From Lunularia cruciata (Eukaryota; Streptophyta; Marchantiopsida; Lunulariales; Lunulariaceae), in the NCBI GenBank assembly GCA_948567375.1, contig OX419756.1, positions 1,679,001-1,743,000 of the forward strand: DNA of 64,000 nt, given 5' to 3'. Each line of letters opens with the position of its first letter. The first letter of the stretch is position 1. The notes beneath the pieces are model-generated. The model did not search any database. It was not told the origin of the DNA and saw only the letters and a list, made by a program, of their open reading frames with translations. This document shows, piece after piece, positions 1 to 64,000 of the stretch. A program made the translations under genes and the position numbers.

Positions 1-917
1 CATGAAGTCTCTCACAAATTTCCCAATGAAAGGTTCAAATACCTTGTTCATGAACCGTTGGAATGTGGCTGGAGCATTGCAAAGCCCAAAAGGCATGACC
101 TTGAAAGCGTAAGTTCCCCAAGGTGTGGTGAATGTGGTGAGTTGTTGATGCTCTGGTGCAATCTTGATTTGGTTATATCCACTATAACCATCTCCAAAAC
201 TATACCTCTCATGACCTGCAACCTCCTCCAAGATCTCATCAATGAATGCAATGGGTAGTAGTCCTTCTTGGTAACAACATTGAGCTTCTTGTAATCCACA
301 CATACCCAAAGCTTGCCATTCTTTTTCTTCACAATGACAATTGGGGACACCCATTCTGAATTCTCTACCTCAAAGATAAATCCAGCCTCCTTGAGCTTAT
401 CAATCTCCTCCTTCACAACCAAAGATATTGGTGGGCTAATGCAACATTGTTTTTGGCGGATTGGTCTTGCATGTGACTCCACCTCTATCTTGTGCTCCTC
501 CAAGGTGACTTCCTTCAAATCCTTGTAACTAAAAGCAAACACATGGATGAACTTGCGGAAAATCTCCTCAAATCTCACATTCTCCTCCTTGGTAACATTT
601 GGGCCATACTTGAGGGTAGATAACCTTCTCTCTACCTCCTCAAGTGTCAATGGTGATTTGTCTGGGTCCTTCAAAACCTCTGGCTTAGGTGCAAAATCCA
701 TAGCACACAAAGGATACACATCTGAATCAGATTCTGATTCATCCTCCTCCGTGGAAGTCTTCTCTTCCATGCTTATGTCCACACCTGAAGCTCCTTCTTC
801 AGAATCTGATTCCCAATAATCAGAAGATGGTGTATCTGAATGTGAAGTGTTGGTGGTGTTAGTCATAGGAACTGTGACTCTATGGTTTGATGGCCCAATC
901 CCCAAGTACCCTTTGTG
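1..917 (-). pseudogene. Tat-like Gypsy reverse transcriptase, N-terminal part, frameshifted
   Basis: This is the start of the RNA-dependent DNA polymerase domain of the element. After an acidic linker it shows SPIVIVKKKNGKLWVCVDYK, the conserved entry to the Gypsy RT fold, then the KKDYYPLP-like motif. A one-base loss near 248-252 moves the continuation into another frame, where FGDGYSGYNQI (catalytic Asp region) and MPFGLCNAPATFQRFMN can be read down to the window edge. Two adjacent stops (TGA then TAG, 918-923) separate it from protease in the same frame. The catalytic YxDD box is off-window. Inactive copy; family placement from motif style, not from a tree. Confidence 0.85.
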
Positions 918-923
918 CTATCA

Positions 924-1911
924 ATCAGTTGTGCGTGCTGCTCTCAACCATGGCCTCCCAAGAAGTAAGTCATAGCTTGAATCCTTCAAGACTTGGAAAG
1001 TCATGAGATTTTGAACTCCCATAACTGAAACTACCACTTTATCCATCACCCCTACTGGTCAAACTTGTTGCTTGTTTGCCATGCTCACCACAATGTTGAA
1101 GGTCTTGAGGTTTCATACCCAACTTCTTCATCAACCTTTCTGACATGGCATTTACTGCTGATCCTCCATCAACCAATGCATCCTTGATGTTGTGACCATT
1201 CACTCTCACATCAATCTTGGAGGCATATTCACAAGCCTCCCATGGTGCTGGCTTGGCATCCACCACCCCCATTGATATTGGAGCTTTTGCCTTCTTCTTC
1301 TTCTTGCTCCTTGTAGAACTCAAACCACCTCTAAGCTCCTTTCTCAAGGTAGGGTTCAAAGCAATCAATTGACCCACTGTGATGTTAGCCTTGTGACTAC
1401 CAACATCCTCCAACACATTGTAGTTCCATTGTTGCTTTGAAATCAAGAAGTCCTCCATCCCCAACTTCTTCCTTGGAGTCTTTGTTGTTGATGGTGTTGA
1501 GGTGCGAGTGCTCCTAGTAGACATAGGAGTATCCTTGCTTGGAGTGAATCCTTGAGAAGAGTGAACATCCTCTGCAAAACGAGCTCTCTTCTTCTCTTGT
1601 GCCAAAAGCTCCAAATTAAGACCCTTAGAGTTTGAGCACTCTCCCTTCTCATACTTGCTCTCAACCACATCTATGGATGCTATCCCCTTACCTTTGTTGG
1701 GATTAGGAGCCACTTGGGTTTCACTACCTCCCTCTTTCCCTCTATTGGCTCCCTCATAACCCCTTCCTCCATGGTAAGTGGAATTTGGACAATTCCTTTG
1801 GATATGGCCTCTTCCTCCACAACCAAAACAATTTCTATCATTGAAATTGTTGGCTGGTTGGCCTCCTCTATATGGATAGTTTCCATAACTCCTAGGCTCT
1901 CTCCCTATATT
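924..1911 (-). pseudogene. Zinc knuckle and aspartic protease of the Tat-like element
   Basis: The frame continues directly from gag across one TAG (1912-1914). It first encodes a CCHC knuckle, CFGCGGRGHIQRNC, which would bind the RNA genome, then a Lys/Ser/Thr-rich linker and a retropepsin domain with active site ALVDGGSAVNAM. Near 1080 a one-base shift occurs, and the conserved protease C-terminus YDLLLGRPWL is found in the neighbouring frame down to the stops at 918-923. The protease would process Gag-Pol. The break within the protease and the stops on both sides make it non-functional as a single polyprotein. The DGG rather than DSG/DTG core is normal for Tat-type proteases. Confidence 0.82.
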
Positions 1912-2673
1912 CTAATACACCTCTCTCTTCTCCCATAGTTGCACCACATTGATCTTGAGATCCGCAAGTTGTTCTGTGATGGTTTGAAGTGGATCTTTTG
2001 GTGGAGGTGCAAGAATTGGAGCAACCACTACTTGTGGTTCAACCCTTGCCACCAAAGTATCAGAAGTTCCACCATACTTGTAGCCTTGAGGAGGATGCAC
2101 AACCTCCTTCACCACCAAATCACTCTCATCCACTTCAAAACTCTCCTCCATACGAATTGCGATCTTGATAGCTTCAACCTTGGAAGAAGGTTTCTCATAT
2201 CTCACCTTGCTTCTAATTTGTGGTCTCAACCCTCCCACAAAATTCTTGGTGAGCATTGCCCCTATGCCAATCATTGTAGTCTCCACATCATCCCCACCCT
2301 TCCTCAACACTATGCAAAATCTGGACTCTAACTTCTCCACTCTTTCCACATATACTTTCACTTTCTCTCCTTTTCCTTGTTTGAGAAATGTAACCTCACT
2401 TATCAATCTCTCATAACTCTCATCAGGAAGAAAGTTCTCAATGAGTGTTGAAGTCAAAGTCTCCCAAGATTCCTCTTCCCAATCTCTCCTCACTCTCTTT
2501 TGGTATTCTGACTCATACCATGTAAGTGCTGCATCCTCAAAGAAATCTGGTAATAATGAGGCCCACTCATTCTTCCTTCTCTCATTGTTTCCTATGAAAG
2601 CTCTCTTGAAGTCTCTCACAAAGGCCTCCACATCTTCTCCATCCTTGCCAAAGAAAACCGGAAGTTTCCCCAT
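1912..2673 (-). CDS. Gag capsid protein of the Tat-like element
   Basis: A 253-residue uninterrupted frame starts with ATG (MGKLPVFFGKDGEDVEAFVR) and contains the plant retrotransposon Gag core, including the aromatic ALTWYESE segment and FLKQGKGEKVKVYVERVEKL. Gag assembles the virus-like particle. The frame ends at a single TAG, after which the zinc knuckle and protease continue in the same frame. This could be a leaky Gag/Pol stop or simply a CAG to TAG mutation. Because neighbouring modules are frameshifted, a mutation is the simpler reading. Confidence 0.8.
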   Translation of the reverse strand: MGKLPVFFGKDGEDVEAFVRDFKRAFIGNNERRKNEWASLLPDFFEDAALTWYESEYQKRVRRDWEEESWETLTSTLIENFLPDESYERLISEVTFLKQGKGEKVKVYVERVEKLESRFCIVLRKGGDDVETTMIGIGAMLTKNFVGGLRPQIRSKVRYEKPSSKVEAIKIAIRMEESFEVDESDLVVKEVVHPPQGYKYGGTSDTLVARVEPQVVVAPILAPPPKDPLQTITEQLADLKINVVQLWEKREVY

Positions 2674-2872
2674 CTTAACCTCTCACTATCTTTCTTTCTC
2701 TCAATTTTTTTTTCTTTTTTTTCTCTCACTCTATTGCTAATAGAGTATATACATGACTAACACCATCTGAGAATAATCCACTCTAGGGAACACAAAAGGT
2801 TCAGGTTGCTCCAAGATTTCTATAGCAACATCAAATCCTAGAGTGCATATTAATCTAACCCTCATGGATAGT

Positions 2873-3490
2873 TTATCCATAAGTTGAAAGATTATCTCCA
2901 TCACTAATCTTGAGAACTAGCTGATGAAGGTGGTAGTATTTCTGTAGCTGTACTAAGACTCTCCCAAGATCCTTCACCAAAGTCTCCAAAAGTGCTTTTA
3001 CTCCACTACACTCATGTCCTTTTGGAAGTCCTTCCACTCCACAAACCTCACACAACTCCTTGGTCTTAGATCTTTTCCCTCCTAATCTTGGTGAAGGTCC
3101 AACATGCAAACCCAAGTCAAGTAAGCCTCTCCTTTCCCTCAATCTCTTGCTCTCAAAGGTCAATGGACATGAACTTGCCTTATGTCCCTTCTCTCCACAT
3201 AGAAAGCACTTAGACTCACTCTTTCCTCCAAGTGGTGTAGGTTTTTGGATCCTCTCAACACTCTCTTCAAATTCTATTGTAAACTCTCTTTTCCTCAAAT
3301 CACCTCAAACCCTTGGGGAACCTTGCATAATCTCAATTTCCACTCTTGATGACCCTCCATGTTCCCAAGATAAATCTAAACACTCAAACATGCTTTTTGT
3401 TGATCTCAAACTCCTCACGCATGAGATCTCCACTCTGCAGAATTGACCCTTCCTCACAATGTTACTCAAATCTCCCAAACTGTATGTCAC
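2873..3490 (-). pseudogene. Pre-gag frame with two zinc-binding motifs (ORF0)
   Basis: Upstream of gag and on the same strand is a reading frame of about 206 codons, starting MTYSLGDLSNIV, broken by one TGA near 3305, and ending in TAA at 2873. The second half contains a classical CCHC knuckle (CFLCGEKGHKASSC) and a second, non-standard motif CEVCGVEGLPKGHEC (C-x2-C-x8-H-x-C), in a basic context. Plant Gypsy elements usually carry their only knuckle at the Gag C-terminus, and this element has that one too. It may be a captured or duplicated nucleic-acid-binding domain. No family assignment is possible from sequence alone. Confidence 0.55.
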
Positions 3491-4200
3491 AGTCCTCTGA
3501 AATTTTTCACACTTAATTACAACTCTAGGGCGTCCCTACCTGCGAAATTTCAGATCTTTTCATTGAGCCATTTGGCCTAGACACCTTTCTATTCAACACA
3601 CATATTTCAGATTTGGTCTCAAAACCACCCCCCTCACTTCAAAAACTCGGAACTCCCTGCGCAAGAATGATCTTTCTCTAATTTTTTTGTAGCAACAGGT
3701 AGGATACAATGCACTGAATTTTCTTGGAAATTTTCAAGACAATTCACTTAAAATTGAAGAAATGGTAGCCTCTATACAATTTTCTAGAGAGCATGCAATT
3801 GCGGGAGCACTTTACCCTATCAACTTTCAAAAATTCTAGCCCAGTGCACATAGTTGCTCTCAAAATAATTACAAGTATGCTAACTGAAAGATAACTCAAG
3901 CTATCATGTGTAGAAATTTCAAGTCCAGATCTCAAACTTGAGATTTTGCCCAAAATCACCTTAATCCCCAAAATTTGCAATCCACCTCACACAATCTCTC
4001 CAACTCCTCTCATGTGTACAAGATGTACAAAATCACCTCAAAGACATCATAATGAACTACAGGGTATACAAATAGATCTTGGTTCTCTAACATAAGTTCA
4101 GCCCTCTCCTCTCCTAATGTTCTCTCCAAGTGAGCTCTCATAGCCTCCTTCTGCCTAATGTAGAATTGAACGCGGAACATCATCTTGCCTTCTAGAGAGG
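3491..4200 (-). other. Untranslated leader of the Tat-like element
   Basis: The stretch between primer binding site and the pre-gag frame contains only short frames with no recognisable motif. Long leaders are usual in Tat-type elements. I see no RNA gene or promoter in it. Confidence 0.5.
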
Positions 4201-4217
4201 TCCCGGCAACGGAACCA
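4201..4217 (-). other. Primer binding site, tRNA-Asp-like
   Basis: On the minus strand the sequence TGGTTCCGTTGCCGGGA follows the LTR end after a few bases. It differs at two positions from the complement of the plant tRNA-Asp 3' end (TGGCGCCGTTGCCGGGG-type), the usual primer of Athila/Tat elements. It would prime minus-strand DNA synthesis. Confidence 0.7.
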
Positions 4218-4221
4218 AAAA

Positions 4222-4913
4222 TGTGAGCCGGCCTGTCTCTCACTCAGGATGAACCTCTGATGGCTATTATGGTAGCGCACCATGGACTAAGAAGGCAAGG
4301 AACCCAAACTCCATCATACTCCTCCAAGGCTAACACTCCAAGACTCAAGACAGTGCTCACCAGAGAACTCAATGAGAGAGAGATAGTTGCAAATGAAAGG
4401 ATGATGAGTACCTCCTCACCCCTTGTTTATATACTTGTGTAATAGTTACGTACCAAAGTTACTAATTACCGTAGTAACTCAAGTTACTAGACTAAAAGTC
4501 AAGTAAAGTCAAAAAGTAAAAAGGAATATCTATTCACATGGGCATATTCCCCTAAGCATGTGGTCTTATGTTGACCCAACCACTAAGTCAAGGATTCCTT
4601 CACATGGGCTATTCTTGGACTAAAGAAGAATCCAAAACAAAAAGGCTTGCGGGCCTAAGAGTTCTCAACTCTTTCCTCAAAGCCAAACACCTAGGAATAA
4701 TACCAAGTCAACACACTAAAATCCAAAATAGTGGTGCTCATCTTTTCTACTTCCTCTAAAGTAAGGTCCCCTCTATCTTAGCTATGACTAACTTTAGCTA
4801 ACCATGACTAATATAGAACCATCCTTTATCTCTATATAAATAATATCTCTTAAGTACTTGTAATACCAAGCTAAATATCACAATACCACACACATGCACA
4901 AATGGGTGTTACA
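4222..4913 (-). repeat. 5' LTR of the Tat-like element (692 bp)
   Basis: Read on the minus strand the repeat begins TGTAACACCC and ends GGCTCACA, giving the expected TG...CA ends, and is followed by the primer binding site. A strong TATA box (TATATAAAC) lies on the minus strand near 4425, with a weaker TATA-like stretch near 4845. The partner LTR is outside the window, so boundaries rest on termini and the primer site rather than on LTR-LTR alignment. Confidence 0.75.
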
Positions 4914-5074
4914 GAACAACATTTTCCTGCAAATGCCACTCTTAAATAGTGAAGCAATCAACAGTTCTAACAACTATACCGTTCTACAACAACTGTTCTA
5001 ACTTGCAGATCCGAAATGATAATGCACCTCTTCATATCTGCCCCTTCAAATCTCAAAACTGTTACTTATCACAA
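4914..5074 (-). repeat. LTR fragment of the gag-only element family
   Basis: This stretch matches 60410-60560, the U3 part of the LTR at 59768-60551, with shared blocks such as TGCAAATGCCAC and CCCCTTCAAATCTCA. The LTR end aligns to about 5055, and a few more bases resemble the adjoining polypurine region. It is wedged between the Tat LTR and a truncated chromovirus gag, marking an insertion plus a rearrangement. Confidence 0.75.
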
Positions 5075-5880
5075 ACCAAATTGAAGGTGACCATGCAGGA
5101 GCCACAAAATGTAGAAGAAGTCGTGCAATTGGCTGAGCATTTTGATTCCTTGGTTGCAACAACTTGGTCTCAATCTCGACCTACACAAAGCCTACTAGTA
5201 CACTACGTACGAGTAGAAGAACCGGTACCAATGGAGATTGATGCTATCTAATGAAGACCACTTGGCACAACAAATAGAGAAAGATTATGACAAAATAGAG
5301 GTTGCTTTTATTGTCACCAAGTTGGACATTGCATTGCTGAATGTCCACTTAGGAATGGGTGACCTCGACAAGTTGCCCAGATGGAGTTTGTGGAACAAAA
5401 TGATAAGGGAAACAAAGAATCCCAGTAGGAGATTTTGAGCCGCCTATTGGGAGCTTGATTAATTCCAATGGGATTGAAGCTCAACCTACGCAAGTTTGCT
5501 TTACTTGCAAGGTATGATATCTAATCAGGGTTGTAGGATTTTGGTTGATTCTAGAAGTTCAGAGTTGCATGTCTATGCAAGTAGCAAAGGAATTGGGTAT
5601 TCCTATCAAGCTAGTGTTTGGAAGTAGTTTGATGATGGCGGATGGTAGAAAGGGTTCTGTATTCTGCATCTCACATCATGTTACTTTCAAGATTGGGAAG
5701 GAGTATTTGGAGTGTATGAGGTTTGTAGTGGCACCTCTACACTATGATATCATTCTGGGTCTACCTTGGCTTGAACATCATAAGGTTTAATTTGATTGGA
5801 CCCGACTATAAATTCAAGTACAACACCAAGGTAGAAGTTTCTGATTAGGTTGTCTGGCACCTCTGAGTAAGACGCCTAAG
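5075..5880 (+). pseudogene. Chromovirus gag remnant, CCHC knuckle and protease
   Basis: The gag tail (MQEPQNVEEVVQLAEHF) is open to a stop at 5249-5251. In another frame around 5305-5352 the knuckle CFYCHQVGHCIAEC is intact (C-x2-C-x4-H-x4-C) but is followed by a TGA. The protease then reads RILVDSRSS where active retropepsins have DSG, so the catalytic core is altered (Gly to Arg, about 5553-5555). The family's protease end DIILGLPWLEHHKV is kept. The module would package RNA and mature the polyprotein; here it cannot. Confidence 0.82.
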
Positions 5881-6066
5881 AATAGTCAGTCCCAAGATGG
5901 GAAGTTTGTTGAGAAGGTAGCCATAGAGCGAATCTGGAAGGGAGATGAGTCCCAAGATGGGAAGTTTGCCAAGAAGGCAACCATGGAGCAAGCTTGGAAG
6001 AGAGATGAGTCCGTGGAAGGGAAGTTTGTTAATGAAGCGGCCATAGAGCAAGCTTTGGAGGAAGAT
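5880..6066 (+). repeat. 60-bp coding minisatellite in the protease-RT linker
   Basis: Three tandem units of about 60 bp encode a 20-residue repeat of the form SQDGKF..(K)(A/V)(A/T)(I/M)E(Q/R), with units beginning near 5886, 5946 and 6006. The same three-unit array occurs in copy 2 (about 28225-28400) and copy 3 (about 40300-40480), so it predates the three insertions and is a family trait. Function unknown; a flexible spacer between protease and RT is a plausible role. Confidence 0.8.
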
Positions 6067-7500
6067 AAACTTGTATTCACGGTGTGGATCAAGCCAATTG
6101 CACAAGAACAATCTGAGGAGGGCCAAGAGCCTCATCAAGCAATGGTTGATAGGATAGTTAAGGAGGTTGCATATGTGTTTCCGGATGATCTGCCAAAGGG
6201 ATTACCCTCCGATCGAGGTATGCCCTTCAAGATCAAGTTATTACCAGGAAGTACTCCAGTGAGTAGACCAATCTATTGGCTCTCACCAAAGGAGTTGGAG
6301 GAGTTGCGAACAACACTTACAAAGTTGTTCGAGAAGGATTTCATACAACATAGTACCTCTCCTTGGGGAGCACTGGTACTATTTGTTCCAAGAAGGATGG
6401 AGGACTTTGTTTTTGTATTGATTACCGTAGACTCAATAAGCAAACCATGAAGAATGCATATCCCTTGCCTTGGATTGATGACCTGCTTGATCAACTAAGC
6501 TGGATATTCATAGTGGTTATTGGCAAATTCCTATTGAAGGAGATGACGTGCAAAAGACTGCCTTTCGCACAAGGTATGGACATTTTGAGTGGAGAGTTCT
6601 ACCTTTTGGACTCACTAATGCTCCAACAGTCTTCATGGATCAAATGCATCCAGTGTTGGAGGGACTATTGGATAGGTCCGTGGTGGTGTTCTTAGATGAT
6701 ATCTTAATCTATAGTAAGACAAAGGTAGAACACATGAATCATGTACGAGAAGTCCTAAGACAACTATGATAGTGGAAATTTTACTACAAGAAGTCAAAGT
6801 GTGCTTTTTGGTAGAAGGAGGTTACCTTCTTGGGTCATAAGATCTCATCAAAGGGGATCAAGATAGAAGAAGAGAAGATCAAGGCCATTACTGATTGGCC
6901 TACCCCAAAGGATGCTATTGAAGTACAAGCATTCAATGGATTGGCCAGTTTTTACCAACAGTTCATCCACTATTATGCTCACGTGGTTGCACCATTGACT
7001 GACCTCTTGGGAAAGAACTCAAGCTTCCAGTGGACCACCAAGCATGAAGAAGCATTCCAGAAGTTAAAGCATATGGTGTCTTCAAGACCCATTCTTCAAC
7101 CATATGATCCTCAACTACCTTGTGTGGTTGATTTTGATGCTTCTAACTTTGCAATTGGAGTTGTGTTGCAACAAGAATTTCCAGATGGACTACATCCTAT
7201 TACCTTTGTGTCTCACCGACTAAATACAGCTGAAAAAAATTACTTTGCTTGAGATTGGGACAACTTGCAATGGTATATGCCACCAAGGTATGGAGGCATT
7301 ATCTCTTGGGGAAACAAGTGATCATGCAAACTGATCACAAGCCATTGTTGCAGACCTTACACTTGGAGCACATGAAGAGTCGGCATCATCGATGGGAAGA
7401 GCAACTCCAATTTTTTGACATCAAACTTGAGTACAAACCAGGTCGGTTTCATGTCATCCCTGATGCTCTATCACAACAACCTGATTTAAAGGCTCTTCCT
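6067..7500 (+). pseudogene. Chromovirus reverse transcriptase and RNase H
   Basis: RT motifs can be followed across frames: [64 protein letters not shown], the catalytic box [12 protein letters not shown], and TFLGHKISSKGI. RNase H follows with VVDFDASNFAIG, TDHKPLLQTLH and PDALSQQP. A segment of about 30 bp present in copies 2 and 3 (SGAQYFS) is missing near 6500, several frameshifts occur between 6360 and 6560, and stops are at about 6767, 6812 and 7250. It would copy element RNA into DNA; this copy is inactive. Confidence 0.9.
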
Positions 7501-9004
7501 CTCATCACGGCGACAGTTACAATGGTTTCCATTGACCCTAAGGTCCATAATGAGTTTCAATCAGCTCTACAACAAGATCCCTTCTTCCAAATGGTACACG
7601 GTCGTCTGACAGCATGCGACAAGGAGTACAACACCTTCTCCTTCAAGGAAGGCCTTTTATTCCATGCATACCAGATCTATGTTCCAGCCAAAGGTGATCT
7701 TTGACTTGTGCGCCTTCAAGAAGCCCATGATTTACCAATAGCTGGTCACATGGGAGTGGACAAGACCTTGGGCACCCTCCAACGCCAATGGTGGTGGCCC
7801 AACATGACACGAGATGTTTGAGACTTTGTCTGATCATGTGAGAGTTGCCAATGTAACAAGGCCAACAACTAGAAGCCAAGTAGACTCCTTCAACCACTCG
7901 CCATTCCATCCACTCACTGGGAGCATGTGAGCTTGGATCTAATCACATCCTTGCCAAAGACAAAACAAGGACACACCGCAATCGTGATGTTTGTGGATAA
8001 GTTTAGTAAGCAAATCCACTTGGCACCAACTTGTGATACCGTGGATGCTCCAAACTTAGCGCAAATCTACTTTGACAATGTCTTCAAGCATCATAGGATG
8101 CCATGTGTACTCATCTCCGACCATGATCCTCAATTTACCGGGAAGTTTTGGCAAGCACTCTTCCAGATACTCGGCACCAAGCTTGCTTTGTCCATGGCCT
8201 ATCATCCTCAAACTGATGGACAAACCAAACGTGCAAATCGTACATTGGAGGATATGTTGCGGGCTTTTGTCAATGTCCACCATACAAACTGGGATGAATG
8301 TCTTGTAGTTGCAGAATTTGCCTACAACAATTCCAAATAGGCAAGCACCGGATTTTCTCCTTTTTTTTCTCAATTTTAGCCAAGATCCGCTTGTTCTAGA
8401 TTCTCTTCTTGCTCCTCCTCCCTCTCAGGTTCCTCATACTTCCACATTCTTGACCACTATATCCAATCTCTCCAACAAGCCAAGTCTCACCTCCTTGTTG
8501 CTCAGAATTGCCAAAAACAATATGCGGACCACCATTGTCATGATCTCACCTTTGAAGTTGGTGATAAAGTCATGCTATCCTCTAGTAACCTCCCTCTCCC
8601 ACTTGATACCCAAGTTCGTAAACTTGCCCCTAATTCAATAGGACCCTTTGATATCACCCACATTGTCTCTCCTGTTGCTTATTGACTTGCCTTGCCTTGT
8701 CACATGCGTATCCATCGTGTCTTTCATGTTTTCAAGTTGAAACCCTTTGTTACTAACCCCTCTTCCTTTTCCTCTTGAGTCCAACCTCCCCCTCTTCCTG
8801 TTCCTATGAGGAGTACAAACTTGATCGTATCCTTGCGTATCACCATATTCAACAAGACCGTCGCCAACATACGGAGTACAAGGTCGTTTGGAAAGGGTAT
8901 CTCCTTCATGATGCTACATGGGAACCTCTTTCCCACCTCCAGAATGCACAGACGGCCATCAAGGAATTCAAAGCTTCACTGGTGATGAGGACGTCACCAA
9001 CTAG
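7501..9004 (+). pseudogene. Chromovirus integrase with C-terminal chromodomain
   Basis: The zinc-binding region (GHMGVDKTLGTL ... CESCQCNK) is followed by the catalytic core: SLDLITSLPKTKQGH (first Asp), LISDHDPQFTGKFWQALF (second Asp), and a Glu in RTLEDMLRAFVNVHHTNW. The GPY/F-type segment (LAPNSIGPFDITHI) and a chromodomain (EEYKLDRILAYHHIQ ... YKVVWKGYLLHDATWEP) complete it. Chromodomains steer chromovirus integration to heterochromatin. Stops at about 7702, 7818, 7830, 7869, 8338 and 8684, and a frame change after 8340, break the gene. Confidence 0.9.
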
Positions 9005-9017
9005 CGGCGGGGGAATA

Positions 9018-9440
9018 TGTAACAATATGGAGTTTAGCGACAAAGTTAGTCAGGCTTACAAAGTAGAGAATAAGACAAAATAGCCTAGAATATTTTAGAA
9101 ACATCTAAGAAGCTTCTCGGGAAGCTTCCCAACTAGTTAACTTGCACCCTAAGCAGGTAGCTTCTAGAAGGAAGCTTCTTGAAGCTTCTGACTAGCTTAG
9201 CTTGCACACCAAGTAGGCGGCTTCTAGAAGGAAGCTTCTTGAGAAGCTTTCTAGTTAACTTGGCTTACACTCCAAGGAAGTGGCTCAAGGAAACTTCTTG
9301 AGAAGCTTCAAGGGTCATGTATGCTACCTATAAATACCAAAGCCGAAGCTCATGCTAGGCATTTGGAGTTTTCCCTCATTCAAGTGTCACAATGTGAGTT
9401 TCCATTCTCCTACTTATCTCCTCGGTTTTGGTCTTTTACA
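9018..9440 (+). repeat. 3' LTR of chromovirus copy 1 (423 bp)
   Basis: The LTR begins TGTAACAATATGG right after a polypurine tract (GCGGCGGGGGAA, about 9005-9015) and ends CTTTTACA. A TATA-like CTATAAATAC lies near 9330. Upstream of it, from about 9107 to 9312, are many GAAGCTTC-type palindromes forming heat-shock-element-like arrays. It matches the LTRs at 24823-25245, 30041-30397, 36146-36557 and 42142-42543. Confidence 0.9.
9171..9188 (+). promoter_or_regulatory. Perfect heat-shock-element array in chromovirus LTR
   Basis: GAAGCTTCTTGAAGCTTC is four alternating pentamers (nGAAn/nTTCn) with exact 5-bp spacing, the binding geometry of trimeric heat-shock factor. Related blocks flank it (TTCTAGAAGG before; near 9225 and 9295-9312 after). 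All lie upstream of the LTR TATA box. The match is direct; heat response is inference. Confidence 0.6.
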
Positions 9441-9965
9441 CAGACCCTATGCAAGATACAGTTTTAGAGATAGTAATTACCCATCCCCTTGGATGGGCGG
9501 CGAGTGCAGCAACAGGTCGCAAGGTCTCCAAGTATAGGAGCATGCAGCAAGGTCACCTCTTTGTTCCTCTAGCATTGGAGTTATATGGAGTTATATGGAG
9601 TGATGGACACGACGGTTGACACATTTGGCAGGGAGTGCACGAGAGCTTATCATGCTAGGTGCCACGGGTACCACTCTCACTCTCATACTTCGTAGCATAT
9701 TTTAGACAATGTGTGTCCATGCTATACAAAGTGTAGTGGCTGGTGCAATCCATAGGAGAACAATTACATTTTTGATGTTTCTTCTGAAGCTCCAGTTGTG
9801 TGTAGACTGAACAACTTGCATAGCTCAAATATTTTAGGTGCGGTAGGGCAGATTTCTCGTAGACTCTATTGGGGCTTAGCCCCATTTTAACTTTTTTTGT
9901 CTCTCCCTTGTATGGTTTGATGGGGTCTTCCCATCCTTCATTTTGTCTTCGCAGTCGCATTCTTC
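9441..9965 (+). mobile_element. Young RLE-LINE copy B, endonuclease 3' part
   Basis: The copy is colinear with copy A from about 15110 to 15625: it starts inside the endonuclease domain (DPTRDTISEG-homologous, then HPLGWAASAATGRKVSKY) and runs through the gene end and the family's 3' tail (cccttgtatggtttgatggggtcttcccatcc). Frameshifts and stops break it. Its left edge is exactly the chromovirus LTR end at 9440, so the LINE was the target of that insertion and its 5' part was lost with the left end of the Gypsy element. Confidence 0.88.
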
Positions 9966-11053
9966 TGATTTAGGAATGGATAGTAAGTCCATCAACTTGC
10001 AGAAGACGTTTGTTAGAGAAGCATACAAAGAGACCCACAAGTCCTCAAACAATTTGTAAAGCTTGGTACAGACGGTACTTCAACCCTAGCATCAAGGTTT
10101 TGAAGTGAGCTGGTATGCTTCTAGCTAAAGTCGTCCTTCATGTTCTTCGATGAACACTACTTTAACACATATAAGACAAACTTTTATGTTAACAACCACC
10201 TACAGAGGTCGTCGCTACTGAAGAGGAGAAGATTGTACAGTACTTGCACATAAGCTGACGTGGATGTGACGGTATCGACTGCATGCACCTAATTGCAAAG
10301 TTCTACTGTACGCAGTTACTTGAGCGTGCACTTTCACCTGAGAGTAAGGCTGATCCCGCGCTAGCAGTTCTCGTAGGGTTTGCCGCGCAACACGATTCCC
10401 GCTTTAAAGTGATCGGCGGTGGACCCAATTTTATGAGATGTGTGATCGTGCGGTTCCAGATCGTTCATTATAAGCTTCGATTTGCGCGAAACCATATACG
10501 GGGAATCGCCTCGGGTGGAAACGACTAGGAAGAATACATTTACTCTAAAACCCCTCTACGTAGCCTGTCAAAGGCAACGGCATTGGTTTGGAAACCACTC
10601 AAACGTCAAACGTGGGGCTTCGCATAGTGACAGAACCCGGTAAATAGCGGAGATGGAATAGCAAGGCGACAGTACGCGCGAGTACATGTAGACTTGCCAT
10701 TTCAGCGTGGGCCAACGGTACTAGATTACTGTCTTCACTTCAGGTTAGTCTACTGAAAGTCACTTCAGGTTAGTCGGATGCTAAATCGACGATGCACGAA
10801 CAGGTAGAGGGGATAACGTGCACCGTGACGCGTGGATGCTTCTGTACTCTTTGGCAGTTTACCAAGTTGCCCTTGACCGGTTCTCGCTATGTTTGATTGC
10901 TTGTAAGCCAGATTCACACTGTGAGAAAACTCTTTGATCGGCAAATTTATCTATCCAAAACTGCTCGGAATCAGCACAGTACCTCCAGGTTTTTCCCGTC
11001 CTGTGTCAGCCGGGGTAAATTCTAACGTGGAGCCGTGCGTAATTCGCTACTGG
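9966..11053. other. Spacer without recognisable genes
   Basis: The base composition here is more balanced than in the AT-rich spacers and no retroelement protein is recognisable. One 81-codon frame (10283-10528) has no known motif. A 16-bp direct repeat TCACTTCAGGTTAGTC lies at 10735-10750 and 10760-10775, nine bases apart. This may be single-copy host DNA. Confidence 0.4.
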
Positions 11054-11074
11054 TGTATATCCTGGTGGGTAAAG

Positions 11075-11117
11075 AAAAAAGGCGACCGCGTAGGAAAAAT
11101 GAAGGATGGGAAGACCC
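11075..11117 (-). mobile_element. 43-bp severely truncated RLE-LINE insertion with 21-bp TSD
   Basis: The segment is the reverse complement of the family's extreme 3' tail (GGGTCTTCCCATCCTTC...CGCGGTCGCCTTTTTT). It is flanked by a perfect 21-bp direct repeat, TGTATATCCTGGTGGGTAAAG, at 11054-11074 and 11118-11138. That is the signature of target-primed reverse transcription that aborted almost at once, and it fixes the 3' end of the element at GGTCGCC plus a short T run. Confidence 0.9.
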
Positions 11118-11138
11118 TGTATATCCTGGTGGGTAAAG

Positions 11139-11876
11139 TAGGACCCGAAACCACAGGCTAGCGAAACGTGGATTTAACGTACGTTTTACAAGCAGAAGTC
11201 ATTTCTCTCAGGGCCGTGCGTGAAAGCACTTCTACTAGAAGCAGGCGGCCGAGCATTCGAGGAGCCGGTAACGGAGCCTGAGCATTGCTTTACAGAAGTG
11301 GCGCGTTTTCTTCAGTTCACTTTAGTCGAATGAGGACCACGTCCTTGTCCGGGCTAACTAGTGACCGTGTAACCACGCACGGTATTAAAGAACACACCTC
11401 AAAAGGGGAGACGAATAGACAACGCGTATTTATGACCATGTTTTTTAAGCGGGACGCGAATATACGAATCGTATTTATGTAGCGTCGCTACCGTAGCCAC
11501 GTTCAAGGAGACGGTGTGCAGCCATTCTAGAGGTACAGAAAACCACATAGAATATCCGCATAACCAGGGATTTGGACCACTAGGGTTTTACACCGAACCG
11601 GAATATACAAAGCAGAGAGTTCTCTCAGTTTCGGCGCACGAGATTGAATTAGCTGAGTGATCGTGCTACTACGGGTAGGGTTTGCAGCCGTGGAAGTAAC
11701 CTGGTACGGGGAATACAAGGTTCGCATCTCGCGCAAGGTATTGACGGCCGTACTTTCGCCGAAGCTCGAAATGGACGACTATCGAATCTCTTATAATACC
11801 TTCGTCCGATATAGTTACAACCTCCACGTTAATTGGAGGGAATACGTGGTTCAAGTAAGTATTTCCAACTTCCATA
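11139..11876. other. Spacer without recognisable genes
   Basis: No motif-bearing frame is visible. Together with 15648 onward it forms the pre-insertion target of LINE copy A. Small frames on both strands have no recognisable domain. Confidence 0.4.
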
Positions 11877-11892
11877 TGTAGTTAATATTTAA

Positions 11893-12377
11893 GGGGGGGG
11901 GGGGGGAGATGCGGGAGATGTGTGGAGATGTGTGGAGACGGGAGAGGAGAGGGAAGAGACGGGAGATAATTTTGATAATTCTTGAGTGGTCTTTAGCATG
12001 TAGCATTCGAGTGAATAGTCAATTTTATTTGTTTTTCAATTTCTGTTCCATTGGTACCTAGATTGAAGACTATGGAGAATGAAGTAGAAAGTTACAAATA
12101 TTTTTAGTTTTTTTAGGGTTGAGAGTGATCATTATACATTGAGAGTGATGGGTTGGAAATTTTCATTACTAATCTTTTGGTTTTCATGATTAAGTTTCAT
12201 GTGAATTTAATTTGAAAATTTTGGAGATAGAATTGAAAGTTATGAGAGTTTATAGATTTTAGAGTTTGGAGAGATTATTTCTTATGTGAGTTGGGATGTG
12301 AGAGGTTGTGGTTTTGTAGATATGGGGAGATATGGAGAGGAGTATCATGTGTTACTATCATTAATCTTGTGCTAGCC
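11893..12377 (+). other. 5' UTR of LINE copy A
   Basis: Fourteen consecutive G (11893-11906) open the element, then GA-rich sequence with short tandem GAGATGTGTG units to about 11968, then AT-rich leader to the first ATG followed by conserved protein (12378). An in-frame upstream ATG at 12291 would add 29 residues; I prefer 12378 because the recognisable domain starts just after it. Confidence 0.5.
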
Positions 12378-13180
12378 ATGGCTACACTTTCCCATGTTGG
12401 GTCGCTTAGAGCGGGTCGGGATACACCATGCCCGGTGTGTCACCAACGCTTTACCTCGCAAGGGGTAAAGACCCATGTGGGAACGATGCACAAGGACTAT
12501 GATTGGACCACTTGGGATGCTCACGTGAGACGAGCGACCACATCGACTGCCGTGACACTCGGGATTACATACGCTTCTTCTATACCTTCGTTGATCGCTC
12601 CAGGGATACCGACCAAGTCGTGGGAGTGGTTAGCTTCTCAAGCGGGTTGCATTTTGGGGTTATTTGAGACTAGTTTTCCATGTCCACGTCTATTCCATAG
12701 GCTTCCCCGCACACTCCATGATGAGGCTAGACAGGCTTTCGCCTACCACTGGATCGTTTGGCACGTGATCCCTTGGACAAGTTAGCATGGTTCCTATTCC
12801 TCCTACTCCCTCGATGGTGTCTTCGTTATGCTAGAGGGGGACGCGCGGGGCATAGAGAGGTGGCGGCTAGATTTTGTCGATTCCGACCGGAGGATTGAGC
12901 AGCACTTCAGGAGGAGTCTGTTAGGGCTACACGATTTAGGAGACAGGCATCGCCACAAGATACCATAGATTCCACTCGTTTACGACGATGTAGGACATTG
13001 GGTCAGGCGGGAGAGTTTAGTAGAGCAGCACGAGCGCTACACCCTTTATCTATAGCGAGTCCTACTGATGAGACCATCTCTTCCCTACGCTCATTGCATC
13101 CTATAGCAGTAGAGGGACTACCACTAGAGGTCTTAGATTATCAACTTGAGTAGCCTTTATGTCTTGATAGGTCACTATTT
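12378..13180 (+). pseudogene. LINE copy A: N-terminal C2H2 zinc-finger region
   Basis: The protein begins MATLSHVGSLRAGRDTP and contains one C2H2 finger, CPVCHQRFTSQGVKTHVGTMH (C-x2-C-x11-H-x4-H; residues about 17-37). In R2-type elements such a finger contacts target DNA. The frame is open to a stop at 12785, after which the reading passes through other frames with several stops (12900-13150), including the degraded linker towards RT. Target recognition is inferred from family knowledge. Confidence 0.8.
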
Positions 13181-14700
13181 GCACAAGCATTGTGCACTGC
13201 CCCTCACCTTTCCTCAGGAGGCTTGTCAAGGATGGTTTATGAGCACCTTAGAGATTGCTTCCAAGTAGATGATCCTTCTAGTGGTTTTACCGAGTTGTTT
13301 CAGGTGGCTGTAGCAATAGCGAGAGGAGACATTCCTATGTCTATTAGTCGGGTCTTAGGTGCTAGTCGACTTCTCGCGATTGAGAAGGACACGGGAGGCA
13401 TTAGACCGATTGCTGTTGGAGAGATCTTTTTGCGTTTGGTCAGCCGTACCATTGTCCTTCAGCATCGTTCTCACTTTTGACAGCACCTTAGTCCACATCA
13501 GTTTGGAGTAGCTACACCTAGAGGATGTGAGGCTATATCTCTAGGCATTAGAGCACTCCTAGATATCCATCCGGAGTGGGTCGTCCTACATGTGGATGTT
13601 GAGAATGCTTTTAATAGCATCTCACATGCTTCCATCTTTAGAGAGCTTAGGGAAGCTAGTGGATCCTTGGCGAGTCTCATTCCTTTTGTGCGGTCTTTTT
13701 ATGTCTCTCCTGCTTCCCTTTACTACCAGCATGGTGGTTCACAAAAGGGAGTCACCCTCTTGGAGTCAGCTGTTGGTACACGATAGGGTGATCCTTTGGG
13801 GGGGCCCTTATTTGCCATGGCTCACTTTAGAGCTCTCCTATCTACTACTTTGGCCATGCCAGGTTGTGTATTTCCCTCCTTGGCAAATGATATACACATC
13901 GTAGACCCTGTAGATCAGATTAGGCAGGCCTTTGACTACTTGACTACCAAGCTACATCTAGTAGGCTTGAGAGTCAAGGTGTCAAAGTGTAGGGCATGGT
14001 CCCCTTTAGGTATCCCTCCCCACCTTGAGCTTCCAGAGGGGTGTATCACATCCACAGATGGACTTCATGTTCTTGGAGTGCCAGTAGGATCGAAGGATTT
14101 TGTCACATGCTTCTTGGATGCTGCCCTTGCAGAGGATGTTCTCCATGTGGATGACCTTCCATTACTAGGAGATCCACAGGTGGCATTTGGTATACTCTCT
14201 TCCAGTATTGCTCGTCGACCATCCTACCTCATCCGTACAGTTCCCCCCTCACCATCCTTCCTATCACGTCTGAGAGCATTTGATAGGAGGATTATGGGAG
14301 TCTTTGGTGATATTATTGGACCAGGGACTTTTGAGTGTGTGACAAGGGATTTGGCACCTAGACAGACGGCTCTACCAATCTCATGTGGTGGGGTTGGCTT
14401 GCTTTCTATGGAGGAGATGGCACCTATAGCATTTTTGGGTAGTTGTGCTCTCTCGGCACCCCTACTTGCCTCTCGTTTTGTGGTTGCTGGTAGGCCGGTT
14501 TTGGAGACTTATGTGACAGAGGTGGAGGGAGGACCTTTTTCTCTCCATGTGTTATTGCGGCAGACGAGAGATAGTCTATCCTCACGAGCACAAGAGGGTT
14601 TTCCATCGTTTGCTTCACTATCGTCAGATTGGACTAGAGGTCTACAGTCTTCCTTGATGGAGCAACAATGTGAGCATACGCTACATTCTCTCTTAGTTGA
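13181..14700 (+). pseudogene. LINE copy A: reverse transcriptase
   Basis: Conserved RT blocks run in order: GASRLLAIEKDTGGIRPIAV, HQFGVATPRGCEA, LHVDVENAFNSISH (first catalytic Asp), GDPLGGPLFAMA, then the active-site box SLANDIHIV where LINEs have (Y/F)ADD: the AAT codon at 13886-13888 replaces the first catalytic Asp of that pair with Asn. LGVPVGS and the thumb region follow. Stops at 13478 and 13783 and a shift near 13790 interrupt it. The enzyme would copy element RNA at the nicked target; this copy cannot. Confidence 0.88.
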
Positions 14701-15545
14701 CTCGTCCATTCCTCAGGCAACCTAGAGCACGTCTACGCTCTTGCTCGGGCAATGGTGCAGGCTTGTGGATCCTAGCTCGACCATGCATTAGGGCTTTCCG
14801 ACTCGCACCGGCTACTTTCTCTACAGCGATGAGGTTTCGCCTAGGTTTGGTCCACCCATCTACATCTTCACTACTCACTTGTGAGTGTGGTTCCACACTA
14901 GATGCAACGGCGGTCCACATGACATGGTGTCCTTTTGGAGGACAGAGGATAGCTACACATGATGCCATTAGAGACATAGTGTTTGCTATGGCACGAGAGA
15001 GTGGATACTTAGCTTGGAGGGAGCGTTCGTATGCGTTGCAGACGACACGTGTCAGGGCAGACTTATACTTGGTCCGAGATGATCAGGTGACAGTAGCGGA
15101 TGTCGTGGTCATGGACCCTACGCGGGATACAATTTCGGAGGGAGTGATTACCCATCCCCCTGGATGGGCGGCGAGTGCAGCAGCAGGTCGCAAGGTCTCC
15201 AAGTATAGGGGCATGCAGCGAGGTCACCTCTTTGTTCCTCTAGCCTTGGAGTTATATGGAGCGATGGACACGGCATTTGACACATTTGTTAGGGAGTGCG
15301 CAAGAGCTTATCATGTTAGGCGTCAGGGGGTACCACTCTCACTCTCATACTTTGTTGCTTACTTTAGACAGCGTGTGTCCATTGCTCTACAGAGGGCAGT
15401 GGCTGGTGCAATCCATAGGAGAGCAATCACATTAGGTGATGTTTCTTCGGATGCTCCAGTTGTGTGTAGACCGTACGACTTGCATAGCTCGGATATCTTA
15501 GGTGCGGTAGGACAGATTTCTCATACAGACTCTATTGGGGCTTAA
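14697..15545 (+). CDS. LINE copy A: CCHC motif and restriction-like endonuclease
   Basis: An open frame of 282 codons carries a C-x1-C-x9-H-x3-C motif (C62, C64, H74, C78; CECGSTLDATAVHMTWC), followed by the restriction-like endonuclease core: RVRADLYLV (D122), then VTVADVVVMD (D135), and HPPGWAASAAAGRKVSKY. This CCHC plus PD-(D/E)xK-type arrangement at the C-terminus is diagnostic for RLE LINEs. The domain nicks the target to prime reverse transcription. It joins RT through a frame change near 14700, so this part is intact but not expressible as the full protein. Copy C preserves the same motifs. Confidence 0.82.
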   Translation: MTRPFLRQPRARLRSCSGNGAGLWILARPCIRAFRLAPATFSTAMRFRLGLVHPSTSSLLTCECGSTLDATAVHMTWCPFGGQRIATHDAIRDIVFAMARESGYLAWRERSYALQTTRVRADLYLVRDDQVTVADVVVMDPTRDTISEGVITHPPGWAASAAAGRKVSKYRGMQRGHLFVPLALELYGAMDTAFDTFVRECARAYHVRRQGVPLSLSYFVAYFRQRVSIALQRAVAGAIHRRAITLGDVSSDAPVVCRPYDLHSSDILGAVGQISHTDSIGA

Positions 15546-15635
15546 CCCCATGTTACCTTTTTTGTCTCTCCCTTGTACGGCTTGATGGGGTCTTCTCATC
15601 CTTCATTTTTCCTACGCGGTCGCCTTTTTTTCCTC
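15546..15635 (+). other. 3' tail of LINE copy A
   Basis: After the stop the conserved tail reads cccttgtacggcttgatggg, gtcttctcatccttc, then cgcggtcgcc and a T run. The same tail occurs in copies B, C, D, at 18112-18225, and alone at 11075-11117, so it is probably the RT recognition structure. There is no poly(A); the end is T-rich. Confidence 0.8.
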
Positions 15636-15647
15636 TGTAGTTAATAT

Positions 15648-18109
15648 AAATATTAAATAAGAACAGCTTATATAGTTTTTACTTACGTATACGTGGAGAG
15701 GGTCCACCGAGTTGGACTCTCTACTCGACTAGGATTGTGTTTTGATCTATCCAAGGTTGAAAAATAAACAATTCCCTGCTTCATGTAAATTTTGCTATAC
15801 ATATTGCAAGAATTATTTAGAAGTTTCTTTTGGCAATTTTGTAGATAATATTTATGTTATTTTTTGCGTAGTTTTTAATTAAAAAATTAAAAAATATAAA
15901 TAATTATTATTATCTATATTAATCTTATGTATCAGAAGGATGATATCTTTTGACTTATCTTAACATTTGTATCTTAATTCAAATTTTTTTTGGAATCATA
16001 TCTGGACTTTCCTTCAGCAAGACCAACTTCCTAACTGAGCGATCAGTAGTTATATACTTTCCTTGGTGAAGTATTATTTATGTTAGTTGTATATTTGATT
16101 TTCATTCGCAAGTATGTCGAAAGATATGTAACGTTTACTCTACAACCAAGTGGGAGCATTTACATGATCTTTTGTGTAATGACATTTTATTGAATATTTC
16201 CACTTATTGTGTTAGATCATTCCTCAATACTGTAGAGAAAGTGGATACTGGAAAGGAAAATATTTTCATTTTATTAGTGCTCAAATGAGTTTAATATTCA
16301 TCTACTTAGGGAGTCAAAATACAAATGTTTTATTGGGTATTCGTTTTCCAACATGAATGTCACCAATCTTTCTTACTTAAGTCACGTGTTTCATTTGCCC
16401 CTTTAAGAAATTTCTGTTCCAAGTTTTTGAACACCATAGCCTGTGGGATACAAACCTAAATGCGAGATTAACTTCAATGTCATTTGTGAAGTTATGTAAG
16501 TATTTCTGCAAAACACGACACTTCTTGTAAAGATATATATCGAATATTCTCAAGAATCTGAACTTGCATATATAATAACATGTTGTCCGCATTACTCAGT
16601 GGGAGAAACTTTTACGACGCTCAAGACGATTCAGAAACTAGCAGGTCAAGTCGGTGGAGTTTGGGATGATACGACAAGCATTATTTCTGGTAGGTGGGTA
16701 TTGTACACACATTCCTAGCGCATCCGTAAGAGTACAGATCTGTGGACATGATTGTGTGCATTCAGAACAGAAGTATTACATACAGTAGTGCGAGATTATG
16801 GCACACTCCAGTTTGGCCAAGGACACGTATCGGTGAAACAGGGATGGCGACTCTGTCTACGCTGCACCATCCACGAGCAGTCACGTGATCTGGACACGCG
16901 TCGGCCTGCATGGTATTTGACCTGAAGTGTCCTGAGTTCTTCGAATTCTAGTCAGAGATAGAGACTCCTGATGCTGCTTAAGGAACTTCTCCACCTCCGT
17001 TCCATCCAGGGAAACCTGCACAGTTCTCCCAGGGTCATCCTTCCTTTGGGGTGGCCAGAAGGAGCTTTAATTTGAGCCCAGAAACCTTCGTCCTCTTTTG
17101 GCAACGTAAGTCGCAACGTCTCTTCCTGTCAGTTTTGTCCTAGTCTTCGAAAGAGACAACGCGTTCTTCGATTTGAAACCTCGAGCCTGTTGCTGGCAGC
17201 TGCGCGATGAGCGTAGCAGTTAGATAAGGTATGAATCATATCATGTGCTCTCCTTCCTATTGTCTGATTAAAAAAATCCAGAAACGGTCTCCTGGGCCAG
17301 TCATGAGTTGATTAACGTACTCGATCACGCATTCAGAAATGGTGATCTACGGTAGCGCTTGCAGTTGAGAGGAGGTGAATGAGTATAACCGAGAAGAAAT
17401 TGACGACAAGCTCATACGCAGCAAGTGGGGAATGAGGAGCGTAGGAAACTTCTTCTCATGCCGCTGTGACAAGGTACCGTAAACCTACCTGCAGCACTAT
17501 AAATACGTCGGACCAAGTAAATGCGGAATGAATCACGCACTGTGCATACAATGTTAGCGCTTAGCAGGGAGAAAGAGGGGCTTTCGTTCCGATTGCAATT
17601 ACCTAAGCTTTGTTTTCCATGGTACGACGGCCAGATCTTACGCGTATGTGGGCTCTCAGCGCGAGCAGTGCCAGCCGACAGGATAATGGCCGGGGGACAG
17701 GATGAGCATGACCGGATATTCCCGACCGCTTCATGGCCATGCTAGACATGACGGTCATACATACCCACATGTAGCAAATGCCTTTAAGAGTTCACTTTAG
17801 TCCAAAAGCATTTTCTCTGCTCGACTTTGCATGGTCATATTTGTCGCACCTGGCACAGGGTCATTTACTTTCCTGACTGGCAGTTCCTCTCAAACATCGC
17901 GACCATGCGCCTGGGTCCGTGACTGCCACGGCTAGGCCATGCGTAGGCGAATGTGGCTGCCACATGGCCAACCCGTCCCGGTGCCGGTCACACTTGCAAC
18001 TCAACTGATGGCAGCCCGCTGTGGACACATGTGACCAAGATGAATAAATGTGACAAGTACATAAAATTTTATGACGGCGCATTTCGTATGTTTGACATTC
18101 GATATGAAT
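15648..18109. other. Spacer: AT-rich, then a more GC-balanced stretch
   Basis: 15648-16600 is AT-rich with no motif. About 16600-18100 is GC-balanced and non-repetitive within the window; short frames (for example 17521-17745) show no known domain. No RNA gene recognised. Confidence 0.4.
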
Positions 18110-18111
18110 GT

Positions 18112-18225
18112 CTCTATGTGCATTGGGGCCTAACTCCATTTGACCTTTTTCCTCTTTCCCTTGTACGGATTGATGGGTCCTTTCCATCCTTCGTGTTCTC
18201 TACGCGGTCGTCTTTTTCTCTATAT
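18112..18225 (+). mobile_element. Truncated RLE-LINE tail
   Basis: The sequence from cattggggcctaactcc to ctacgcggtcgtctttt matches the 3' end of copy A at about 70-80% by eye. Imperfect flanking repeats (tctctatgtgcatt and tctctatatatgcatt) look like a target-site duplication. A second, weaker tail match (ccttgtacgggcttggtggagtcttccc) lies at 18682-18712. Confidence 0.7.
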
Positions 18226-19459
18226 ATGCATTATCATCATATCTATATATGGTAGGGCCTAATAACAATATAGAGAAAACCAAAACTCATTCGAAAAACA
18301 CAAAGTTAATCAACATGTGCACAATCTTTAGTAAATCAAACTGTTGCAGGATACTGGTGCGTTACATCAATTTACGTGTTAGTGTGTTCTGTAAACTTGC
18401 TAAACTGGGTTTGCGCAGTTGGACTATAGATCGGTTCGCACTATCGGAATTTTAGCACCTTGTTTTGCAAAGCACGGTGTAGCCGTGTAAGTTATGGTTC
18501 GTATTTATTTTGTCGAAGGCCTTCTTAACAGCGAACTTAAGGAACCGATTTGTGGCGCCCCCGAATTGCTTGTAAGTATAGAAGATCGACACGCTCGTAG
18601 AGGTTGCAGTTGGTGTGTTCCGCATGGATTCACACGTATAATTTGTAGTGCAGTCCCATGAAATGCAGAGATAGAGTTAACCTATCCTTGTACGGGCTTG
18701 GTGGAGTCTTCCCACCACCCCATCGACAAATATCCCGTCTTGTCTTTTGCCCACATCGTTGTATAGATAAATAATTTAGGATTAAAATATGTAAAGTCCT
18801 GGATAACTAAATGAAGAGTGACCTTACACCACATGACTGAAATTTAAAGTATTCTGAACATATGGTAAACACAATGTAGATATTTTATACGTTTAACTGA
18901 CCTTAGGAGTGAATGAAACACAGTTGTAACTTCCTGTAAAATAGGTCGGACGATCATGCTTGGACTAGATCTTGCTTCTTATTCCTACAAGAAGGTAACT
19001 AAGTTAAACCACGACTATTTGTTCAACTAAAGATATACAAGGAACAACAAACACTCAGAATTTGTTTCCTTCTGTAGAACAGAAGAAAGGAAACAAAAAG
19101 ATAAAATTGTTTCCTTCTGTAAAAACAGTTAACCTAGGATGTGAAATTTACAATCCACCATAGTACTCATGCGACGCGATAGATTGACAGCGGTGCACTG
19201 ATTCTCCTATGGACCACGTACTCTTCTCCTTTAACTCTCACGTGTCCACAAAATTTATTCCAAATCATGGGCCTTGTCCGTCTAGAAGTATACCTACAGT
19301 ACGAAAAATGGCAGGGGGTCCTTGTTTACGCAGAGATGGGTTCAAAGGTACTCTAATTTTGGCACTTGATTTAACGGCATTCCAAGTTTGTAGAAAGAAT
19401 TAACTGTACCGTGTGGCTGGATGTGGGTTTCGTCGGGCTGCCGTGGTCTCAAATAATCG
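18226..19459. other. AT-rich spacer
   Basis: Besides the short LINE-tail match at 18682-18712 no gene or repeat family is recognisable. A small local duplication of ttgtttccttctgtaaaac-like sequence occurs near 19063 and 19108. Confidence 0.35.
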
Positions 19460-19495
19460 GATAATTAGATTGATAATTAGATTGGATAATTAGAT
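19460..19495 (+). repeat. Three tandem copies of the target site of LINE copy C
   Basis: GATAATTAGATT occurs at 19460-19471, again at 19472-19483, and as GATAATTAGAT at 19485-19495. The same 12-mer flanks the other side of the LINE at 20519-20530. The left target-site duplicate has thus been multiplied. Confidence 0.75.
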
Positions 19496-19504
19496 AATTA
19501 AATC

Positions 19505-20518
19505 ATTATCGTCAAATTGAACTAGAGGTCTATAGTCTTCCTTGATGGAGCGACAATGTGAACATACGCTACATTCTCTCTTAGTCGATTCGTCCATTCC
19601 TCAAGCTACTAGAGAGCGTCTACACTCTTGCTCCGGCAAGGATGCAGGCTCGTGTATCCTAGCTCGACCATGCATTAGGGCTTTCCGACTCGCACCGGCT
19701 ACTTTCTCTACAGCGATGAGATTTCGCCTAGGTTTGGTCCACCCATCTGCATCTTCACTACTCACTTGTGAGTGTGGTTCTACACTAGATGCAGCGGCGG
19801 TCCACATGACACGGTGTCCTTTTGGAGGACAGAGGATAGCTACCCATGATGCCATTAGAGACATAGTGTTTGCTATGGCACGAGAGAGTGGATACTTGGC
19901 TTGGAGTGAGCGTTCATATGCATTGCAGACGACACGTGTTAGAGCAGACTTATACTTGGTCCGAGATGATCAGGTGACAGTAGCGGATGTCGTGGTCACG
20001 GACCCTACGCGGGATACAGTTTCGGAGGGAGTGATTACCCATCCTCTTGGATGGGCGGTGAGTGCAACAGCAGGTCGCAAGGTCTCCAAGTATAGGGGCA
20101 TGCAGCGAGGTCACCTCTTTGTTCCTCTAGCCTTGGAGTTATATGGAGCGATGGACATGGCATTTGACACATTTGTCAGGGAGTGCACGAGAGCTTATCA
20201 TGTTAGGCGTCAGCGGGTACCACTCTCACTCTCATACTTTGCAGCATATTTTAGACAACGTGTGTCCATTGCTCTATAGAGGGCATTGGTTGGTGCAATC
20301 CATAGGAGATCAATCACATTAGGTGATGTTTCTTCGGATGCTCCAGTTGTGTGTAGACCATACGACTTGCATAGCTCGGATATCTTAGGTGCGGTAGGGC
20401 AGATTTCTCATACAGACTCTATTGGGGCTTAGCTCCATGTTACCTTTTTTGTCTCTCCCATGTACGGCTTGATGGGGTCTTCCCATCCTTCATTTTTCCT
20501 ACGCGGTCGCCTTTTCTC
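19505..20518 (+). mobile_element. Young RLE-LINE copy C, 5'-truncated
   Basis: Copy C aligns with copy A from about 14620 to the 3' end with very few differences, so it is the youngest pair in the window. Its long frame (19542-20279) carries the CCHC motif (CECGSTLDAAAVHMTRC), VRADLYLV and VTVADVVV endonuclease motifs, and unlike copy A is not frameshifted at the RT-to-endonuclease junction. It ends at a TAG (20277-20279) where copy A has CAG, and the same frame then continues to 20431. The tail ends CGGTCGCCTTTT. Target duplicate GATAATTAGATT on both sides. Confidence 0.9.
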
Positions 20519-20530
20519 GATAATTAGATT

Positions 20531-21731
20531 TTTTTCTGTAGATATGTGTCAGTAAAAGAGTGAACTCAGATTAGAAAATTGCAATTTATTCCATTGAATT
20601 AGAAAGTTTCAAAATCTTATTTTATAATGTATCGCATAAGACTGGTCGTACTTAAAAATTTAAAGTACTTTTCTTAATTTCGATTTCCTGTCCATCAAGA
20701 TTGTGTGTAAATTTGGACGAGTACTTCCATGCCAAATTCATCTTTAGATTTTCATGTCTAAATTACCAGAATAATTCAAAATAATTTTTTTCCTTTTCTA
20801 AGAAAAATAGCTTTAATATCTATTGAATGTTTGCCAAATGGACAGTTTTCCTTGAAGTTGAGATAAAAAGAAGAATTCTTAAAATTGAATCATTAAAAAA
20901 TTATCATCTAAATAGCAGAAAAATAGTTGGAAATTAATTTTCTTAAAAATCTCAAATTGAGAGTGAAAAGGATGAGAATGAAATATCTCTAGCGTGGAAT
21001 TTATAGGTTGATAAATGTTTTGTTCTATTGAAGATGGGTATAAATGAGTTATCAAAATGAAGATTGTTTCCAAGAATTTCAAGAACTCAAGTTGAATTTT
21101 TGAGAGATCGCTCTTGACCTTGAGGACTTCACCTTGAACTGTCGGGAGTTTGTACTTAACTTTACTTCTTGAAAGTATAAGCCAAATCAGTCAGATATTT
21201 TATTGTGTTCTAACATAGTTTTTAAGAGGAAAATATCAAATTTGGACTTTCAGGTACTTTTATTGTGTTTAAACATAGAGTTCTGAGAGGAAAATATCAG
21301 ACTTGCAGTCCAGTTAATAGGGTCCAATTCTAGAAGATTGAGGATTCCATTTTGAATTCCAAGGATTTCCTTGAAAGTTTTGGAAAAATTTAGTGTCATA
21401 AATTCAAAACAAGATCCTTCGTTAATTCTAGTGAGCTCCTTGAATTTATCTAGAAAAAAAATAAATATCACTTATATTGAGGTGATATTTAGTGCTTTTT
21501 GCAAAGCTTAGAATTTAAATTTAAATTCACTAAAATTTTAGTAATTCATTATATTAAAAATAGGATACAATAAAAATTTTAAAAGAAATAAAATTAGATA
21601 TAATATACCATACAGAATACAACTTAGATATGATGTACCATACAGAATACCATAACAAAAAACATTTCTTCTAACTTAGGTATTTACTTACCACTTAGAT
21701 ATACTATACCATAAATAGAGAGCACACTAGA
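20531..21731. other. AT-rich spacer
   Basis: No motif-bearing frame. A degenerate local direct duplication containing accatacagaatac occurs near 21609 and 21639. Confidence 0.35.
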
Positions 21732-21852
21732 GTTCATAATGCTATATGAGATATAGTAGCATATGGTCTATATGCTCTGTCTATATGCATATGGTCTATA
21801 TGGATAGAGCATATAGACCATATGTCACTATATCTCATATGGCATTATGAAC
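21732..21852. repeat. Long near-perfect inverted repeat (hairpin)
   Basis: A left arm of 50 bp (21732-21781) and a right arm (21803-21852) are reverse complements with about three mismatches, enclosing a 21-nt loop. Transcribed, it would fold into a stem of about 50 bp. It could be a small foldback/MITE-like element or a small-RNA precursor. No clear target-site duplication is visible. Confidence 0.85.
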
Positions 21853-21954
21853 CAAGTATAGGTCCTAAGTATAGATTCAAAGGTGGTTAAATCTGGTTGT
21901 ATAATCTCCTTGGCATGTGGGAATGAATATAGTCACATTTGTAGAGAGATGATG

Positions 21955-22260
21955 TACCTCTTTTGATGTGGGTTGTGAACATGAGCAAAGTCATTGGCAC
22001 AAGCTAGCATGCAAGCAAGAGCAACAAATTTCATCGGGATTAGGAGAAGGAGTATCATTACACATCACCATGACTATCCTTGAATACTTTTGTACTTGTG
22101 ATTATAGAGATTTTTTGTGCATCTTCATCACCATTTCTATAGTCTCTTTGAGAGAAGGATCTTTGGTTGTCTTTCTAACTATGTTCACTTCATATTTTAA
22201 ATAAAGAGACTTTGTCACTTTACAAACTCTCAACTAGTGGGCTTTCATAGATATGAAGCC
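21955..22260 (+). mobile_element. Old RLE-LINE fragment, 3' region
   Basis: The block ttgtgcatcttcatcaccat, then ggttgtctttctaactatgttc, aligns with the 3' half of old LINE F (about 35330-35460, reverse complement), and gagcaaagtcattggcac resembles 31700 in LINE E. Strongly diverged, with no usable frame. Confidence 0.55.
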
Positions 22261-24484
22261 CCCTCTACTAGATATACCCTTGGAGGACATATGTCATTAG
22301 AAGACCTGTAATAAACAATTAAACAATAGATTACTTTGTTTCTTTTTCCCTTGTTTGGCTAAGGGACATAGTTCTACATCAGATTTTAGCCTCTTTTTCT
22401 TTGGCCTTGTGCTTGTTATCCCCTTTTGTATTTCTTAGTGCCTTATTCCTTTTTCTTTTTTACTTTACATAAACTATTTGGCCTTTTGGATTTTTTTCTT
22501 CAAGGGACTGATAAATTTGAATCCCAAAAATGGGAATTATTGTATTAATCTTTTTTTTATGTCACAACTCAATAATAATTTAATTGAAGTATTTTGATAA
22601 GAAATAGTTTAATCTCACAAGGATTTGGTTGAGAATTATATTAAAATTTATTTATCAGTTGATATTCTTTATTGTTTATTATTTAACCTCTTGGGTGGGA
22701 GGAAGTGGATGTCATCACAAAGACCTACCATACAATTTTACATAAGAAAAATCACAATCACATAATATTAATTTATGTTAACACTTGATAGGATGATTCA
22801 ATTGAAAGATTTACCTCTTTTCTTTTGGACCTTGTCACTCCTTACTCATATAAATGAAATAGTTTCTTTCTCAAAAGGAATATGTCTTTTTGAAGGAATA
22901 CATTTTCTCAAAGGTGGTATCTTTGTAAGTATTCACTTAAAAATTTAATTTAAAACTACAAAATCTAAACATTCCATCAAAATAATGTTTTACTAAATTC
23001 ATACAATAACAATACCAAGAATAAAACACACATGAACATATAAAATTCTAACAATAACTTTATTTGAAAAAATTCATCCAAACACATAGAACTAAAAAGA
23101 CATACATTATTCCCAAAGGAATTAAGAAAAAATAATGAATAGATCTCTCTCTACTAATCTTAAATTTTGAACAGCTATTTAGGCTGTCCAATCTACTATT
23201 TTGACAAGAATAATAGGCTAGGTAGCCTAAACTCCTAAGCTAACCTTAGATATTTATAATCTAGAACTAACTAATTGACTATGAACAACTAACTGTTTAT
23301 TCAAGGTGAATTTACTACAAGTTGCTTCATCAAGGTACCAACTAACTATAACATGTGATCTCCTCTAGAGTTCTTAGATTTCTAACTTCAGGTTCTTTCT
23401 TATCTTTACAATTTTTCTCTAAACTTTGTCCATTAGATTTTGTGATATATGGTGCTTCTTCACACTTTTTGTTCTTTGGATTTCCATGCAAATTTTGTTT
23501 CATTCTATAGCTCTTCCCTTAGTGTATTTAATTATTCCTCAAGACTACCCCAAGCAACATTGCAACAACTTTACGCATGTAACTCTTCAAATGATTGTTC
23601 ACTCTTAATGCACAAATTGACCTCATTTTCACCTCCTAACACTCTAGCCTTTATCACAAAATTCTACCTCTATAAGATTAAATCTAGCTAGCAATACAAT
23701 CTCCATGGTGGGAACACTCAATTTAAAGCACAAGACTTCAATTTTTCATGCATCAATCATTACTTGTTGGATTCTCATATATTTTGCAACTCAAGAGATA
23801 CAAATGGTTTTCTTTGGAAGTACTTGCTTTGCTTTTGGCTTTTGGCCTTATGCAATATCTTTTGCCAATGGTCAATATTTCTTTCCTTTGATAGAGTTTC
23901 CTTAGTAGTCAAATTTCTTTGGAATCCCATCCCTTTATCATATAGCTATAGTAAGGTGTTTCTTGATAAACAAAAATTTTCCACCACCAAGGAATAAAAA
24001 AAAGAAGGAGTCCATTCCCAATATATAGAATTTTTTTACTTAATAAAAATAAATGAGGAAAAATATAATTAAACAAAACTTGAAATTTCCACGTACCAAA
24101 GTCTACATATCTAAAGCTTAATTTCTAACTATCCTCTAATTTTGGAATAATGTTCACACATTGTAATATACTAGTTAATGAAAAAACTGATCCCAAGATA
24201 GCAAGTGAGAATTGAAAAGTATCTAAAAAGGAACAAAAACATAAGCATCTTGAGGATAAACTTGCACAACTTTATATTTAGCACTTTGGTTTGATAAAGA
24301 TTTAAGTTGACAAAAAGATGTAACCAATCTGCTTAGATCTTGAAATCTTAGTTTAAATTGTGCAATAGATTTTAGAAACACAACCATATAAAAAAGTTTA
24401 TTTATTATTAATTCAATGTAAATATTGTATTTTTTTGAGACACCTCTATTGTACAATTATTATATCGCTACATGAGATTTCACA
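22261..24484. other. AT-rich spacer
   Basis: Long A/T runs and short frames only (for example 23426-23608, 23705-23905, 24223-24456 on the minus strand), none with a recognisable domain. No RNA gene recognised. Confidence 0.35.
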
Positions 24485-24822
24485 CAATTAATATCAGTTG
24501 AGTGCACACATTAGGGATCCCTTGGGGAGGCCTCTCTTTGCCATAACATATAACATGGCTTTATGAAAGGTGGTAGCAACTTTTCCGTCTTGTCTTTTCC
24601 TATCCCTATTGGATTACAGTCATATTATGGGACCTTTAGAGGATGTAGTTAGAACGGTGTCTACTTTCATGATATGCTTAGAGGCCTTGGATTTATCAGT
24701 CTAGAATCATAAATGCAAGGTCTAGAGCCTACAAATGATCCTCATTCCCTTTGACTTCCCATCAAGATCTCAATTCCCCATAGGTGGTTTGAGAGTTTTG
24801 GGGTCTCCATTGGGACAAGAGG
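24485..24822 (+). mobile_element. Old RLE-LINE E, left part (RT active-site region)
   Basis: The block ttagggatcccttggggagg aligns with the GDPLG motif of copy A (13785-13805), followed by the eroded YADD region and segments matching copy A to about 14095. The LINE is cut here by chromovirus copy 2 and resumes at 30398. The left end is a 5' truncation near 24485. Confidence 0.78.
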
Positions 24823-25245
24823 TGTAAAAGTCCAAGACAGAGGAGAGAAATAGGAGAATGGAAGCTCACATTGGAACACTTGAATGAGGGAAAATCCGTA
24901 TGCCTAGCATGAGCTTTGGCTTGGTATTTATAGGTAGCATACAAGGCCCTTGAGAAGCTTCTCAAGAAGCTTCCTTAAGCACTTTCTTAGAGTGCAAGCC
25001 AAGTTAACTAAGAAGCTTCTCAAGAAGCTTCCTTCTAGAAACCATCTACTTGGCATGCAAGCTAAGCTAGTTGGAAGCGTCTAGAAGCTTCCTTCTAGAA
25101 GCTACTTACTTGAGGTGCAAGCTAAGCTAGCCGGGAAGCTTCCCAAGAAGCTTCCTAGATACTTTTGGAATATTCTAGGCTAATTTGTCTTATTTGCTAC
25201 TTTGTTAGCCCTACTAACTTCATCGCTAAAATCCATATTGTTACA
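24823..25245 (-). repeat. 3' LTR of chromovirus copy 2 (423 bp)
   Basis: Minus-strand termini TGTAACAATATGG and CTTTTACA. It carries several GAAGCTTC palindromes. Compared with its partner at 30041-30397 it is 66 bp longer, and the extra sequence lies between two copies of GAGAAGCTTCTCAAGAAGCT-like sequence. Confidence 0.9.
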
Positions 25246-25289
25246 CATTACTCCACCGCTAATTGGTGACGTACTCGTTGCCAATGAAG

Positions 25290-26940
25290 CTTCAAACTCC
25301 TAGATGGCCGTCTGTGCATTCTGGAGGCAAGAAAGAGGTTCCCATGTGGCATCATGAAGGGGATACCCTTTCCAAAGGACCTTGTACTCTGTATGTTGTC
25401 GACGGCTTTGTTGAATATGGTGACGTGCAAGGATACGATCAACTTTGTACTCCTCATGATCATTGATAGGGACAAGAGGAGGGGGAAGTTGGATTTTAAA
25501 GGAAAAGGAAAATGGGTTAGGAACAAAGGGTTTCAACTTGGAAACATGAAAGACAGGATGGATACGCATGTGACAAGGCAAGAAAAGTTGATAAGCAACA
25601 GGAGAGATAATTTGGGTGACATCAAAGGGTCCTATCCAATTAGGGGCAAGTTCACGAACTTGTGTATCAAGTGGGAGAGGGAGGTTACTAGAGGATAGCA
25701 TGACTTCATCACCGACTTCAAAGGTGAGATCACGATGATGGTGGTCCGCATATTGTTTTTGACAATTCTGAGCAACAAGGAGGTGAGATTTAGCTTGTTG
25801 GAGAGATTGGGATATAGTGGTCAAGAATCTTGAAGTATGAGGAACCTGAGATGGAAGGGGAGCAAGAGGAGAATCTAGAACAAGGGGATCTTGGCCAAAA
25901 TTGAGAAAGAAAGGAGAAAATCCGTTGCTTGCCTCTTTGGAATTGTTGTAGGAAAATTCTGCAATTGCAAGACATTCATACCAATTGGTATGGTGGACAT
26001 TGACAAAGGCATGTAACATATCCTCCAATGTACAATTTTCACATTTGGTTTTTCCATCAGTTTGAGGATGATAGGCCATGGACAAAGCAAGCTTGGTGCC
26101 GAGTATCTAGAAGAGTGCTTGCCAAAACTTCTCGGTAAATCAAGGATCTTGGTCAAAGATGAGTACACGTGGCATCTCATGATGCTTGAAAACATTGTCA
26201 AAGTAGATTTGCACTAAGGTTGGAGCATTCATGGTATCACAGGTTGGTGCCAAGTGGATTTGCTTACTAAGCTTATCCACAAACACCACAATTGCTATGT
26301 GTCCTTGCTTTGTCTTGGGCAAGGATGTGATGAGATCCAAGCTCACAAGCTCCCATCAAGCAGATGGAATGGCAAGTGGTTGAAGGAGTCCACTTGGCTT
26401 TTGGTTGTTGGCCTTGTTACGTTGGTAGCTCTCACACAATTGGACAAATTCTTGAACATCTTGCGTCATGTTGGGCCACCACCATCGGCGTTGGAGGGTA
26501 TCCAAGGTCTTGTCCACACCCATGTGCCTAGCTATTGGTAAAGCATGGGCTTCTTGAAGGCGCATAAGTCAAAGATCACATTTGGCTGGAACAAAGATCC
26601 GGTCCTCATGGAATAAAAGACCCTCCTTGATGGAGAAGGTGTTTTACTTCTTGTCGCATGCTATAAGGCGACCATGTACCATTTGGAAGAAGGGTTCTTG
26701 TTGTTGAGTTGACTGAAACTTGTTTTGGACCTTGGAGTCAATTAACACCATCGTGATTGCCGTTGTCATAAGAGGAAGAGACTTCAAATTAGGTCATCGT
26801 GATAAAGCATCAAGGATGATGTGAAACCGACCTGGTTTATACTCAAGTTTGATGTCAAACAATTGGAGTTGTTCCTCCCATCAATGATATCGACTCTTCA
26901 TGTGTTCCAAGTGTAAGGTTTGCAACAATGTTTTGTGATC
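25290..26940 (-). pseudogene. Chromovirus copy 2: integrase and chromodomain
   Basis: The 261-residue frame 25300-26085 covers the integrase C-terminal half (SMAYHPQTDGKTK, the Glu in TLEDMLHAFVNVHHTNW, GPFDVTQIISPVAYQL) and an intact chromodomain (EEYKVDRILARHHIQQSRR, YKVLWKGYPLHDATWEP). Upstream frames carry SLDLITSLPKTKQGH and VLIFDQDP, and the zinc-binding motif with one Cys lost (CESYQRNK for CESCQRNK). Stops follow PSA (about 26356), follow DQDP (about 26140) and occur near 26110. The chromodomain would target heterochromatin. Confidence 0.9.
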
Positions 26941-28220
26941 AGTTTGCATGATTACTTGTTTCCCCAAGAGGTAATGCCTTCATACCTTAGTGGCATATAC
27001 CATTGCAAGTTCTTCTTGATCTCAAGCGGAGTAGTTTTTTGTAGCCGTATTGAGTTGGCAAGACACAAAGGCAATGGGATGTAGTCCATTTGGGAATTCT
27101 TGTTGCAAGATGGCTCCAATTGCAAAGTTAGAAGCATCAAAATCAACCATACATGGTAGTTGAGGATCACACGGTTGAAGAATGGGTCTTGAAAACACCA
27201 TATGTTTCAACTTCTGGAATGCTTCTTTGTGCTTGGTGGTCCATTGGAAGCTCAAGTCCTTCTCCAAGAGGTCAGTCAATGGTGTAGCTACATGAGCATA
27301 ATAATGGATGAACCATTAGTAAAAACTAGCCAACCCATTAAATGACTGTACTTTTGTAGCATCTTTTAGAGTAGGCCAATAAGTAATGGCCTTGATTTTC
27401 CCTCTTCCATCTTGATCTCCTCTGATGAGATCTTGTGACCCAAGAAGGTAACTTCCTTTGCCAAAAAGCACACTTTGACTTCTTGCAATAAAATTTCCAT
27501 TGTTGTAGTCGTCTTAGGACTTCTTGCACATGATTCACGTGTTCTACTTCTGTCTTGCTATAGATTAAGATATCATCCAAGAACACCACCATGTACTAAT
27601 CCAATAGTCCATCCAAGACCCAATGCATCTGATCCGTGAAGACTGCTGGAGCATTAGTGAGTCCAAAAGGTAGAACTCTCCACTTAAAATGCCATACCTT
27701 GTGCAAAAGGCAATCTTTTGCACATCCTCCATATCAATGGGGATTTGCCAATAGCCGCTGCAAGGATCCAGCTTGGAAAAGTATTGTGCTCCACTCAATT
27801 GATCAAGCAAGTCATCAATCTGAGGCAAGGGATATGCATTCTTCATTATTTACTTATTGAGCCCACGATAATCAATATAGAAACAAAGTCCTCCATCCTT
27901 CTTTGGAATGAATAGTATCGGTGCTCCAAAAGGAGTTGTACTATGTTGTATGAAGTCCTTCTCCAACAATTTTGTAAGTGTTGTTTGCAACTCCTCCAAC
28001 TCCTTTGCTAAGAGCCAATAGATTGGTCTACTCACTGGAGTACTCCTTGGCAATAACTCAATCTTGAAGGGCATACCACGATTGGAGGGTAATCTCTTTG
28101 GCCAATCATCCAGAAATACGTCCGCAAACTCCTGAACTATCTGATCAACCATTGCTTGATGAGGCTCTTTGCCCTCCTCAGACTGTCCTTGTGCAATTGG
28201 CTTGATCCACATTGCAAAAT
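26941..28220 (-). pseudogene. Chromovirus copy 2: reverse transcriptase and RNase H
   Basis: RT N-terminal motifs are in 27850-28212 ([38 protein letters not shown]), then [20 protein letters not shown] and [13 protein letters not shown] in 27565-27846, and [12 protein letters not shown] near 27560-27592. RNase H begins with MVDFDASNFAIGAILQQE (about 27100-27160). Frames change near 27680 and 27440, and stops are at about 27847 and 27020. Collinear with copies 1 and 3. Confidence 0.88.
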
Positions 28221-28489
28221 AGACTTATCTTCCTCCAAAGCTTGCTCTATGGCTCCTTCACTAACAAACTTCCCATCTAGGGTCTCACTTCTTTGCAAAG
28301 CTTGCTCCTTGGTTGCCTTTTTGGCAAACTTCCCATCTTAGGACTCCTCTCCCTTCAAGGTATGCTCTATAGCCACCTTCCCAACAAACTTCTCATCTTG
28401 TGACTGACTATTCTCAGGTGTCTTACTCAAAGGAGCCAGAAAACCTAATCGGAAATTCCTACCTTGGTGTTGTACTTGAATTTGTAGTC

Positions 28490-29760
28490 CAGTTCAATCA
28501 AATTGAACTTTATGACGTTCAAGCCAAGGTAGTCCTAAAATGACATCATAGTGTAGAGGTGCCACTACATACCTCATACACTCCAAATACTCCTTCCCAA
28601 TCTTAAAGGTAACAAGATGCAAGGTACCAAATGCAGAACCTTTTCTACCATCCACCACCATCAATCTACTTCCAATCACCAGCTTGATAGGAATACCCAA
28701 TTCTTTGGCTACTTGCATAGACATGAAATATATGAAATTCTAGAATCAACCAAAATCTTACAATCCCGATTACATATTGTACCTTGCAAGTGAGGAAAAC
28801 TTGCATAGGTCGAGCCTTCAATCCCATTGGAACTAATCAAGCTCCCAGTAGGTGGCTCAAAATCTCATATTTGGATTCCTCATTTCCTTGATCATTTTGT
28901 TCCACAAACTCCATTTGGGCAACTTGTCGAGGTCGCCCATTCCTAAGTGGACATTCAGCAATGTGATGTCCAACTTGGCGACAATAAAAATAACCTCCAT
29001 TTTTTCACAATCTTTCTCTATCCATTGTACTAAGTGGTCTCTGTTAGATAACATCAATCTCTATTAGTGCCGGTTCCTCTACCCGTGCATAGTGTATTGG
29101 TAGGCTTTGTTTAATTCAAGGTTGAGACCATGTTGTCGCAACCAAGGAATCAAAACACTCAACCAATTGCATGGTTTCTTTCACATTTTGTGGTTCTTGC
29201 GTGGTCACCTCCAATTTGGTTCGTGACTTGAATCCCCGCACAAATCAATCCAAAAATTCACCTTCTTGTATATCTAGAATTTGCATGATGATATTCTGAA
29301 ATTGTGTGATGTGCTCCTTATAGAGCCAATCTGCTTTAACTCCACCAATTTATCTTATGCGGCTTGGGTGGCATTTATGGTTTGAAATTGGCCAAGTATT
29401 ATATCCTTGAATTCTGCCCATATCAAGATTGGTGCAAAAATTTGTTGTTAGCTTGCTCCACTTAGAATTGCCACCAAAGTTTTGCCACACCATCCAATTG
29501 GCTAGAAGCCAAGAGAATCTGTTTCCGTTCATCTTGAAGATTGGTGACTTCAAAGTAATGTTTGCAGTCAAACACAAAATTCTCCACTGTGCCTGGAAGA
29601 TTCTTGTCTTCAAACACCTTGGATTTGGAAATCAGATGCAATCTTCTTTGACTCAAACTGGTCCTCTCTTTATGTGTTCTTGTCATTGCTGGTCTCGATC
29701 ATCCAACAATCAAGCAAGGTGCTCAATTTGTTGCTGCATTGCAAGGATAACGTCCGGTAT
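28490..29760 (-). pseudogene. Chromovirus copy 2: gag, CCHC and protease
   Basis: Gag core NLPGTVENFVFDCKHYFEVT and ASSQLDGVAKLWWQF sit at 29462-29686. The knuckle near 28940-28985 reads YFYCRQVGHHIAEC, with the first Cys replaced by Tyr. The protease ends with YDVILGLPWLERHKVQFD (28494-28724). Frames are broken between modules. Confidence 0.82.
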
Positions 29761-30028
29761 TGCCTCCATGACTACTACTCTATCCCAGTACTCCCAGTTT
29801 ATCTAATTGATTAACATATAGATGCAACACATCCACAGTTCTCCATAAGTTACAACCGGAAGTATCAAGGGTTCCTTAGACAAGGTGATCATATACAAAA
29901 AATCCTATCCAAAGCACGAGGTAATGAATTGTGTGAAACAATGCTTAGGTAACATCTGGACATGAAAATCCCAATGGTTTGGCCGAAGTGGATTTGGTGG
30001 TCCATAAATTCCATCCAACCCATTCCTA

Positions 30029-30039
30029 CTCTGATACCA
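30029..30039 (-). other. Primer binding site, initiator-Met tRNA
   Basis: Minus strand TGGTATCAGAG directly after the 5' LTR end matches the complement of the plant initiator tRNA-Met 3' end. Copy 3 has the same site at 42130-42140 with one mismatch. Confidence 0.85.
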
Positions 30040-30040
30040 A

Positions 30041-30397
30041 TGTAAAGTCCAAGACCGAGGAGAGAAATAGGAGAATGGAAGCTCATATTGAGAGAGTTGA
30101 ATGAGGGAAAAGTCTGAATGCCTAGCATGAGCTTTGGCTTGGTATTTATAGGTAGCATACAAGGCCCTTGAGAAGCTTCTCAAGAAGCTTTCTTCTAGAA
30201 GCCGCCTACTTGGTGTGCAAGCTAAGCTAGTTGGAAGCTTCTAGAAGCTTCCTTCTAGAAGCTACTTACTTGAGGTGCAAACTAAGCTAGCTAGGAAGCT
30301 TCTTGGCTAGATACTTTTGGAATATTCTAGGCTAATTTGTCTTATTTGCTACTTTGTTAGCCTTACTAACTTCATTGTTAAACTCCATATTGTTACA
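30041..30397 (-). repeat. 5' LTR of chromovirus copy 2 (357 bp)
   Basis: Minus-strand ends TGTAACAATATGG and ACTTTACA. It contains a perfect four-pentamer heat-shock-like array GAAGCTTCTAGAAGCTTC at 30234-30251 and a TATA-like TATAAATACC (minus) near 30145. Confidence 0.9.
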
Positions 30398-32200
30398 AGA
30401 TGAATTTTGTAGTTCTTTTCATCTTGAACACCTTTGTATAAGCTACAATCCATGCTTGCCTCTTCTTCCAATTGGAGAATACCCGTGGGGCCTATGCCAT
30501 TCTTACCTGGTGTTACCTCCATAGGGCCTCATATTTTAGCACAAACTTCCCAGCCTACAAAAGCAATGTTGCCACATTTGTGGATGTTTGACAATACCAT
30601 CCGGTATACTTTCTGCATTGTGTTGGGGCCATGCATGCTCCCACAACTATGTGTAGGCAGTGGATAGCTCTACCCATAGTCATGGATGGATACGGCCTCA
30701 AAGAGCAAGAGGCCACAACACCAACATCATATATTGGAGCATGGACTCTAGTGGTCCCTTGTTTAACAGACAAGTTCTTATGTGATGGGCACCCCTTTTT
30801 GCTAGGACTTATCAGAACAGTAGATTCAAACACTCATGCCATCTAGGCATATCTTTGTTTGGCTCATGACTTGTTGCTAGGTCTTACACGCATGTCACTC
30901 CCCAAGTTTATTGACTTTGTATTCATGGACTCTAGGAAGGTTCAAGCGGATCTCAATAAGCATATGCACAATCACACACTTACCAATATCCTCACTGATG
31001 CACATTTATTGAAAAAAGCTAGGATTCTCTCTTGTTGGGAAAAAGGCTCTAGGGCCTAGCTCCAAGCTTCTTCCTTGATTGATAGCTTCTAATTTACTTC
31101 TATGGAGTTTACCACAAATCTATGATTGAGGTTGGATCTCCCACGTCCAACTCTCATAGGGCATTCGTACAAGTATGTATGTAGTTCCCCTTATGACATA
31201 TAAGGCATACACTTTTATGATGTGCAATGAGTGGATAACTCACCAAAGTCCATGATGCAATTCATGATATAATAGAGAGTTTCACTTTTGGAATTTACAA
31301 GAGGTGGTCATCTCTTAAGCCTCACATAAATATTTAAGAGAGGTCCCATTAACAGAATAAAGGACATTCACAAATAGGGCTGTAAAAAATTACTTTTTAT
31401 TTTAACTATTGATCAGATGTTAATTTTGGCCCAATTTTGGTGGCCTTATTTTGTGGGCCTATGACCTATTATACACCATAAAAGTTTATGGATCAAAAAA
31501 TTTGTGATTTTTTAACCTTTATAGGATTACAAGAGGACCTCCTATAAAAAGCACATACACTTTTGTCACACCCCACATGGTAATTCATACAACATCCCAT
31601 AAATTTTTGTATGGATGCAAAAATGGCCTAACTAAAACCACATAATAGCTCATGCTACATGGGTCTAAGTTCAGATTGAGCAACATAGTAGTGGTGAACC
31701 CCAAAGTTGAGCAAAGTCATGGGCATGGGCCTGGGCAAACATACAGGCAAGCATAGCAATGACCATTGCCTCTAAGCAACATGAGGTTCTTTGCAGATGA
31801 GAGGTGCATGGCTATCTACCTAGCCATTATCACATCCTATTATAGACAATGTGTATCAATCACATTACAATGGGCTCAGACTTTGGATCTTCATAAGTGA
31901 GCAACTACATATGAACACCAAGCATGGCTAGTCTCCTCTCCCCACTCATCAAACATACCATTGGAGTACCTCTACCACATAATTCAAGAGTAGACTAGAG
32001 TATGCTTCACTCTTCTTTGCTTATTTGGTGATTGGTATTAGCTTGCTTTTTCCCAATGTTCCCTCGAGCATTATTTTTTTTTCTTTCTCTGTCATTTAGG
32101 CTTAATGTGCCTCATAGTCTTTTCTTTTCTTCCTTTTTGCACTTGATTGTGCCTTGGATTCCTTTTCCAGTCCTTTCAAGGTACTATATATATATAGATT
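30398..32200 (+). mobile_element. Old RLE-LINE E, right part (RT end and endonuclease)
   Basis: Continuing from 24822, this part aligns with copy A from about 14096 to its end: a CCHC/endonuclease region around 31190-31320 (ccatgatgcaattcatgat matches THDAIRD), and near 31810-31870 a stretch matching LSYFVAYFRQRVSIAL. About 31330-31650 matches poorly and may hold a small insertion. It ends near 32200 in a TATATATATA stretch, unlike the GGTCGCC-T end of the young class. Riddled with stops. Confidence 0.75.
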
Positions 32201-32777
32201 TCTTGTTAACTCAAACTCATTCTGGATTTCAGATCCCACCATGTATCACTTGGGTGTTAGTTAAGTGAAAAATATGGCATAGATTGGAAAAGCTGGTAAA
32301 ATGAATAGACACAATCAAGATGGAGACAAAACTTCTAAGATAAAAGAAGTTAATGTAAGTTTTCTCTTCTTCTTGTAACATAATACACGTTATTAATTTT
32401 CTTTTTATTTTTGCAACATACAGAATAATAAGAAAGATGGAAAACCCATCAAACTTGGGTTAATTAAGATGTGTAAAAAATATGGCCGTTGGTTAAGTTG
32501 TTCCCTACAAACATCCAAAACTAGGGTGTTAAAAATCTGTTTAAAATGAAAGACAACCAGGAAAGTTTTAATCCAGAAATTATTGAAATAACAAGACATT
32601 TCATTAGAGATTTGTAATCAAGGAATTTTTGTAGCCAAGAATAAACAAATCCATAACATTTTACAAATACTACAAAACCATAAGAACCTAATTGGAACTC
32701 TTATGCATTTAGACTTTCCATTGCATGAACAATCTCTTTAAGATATTATGTAGATTTATTTTCCTGTTATAGAAGGC
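32201..32777. other. AT-rich spacer
   Basis: No gene or repeat family recognised. Short frames on both strands lack motifs. Confidence 0.35.
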
Positions 32778-33035
32778 GATCGGGTAGGAAAAATGAAGGA
32801 TGGAAAGACCACATCAAGCCATACAAGGGAGAGACAAAAAAAGTAACATGGGGCTAAACCCCAATAGAGTCTATATCAGAAATCTGTTCTACCGCACCTA
32901 AGATATGCGAGCTATGCAAGTTGAACCATCTATACACAACTGGAACATACGAACAAACATCACCTAATGTGATTGCTCTTCTATGGATTGTACCAATCAC
33001 GGCCACTCCGTATAGCAATGGACACATGCTGACTA
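32778..33035 (-). mobile_element. Young RLE-LINE copy D, 3' end only
   Basis: The reverse complement matches copy A from about 15355 to the tail, including RQRVSIAL-coding sequence, the stop region and the tail ending GATCGCC at 32778. Strongly 5'-truncated. Its 5' edge merges into the 38-bp tandem array that follows. Confidence 0.85.
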
Positions 33036-33146
33036 AAATATATTACAAAGTATGAGAAAATAATAGATATCTTAAATATATTATAAAGTATGAGAAAATA
33101 ATTGATATCTTAAATATATTATAAAGTACGAGAAAATATATGTATC
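33036..33146. repeat. 38-bp tandem repeat (about 2.8 units)
   Basis: Units start at 33036, 33074 and 33112 and read aaatatattataaagtatgag then aaaataattgatatctt, with one or two differences each. The first unit overlaps LINE-derived sequence (tattacaaagtatgag matches the LSYF codons in reverse), so the array was seeded by the truncated end of copy D. Confidence 0.85.
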
Positions 33147-35137
33147 ATGTATCTTAATTTTCCATCCTTAACTGCGTGCGAAGATGGACACTCACGTCAC
33201 TTCACCACATAACGTCATCCGATCTAGCTTCTTACACGTCAAATTGGACTCATGTTCATTTCCGTGAAACTAAACAAACAAATAAATAATGAATAACACG
33301 TGCAAATCTTTATCTCTAAATCTTTTATACCACGTGAGATAACGAACCAATAAAACTAGGATGAATTCGACACCAACCTTAAAAAAGCGTAGAATTTCGA
33401 CCCTGAACACCATATGCGAGTCAGGAGGTTTAAAGGTAGGTGTGTTCAAATCGAAGTCCTCAAAGCCCCTTGGTCACTTTGAACTGGTTCTCTTTTTGTA
33501 TTTTCGTTTAAAATTTTAATTCAAATGTAACAGAAAAAACGCAGAAAGAAAAAATTTCTAACTGAGTGAAAGGTTTTTGGGGAATGTATTAATCTAATAT
33601 ATGTAGTTAGATTTTCAATCACACGAAATATGGTGAAATTATTCTTTTGTTTCTTTAAACTTGGAGTTTTATCTACCTCCGAATTTATGAATAAATTTTA
33701 ATTACGGTGCATACATTTACCATAATTTATCCAAAGTGTATCATTTTTGATTTTAATTTTATAATTTATCTTACACAACATATATCCTTTGCTTCGTAGA
33801 GAATATTGCAGGTGTAATTTACTACACAGTTATCACAAGTAATCTTTTGACTTACATTAACTCTATCTATGTGTTGTAGGATAAATTTCTATCCCGATAT
33901 CATTAAAGCTTAATCCGATTTTACTTCTTAAGTACTATCCTTGTAAGTTTGAGTGTTCTTCCCCTGTTTCTTCTCATCCTATGCGTGTAGCTTTTATTTT
34001 CAATTTTTATATCTAGAATTAGTTCTATGTTTAATTTAAAGGGCATTCAGTTCTCTTCTTGACTGGAACAGCACGAGAGAGAATTTTTTCCTGTTGTTTA
34101 CATACATATCCAACCTCTGAAAGATTATGACGGGAAACTTCTTGCCCAAACTGTTTTTTTATTTTCAATTATCCTGAGATCGGGAAAAATTGCTTAACGC
34201 ATTTCTCTGGACTGTCTTACGGAACCATTCGGAAATGTTATGGACCAGGCTAAAGCAGAACTGGAAATCCAAATTCGATTCCCATCGTGTAGATTTATCA
34301 TCATTTCTTGGCATTCCTTTCCATTCCATTCCGTTGGCAACCTCCCTTGCCGAAGTTTATTCATCGTCGAACGAAAATGCAGAACTAAAATCGATCCGCG
34401 CGTCTTCACTATTGAAAGATGACAAGGGTTGAACAGCAAGAAAAACATAATATCAATGTACAGTCATTACTTCCTGGAGTCGATGACCGGGAAGCAACTT
34501 CACGTCATCAAAATCGAGTGTTTTGAAAAGATTTGATAACTTTCGTTGATTAAGAATCTCAAAAATGGAAATTTAAGCTATTGGCTATGTCCTTTTCATT
34601 CGTGGTATGATCTTCCTTAAATATTATTCTCGACTATGTATTGTTCGGGAACATTTCCTCGTACTTCTGCTTTCTACACATTGCATGACCTGAAATCAGA
34701 AACAAGTGAAAAAAATAAATGTATTGGAGCTATATTTTAATTAAAATAAATTCATAGTAACTGTTTCACTTTTGTCAGTTCAATGATGAAAACGTATGAT
34801 AGATGTACCCACTTTTAACGGAGTGTCACAAGCTAATATTCCTAGTGGACAGTGTATGGGGGCAGTTAATCATTAGTCACCATTGTAAATTTATGGTGAA
34901 GAGAGACTCAAAACACTTGTATACTTTTCTTCCTATATATATTATTTTTTTAATTTTTTTTAAAAAGCAGGACTAGTGTCCCATTGACATTCTTTCGTGC
35001 ACATTGGTATTTCATTTCTCATTTTCTGTAATATGGTATTAGATCAAGAGCAATTGTGATAAGTTTTGAGTTCAAATTGGTCAAAGGGTTCCTATTGCTC
35101 TGATTTTATCAATTTACGATAAGAATAAACTCATTAC
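33147..35137. other. Spacer without recognisable genes
   Basis: AT-rich, with a more balanced stretch around 34060-34520 containing an 80-codon frame (34190-34432) with no known motif. No RNA gene recognised. Part of this may be single-copy host DNA. Confidence 0.35.
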
Positions 35138-36145
35138 GGTCTGGTAGAAAAATATATATAAATAGTATCCTGAAGGAAAGGAGAAAGTAATAAAAATCAT
35201 ACATAAGTGCAAGAGGGAAAAGGAGGAAGACCTTAGTCGTGTTGGGTGTGCTCACTACCACCACCCGTTGATGAAGATCCAAAGTTTGAGCACATTGCAA
35301 TGTGACTAATACACATTTTTTGGTAATATGATATGAGCATCGCTAGAAAGACAAGCAATGCCTCCTCTATTTCAATGAACCCTAAGTTGCAACCCTGAGG
35401 AGACCATTGAAGTGGTGATGAAGGTGCCAAACAAATCTCAATTACCAAAGGGGCAAAGGTAATGGAGGACAACCACAGTGCATAATGGTCTTCCTTGCTC
35501 CTAGAGGCAATGGTCACTATTGCTCTTGCCTATGCGCCTGCTCATGCCACCACAATGTCATGCAAGGTGTGACAACCATATGTGAAAGTAACAGTATTTG
35601 CTCACACTTGACAAATAGGTGGTCCAAGTAGATCCAACCATCGCTCAATATGAACTTGGGCCTGTGTAGCTTGTAAGATCTGAGTGATTGTATCATAAAG
35701 AGCATCATGGACTATGGTGTGCTCCTCACCAAATGTACATTGTAAAAGGTGTATCCCTTGTAAATCATATGGGGAAACCACACGCATAGTGTTTTTGAAG
35801 CCTTATGAATGTTGGATGTTGATCACTCAACCTCAAGTGTAGTGTTGTGATAAACTCCTTAGAAGTAAATTATAAATCATCAATCAAGGGTGAAGCTTGA
35901 AGCCAAGCTCAAGAGCCTTTCTTCTTGCATGAGAGAATTCTAGCTCTATTAGGTAGAGGCGAATTAGTGAGGATGCTAGTAATTGAATGAGTGTGCATAT
36001 GCTCAATGAGATCCGTTTGAATCTTCCTAGAGTTTAGGAATACAAAGTCAATAAACTTGGGGAGTGATGTGCTTGCTAGGTATGGTAGTAAATCTTGAGC
36101 TAACCAAAGATATGACTAGAAAGCGTAAGTGCATGAATCTACTAT
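35138..36145 (-). mobile_element. Old RLE-LINE F, 3' part (endonuclease)
   Basis: On the minus strand this part carries CTFGEEHTIVHDALYDTITQ, homologous to the CPFGGQRIATHDAIRD segment of the CCHC/endonuclease region in copy A, and ends in a TATTTATATATA stretch at about 35138 like LINE E. The LINE is interrupted at 36145/42544 by chromovirus copy 3. Confidence 0.75.
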
Positions 36146-36557
36146 TGTAAAAGATGGAGAATGAGGAGAGAAACAGGAGAATTGAAGATCACATTAGGAC
36201 ACTTGAGTGTGGGAAACTCCAAGTGCCTAGCATAATCTTTGGTTTTGGTATTTATAAGGAGCATACAAGGTTCTTGAGAAGCTTCTCAAAAAGTTTCCTT
36301 GAGTCTCTTTCTTGGAGTTCAAGTCAAGTTAATCAAGAAGCTTCTCAAGAAGCTTCCTTCTAGAAGCTACTTACTTGGGGTGCAAGCTAAGCTAGTTGGA
36401 AGCTTTTAGAAGCTACCTACTTTGGGTGCAAGATAAACTAGTTGAGAAGCTTCCCAAGAAGCTTACTAGATACTTTTGGACTATTCTAGACTAATTTGGC
36501 CTATTTGCAACATTTTTAGCCCTAACTAACTTTGTTGCTAAACTCCCTATTGTTACA
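36146..36557 (-). repeat. 3' LTR of chromovirus copy 3 (412 bp)
   Basis: Minus-strand ends TGTAACAATAGGG and CTTTTACA. It retains several GAAGCTTC palindromes. Confidence 0.9.
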
Positions 36558-36571
36558 TATTCCCCCACCAC

Positions 36572-38720
36572 TAGTTGGTGACGTCCTTGTTGCCATTCAA
36601 GCTTCAAACTCCTAGATGGCTATTTGTGCATTTTGAAGATGAGAAAGAGGTTCCTATGTGGCATCATGAAGGCGATACCCTTTCCAAAGGACCTTGAATG
36701 CATATGTTGTCAATGGCTTTGTTGAATGTGATGACGTGCAAGGATACGATGAACTTCATACTCCTCATGATCATGGAGGAGGAGGAGGAGGTTAGACACA
36801 AGAGGAAAAAGAAGATGGGTTAGGAACAAAGAGATTCAACTTGGAAATGTGAAAGATAGGGTGGATGCGCATATGACAAGGCAAGGCAAGTCAATAAGCA
36901 ACAAGAGAGATGATTTGGGTGACATCAAAGAGTCCTATCCAATTAGGGGCAAGTTTACAAACTTGGGTATCAAGTGGGAGGGGTAGGTTACTAGAGGAGA
37001 GCATGAACTTATCACCAACTTGAAAGGTGAGATCATGATGATGGTAGTCCACATATTGTTTCTACCAATTTTGAGCAACAAGGAGATGAGATTTGGCTTG
37101 TTGGAAGGATTGGGATATAGTGGTCAAGAAGGTAGAAGTATGAGAGACATGAGATGGAGGACAAGCAAGAAGGGAATCTAGAACAAGTGGATGTTGGCCA
37201 AAATTGAGGAAGAAAGGAGGGAATCTAGTGCTTCTCTATTTGGAATTATTGTATGCAAACTCCACAACTTTAAGACATCTATCTCAATTGGTATGGTGGA
37301 TGTTTACAAAGGCACAAAGCATATCCTCCAAAGGTGAAATTTGCATGTTCAGTTTTTCTATCAGTTTGAGGATGATAGGCCGTGGACAAAGTAAGCTTGG
37401 TGTCGAGTATCTAGAAGAGTGCTTGCCAAAATTTCCCAGTGAATCAAGGATCACGGTCGGAAATGGGTGCACGTAGCATCTCATGATGCTTGAAGACAAT
37501 GTTGAAGTACATCTGTGCTAATGTTGGAGCATCCGTGGTATCAGAGGTTGTTGCCAAATGGATTTGATTACTTAGCTTATCCAAAAACACCACAATCACT
37601 ATGTGACCATTTTTGGTCTTTGGCAAGGACATGATAAAGCTCACATGTTCCCATTGAGCAGATGGAATGGGGAGTGGTTGAAGGAGCACACTTGTTTCTA
37701 GTTGTTGGCCTTGTTGCATTGGCAGTTCTCACACGATTGGACAAACTCTCAAACATCTTGTGTCATGTTGGGCCAATGTAATACTCCAAGGACAAGAGAA
37801 GAGAGAAAACACAGATTACACACTCAACATTCGGTGTCCCAAAGGAGCACCTTCTCTTTATTATATAGACAAAGAGGATCTCCTCCAAGGAACCTCTACC
37901 ATAGGATTAGGCACATAGATAGGTGACATGTCAGCAAGCTCCACCCTTGGATTAATTACTTGGATGGGTGACATGTCGGTCTAGGTCCTATCTGGTTGGT
38001 CAAACAAGCTTTGACCGGAGGGAATCTTTTAGGGAATCTTCATGTAGGAGTCTCAGAATCAAATGAGTAACGTACCATTGGAAAGCTCTCGATAAGACAA
38101 ACTAGGGGGAGGGAAGGCAAACCTTTCCTCTATTGAGCGGGGAAATTTGCATATTTTGAGGCCTAATTCATATGTTTAGGCATCCAAAATTGCCTTCAAA
38201 GATTTCAAGCATATTTTGATTCCTACTATATTAGAAGAAGTCCACTTTTGGTGATACCTCTTTCTTATCTGTTCAGTCCATCATGTGTAACATCCTTCCA
38301 GATGTTACCAAACCAATTCTCACCTATAAATTATATGTCTAGCTATTGGTTCTAAGGTTCTCAAGTCTATTTCGGATTTTGCTCTATTAGTAGAAGTACT
38401 CTTTTGGTGATACTTCTATTTGATCAATTTTGACAATCATGTATAACATCATTCTAGATGTTATCAAACCAAATTTCACATCTAGATCTTATGGCTACCT
38501 CTTGGTATTACAGACACCATCATTGGTGTAAGAGTGTACCCAAGGTCTTGTCCACACCCATGTGACTAGCAATTGGTAAGTCATGGGCTTCTTGGAGGTA
38601 CACAAGTCTGAGAACATCCTTGGGTGGAACATAAATCTGGTTCTCATAGAATAAAAGGCCTTCCTTGAAAAAGAAGATGTTGTACTCCTTATCACATGCT
38701 GCAAGATGATCTTGTACCAT
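36572..38720 (-). pseudogene. Chromovirus copy 3: integrase and degraded chromodomain, split by solo LTR
   Basis: The integrase zinc region (EAHDLPIASHMGVDKTLGTL) is at 38520-38620, then the solo LTR, then the core (SLPKTKNGHIVIVVFLDKLS, APISDRDP, AYHPQTDRKTE) at 37330-37640. GPF and chromodomain homology continue to about 36590 with many changes. Stops follow DRDP (about 37444) and occur elsewhere. Confidence 0.85.
37777..38512 (+). repeat. Solo LTR of an unrelated LTR element (736 bp)
   Basis: Termini TGTAATACTCC and GGTATTACA are perfect inverted ends. Flanks GCCAA (37772-37776) and GACAC (38513-38517) each differ by one base from GCCAC, the uninterrupted sequence at this point in chromovirus copy 2, so the target duplicate is confirmed by comparison. 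Internal direct duplicates (tttggtgatac) occur. No partner copy in the window; strand is not determined. Confidence 0.85.
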
Positions 38721-40265
38721 CTGAAAGAAAGGATCTTGCTATAAAGTATTCTTAAACTTGATTGGACTTTTGAACTTTGCAATTGATACCGTCGTTATTG
38801 CCACTATGATGAGAGGAAGAGACTTCAAATCATGTTGTCATGATAGGGCATTAGGAATGACATGGAACCAATTAGGTTTTTACTCAAGTTTGATGTCAAA
38901 CAATTGTAGTTGTTCCTCCCATCAAGGATGTCTACTCTTCATGTGTTTCAAGTGTTATATTTGCAACAAAGGTTTGTGATGAGTTTGCATGATCCCTTGT
39001 TTCCCCAAGAGATAATGCCTCCACATCTTAGTTGCATATACCATTGCTAGTTGTTCTTGATCTTGAGCAGAGTAATTTCTTTTTGTTCTATTTAGCCTAC
39101 GATACACAAACGCAATGGGATGTATTCCATTTGGGAATTCCTATTGCAACATGCCTCCAATTACAAAGTCAGAACCATCAAAATCAACCACACAAGGTAG
39201 TTGAGGATCATATGGTTGAAGAATGTGTCTTGAAGAAAATATATGTTTCAGCTTGTGGAATGCTTATTTGTGCTTGTTGGTCCACTAAAAGCTCAAGTTC
39301 TTCCCCAAGACATTGGTCAATGGTGCGGCTACATGAGCATAGTAGTGGATGAACCGTTGGTAAAAACTCACCAATCCATTAAATGCACTTCAAAGCCATT
39401 ACTAAGTAGGCCAGTGATGGCCTTGATTTTCTACTATTCCATCTTGACCCCCTCTAATGAGATCTTGTGACCCAAGAAGTAACTTCCTTTTGCCAAAAGG
39501 TACACTTTGACTTCTTGTAGTAAAACTTCCATTGTCATAGTCATCTTAGGACTTCTTGCATATGATTTGCATGTTTTGCCTTTGTCTTGCTATAGATTAA
39601 AATGTCATCCAAGAACACCACCACGTACCAATCCAATAGTCCATCCAACACCCTATGTATCTGATCCATGAAGACTGTTGGAGTATTAGTGAGCCCAAAA
39701 GGTAGAACTCTTCATTCAAATGCCTATACCTTATATGAAAGGTAGTCTTTTGCACATCCTTCCTATGAATGGGGATTTGCCAATAGCCTTTGTGAAGATC
39801 CAACTTGGAGAAGTATTGTGCTCCACTTAATTGATCAAGCAAGTCATCAATTTGAGGCAAGGGACATACATTCTTCACTATTTGTTTATTGAGCCCATGG
39901 TAATCAATATAGAAACAAAGTCTTCCATTCTTCTATGGAACAAATAGTATTGGTGCTCCCCAAGGAGATGTACTATGTTGTATGAAATCCTTCTCCAACA
40001 AGGGTTGTTTGCAACTCTATAAGGGTTACTTGCAACTATATAAGAGCTATTTACAACTCCTTGAACTCCTTTGGTGAGAGCCAATAGATTGGTCTATTCA
40101 CTAGAGTACTCCTTGGCAATAATTCAATCTTGAAGTGCATGTCACAATCAGAGTGTAATCCCTTTGGCAGATCATCTGGAAACACATCTAAACACTCCTA
40201 GACTATTTGATCAACCATTGTGTGTTGAGGTTTTTGATCCTCCTTAGATCCTCCATCCGCAATTG
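38721..40265 (-). pseudogene. Chromovirus copy 3: reverse transcriptase and RNase H
   Basis: RT motifs [32 protein letters not shown] (39597-39878) and a YxDD-region homologue near 39600-39625. RNase H homology (VVDFDGSDFVI-like) is near 39140-39200. An insertion of short repeated ttgcaactatataagg-like sequence near 39995-40060 disrupts the N-terminal RT region. Numerous stops. Confidence 0.85.
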
Positions 40266-41830
40266 GTTTGATCCACACCGCACAAACAGACTTATCTTCC
40301 TCCAAAGCTTGCTCTTTGATTGCTTCACTAACAAATTTTCCACCTAGGGACTCATTTTCCTTCAAAGCTTGCTTTATGGCTGCTTCAAGACAATTTTCCC
40401 ATATTGGGACTCATCTTTGTCCAAAGCTTGCTCCATGGCTGCCTTCTTGACAAACTTTACACCTTGAGACTAACTATTCTTAGGTGTCTTACTCAGAGAT
40501 GTTAGACAACCTAATTAAAAATTACACCTTGGTGTTGTCCTTGAATTTGTTATCGGTTCCAATCAAATTGAACCTTATGACATTCAAGCCAAAGATAGAC
40601 CTAGATGATATCATAGTGTAGAGGTGCCACTACAAACCTTATACACTCCAAATAATCTTTCTCAATCTTGAAGGTAACAAGATGCAAGGTATGGAATGCA
40701 GAACACTTTCTACCATTCACTATGGATATCAATCTACTTCCAAGTACTAGCTTGATAGGAATACTTAATTCCTTTGCTTATTGTATGGACAAGCAATGTT
40801 TTGAACTTCCAAAATCAGCCAAAATTCTACAACCACGATCAAATGTCATACCTTGCAAGTGAAGCAAACTTGCAAATATTGAGCCTTTGATCCCATTGGA
40901 ACTAATCAAGTTCTCAATAGGCAGCTCAAAATCACCTTTTAGGGTTCCTTGTTTCCTTGATTATTTTGCTCTATAAACTCCATCTAGGCAACTTGTTTAT
41001 CTTGCACATTCTTCAACAAACATTCAACAATGTGATGTCCAATTTGGCAATAATAAAAACAACTACTATTTTATTGTAATTTTTCTCTATTTGTAGTGCC
41101 AAGTGGTCTGTGTTGATGGCACAATTTCCATTGGTGCCGGCTCCTCCACCTGTGTGCAATATATTGGTAGGTTCTTTGGAGGTCAAAGTCAAGACCAAGT
41201 TGTTGCAACCAAGGAATCTAAGCGTTTGGCCAACCACATTGACTTCCTCCAAGTGTTGTGGCTCTTGCATAATTACCTCTAATTTTGTTCATGACTTCAA
41301 GCTCCTCACAAATTGATCCAAAGCTTCACCTTCCAATATATTTAGAATTTGCATGATGGTGTTCTAGATTTTCATGATGTAACTTCTTACAAAGCCAATC
41401 TACTTCAACTCTACCAAATTATCTCGTGCAGCTTGTGTGACATTTATAGCTTGGTGCAGCTTGTGTGACATTTATAGCTTGGAATCGACCAATTATTGCA
41501 TTGTTGAATTTTGCCTATGTCAAGATTGGTGTAATAATTTTCCATTTAGCTTGCTCCACTTGGAATTGCCACCATGGCTTTGCTACTCCATCCAATTGGT
41601 TGGAAGCCAAGAGAATCTATTTCCATTCTTCTTGAACAATGGTAGCTTTGAAGTAACATTTGCAGTCAAACACAAAATTCTCCATTGCACCCGAGAGATT
41701 CTTTCCTTAAAAAACCTTAGATTTTGGAAATTAGATTTTGGTCTTCTCCTTCTCGAACTGGTACTCTTTCTATATGCTTTTATCATTGATGATCTTGTTC
41801 ATCCAACAATCAAGTAAGGTGCTCAATTTG
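40266..41830 (-). pseudogene. Chromovirus copy 3: linker repeats, protease, CCHC and gag
   Basis: The three-unit linker is at about 40300-40480, protease at 40560-40860, a degraded knuckle near 41020-41075 and gag core (ANVTSKLPLFKKNGNRFSWL in a shifted frame) at 41450-41790. No frame longer than about 125 codons survives. A local duplication of gcagcttgtgtgacatttat occurs at 41430 and 41456. Confidence 0.75.
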
Positions 41831-42141
41831 TTACTGCATAGCAATGGTAACCTTGGGCATTGTTGCAATGGTTACTACTCTATCACACCACCCACAATGT
41901 ATCTAATTTATTAACATATAGATGCAACACGTCCATCATTCTCCATTAGTTACAACTAGAAGTAACGAGGGTTCCTAAGATAGGGTGATTGTATTCAAAA
42001 AATTCCTACCCAAAGCATAAGGTAATGAATTATGTGAAACAATGCTTGGGTAGTACTTGGACACAAAAATCCCAATGGTTTGGCAAAAATGGATTTGGTG
42101 GTCCATAAATTCCATCTATCTCATTCTTGCTATGATACCAA

Positions 42142-42543
42142 TGTAAAAGATCAAGACCAAGGAGAGAAATAGGAGAATGGAAGATCACATTGGGACACTT
42201 GAGTGTGGGAAACTCCGAGTGCCTTGCATGAGCTTTGGTTTTGGTATTTATAGGAAGCATACAAGGCTCTTGAGAAGCTTCTCAAAAATTTTCCTTGAGC
42301 CACTTTCTTGGAGTGCAAGGCAAGTTAATCAAGAAGCTTCCTTCTAGAAGCTGCCTACTTGGCATGCAAGCTAAGCTACTTGGAAGCTTCTAGAAACTTC
42401 CTTCTAGAATCTACCTACTTGGAGTGCAAGCTAAACTAGTCAGGAATCTTCCCAAATACTTTTGGACTATTCTAGGTTAATTTGGCCTATTTGCTACTTC
42501 ATTAGCCCTAACTAACTTCAATGCTAAACTCTATATTGTTACA
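42142..42543 (-). repeat. 5' LTR of chromovirus copy 3 (402 bp)
   Basis: Minus-strand ends TGTAACAATATAG and CTTTTACA, next to the primer site at 42130-42140. TATA-like TATAAATACC near 42243 (minus). Confidence 0.9.
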
Positions 42544-44369
42544 ACTATTGTGATGGGTCCTAACAAAAAAGGATGTCCATCATGTAAGAATCTTTTTGCT
42601 AAATGAGAGACCACAAGGACCCAAGCTTTGATATATGATTTTAGTGATGTGGCCTCTTGGTCTATGAGGCTGCATCTACCCATGACTATGAGAATGCTAT
42701 CTACTACTTATGCCACTCATTTGATAGCTATAGAAGAATGCATGGCCCTAAGAGTGTAGAGAAATTATACCAAATGGTGTTATCAAATATCCTCAAGTGT
42801 GGTAGCAATATCTCTAGAGGAGGGAAATTTTGTGCAAAATATGAGGTCCTAAGAAGTAAGATCATGCAAGAATAGAATAAGCTACTTGGATATTCCACAA
42901 CTAAGGTTAGAGATTAATATGGGATGTGGCTTTGACTAGGGTGTTTGAAATGAAAGTACTACTATAATCCTCTTATCCCAAAGGAGAGTTTTTACAATAA
43001 TCCTCCTATCCCAAAGGAGAGCCCAAAACTCTCAAACCACCAATCAAGACATAAAATCTTGGTAGGAAGTTAGAGGAAGTCAAGACCGTACATGGGCTCC
43101 AAAAGTTTTATTAACTAGTCTAGACTTGTAAACCACCCAAAACCTCCAAGCAAAGTGCGAAAGCAATATGCTCAAACTACATCCTCCAAAGGGCCCACTA
43201 TATAAATCTCATCCAAGAGGGAAGCAAAAAGATAAGACTAAAAATCAACTGTCACTTGTTGAAGAGTAGTGTAATGTGCTATGGCAAAGAGAAGCCATCC
43301 CAAGGGATATCCTTACCATGTGCACTTTATTGAATGCCAACTGTGTGAACTCTCCACTACTAGTATGGTGGCTATACAATAGAGGTGTCTCTATACCATA
43401 AAAAGTACATACAAATAGTATCAAGGAGGAGATATGATCTTCAACTAAGCAAAGAGCATGAAAAAATGCTAGACAAGAGATGGTATTGAAAGCATTTGAG
43501 ACATCAACTTGAACCACCACTCAATCTGGAAGAATGTCCAAGGTGCTCAAATGCCTAAAATCACTATCTCACACTTCCTTAGAGTAGCCATTGCAAACTA
43601 ATGAAGAGGCAACATGAAAAAAATAGTCTAATGCAATTGTAGAAAAAGAGCACAAGAAATCAAATGCAAAACAATATCTCCAATGGTAATGGATACACAC
43701 GTGAGGTCTCCTTTGTAAGATCTAGGAGACAAGAAGCATCACAAAGATGAGTTGCTCTAGGGAGCACCTTGCCTTAGGCAATGCACTCACTAAAAGCTAA
43801 TAGAAGAGGAAATCCCAAGTTTGGAGCATTTGGGGAGAGGCAATCCTCTAGGTGCTCAAAAACTAGCCTAGATGGTTCACCCATTGAGAAATGCGAGGAG
43901 TGGAGTAATGCATGAGCAAAGTAGGACTCAATAAGCTATAACTCCTCATCTATTTGGTAGTCATGGAAGATGGATAGGAGGTCCTTAGTGGTAGATAGAT
44001 GTAGTATCAATAAACCAAATAGAGTGTCCAAGGAGAAGAGCACTATTTGAGAGGGTGAGACTACTTGGGTTGCACATCTGTATTTACCTACCTAACTTAA
44101 CATCAAGGAGTAAAAAAGGTAATGATGCTTTGGTGGTAGGACATGGGGTTGTGGAGACTCTATAGTACACGGAGTAAGAACCTAGGCACTAATAGTGTCC
44201 TCCTTTTGGAAGGCTGCCCAATCTCCTTTCAAAAACCTATGAATCCTAGAGGCAATCTCACAATGTCTTAAAGCACTTCCATGAGCTAGAAGGAGTAATG
44301 TCTACTATGAGAAAAGAACCAATAAAGTCCAAGTGGAGACATCTCTGCCATGCTCAATGGCCATAATAT

Positions 44370-44422
<53 letters not shown>

Positions 44423-44755
44423 GTGTGTGTGTGTGTGTATGTGTGTGGAGCCAATTAGAGGGTGCAATGGAAAGGGAATCAGAGTGTACATATGTGGTCA
44501 AGGTAAAGTTGGTAGGAATGCTTGGAGAAGCTCCTACAAGTGTAACCAAGAATACAAGTCTTGGGGAGCTTGGAAAGCCACTACCAGCATACCAATAGGG
44601 TGGTCTAAAGGGGTAGGACTAGTAGTGGCCTTAGCTTGCATATGCAAGCAAGAGACCTCCTTCTATGGTAGGCAAGTTAAATCCTCTACCACTGACTTGG
44701 ACATTGATGGAGCGGGATGTATGGATGTGATAATGGCCTTGGTGTAGATGTCGTG
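42544..44755 (-). mobile_element. Old RLE-LINE F, 5' and RT part
   Basis: On the minus strand the frame 43245-43520 shows VVQVDVSNAFNTISCLAFFH, clearly homologous to HVDVENAFNSISHASIF of copy A's RT. Upstream, 44220-44350 matches copy A about 12785-12920, and the 5' truncation is near 44755. The zinc-finger part is missing or unrecognisable. A (GA)n(GT)n microsatellite has expanded within it. Confidence 0.75.
44372..44448. repeat. (GA)n(GT)n microsatellite
   Basis: About 24 GA units followed by GT/TATG units. It lies inside old LINE F and creates spurious long frames on both strands. Confidence 0.95.
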
Positions 44756-44853
44756 CGTATATACATCGCTACACAACATACATCGCTGTCAACATCATAC
44801 ACTATAAAAGCACAACTCACACATAAGTCATACATAGACTCTAAAGTGCCACA
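44756..44853 (-). repeat. Possible 3' LTR remnant of the methyltransferase element
   Basis: Directly after the polypurine tract (AGGGGGGCGAT, 44854-44864) the minus strand continues TGTGGCACTTTAGAG, a plausible TG LTR start. It is cut at about 44755 by old LINE F. No matching copy was found upstream of gag, so this is tentative. Confidence 0.4.
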
Positions 44854-45022
44854 ATCGCCCCCCTAGCTGGCGGTTAGGTCCCTCTAACTCCAGATAGCCA
44901 TCTACTCTAAGTATATGGTATACCCTCTAATGGGCAAAGATCAGGAGGCCGGGTGCTATGGAGCCCCATCGTTAGTCGCCTGTATGCAATCTATACCATA
45001 TAAAGAATGAACTAGCTATAGG

Positions 45023-45724
45023 TCAAATACATCTAGGACATAACCACTGTCCCTGAGGAACCAACATGAGGGGAGGAGTCATACATGCCATATGCCATCC
45101 TCTCGAACAGCTATCACACACTAACATAGTAGCAGCTCCACCAGAAGAGCCACATAACATACACCTCAAGCCTGTACGTACAAGTGCCAAGCTTGGGTCC
45201 ATAGTACCATCAATGTTTGGAAGGTGGCATGGCGCACAATTGCGCACATGATCCTTCCAAACAACACCATCACGTCCTTCTAACACAAGGACTCCAGATG
45301 GCAAAACCTCACGCACTCTCAAGATAGTGCGGCCCATAGAAACATCAAGTGTCATCGGTGTTGTCTGCTGTAGATATACATAGTCGCCTGGATGAAATCG
45401 ACGGATCGAGGGTCTATAACCTCCTCCTCGAATGGTAGCATAGCGTAAAGTATCTCTATGCTGAGCAATCACCAAGTTCTCAAAGGCCATCGGCATCACT
45501 CTCCGAAAGATCTCTGCCCGCTGAGAACATGCACTCATCCATACATCGGGGTCATCCAAGTCCAAAACTATAGTAGCATCTCGACGAATGGCTGCAGGTA
45601 AATCTGGATCTCGTCCATAGAGTAGGAAGTATGGAGAGAAGGATGCTAAGGAGGCTTGCCGGCTGAACCGATAGCCCATGGCCAACCAAGGTAACTGGAG
45701 ATCCCAATCTCCCAAGTGGCCTCT
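45023..45724 (-). CDS. Integrase C-terminal domain with PHD finger
   Basis: The frame is in phase with the integrase above, separated only by a TAG at 45725-45727. It contains the integrase tail (GDWDLQLPWLAMGYRFSRQA, SPYFLLYGRDPDLPA, RRFHPGDYVYLQQTTP) and then, at residues 185-229 (45029-45163), a textbook C4HC3 PHD finger: CMLC, LVCDSCSRGWHMAC, and GQWLCPRC. PHD fingers read histone H3 tails. Its position is where chromoviruses carry a chromodomain, so it probably guides integration or tethers the complex to chromatin. The invariant Trp before the last Cys pair and all eight metal ligands are present. The TAG upstream is probably a mutation. Confidence 0.88.
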   Translation of the reverse strand, partial: RGHLGDWDLQLPWLAMGYRFSRQASLASFSPYFLLYGRDPDLPAAIRRDATIVLDLDDPDVWMSACSQRAEIFRRVMPMAFENLVIAQHRDTLRYATIRGGGYRPSIRRFHPGDYVYLQQTTPMTLDVSMGRTILRVREVLPSGVLVLEGRDGVVWKDHVRNCAPCHLPNIDGTMDPSLALVRTGLRCMLCGSSGGAATMLVCDSCSRGWHMACMTPPLMLVPQGQWLCPRCI

Positions 45725-47356
45725 CTACAAACCATACTTTCGCAATCCTCTCTTCACCGTCTGAACCACTCTCTCTGCTAAGCCATCTGCCTCAGGGTGA
45801 TCTCGGGATGTAGTACGATGATCAATCAAAGCCTTGTCACACAAGACCTGAAACTCTCCCAAGAACTCTGTACCCTGATCAGTCAAAACCTCAGCTGGTG
45901 CACCAAAATGACTAAGAACTCGATCCAGGAACGAGTAAGCTGTCCCTTCACTAGACTTGTCAGGAAGTGCCACCAACTCAATCCACTTGGAGAAGTGCTC
46001 CACCATCACCAAAACATACCGATGATGTCTCACAGTCAGCGGTAAAGGTCCGGCGAAGTCCAAAATCCAACGGTAACCCAATCCCATGATAGGTAATGGG
46101 TGTAACTGTGGCGTAGGAGCATTGAATGATGCTCTAACTCGGTCACAAACCACACATCTGGCAACAAACTGCTGTACCTCGGTCTGCATACCGCGCCACC
46201 AATAATGACTCTGGAGTAAGCTATATGTACGCTTTACTACAAAATGTCCTAGCTCCTCATGAGCATGACGGACCAACTGTGGTCTCTGTGATGGAAGTGG
46301 TACTACTCGCACTCTACCATCCTCCCATACACACAAAAGGTGTCTACCCTCCAATCTGAACCGTCTGGCTCGCTGAAGAACACGGTCTCTCTCCTTGGCC
46401 CCAACTGTGCCACCCACAACACCAGTGCGAAGATAGTCCATCACTAAGACATCATCATGAATGTCTCGCTGAACTGTACCAGTATCTTCACTCTCTGGAT
46501 TTGTGACCTCAATAACTCCTCCTATATGCGCTGAGAGAGATACCACCAATGTCTCTGCAAATATACACAGAAAGGCTGATGCATGCCAACCTGGCACCAT
46601 CTCCTCATCTGTCTCACCATGCCAACGTGCTCCGGTCTGATCCTGCTGGCTGGGACATGGGTTTCTACTCAACCCATCTGCATCACGGTTCACCACTCCA
46701 GGTTTGTGAACAACCGTGAAATCATACTCCTGTAAAATCAGAGCCCATCGTGCAAGCTTCCCTGAAAGCTTGTCGGACTCCATCAACCACTTCAGCGGCT
46801 GATGATCAGTGATGAGAGTGAAGGGGTTACCAAATAGGTAACATCGGAAATGTGCTACTGCCCAAACTGCTGCCAAGCACTCTCCCTCATATGAACTATA
46901 CTTCGCCTCCGCTGAATTGTTGGAGCGACTAGCATAGGCCACCACAAACTCCTTCTCCTCATCATCATGCTGGGTGAGCACCGCTCCAAGCCCCAACATA
47001 CTCCAATCAGTGTGAACCTGAAATGGTCGTCCCCTGATCGGTCTCCTCAAAATAGGAGCAGATGTCAACCTCTCCTTGAGCTCTACAAAAGCTCTCTCCT
47101 GCTCATCTCCCCAACACCACTCCTGTGTAAGCTTGGTCAGCTTCGTCAAGGCCTTGGCAATGGCACTAAATCCTCTAACATAGCGGCGATAGAAGTTCGC
47201 CAACCCAAGGAATGCTCGCACTCTGCTCACATCCGTAGGCCAAGGAATACGTGCAATAGCCTCCACCTTGGTCTGCTGAACACCAAGTCCTCCGGGGTAG
47301 ATAGTGTGACCCAAATACTCAACCTGCTCATGGAAGAACCTACACTTCCTAAGATG
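45725..47356 (-). CDS. RNase H and integrase catalytic core
   Basis: The long frame (first usable start at 47314) begins at the RT thumb (MGHTIYPGGLGVQQTKVEAI), then RNase H with D103 (HTDWSMLGLGAVL), E143/E145, D170 (TDHQPLKWL) and D211/D213 (NRDADGLSR), then integrase. The integrase has an HHCC zinc site (H352, H357, C387, C390) and a complete DD35E triad: D419 (ILDFAGPL), D479 (LTDQGTEF) and E514 (GLAERVV). The frame is in phase with RT, from which one TAA (47357-47359) separates it. All catalytic residues visible are intact. Confidence 0.93.
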   Translation of the reverse strand, partial: HLRKCRFFHEQVEYLGHTIYPGGLGVQQTKVEAIARIPWPTDVSRVRAFLGLANFYRRYVRGFSAIAKALTKLTKLTQEWCWGDEQERAFVELKERLTSAPILRRPIRGRPFQVHTDWSMLGLGAVLTQHDDEEKEFVVAYASRSNNSAEAKYSSYEGECLAAVWAVAHFRCYLFGNPFTLITDHQPLKWLMESDKLSGKLARWALILQEYDFTVVHKPGVVNRDADGLSRNPCPSQQDQTGARWHGETDEEMVPGWHASAFLCIFAETLVVSLSAHIGGVIEVTNPESEDTGTVQRDIHDDVLVMDYLRTGVVGGTVGAKERDRVLQRARRFRLEGRHLLCVWEDGRVRVVPLPSQRPQLVRHAHEELGHFVVKRTYSLLQSHYWWRGMQTEVQQFVARCVVCDRVRASFNAPTPQLHPLPIMGLGYRWILDFAGPLPLTVRHHRYVLVMVEHFSKWIELVALPDKSSEGTAYSFLDRVLSHFGAPAEVLTDQGTEFLGEFQVLCDKALIDHRTTSRDHPEADGLAERVVQTVKRGLRKYGL

Positions 47357-48136
47357 TTATTTGAGTCCATGAGATCTCAACCTCTCAAACACCTCCAACA
47401 ACTGTCTCTCATGCTCCTCCACAGTAGTGCTATACACCAAAATGTCATCAATATAGCATCGAGCAAAATCCAGTCCAGCTAGGATCCTATCCATGACCCT
47501 CTGGAACTCAGCAAGAGCATTCTTCAACCCAAATGGTAAGAATCTCCACTGATATAACACATCCTTACCGTGAGGATCAATAGCCCAAAATGCTGTCTTG
47601 GACTTATCTTCCTCCTTGATCGGCAACTGATGATATCCCGCTCGAAGATCCAAAGTACTGAAGACCTTTGCATGCCCAATCGCATCAAAAATCTCCTCCG
47701 GTGTAGGCATGGCATACCGATCAGCCCTGGTCTGTCGGTTGATAGGACGGTAATCTCCACACATCCGCCTATCTGTATAGTTGCCATGCATATCCTTCTT
47801 AGCTGGCATCACTGTCGCTGATGCATACTCTCTATGTGAAATCTCCACCAAACCAGCCTCAAAAAGGTCACTACTCCGGCTCTGAATCAATGTCCTCTCC
47901 ATATCACTATATCGATAAGGACGTCGGAAAACTGGTGTGTCGCTAGTCAGCTCAATCCGTATACCAGGTCCCTTCAGAGCACCCAAATCCTTCATACTGA
48001 AGGCAAAACAACTCGTGTGACTCCTCAAGAACCTCCAAACCCTCCGTCTTTCCTCTCCAGTAAGCTTGGGTCCAAGATCTGGCTCCCAAGTATCCTCTGT
48101 AACTGTAGTAGGAGTGGAAGACGTACTGACTGGCTG
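47357..48136 (-). CDS. Reverse transcriptase polymerase domain
   Basis: Reading starts directly after the TAG that ends the methyltransferase (48137-48139), with a short linker, then GIRIELTSDTPVFRRPYRYS, MPAKKDMHGNYTDRRMCGDY, STLDLRAGYHQLPI (first catalytic Asp), FLPFGLKNALAEFQRVMDRI and the active site CYIDDILVYS (YxDD intact). A TAA after RSHGLK (47357-47359) interrupts the thumb. The domain is typical Ty3/Gypsy. The methyltransferase is thus the direct N-terminal neighbour of RT in one phase. Confidence 0.93.
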   Translation of the reverse strand, partial: QPVSTSSTPTTVTEDTWEPDLGPKLTGEERRRVWRFLRSHTSCFAFSMKDLGALKGPGIRIELTSDTPVFRRPYRYSDMERTLIQSRSSDLFEAGLVEISHREYASATVMPAKKDMHGNYTDRRMCGDYRPINRQTRADRYAMPTPEEIFDAIGHAKVFSTLDLRAGYHQLPIKEEDKSKTAFWAIDPHGKDVLYQWRFLPFGLKNALAEFQRVMDRILAGLDFARCYIDDILVYSTTVEEHERQLLEVFERLRSHGLK

Positions 48137-48145
48137 CTACACTGG
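48137..48145 (-). other. Putative stop-codon readthrough signal TAG-CAG-CCA
   Basis: On the minus strand the methyltransferase stop TAG (48139-48137) is followed by CAG CCA (48136-48131). This fits UAG-CAR-YYA, the tobamovirus-type leaky context. RT continues in the same phase. Confidence 0.6.
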
Positions 48146-49477
48146 GCCCTTGGGAGCAATAGTGTCATGCTCCTGACCTCTAGAGGTCCCAACCTCTGTG
48201 TGAAAAACTCCCTCCACTCTGGCTGCAAGCTCCATACGTCCTCTGGCTGCATCCCATGTGGACCAAGGGTGTAATCCAAGTAGCCCACGCTCACCTGGAT
48301 GGACTCCAAGTAGACCACTCTCCCTAGTAGCTACTGGATGTGTCCCAAGAAAACCATGTCCACTCGGTCCATCGCCCCCAGCATGTGCCTGAATCGTCTC
48401 GATAGGCACAGGGCTCACAAGTGTCCGAGTGGTGATGCCTATCAAGCGCATCCTACGCTGCTCTGCCAAACCAAGGCTCACAATCCAGGTCAAACAGTTC
48501 AGGTCCATAGCCTGACCTAACACCTGACGCCTGGATGCCTCTGACACTGCTGGAACAGCGGTAATACCGGTGCAAAAACCCATCGCCCGCTCTCTCTCAT
48601 CAGCATTGGGCTCCACCAACTGCTGTAACTGTGAGTCCCAAACAAGTCCAGGTCCTCCCTCTCGAAAAGCATGAGAGCCTGGGAAACTCATGAGTGTGGG
48701 AAATGCAGCTCTAGGCTGTCCAACTAGGTTCACCACTGCCATGGGTGACCTATCAGCCACTACCACTGTCTGAGACTGACGCCCAACATCCAAGATATCA
48801 TCAACAAGGATGTGGTCAAGTCGCTGAATCCCATCATAACTACGCTGTAGAACCTCTCTGGGTAAAAGGTTCGTCCACCAAAGACGAAGACGATGAGCCC
48901 GTGATCCCACTCTGGCTGCATCTAACAATACAGCAGGTCCCATCCAAGAATGGACCTGATGTGTACTCGCCACCACTCTAGTGCGAGAATCACCCATCAA
49001 TGGAACGTTCTCCAAAAGGTAAGCTGGAGAAACAGACTGATGAACCTGGAGATGTCGTAGTATCCGTAACATCTCCCAAAACACACCAGAACAAGGATCC
49101 TGAAGACCCAAACTGCGGCCCGCACGTGTATGTCCCTGACATGGCCATCCAGTAATCACCAAGTGAACAGGCCCATGTCTCTCTAGGTCATGCGCCCCCA
49201 GTAAGGAAATGTCTCCTGGTAAGGCCTTCTGGTAACCTCTGACTGCTGACATCGGTAATAACTCCGGATACCGATAGGACAAGTGTGCCACATGATGTAG
49301 AGAGACTTGCCTAGCAGTCTCATCTCTCTCTACATACAAGTACCTCTGTACTCGGATACCCGCCTGTAACACCGCAGCTAGTCCGGTGCTGATCCCACCA
49401 AACAACTCCAATAGGCATATCCCCTCTACTGGGTACTGCCAAGCTACACAACTAGATGCTTGTGGTATCCAGAGGTG
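48137..49477 (-). CDS. Cytosine-5 DNA methyltransferase (DNMT3-like) carried by Gypsy element
   Basis: The enzyme would transfer a methyl group from S-adenosylmethionine to cytosine C5 in DNA. Numbering from the LELFGG Leu codon at 49411: motif I ELFGGISTGLAAVLQAG (2-18), acidic motif II YVERDE (26-31), motif IV GWPCQGHTR with catalytic Cys91 (codon 49139-49141), motif VI LLENV (132-136), motif VIII SRAHRLRLWW (170-179), motif IX ERERAMGFCTGIT (272-284) and X RRQVLGQAMDLN (294-305). Motif order is unpermuted, unlike plant DRM, and the HRxRxxW motif VIII and short target-recognition region resemble DNMT3. There is no ATG before motif I; the frame opens after TGA 49478-49480 and overlaps the protease frame, suggesting expression by frameshift. 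A Gly-rich tail of repeated G(L/F)LG.HP leads to a TAG in a readthrough context. Confidence 0.93.
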   Translation of the reverse strand, partial: HLWIPQASSCVAWQYPVEGICLLELFGGISTGLAAVLQAGIRVQRYLYVERDETARQVSLHHVAHLSYRYPELLPMSAVRGYQKALPGDISLLGAHDLERHGPVHLVITGWPCQGHTRAGRSLGLQDPCSGVFWEMLRILRHLQVHQSVSPAYLLENVPLMGDSRTRVVASTHQVHSWMGPAVLLDAARVGSRAHRLRLWWTNLLPREVLQRSYDGIQRLDHILVDDILDVGRQSQTVVVADRSPMAVVNLVGQPRAAFPTLMSFPGSHAFREGGPGLVWDSQLQQLVEPNADERERAMGFCTGITAVPAVSEASRRQVLGQAMDLNCLTWIVSLGLAEQRRMRLIGITTRTLVSPVPIETIQAHAGGDGPSGHGFLGTHPVATRESGLLGVHPGERGLLGLHPWSTWDAARGRMELAARVEGVFHTEVGTSRGQEHDTIAPKGPV

Positions 49478-51308
49478 TCAAAGCAATCGCCTCTGGAGGC
49501 TCATCCTCACACTCATCCCCTGATGGTACGAAGGCTCCACTCCAAGCCTGCTGCACCAACTGATCTGCATGCTGCTGCAATGCCTCCTCTGAACTCCACA
49601 ATGGAACATCCAAGGTGGATGGAACAATCCCACTCGTACTCCATAGCCGAGTGATCTCCTCTGGTACTGGAGTATCCTTTGCATGGGCGTTCCCCTCCAA
49701 CAAGTCACCAGGCCAAGTAACTGCACCGCTGAAAGCCAAAACTGATGCTGCCATGGTCCCGGACTGTAGTGAGCCAAGACTGCCACTACTAAAGCGTACT
49801 GGTAGGCGACATACCCGTCCCTCACCAGACTGCCAACCAGGTCTATAAGAGGCTGTCTCCTCCCAATAGTCAATACTGAAACCCATAGGGTATAACACTG
49901 CTCCCCCAACTAGCACATCATAGGACTCAGCTATCGTCGCAATAGCCTGAGCTCTCACCACCGAGCTATCAGTCGGATGACCAGGCTGAACCTGGACAAC
50001 AAGCTCTCCACGTGTGATGTACTGTGTCGAACCACCACCAAGAGATGTCTGGATCTGAAATGGACACCTCTCCACATCGGTCTTCCGTAACTCCAGACCA
50101 ACAACTGCAGCCTTCCCCAACATAAGGGGCTGCGCACCAGAGTCTAACAAGACTCTCTGTGGTGTATAGACCTTCCCTGAAGGTCCTACCAAACGAAAGA
50201 TCCCCCTCTGGTTATCCAATAGGACAACACCAGGTGTAAACCGCGCTCTCTCAAAGGCCGGTCTAGCTGGCAACTCCTCCAGTCTAGCCGCTGCTGCCTG
50301 CCATAAACCACTGGTCGCTGAACGGATCCCATGCTCCTCAACCAAGTCAGCTCCACTACCAACCACCTCTGCTCTAGTAGTAGGAATTGCACCATTCCTA
50401 CTCTCACACAACGTGGCAGCCAACCGAAACACTGGGGCTGGGTCCACTCCCAATGTAAACATGTCACTGGCTGAAAATAAAGGATGCCGCATAATCAGCT
50501 GAGCCGCCCCCAACATCATGCTAGACTCAATCTGTGTAGTAGCAGGTGGCTGACTAGTAGGTACTCCATCAGGTACTCCATCACCACCTACCACACCTGC
50601 ACTGGGATGTCTAGGAACCATGGATGTCGTCTGCAATGCCTCAGATAGCGTGAAAGACTGGGGAAGTCTGACCTGTCTCCCAACCTCTCCTCTCTGTGGG
50701 TCCAACTCCACTGATGCTCCTCTAGGCTCTGGAGCACGTACTGCACTCCTAGTCACTGCTGCAGATGCATCCACCTGTGCTGCTCCGCACATGAAGTCCA
50801 AAGCATCTCTATCACCAGCATATGAGGTGGAAGCCTCAGCACCCAAATCTGATCTCCTCTGAGCAATAGCCATACTAGCCAATCTCTGCTCCAACTGCTC
50901 AATCCGAGTAGCCATAGCTATGTCAGAAGTAAGGGCAGGTACTGCACCCCTACTAGGTGTAGATCCTCTACCACCACCTCTACCACCTCGTCCTCCATGA
51001 ACTGGAGCTCCTCTACTACCTGTCATAGCAGCCCTACCACTCCGTAACTCCGGGTGTAGGTCAAAACACCGGTCACTAGTATGACCAAATCTATGGCAGT
51101 GCTCACACTGCCTCTGTGCTGGCTGTGATGCACCAGAAGTATCAGGTCCGCTGCCCTGAGTACACTCTCTCTTATGGTGAGGTCCACCACAAGTCCAACA
51201 AGCAACACCACCACTCACTGGCTGCTGTTGACCCGAAAATGAGGGTAAGGGTCTAACTCCACTAGGCCCTCCACTCGCTCCATAGGATCTGGGCTGTCCA
51301 CCCTGTCC
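49452..51308 (-). CDS. Two CCHC knuckles and aspartic protease of the methyltransferase element
   Basis: A long open frame (588 codons from a GTG at 51218) continues Gag in phase after TGA 51309-51311. It has knuckle 1 CWTCGGPHHKREC (residues 7-19), knuckle 2 CEHCHRFGHTSDRC (38-51), an Arg/Gly-rich stretch (GGRGGRGGGRG), a long low-complexity linker, and a retropepsin with RVLLDSGAQPLMLG (D359-S-G-A). RGG plus CCHC would bind element RNA. The frame ends at TAG 49452-49454, 23 nt after the methyltransferase frame has opened, so a +1 shift in that window would fuse protease to methyltransferase. Confidence 0.88.
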   Translation of the reverse strand, partial: GQGGQPRSYGASGGPSGVRPLPSFSGQQQPVSGGVACWTCGGPHHKRECTQGSGPDTSGASQPAQRQCEHCHRFGHTSDRCFDLHPELRSGRAAMTGSRGAPVHGGRGGRGGGRGSTPSRGAVPALTSDIAMATRIEQLEQRLASMAIAQRRSDLGAEASTSYAGDRDALDFMCGAAQVDASAAVTRSAVRAPEPRGASVELDPQRGEVGRQVRLPQSFTLSEALQTTSMVPRHPSAGVVGGDGVPDGVPTSQPPATTQIESSMMLGAAQLIMRHPLFSASDMFTLGVDPAPVFRLAATLCESRNGAIPTTRAEVVGSGADLVEEHGIRSATSGLWQAAAARLEELPARPAFERARFTPGVVLLDNQRGIFRLVGPSGKVYTPQRVLLDSGAQPLMLGKAAVVGLELRKTDVERCPFQIQTSLGGGSTQYITRGELVVQVQPGHPTDSSVVRAQAIATIAESYDVLVGGAVLYPMGFSIDYWEETASYRPGWQSGEGRVCRLPVRFSSGSLGSLQSGTMAASVLAFSGAVTWPGDLLEGNAHAKDTPVPEEITRLWSTSGIVPSTLDVPLWSSEEALQQHADQLVQQAWSGAFVPSGDECEDEPPEAIALTPLDTTSI

Positions 51309-52326
51309 TCAAAAACCAACTGGGCGTGGTGCACTCTGCTGCACTCTAGAAGAAGTCACAACCGTGGATGAGGTCTCTCTACCAAATCCAGCTGTCACCA
51401 CTCTCTCCTCCACCATGTTGAGCTCAATACGCTTAGCCAAACCAAAGACTACTGCCAAAGTGGGCGAAGTAGCCTGCAACAACGTAGCATCACGAACTCT
51501 ACGTCGCAACTCCCTGTCTAGTATCCCATACCAAAACTGGACTGCTTGGGCCTCAGTAACTCCCTGAGTGAAACTGATCAGCCGCCTCATGCGAGTGTAT
51601 GCCTCGCGTAGGCTCTCTCCAGCCTTTCGCTGGAACTCCTGCAAGCTCCTCAGCTTGTCAGTCCGCACTCCCTGGTAGTTCTGCCTCAAACATAGGAAGA
51701 ACTCCACCATGGGGTTAAACCCCGGTACCACACCACCTCATGCAGCGGTACTTCCACTCGTAGTAGCACTATCTCCAGCTAGTGCACCTCCACTAGCTCC
51801 ACCAACACTACTCGAGCTAGAACTCGTAGGTACAGCCGACCTACTCCTGGCCACCGAACCTTAAGTGATGGAGACATAGTGTGGAGACCAATACTATCTC
51901 CATAACTCAATCTCCTCCAAATGAGCTCTCCTGAACTCATGGTAGTCGTCCATCGGTGGACCCTCCAAGTGCTGAAACAACCCCTTCCATGCCATGAAAG
52001 GTGTGAACAAAGTCGGGTTCCGCATCTGCTGCAGATCACACCAACTATCGAACTCCTGGATGAAGTCATCCAACTCAATGGTACCCACTGTACCAGTAAC
52101 GCCTAGGGCCTTTGGAGGCCCCATAAATCTCGTCCATGTCCCACAACAACGGTGCGGACACACCAAGTGCACTCTCAACTGAATCAGCTCCTGTGTCGAA
52201 CTCCAACTCAGAGTCAATCTCCTCCCTCACTGGGACCTGAGATACAGGCTGATACCAAGCACCACTCCGAGTAAACCCATTGCGTACTGCAGGGCTAACT
52301 CCTCTGGAATCTCCAAAGAACTCCAT
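51309..52326 (-). pseudogene. Gag of the methyltransferase element, interrupted
   Basis: The likely start is ATG at 52326 (MEFFGDSRGVSPAVRNGF). A frameshift near 52130 leads into GTIELDDFIQEFDSWCDLQQ and FMAWKGLFQHLEGPPMDDYH. The same phase then runs through TAG (51894), TAA (about 51860) and TGA (about 51737) into the second half, FNPMVEFFLCLRQNYQGV, LREAYTRMRRLISFTQGV and LDRELRRRVRD, which is the Gypsy Gag capsid fold. It ends at TGA 51309-51311. This is the most damaged module of the element, and every stop is one C-to-T change from a CAA, CAG or CGA codon. Confidence 0.8.
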
Positions 52327-52895
52327 CGTGACCACGTAACTGCAACAGCAAACCCGAACCACCAACTGCAACCACAAGTCGCAACCGCAAGTACCCCACC
52401 AAGTGCCAACACCGCCACGTGCCAACACCAACTAAACACCACCCACTAATGTAACTCTAACCGAGATAACTACACTAGGGGAAGGGCAACTTGTAACCTG
52501 CCATCATAACACGCACTCTCACGGTCTGCAGGTCATCACTTCCTGCCTCACCGGAGAGAAACAAAGGTAGTCTGACTGGTCATCACTCCAGCCTCACCAC
52601 CGAGAGCACACCAGAGCACCAACGCTCAAAAGTCAAGGCACCTCATACAAACGTGGTGCACAAACAGGAAGCAGAGAATGGAGGGGATCCAATCACAAGA
52701 AATCTAAACAAAAACCCTCCATCTCATAACACAACACGGGACTGACTCTGCCGCCATTTGGCATTTGACATAAGAGTAGTTCGTATCTAAGTCCTAAGCT
52801 ACCAGGATCACCAAGAATGGGATCAAACTGCCTCTCCTAGCCAAAGCTACATGTGTATAGATAACAGTGGCACAGTCACTATGACAACAAGTGAG

Positions 52896-52961
52896 GGTGG
52901 ACCAGTTGGCTAGGGCACCAGTCTAGGAACAAGAGATCTAGGGGTCAAACCCTGTTGCGCA
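52896..52961 (+). other. tRNA-like sequence, possible SINE head
   Basis: GGACCAGTTGGCTAGGGC resembles a tRNA D-arm/box A, and about 25 bases later GGGGTCAAACCCTG resembles the T-arm/box B. Acceptor arms do not pair, so it is not an intact tRNA gene. A tRNA-derived SINE or chance is possible. Confidence 0.3.
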
Positions 52962-53158
52962 CAATCTAGCAAGAAAGGCAGATTTTGCCAACCAATGACC
53001 AAGATCTACACTAAACTAGCTAGCCTCACGCCAGCAAGCTGGCTTTCTGGCCCTTCTAGGCCTTCATAGCCTCTCATAGCCCACAGCCCTATGCCTCGAA
53101 GCCTCTAAACGCCCAAATGAGGCCTTTCTTGTTGCCACTTCGAACCTCCTCCAAAATT

Positions 53159-53291
53159 GGTGAAACTTCTCCAAATCTGCGAAACTCCTCCAAACTAGCG
53201 AAACTTCTCCAAATCTAGCCAAACAGCGAAACTCCTCCAATTCTGGCCCAAAAATCTGACATAAATCTGACGTAAAATCTGACGTAAACCC
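53159..53291. repeat. Short tandem repeats (GCGAAACTYCTCCAAA and ATCTGACGTAAA)
   Basis: Four degenerate units of about 20 bp around gaaactcctccaaa (53159-53244) are followed by three units of atctgacgtaaa (53253-53288). Confidence 0.75.
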
Positions 53292-54000
53292 TAAAGATGG
53301 ATATCCGCCAAATCCCCCGCTAACTTTCCACTCGAGCCAAATTGACAAAACGGGTTTTTCTAAATCACAATTTCATGAGAAGAGCTTTCCAACTCCACCT
53401 TCAATTTCACTTTCTGAGCCCAACTCGCAGCAAATTGGTCCTGCCTTCACCTCTTGAGCTCAAAATCACAACACTACTCAAAAATTGCTCCTTCTTTGCT
53501 CGAAATTTGGCCAGCGCTTCCGCACACCGTCCGCCTAACTGCCAAATTTGCATCAACTACACGAGCTTCTGCACACTAGGGAAACATAGAACCTGAATCG
53601 AGCTACCACGATCCACCGAGCTTGGAGATACCACCAACACTCAATGTTCCTGCACCCGATTTCCCCCTGACTTCACTTCTCTGATATAATCAGATTGCTT
53701 AACACTTTCAACTCAACTCAACTCAGATCAGTACTTGATTTGTCACTCTATAAACTGCCAACAATTGGGCACTGATTACAGTCAAGCCACACCCACTCAA
53801 GCATAGAGAATCCAGGTGACGCTCGCCGGCCTCTGTCCACCATAGCCAGGAACTCGAAGGCTCAACATCAGAGAAGTGAGCTCTCTAGAGCTCACTTCGA
53901 AACTATACCCCCTGGACTCGAGCTAGCCCTGAAACCCTAACGGTCCCGTTGATGGCACACTCGACGGTGCAAACGGTGCAAAGTGACGGTGGGCCCCACC

Positions 54001-55680
54001 ATGAAGTCAGTACCCCAAACACGAAATCTAACCGTCGGAAAGTAGTCCCTGAGAAACAACTAGAATAACTCTAACTACCATCACTGGAACTCTAGTGTCC
54101 GAGCATCTAGATGCGGAACTACAAATGGCGTGACATAGAAGAATGATCTTGTGTTGGTGGTGGGATGGTATTGGTGGGAGGATGGTGTAGAAGGTCCATG
54201 GGAGAAGATGAGGGGTAGGAGGGTCAAGTGGTGGAGCATCCTCCATAGAGGAGTCATCCTTTATAGGGCCCATCAATGGTAGAAGAGAAGTATGTGATCT
54301 AAGGATCAAAGGGACTCCATCTAGATAAACCTTGAGATTGTGGATGTATCTTCAAATAGACAAGATAAGGGTCAAGCCCTAGGTTGCACATATGGAATGT
54401 GGAGTACCAGATAAGGAATGACACAAGACCAGGTGTTCTCTCTATGGTCTTGTGCCAAGGAGCAGAAGGGAAGCATGAAGAGAGATGCTACAAAAAGTGT
54501 ATACACCCTAAAGAGGACAAAGGAAATGCCATCCTAAATGAAGAACAAGACTAAATGTCAAAACAAAAAAAAGATAAACAAAAAGGACAAAAAGAACCAT
54601 ATAAGAAAGAGCATGTAAGGTAGGTGAGAGGGCATGGTTGTGGTATCTAAAGATCTCCTTCTTCCTCCAACATCCAATCCCCTGGTTGGTCCAACTGCCC
54701 AATCGTCCCAAAAGTGTCAACCTCTAGTATAAGAACCTCCAAGAGAAGAACTATATGATAAAAGAACTAAGTATGTGGAAAAATCCCTAATTCTCAAATG
54801 GATTGATACCTCATATATATTGAACCAAATGGGGCTCCCCTATTATGCTGCATTGGTCTCCAAATTTCCCAAGCCCAAGGCTCCAATCTAGGAATACACG
54901 TTGCTACTTTTTGAAGAATACATCTCACTAATCAATTATCCTTGCTTGTACAATACCAAAACCTACTTGAGTAGACATGCATACCTTTTATTGAGCTACC
55001 GTGAGATTTTTTCTCACAAACCTACTACATAATTGCATGTTTGATATGTCCAACTGCAATATTAGTCTCCAAGTTGATGTACTACTAAATTATGATTTTT
55101 GTGCTTGTGTGAGCTCCAAACACCTATAATCTGGCCCCAATATATAGTGTTATTATATTACCTACGTTTTTCATTTTGATAAGTTTTCAAGAAGAAGTGT
55201 ATTGTTGAAGTCGAATTGAAGCAGAATGAAGAAGAAAAGAAAACAATCATGTGTTTGGCATAGACCCAAAGAAGTCTACCTTGGGTCAAAGTTAGAAGGA
55301 CTCAGGTCAGACCTCAAAAGGATAGACCCAAATTAAGGATACTTTGCTTTGAGATGTGCAACCCAATCTAAAGAGCATGTAACAACTTTTCCTCATGCCT
55401 AGCCAATCAAGAAAGTATAAGTAAAGAAAATGGCTACCTCAAGATCAAGATGACATTGAGAGTGACAAATAACAGACATGTAGAATTTCCGTGTCAATTG
55501 AAGATCAACTAAGGGATGACCCTGCAGAAAAAAACTATATGATTGAGACTTCATTGAGGGAGTTTCGAAATGTCACAACAGTATCCCATGCTTCTCAATA
55601 ATTGTCCCAAAGGAGTTAGGATCTTGGGTTTTGGGCAGGGTTTGCTCTTTTAGAGACCAAGAGTTAAAAAGCACATGATG
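54001..55680. other. Spacer without recognisable genes
   Basis: The 93-codon minus-strand frame 54028-54309 is Pro-rich without known motif. About 55180-55680 precedes the gag-only element and may hold its leader. No 5' LTR for that element is seen here. Confidence 0.35.
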
Positions 55681-58141
55681 CCACCAAAGGGTAGTAAGCA
55701 AAATTTGGCAAGGAGTCTTGAAATTTTCATATTAGACATAGTGGTAAGGGATTGAAGTCTGAGTAAACTTCATATCATCTTTTTGGCATGGAAATGAAAT
55801 TTGAGCTTTCTAGGATTCATGGCAGAAATTGTTGTGTTGTGAAGTAGCAATTGTGAAGATGGTCCCAAGATAGAGGAAAAGAGAGTAAGTCTGGCTTGAT
55901 GGACTAAGTCGGATTGGAGATTAGTCTTGGGGAGAGAAGTAGGAGGAATTACCTTCTATCAAAAGTGTGATTCTTTGAAAGAAACAATCAAGGTGAGGAA
56001 TTCTTTCAATGCTCTTTCCAAGAAGAATGGGTACAAGGTGGATAGCTATAAGGACCGAATATGAAGGGGTATAGTCATTGTGATGATGGACATGTTTAAG
56101 CTTGAGCAAACTACCTATGTGATGAAGCAATATGTTGTGTTCTTCACTAGATGTTTGCAAGTGAAGCGGTGAATTGGGCAAAGTGTTTTCACCAACAAGT
56201 AGGTTAGATGATTAGTAGTTGGAGAATAGACCTACCACCCCATTTACTTTGAACCTTTTGCAGCCCATTCCTATTTTGGACTGAACCTACTTAGCTTGGA
56301 GGAGAGAGGAAAGATGGTGTCACACTTTCACCCTGATTTACAATGAGTAGCAGATGAAGACAAGCAATACTACATATGCCAAGTTTATGAAGGCAATAAC
56401 CACTACATCAAGAATGGGAAGGAGTTTATAGTGTAAGTGGAAATCCCAAGGCCAAGGAAGAGGTGTAGACCCAAAAGAAGAGTATCATTGTTGCAGCCAC
56501 AGAAGATAAGGAGGCTGAATCCATGAGATGTGGTGGTGAAGAATCATTCATTGGATAAAGAATTGGAAGGAGAAGCTGCATCAAAGTGTAAAGAGTTGGG
56601 AGAAGAAGAAGAGCTCGTATTGCAAAGTAAAGAGTCTAGCAATGAGAGTGAGGAAGAACACTAAGTCTAGCAATAAGTGGACTAAATGGTGGGGGAAGAA
56701 GATGAGGAGTTCCATGCGGCAATTGATCATATGAAAGGAGGAGATGCACCCTATTTGGAATTACCTGTAGTGGAGTTGGAGGAAGAAAGAGCAAGAGCCA
56801 GTCTTGGTGTTTCCAAGAGCAATATGTAGGTTGCAATTGTAGGACTGAGTAAAGCTAAGGAGGAAGAAGAAAGCTTAGGAGAGGTAACGTTAAAGGTATA
56901 AAGATCAAGACTTCGGAGTAAGGCACCAGCCAAAGAAGCACCAACCAAAGCCAAAGAAAGAGAAGACAATGTAGGAGAGTACATTGGAGTTGCATACATA
57001 TCAAAGATTGTCTATCCTTTGTTGTTGCAACTACAAAAGAAGAAGGAAGAGTTGAAGAGTTGAAGAGAGAGCATCTTGAAGTGAGGGATGAGCTCAATGT
57101 AGTGAAGTTCTTGAATAAAGAAAACTCAGAGTTAAGAAGGAACTTAACCCAAGGAGAGGAAGAAGCCAAAGAACTTTAGGTTGATGTTGTTCTTTGGATG
57201 AAGACTTTAGAGAATTTGCATGAGAGTTTTTTGAAGCATGAGGAGGAACTTGACCAACAAGCTAGAGAATTGAAGGAGTAGAAGATAACATTCTGGAAAT
57301 TGAAGGGAGAATTCACTACTGTGTGCTTGGAGGTGCTACATTCAAAGGTGGTGGTGGTGGTGATGGAGCAAGAATTGGAGATCATGAGAAAGAGCATAGA
57401 GGAGAAGAATTAGGACTGGCAATGTAAGTTAATAAATCAAAATAAGGAGGAGGAAAGGTTGCAAGGATGGATCAGAAGTGTGGAGACTCCACTTGTTCAA
57501 TATGTGGAGGAGAAGAAGGCACTAAAGGCAGAATTTGAGAATGAGTTGAAGATGTATTGGAATGAGTTGGAAGCAGAGAGAAGTAGAGAGACAATAATTC
57601 CAAGGGTTGTATTGGACTCAATCAAAGAATCATCATGAAGTTGAGGGTGATATTAAGCACTGAAGCCAAAGTGAAGTTGGAGGAATCAAGACTGCATGAG
57701 TTGGAGTTGCTTGTGTAGGAGATGAGGAAGCAAAAAGTGAAGGACATAGATATGTATAAGTTATTAATTTGGTTGAGAGATCAAGTAGATAGGAAAATTA
57801 ATGAAGAACAAGATAATGTCTATCTTTGATTAGATTTAGTGAGTTATGAATAAGATGAGCTTTGGAGTAGTGAGAAAATAGAAACCCAATGCAAAGTAGC
57901 AAAGATAGGAGTATAGGTGTCTTTGGGTGAGTTAATTGAGACATTAGAAGAAGTTATAGGAGAGAAGAAAAAGGTAGATAGTATAAACATGACTTCAATT
58001 TTAGTTTAGACTAGAGAGAGGTTAGAAATTGAAGAAGAAATCATAGTAATAGTTGAACCCAAAGTAGAGGAAGCAAGTGAAGGTAATTGGGGTGTAGAAG
58101 CCAAAGTTGAAGTAGATATTGGATCAGATTAATAACAAATT
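55681..58141 (+). pseudogene. Gag-like coiled-coil gene of a gag-only LTR element, copy 1
   Basis: From ATG at about 55681 (MPPKGSKQNLARS) the reading parallels the minus-strand copy at 60561-61986 block by block: SYKDRI.RGIV, EPFAAHSYFGLNLL, KMVSHFHPDLQ, a long Glu/Lys-rich stretch, then ESRLHELELLV and LLIWLRDQVDRKI. Many stops break it. The protein has no protease, RT or integrase motif. An N-terminal globular part followed by predicted coiled coil would suit a structural Gag. The element must borrow enzymes from an autonomous relative. Family unknown; TR-GAG-type elements are the nearest described concept. Confidence 0.65.
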
Positions 58142-58930
58142 TGAGATTCAAAGAGACAAATACAAAGAGATGCATTGTCATTTTGGATCTACCGGTTGGT
58201 AATGTAGTAGTTGAAACGGTATTTAGATAGATAATTGCCAAATTGCTTTGCTTATTTAAAGGAATCATTCATAATGTTGTGTTGTTTAGTATTTATATTT
58301 TCAAAGTTGAGTAAAGCAAAGTGTTGTAACTTAGTGCTCATTGTTTCAGTTTAATTCAGAGTATCAATCATGTGTGTGTGCTTGTAAGTGTTTGGAGAAG
58401 TTTGAATTGCAAGTCTAAGTGTGTTAGAAGTTGGATTTTGTAGCATTGGTGTTCATCCCATGTGTTTGGTCTTGAGTGGATAGCAATCAAAACAATGCCT
58501 TGACAAATTCGTGAAGAATTGTAGTGTTGGTAGTATTCTGCATTTGGGAATGCAATGCTGGATTGATGCAAAGCAAATTTGATTGAGGAAGTTGTGCCTT
58601 CAATGGAGGGGTGGAACACAATTCTAAGGTGAATTCAGAAAGCTCGTGGTGAAGTAGCCTTCTTTGGGAAGGACTAAATCATCACAATCAGTGTCAAACT
58701 AGAAAGGATTTGAAGCATTGTGATTATGGGTGTTGTGATTTGTGACAAGATTGTAAGTTAGCAATTGTTACTCTCTTTTGAGTGTGGTTTCTACTCAAGA
58801 GATGTAAGACAAGTCAAGAAGAATTGCTTGTTACAATTTACTTTATATTTGACCATTTTTGACTCGTATGTCTATAGGAATGAACTATTACTTATAAATT
58901 ACCACAAAAGTGATACTTGTTGGGTTATCA
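58142..58930 (+). repeat. 3' LTR of gag-only element copy 1 (789 bp)
   Basis: Ends TGAGATTCAAAGAG and TTGGGTTATCA. It is homologous, inverted, to 59768-60551. No 5' partner was recognised before 55681. Confidence 0.75.
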
Positions 58931-59767
58931 TAGCTCCTCTCTCCCCTTGAAGACACAATTTTTCTTGAGCTGCACTAATTTCTCCTTCTAGAAATTGATA
59001 TCATAAATCTGCATTAACCATCTCTAATTCTATTCCCGTGTGTCCAAACTCTCATGCTTTTCTCTAGCTCAATTTTCTTTCCCATGCTCCATTTTGCACC
59101 CATGCTTAGTGCTTACAAATGCTTATTTGGAAAGTCCTTGTACATTAGAATGAATCAAGTGTAGTAACTCAATAGCATGAATTCCAATTGTTTCAACTTT
59201 TTAGTCTACATAGTCTAGAGCATCTTTGCGTGCTTCTTGTCATTGGAGAGCATGCAATGATGTGGGAGAATAATCTATGACAGCATCATGGGTAAAATTT
59301 TGACAAAGAACAATATTTCAATATGGAAGTAAAGAATGTCTACTTTCTTGGAAGGTCACAAATTATTTGATCTTGTCATAGGGGTTGAAACTTATCTAGC
59401 TACTACCCTAAAGATCCTAGTATATATGCTTGGCATGAATGTGTTAATCAAGCCAAGTACTATCTTTTTTTGTGTGTTTCACATTCATTTTTTGGTTACA
59501 TATAAGGCATTGATACTCCCTAGGAAGTTTGATATACACTAGAAAATGTATCTCAAGCATGAAGAAAGCAAAGAAAATTTGAATTGAAGCAACAATTAAT
59601 GAAGGTTAAGAAAGACAATTTATACATCACCAATGGTTTGGTTGTACAACTAAATAGAATTGGAGTTTGGGTTGTATATGATTAACTAATTCTACATAAC
59701 AGACAAGGTCTACATAAAGAGTATAAACTTTTTGAGATGTCTATAGCCATTAGAGATACATATTCTG
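58931..59767. other. Spacer between the two convergent gag-only elements
   Basis: No gene or repeat family recognised in about 840 bp of AT-rich DNA. Confidence 0.35.
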
Positions 59768-60551
59768 TGACAACCCGACAAATATCAATTTTGCGGTAAT
59801 CAAGTAAGTAAAGTTCATTCCCATGGAGATACTGGTTAGAATTGGTCAAATACAAAGTCAAACAATAACAATGTAGTTCTTCTTGATTTCATCTTTAATC
59901 TCTCAGGTAGCAACTACACCCAAAAGAAGTAACAAGCATTGACTCACAGTCTTGTCACAACTATTTGTCACCCATAATCACAACTCCATCAAATCTTTCC
60001 AAACAATCTTGATTATGATGATTCAAGCTTTCCCACAAATGGCACTTCACTGTAAAATGACTTTGCCTCAAAATTGTGTTCCACCCCTCCACTGAAGGCA
60101 CAACTTCCTTGATCAAAATTGCTTCAAATCAACACTACGCTGCACTCACAAATGTAGAATACTACCAACACTACAATTCCTCTTAGATTTGTCAAAGCAT
60201 TGCTCCGATTGCACTTCACTCAAGATCAAACACACAAAATAAAGTCAAGGCTGTGAAATCCAACATCTAACAAGCACTCTGACTTGTACTTCAAAATTCT
60301 CCATACACTTACAAACATAGACATAGAATTGATACTCAGAATTAAGCTCAAACGACGAGCATTGCTTCACAACACTTTGCTTTATTTATTCTCAAAATTG
60401 TGAGCAGTGAACAATATAAGATTGCAAATGCCACCTTTAAATAGTGACGCGATTAACAGTTACTTACAAAAGTATCGTTCTATAACAACTATTCTAACCT
60501 ACAGATCCAAAATGACAATGCCCCTCTTCATATCTACCTCTTCAAATCTCA
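59768..60551 (-). repeat. 3' LTR of gag-only element copy 2 (784 bp)
   Basis: Minus-strand ends TGAGATTTGAAGAG and TCGGGTTGTCA, homologous to 58142-58930. A third partial copy is at 4914-5055. Preceded on the minus strand by purine-rich GGATCGGAGTAGTAA. Confidence 0.8.
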
Positions 60552-60560
60552 AATGTGTTA

Positions 60561-61986
60561 CTACTCCGATCCGATGTCTATTTCTTCCTTGGCTTCCAAT
60601 TTCAATCCTGAAGTAATCTCACATACTACTTTATCCTTGGGTTCCACAACTACTAATTCCTCTACCAATTCCACTAATTCTTCACTCTGATCTACAATTA
60701 CACTAGCAGGTAATCTATCTAACTCCTTATCTCTCGACCCAATCTTCTCTAACATCTCCAATGGTAATTCCAAAGATATATGTACTCCTATGTCATCTAC
60801 TTTGGGTTTTGCTCTTACATCCTTCCAAAGTTTATCTATCTCAAGCTTCACTAAATCTAATTTAATTGTGATATTATCTTCCACTTCTAATATCTTTCTA
60901 TCTACACGAGTTCTGAGACTAATCAACAAGGCATTTAAGTCTTTATCCTTTGCATTTCTCCTCCTCATCTCTTGCACTAACAACTTCAACTCGTGCAATC
61001 TTGTTTCTTTGATCTGGACGCTAGCTTCCTCCTTGTTCAAGTTTGGGTTCTTCCTCCTTGTTTGAGTCCTCTTCTTTTGACTCCTTGTCCGATGATGCGA
61101 TTACCACCATGTCTCTTCTCGGATTTACTTTCCTTGTCTTCCAAGGTCTAGTCACCACTTCTTCTTCTTTGCCTTGTTGACTCCTCTTCTTCAACTTCAG
61201 AGTGTTCACCTCCAACTGCACACTCTGCCCCGTCTGCACATAGTACTCATCATTGCTCCTTATCTGCAAGATGTACTGCTGCTCCTCCGCATCAGCATCT
61301 CTTCTCAAATCAAGGTGGAAGTGCGACACCATCTTGTGTCTCTCTGCCGCGTTCAGTAAGTTCAGTACCAAATAGAAGTGGGCTGCAAACGGCACAATGT
61401 AGTGTAGAGGCAACTTGTCTTGCAAGTTCCACACCATCTATCTCACACGTTGATAAAAGCACTTTGTCCAATTGATTGGCTCTCTTGTAAACATCTTGTG
61501 GAAGAATACCGCTTGATGTTTCATCACATAAGTGGTTCACTCCAGCTTCAAGATAGCCATCATTGCTGCTACAATGCCTCTCTTCATTGGGTCCTTATAG
61601 CTCTTGACCTTGTAGCCATTCTTCATGCATTTTGAAGAGAATGCATCTCTCACCTCTTGAGTTTCTTCAGCTACTTCTCCCTTCCCCAAGAACATGGATC
61701 CTTACTCATCACCCACCTCTCTTCCAAGTACTAACCTCCAATCCAACTCTGTCCATCAAGCCAAATTTCCTCTCTTCCCTTCTTCTTTGGAGCCATTGAG
61801 ACACTTACTCTCAATGATCTCAATCATGAAACTTGGAAAGCTAATCTTCCAATTCCATGCCAAGAATGTGATCCAAAGCCTGCTCAAGACTTTGATTCTC
61901 ACAATCACATCTAACCTCCAAATTGCATGATTTCTCACTGAAAATTTAGAGTTCTTCTTCCTACCTCCCATCTTTCTCTCTTCCAC
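60561..61986 (-). pseudogene. Gag-like coiled-coil gene of a gag-only LTR element, copy 2
   Basis: This is the better-preserved copy. Minus-strand frames give the start region GGRKKNSKFSVRNHAIWRLD, HKMFTREPINW, LPLHYIVPFAAHFYLVLNLL and KMVSHFHLDLRRDADAEEQQ, then an acidic/basic stretch, and a 159-residue frame (60561-61040) rich in heptad-like Leu and charged residues (RLHELKLLVQEMRRRNAKDK, TIKLDLVKLEIDKLWKDVR) that predicts coiled coil. Stops at about 61438 and 61753 and a frame change near 61030 break it. No enzyme domains. The Phe/Trp-rich N-terminal part recalls plant transposon-associated proteins, but I cannot assign it. Confidence 0.65.
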
Positions 61987-62000
61987 TCTGGGTTGGGGGT

Positions 62001-62045
62001 TACTCTTCCTACTGATTCCCGGACCGGGAATCAGTAGGAAGAGTA
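62001..62045. repeat. Perfect palindrome, 22-bp arms with 1-nt centre
   Basis: The arm TACTCTTCCTACTGATTCCCGG (62001-62022) is followed by A and its exact reverse complement (62024-62045). It lies at the 5' edge of gag-only copy 2 and just before Copia sequence. Confidence 0.95.
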
Positions 62046-62109
62046 GAAATTTTGCTTTGAGGGTTTGATAAAGAGGTAGAGGATGTTGAACTTCACTTCA
62101 TGGAGGTAT

Positions 62110-63930
62110 CAATGTTAGAAGTCAATTGTCAGAAATATATCATGTAGCACAAGGCAAGTCCATGATGGACAAGTTCTGCAATTATTATAAATCAAAAGCT
62201 CATTATGAAAAGACTTGTTCTAAGAAGCAAGCTTATATTCAATCAAGTACACTCATTCAACAAAACTACATGAAGAAGAATTTCTACTTAGAAGAGCATC
62301 CACTATTGATAACTCATATGGTTGTATCAATTCCCAAGGAGAAAGAAACAAAGATTCATCTACTATGGATGCTCAAACCACACGACTCATCAAGCTAGTA
62401 TATTTGGTTCCAAACAAGCATTATCTTAATGTCTGGTTTGCATTTGGATGATGATATTGAAATACTATCATTCATATAGGCACTATCCCATTAAAGTCCA
62501 TCAAGGAGTTTTAGTGATTTAGGAGAAGTCATTCATGCATTTAAAATCAACAAAAACCTAGTTTCTATAAGCCAAATTATTGAGAAGGGTTTTCATGTTT
62601 TATTTAACCAAGATTGTGTCTTTTTTCAACAAGTATGAGAAATGTGCTATTCTTGTAGGTTGCAAATTTGGATTCAAAATAGTAAAGATGTTTAAGTAAG
62701 ATATCAAGACCACCGATGCTACAAATCAGAACTTTATGTCTAGTCGTGTCTCAACTGCACTTTCAGATCTTGAGATGTGGTATAAAAGAGCGGGTCAAAC
62801 TACAAAAGATTGAAGATGCTACCTACCTCAGATCTAGTTATGTGTCTTAATCCCAAAAAGATACATACCTAATTAAGATTTGATATTATTCTATCTTGAT
62901 ATCCAACATTTTATGATCCTTTTCCCAAAGGTTTGTCAGGCTTGTGAATTTGGTAAGCAAGCTAAATAACCTTTCAAGCATCATGGTACAAGAGCATTTG
63001 GGGTGCTAAAATTGATTCGCAATAATGTATATATTGCTTCAAAAAAGATTTTGATAGGTTCTAAGTATTTTTTCTTATTTATTAACAATGTTTCAAGATA
63101 GAAATAAGTCTACTTTTGAAAGAAAAAACTAATTCCTTTTGGTCTTCCAAATATTCAAGCTACTTGTGGAGGAGTAATATGGTCATAATATCCTAAATCT
63201 ATGATTTGATGGAGGAGGAGAGTTCCCTTCAAATTATTTTGATATTATTTTACATAAGCAAGGTATCAAGTGTGAAGTTAGTTGCAACTACAGAACTGAA
63301 CAAAATGGAGTTGTTGAACAAAAGAACCAACATTGCAAGAGCTATTCTCAACAAGAAAGCAATGCCCAAGTGCAATTGGGTAGAAGCAATTAATTATACA
63401 TTTTTCTTGATGAATTGATCTCCTACCGTGGTAGTGCATAAAATGAGACCTTTTCAAGCTTGTAAATGTAAGAAACCTGATTTATCATATTTGAAGGTTC
63501 TTGTTCATACTTTCTTTATTCATATTCCTAATAAGAAGAAGCAAAAGCCAGATCCTAAAGCACCAAAATGTGTCTTTCTTGGATAAGCCTCAAATTCAGA
63601 AGGATGTAGTTCTTATAATCTTTATTTAAAGAATTTTATTATCAATGGAGATGTTGTATTTGAGGAGTTAAACTCTTGGTACTATGCTTCAACAAGTTGA
63701 AAATCTTATTTCCACTTACAATACACTCTACTTCTTCCATTGGTCCAACTAGTACTTCTTTCACACAAGCTGGTACTTCAAGTGCTAATGGTATTTCTAG
63801 TGAGCCCTCTCATTCTAATCCATTTATAAATCCATGGTCAAGATAGGGTGTTGAGAAGCCTTTAGTTAAAATATCTCAATGTATAAGAAAATTTATCCTC
63901 ACTTTGTTCATTGATATATTTATCCTTTGT
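62110..63930 (+). pseudogene. Ty1/Copia element: gag knuckle and integrase remnants
   Basis: Copia hallmarks in order: a degraded knuckle KFCNYYKSKAHYEKTC (second Cys replaced by Tyr, about 62175-62220), a GAG-pre-integrase end CEFGKQAK (about 62943-62966), and integrase segments QNGVV near 63302, NKKAMPKCNWVEAINYTFFL (63350-63410), then SPTVVVHKMRPFQACKCKKP, VFLG and NFIINGDVVFEE to about 63670. RT, if present, is outside the window. Stops and frameshifts throughout; the protease region is hardly recognisable. Orientation is plus, and neither LTR is visible. Confidence 0.82.
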
Positions 63931-64000
63931 TGAAACAAATGGTTGATCAACCACATAGTTCAGAAATTCTAATTCCTTTAGAATAAGGATATAATTGCTT

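Follow-up and report, generated by a model that had tools for sequence, protein, structure and literature searches.

Why would a retrotransposon carry a silencing enzyme of its own, and how does it insert itself if its terminal repeats are split? Elements that carry such enzymes invert the usual arms race. The question is raised by a stretch of 64,000 nucleotides of the Lunularia cruciata genome (the window), in which a Ty3/Gypsy element occupies 44749-54135 of the minus strand (9387 bp), with TCTA flanking both ends. A preliminary description of the window had recognized an uninterrupted C5 methyltransferase (MTase) between the protease (PR) and reverse transcriptase (RT) of a Gypsy element. 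This arrangement is confirmed, far beyond chance (446 codons; PF00145 E=6.6e-7 in a profile search), and all modules are indeed on one strand, minus throughout. The span proposed, 44756-52442, lies within the element but missed its 5' part, and the phase said to be common to MTase and RT is shared, but a TAG at 48139-48137 separates their frames. The parts of the window copy are as follows:

44749..54135, minus: whole element copy in A-internal-B form, without A2-B2; ends TGTC..GACA
44745..44748, no strand: target-site duplication TCTA on the 3' side of the element, identical to 54136-54139
54136..54139, no strand: target-site duplication TCTA on the 5' side of the element
53687..54135, minus: repeat A1, 449 bp, start TGTCACGCC
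53865..53879, minus: predicted self-primer TCACTTCTCTGATGT, complementary to the primer-binding site; presumed RNA 5' end
53673..53687, minus: primer-binding site (PBS), immediately 3' of A1
51309..52431, minus: Gag region, with several broken frames in this copy (Retrotrans_gag E=0.0033, below the cut-off)
49452..51308, minus: open frame with the zinc knuckles of the Gag C-terminus and aspartic protease (LLDSGAQPL); motifs by eye
48140..49477, minus: DNMT3-like C5 methyltransferase, 446-codon open frame, no stop
48137..48139, minus: conserved TAG, followed by CAGCCA (CARYYA readthrough context)
47360..48136, minus: N-terminal part of RT, with a stop at its end in this copy (RVT_1 E=1.6e-22)
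45728..47356, minus: end of RT, RNase H, integrase zinc finger and core, with a stop at its end in this copy (RT_RNaseH 1e-36, Integrase_H2C2 3.9e-17, rve 2.2e-12)
45026..45724, minus: C-terminal part of integrase and PHD finger (about 45166-45026; PHD E=8.9e-11)
44856..44864, minus: polypurine tract (PPT) AGGGGGGCG, immediately 5' of B1
44749..44855, minus: repeat B1, about 107 bp, end GACA

The window copy is defective. It is frame-broken between PR and MTase, since these share one frame in another copy (L009) and lie in separate phases here, and it has one stop within RT and another within the integrase. The order PR-RT-RNase H-integrase, with a DDE integrase, is that of Ty3/Gypsy (RVT_1, RNase H and rve by profile, PR by motif; a Pfam scan of the frame at 49452-51308 gave no match). 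No chromodomain was found at the integrase C-terminus in the profile scan; a PHD finger is there instead. Plain LTRs around the window copy are ruled out: no direct repeat of at least 60 bp was found within 42500-55500, because the repeats are split.

What kind of enzyme is the MTase? Its motifs are in unpermuted order, with PCQ/PCN, ENV and the R-x-R of motif VIII. In a phmmer search of the PDB the best match is DNMT3A (6.9e-11), followed by M.HaeIII (0.008), DRM2 (0.039) and DNMT2 (0.39), and when the predicted fold was compared by Foldseek, the best 50 of 187 matches at E<=0.001 were all DNMT3 entries. Judged by profile and predicted fold, the MTase resembles DNMT3 more than it does DNMT1, DNMT2 or bacterial enzymes, in agreement with its initial description as DNMT3-like. 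(The predicted model has a disordered C-terminal tail.) In a tree that held only two DNMT3 references and M.HhaI besides, the element MTases are on a long stem and do not group with M.HhaI, the sole bacterial enzyme there; the bacterial contaminant considered earlier as a source of the domain found no echo in this tree. One protein labelled as coming from a bacterial MAG, P0028, is placed within the element MTase clade; the likeliest reading is that the MAG is contaminated with eukaryotic sequence.

The window copy belongs to a multicopy family that keeps the same module order. An MTase probe gave 3415 matches in the genome, and the fear that other copies might all lack the domain proved unfounded: of 20 copies selected by a feature other than the MTase, 19 have it at the expected place, and in the 20th an internal deletion has brought other element sequence to that position. 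It is also present in all 20 copies of a further set. The 19 copies fetched are 95.6-98.2% identical to the window copy over 6.2-9.4 kb, and A1/A2 identity within copies is mostly 96-99.8%: the family is very abundant and fairly young. Among copies, pN/pS is 0.42 for the MTase, 0.29 for RT, and 0.52 and 0.53 for integrase and protease. A stop interrupts the MTase in 8/20 copies, of which 18 had been selected for long frames.

Relatives occur in Marchantia, Calypogeia and Sphagnum and in environmental contigs. None named Klebsormidium was among the matches listed (120 of 137, 120 of 302, and a third search), and IMG/VR, when searched for relatives whose flanking DNA was included, gave three pattern matches, none confirmed. 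The MTase lies between PR and RT in the bryophyte-type elements, whereas in the environmental ones it lies between RNase H and integrase, as might be expected if the two types had acquired the enzyme in independent captures, and a tree in which the DNMT3s join only the bryophyte-type sequences is not rejected by an AU test (p 0.30). Such repeated capture is nevertheless improbable, given that a long branch with 100/100 support separates all element MTases in the tree from the two DNMT3 references, that the motifs GWPCQG and VEPNADERERAMGF are common to them, and that integrase is followed by a PHD finger in both types wherever the protein extends that far.

The enzyme is the last part of ORF1 (Gag-PR-MTase), and ORF2 encodes RT-RNase H-integrase-PHD. 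In L009 a single frame of 1428 codons spans Gag, PR and MTase, and L010 has a frame of equal length. ORF1 is closed by TAG in 20/20 copies, in 19 of them within the TMV-type CARYYA context described for stop-codon readthrough (PMC4132726). The MTase belongs to the Gag-PR ORF, and this stop and its context suggest that RT would be reached from it only by readthrough of the conserved UAG.

The repeats of the family are laid out as A-internal-B-A-B. B1-xx-A2 was found in 19/19 readable copies (20 further copies examined), and a perfect 4-bp duplication at A-start and B-end in 15 of the 17 copies with both ends found (19 examined; L020 has two A starts, of which the inner was used). L021, the youngest copy by A1/A2, and L013 have no perfect duplication. 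The short target duplication and the TG..CA ends are as in Ty3/Gypsy; the two plain identical LTRs of that group are absent, the repeats being split. Of the traits of DIRS, PAT and Ngaro elements, neither a tyrosine recombinase (none among seven frames scanned by profile) nor the absence of target duplication was found. The window copy has only A-internal-B. There is about an even chance that this form arose secondarily, B1 and B2 of a full element having recombined with loss of A2-B2, and was not inserted as such: recombination would retain the same TCTA duplication, and A-internal-B was seldom seen (in the window copy and in L017 at its 3' end, against 18 and 19 copies with A2). On the other hand, B is only about 107 bp, and the same product would result from a one-LTR circle, or if integrase cut one cDNA at both of its internal sites.

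How, then, does the element replicate? A polypurine tract lies directly 5' of B, and a PBS with a 15-nt self-complement directly 3' of A, so that the reverse-transcribed LTR would be B+A, with the integrase ends inside it. The pairing between self-primer and PBS is 15/15 nt in L014; the PBS of the window copy has one change. A tRNA PBS was rejected, since only ATCAGAG presumably resembles an initiator-tRNA site and the 15-nt self-complement fits better. Many shuffled sequences fold as stably as the leader (z -1.51), and with such a score the fold supports the pairing but does not prove it.

The junctions between the repeats provide a further clue. With tight anchors the A/B junction gave 1492 matches (reversed control 0). 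With anchors placed 7-8 nt off the junction, 14 of 100 listed A/B matches (of 755) varied in length (+G 5, +A 4, +T 3, +5 nt 1, -3 nt 1), compared with 0 of 100 listed B/A matches (of 778) under equally relaxed anchors (Fisher p 7.5e-5). The contrast is weaker with anchors directly at the junctions, where 5/100 listed A/B matches are variant (+A 3, +5 nt 2) and 0/100 B/A (p 0.059); in every search the rows counted were the first 100 listed, and almost all of them lie on C1. The extra A/B nucleotides come from the PBS side or are single additions. Joins of one length make up 86/100 listed with relaxed anchors and 95/100 with tight ones, and ordinary end joining is usually less clean than 86/100. 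Since in these rows only the A/B join varies in length, as end-joined cDNA would, and the B/A join is constant, the integrase most likely acts on end-joined, probably circular, cDNA.

Taken together, these observations are best explained, with a probability of about 0.6, by a Ty3/Gypsy family with an ancient, captured DNMT3-like MTase that combines self-priming, readthrough, integration of joined cDNA and methylation of that cDNA. Against it weigh the copies without a perfect duplication, the largely uniform A/B join, the weaker contrast with tight anchors, the intermediate pN/pS and interrupted frames of the MTase, the disordered tail of its model, the CpG values given below and the modest leader fold. 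RNA would begin within A1 and prime itself; ORF1 would yield Gag-PR-MTase, to which leaky reading of the UAG appends RT-RNase H-integrase-PHD. Reverse transcription, to judge from the PBS and PPT positions, would give a linear cDNA, (B A)-internal-(B A), whose tips would be joined via a circle or concatemer, creating the A/B junction, as its position and the +1/+5/-3 length variation indicate. The DDE integrase would then cut the internal palindromic B-GC-A site, dropping the 2-nt spacer, and insert A-internal-B-A-B with the 4-bp duplication; the ends and the duplication are observed, and the use of joined DNA is the presumed part. The PHD finger probably takes the part of a chromodomain and directs the integrase to chromatin. 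The MTase, present in the particle at a Gag-like dose, most likely methylates the new cDNA (the least supported step), so that a new insertion would resemble silent host DNA from the outset. A stricter version can be put forward tentatively, in which the family integrates obligatorily from end-joined circular cDNA, both ends being cut from one B-GC-A junction and the circle having been methylated beforehand by the Gag-delivered enzyme; perhaps every split-repeat Gypsy-DNMT element, in charophytes as in bryophytes, follows this obligate route.

A parallel for the cutting step, by analogy, is offered by circle-junction insertion sequences such as the IS3/IS30 family, where a DDE enzyme would use ends that abut in a circle, 2-3 bp apart, although these are bacterial DNA transposons without reverse transcription. 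A different course, in which the element replicates by the split-direct-repeat scheme proposed for PAT and Ngaro elements, with RNA running from A1 into B2, the B1-A2 template completing the ends and A/B simply inherited, would account for the single length of most listed A/B joins, and A-internal-B-A-B is the layout given for DIRS-type elements and KnitGypsy-Dnmt3 (PMC5890265). It would leave unexplained the PPT adjoining B, the self-complementary PBS adjoining A and the variation at the A/B join only, and in place of a tyrosine recombinase, of which the seven frames scanned showed none, the family has a DDE integrase and a 4-bp duplication; we consider this course doubtful.

Why keep a methyltransferase? 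Its activity on DNA, and its role, are presumed. It might instead be a hitchhiker, or serve in RNA binding, Gag structure or RNA methylation, as its position, last in the Gag-PR frame, could suggest; moreover, no DNA methylation was detected in yeast with the KnitGypsy domain, a result that its authors call inconclusive (PMC5890265). A hitchhiker would be expected to lose such motifs, but the consensus of 17 diverse relatives retains GWPCQG, ENV and AHRLRxWWTN, with C113, Q114, W201 and N203 invariant, and this alternative is rather unlikely. CpG depletion was rejected as a sign of self-methylation, not being specific: CpG o/e is 0.48 in the element and no lower than the values outside it in the window (0.41 and 0.16).

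The kind of element is already known. The precedents first invoked for the window copy are borne out by de Mendoza et al. 2018 (PMC5890265), who described captures of DNMTs by retrotransposons in Klebsormidium and dinoflagellates. KnitGypsy-Dnmt3 of Klebsormidium nitens shares the Gypsy domain set, an unpermuted, intronless DNMT3-type domain, several copies and A-coding-B-A-B repeats (PMC5890265). Its domain is described as part of the Pol ORF, however, whereas the Lunularia MTase ends the Gag-PR ORF before the conserved stop; the main text makes no mention of a PHD finger, which the Lunularia family has, and the passages on the element, here compared by description rather than sequence, say nothing of a target duplication, of PPT/PBS or of a replication model (PMC5890265). 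SymbioDIRS-Dnmt3 is likewise a retrotransposon with a DNMT3 domain, and it too has split repeats and more than one module order, but it is DIRS-type, with a tyrosine recombinase, and is stated to be unrelated to the Gypsy case (PMC5890265). The self-priming Gypsy elements Tf1/Sushi and Tcn1 also have a PBS complementary to their own presumed RNA 5' end, but they are chromoviruses, and the Lunularia family has a PHD finger, MTase and split repeats (PMC6317226, PMC4600332). The main text of the plant survey PMC6317226 does not mention methyltransferase, PHD or Marchantia, and passages of PMC9033089 and PMC8616336 hold nothing on MTase-carrying Gypsy elements. The open-licence literature searched yielded no description of a Gypsy-DNMT element from a bryophyte, nor one of split repeats with a DDE integrase outside PMC5890265.

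The only published Gypsy case found is thus from one alga, and here there are more than 3000 probe matches in one plant genome. Insertion from tip-joined copies would depart from the accepted view of how such elements work, and it offers the split-repeat puzzle a concrete, checkable solution. If true, it would reopen whether integrase can use joined cDNA ends, a question that, to our knowledge, is closed for retroviruses. Because relatives occur in liverworts and mosses, a model such as Marchantia could be used to test what the enzyme does. The Lunularia genome also has host genes that, judged by eye, are DNMT3-, DRM- and CMT-like.

The copy in the window is a member of a Ty3/Gypsy family with a C5-methyltransferase of its own. 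The preliminary description was right about this object: PF00145 (the profile it proposed as a check), RVT_1, RNase H and rve all match, and the element reads as follows.

Features of the window copy, with profile E-values
44749-54135, minus: whole element, TCTA on both flanks
54135-53687, minus: repeat A1, first in element order
directly after A1, minus: primer-binding site (PBS)
between PBS and zinc knuckles/protease, minus: Gag region, broken
51308-49452, minus: zinc knuckles and protease
49477-48140, minus: methyltransferase (PF00145 6.6e-7)
48139-48137, minus: TAG stop after the methyltransferase
48136-45026, minus: RT, RNase H, integrase, PHD finger (RVT_1 1.6e-22, RNase H 1e-36, rve 2.2e-12, PHD 8.9e-11)
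44864-44856, minus: polypurine tract before B1
44855-44749, minus: repeat B1, last in element order

Do other copies carry the enzyme? The PF00145 profile gave 2161 candidates and 123 scored matches in the 566-Mb genome, where the window occupies C2:1679001-1743000. Nineteen of 20 stretches fetched from this list were the window element, at 95.6-98.2% identity over 6.2-9.4 kb (the other, L028, is a DRM-like host gene), and a 26-nt methyltransferase probe allowing two mismatches matched 3415 times, its reversed control 0 times. Because these first copies had been found through the methyltransferase, 20 short stretches were sampled through the junction B|A between repeats. The preliminary description had allowed that other copies might all lack the domain; 19 of these 20 independently chosen copies have it at the expected place. 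The exception, L075, has Gag-region sequence there and is therefore an internal deletion. In another stretch (L020, around 328), a same-family copy sits within the A repeat of another, with a CCCA duplication.

The enzyme is DNMT3-like, as first proposed, and very divergent, with a likely origin inside DNMT3. A PDB search returned DNMT3A at 6.9e-11 and DNMT3B from 5.8e-8, then M.HaeIII (0.008) and DRM2 (0.039). An AlphaFold model built from a 46-sequence alignment (mean pLDDT 80, disordered C-terminal tail) matched DNMT3 entries in 50 of the 50 Foldseek matches listed, the best at E 2.5e-18, TM 0.81 on target and 22% identity. In a tree with few references, where the element enzymes sit on a long stem, all those sampled group together, apart from human DNMT3A and the host DNMT3-like gene (100/100, M.HhaI left out). 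By motif, the host genes are DNMT3-like (L001, also compared with PDB, and L004), DRM-like (L002, L028) and CMT-like (L003).

The enzyme's function is inferred; its motifs are kept across sampled relatives. In 20 copies, a sample biased by 18 having been picked for long frames, pN/pS was 0.42 for methyltransferase, 0.29 for RT, 0.28 for RNase H, 0.52 for integrase and 0.53 for protease, and 8 had a stop inside the methyltransferase. Transitions make up 154 of 184 A1-A2 differences (16 of 18 copies measured), an excess as in methylated DNA, but the host has methyltransferases of its own. Several PHD fingers, among those of CHD4, PHF21A, KDM5B and UHRF1, read unmodified H3 tails. Since these four are among the solved fingers nearest to the element's, it is plausible that the integrase is aimed at silent chromatin.

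In L009, one 1428-codon frame spans Gag, protease and methyltransferase; L013 and L014 each have a frame of 1037 codons 3' of the stop, in phase with the methyltransferase, that spans RT to PHD. The stop is TAG in 20/20 copies, and all but L026 (19/20) continue with six bases of the form CARYYA, which is the context for readthrough in Tobacco Mosaic Virus (PMC4132726). Marchantia and environmental proteins ending some 60-130 residues past the methyltransferase agree with a predicted ORF boundary there. Some Marchantia gene models continue into RT, possibly through splicing introduced by annotation.

Relatives among the matches listed include Calypogeia fissa, Sphagnum, Marchantia polymorpha and Riccia sorocarpa, together with many environmental proteins. 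Domain mapping of 154 proteins gave two module orders: Gag-PR-MTase, then RT where the protein is long enough, in bryophytes and some environmental proteins; and RT-RH-MTase-INT, often with PHD, in unnamed environmental proteins only (P0142, P0143, P0145, P0147, P0149 and P0151 are Gypsy polyproteins with PHD). The simplest reading is a single methyltransferase lineage that would have shifted within pol. In the methyltransferase tree, proteins of the second order cluster together (100/98, with P0088, of unknown order, among them); a second, AU-tested tree without M.HhaI shows this cluster more weakly and not starred. In the RT-RH tree, the three rows of bryophyte type make up a starred group. 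Less probably, the enzyme was acquired twice, and another root of its tree is compatible with the AU test (p 0.30). P0028, labelled a Candidatus Obscuribacterales MAG protein, falls inside the element clade and is probably eukaryotic contamination.

Downstream stretches have the layout A1-internal-B1-xx-A2-B2, with B1-xx-A2 in 19/19 readable of 20 further copies; A2-B2 is absent from the window copy and from the 3' end of L017. Among 19 copies (18 fetched plus the window copy), both ends were located in 17, and 15 of those have a perfect 4-bp duplication; A1 was not readable in L016 and L027. The two without are L021 and L013, the latter probably a recombinant, given an A1-A2 identity of just 90%.

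The polypurine tract, AGGGGGGCG, lies immediately 5' of the B start, and the PBS, ACATCAGAGAAGTGA, immediately 3' of the A end, with its exact complement inside A (0.01 chance matches expected in that locus at up to one mismatch). Self-priming has been described for Tf1/Sushi and Tcn1 elements (PMC6317226, PMC4600332); here, by prediction, the PBS pairs with the element's own A repeat in the RNA leader, at a z of only -1.51. From the positions of these signals, the reverse-transcribed LTR would be B+A. The inserted element begins at A and finishes at B, so A|B would be cDNA tip joined to tip. Anchored at the join, A|B had 1492 matches; of 100 listed, 5 carried extra bases (3 with +A, 2 with +5 nt). 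Once the anchors were set 7-8 nt off (755 matches), a different length was seen in 14 of 100 listed: 5 with +G, 4 with +A, 3 with +T, 1 with +5 nt (the next PBS bases) and 1 with -3 nt. Length variants were absent from the 100 B|A matches listed with tight anchors (of 607) and from the 100 listed with equally distant ones (of 778), where the B|A letters do mutate. Fisher's test of this difference gives p 7.5e-5 when both junctions are searched with relaxed anchors and 0.059 when both are searched with tight ones. B|A length was also constant in 37/38 fetched copies, the other (L057) being cut short. The ends thus point to integration of end-joined cDNA.

A Gypsy-DNMT3 element has been published from one alga (Klebsormidium nitens KnitGypsy-Dnmt3, PMC5890265). 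Within the open-licence literature searched, what is new is the abundance of such a family in a land-plant genome, its bryophyte relatives, an ORF plan that includes a predicted readthrough stop, the presence of a PHD finger and the ends just described. Elsewhere, the window holds a conventional chromovirus remnant (25303-26106, minus; Tf2-1-like SH3 and chromodomain) and a second degraded Gypsy element (51-2682, minus), with gag and protease by Pfam and an apparent RT start by eye. CpG observed/expected is only 0.16 in 54200-64000, against 0.41 in 1-44700.
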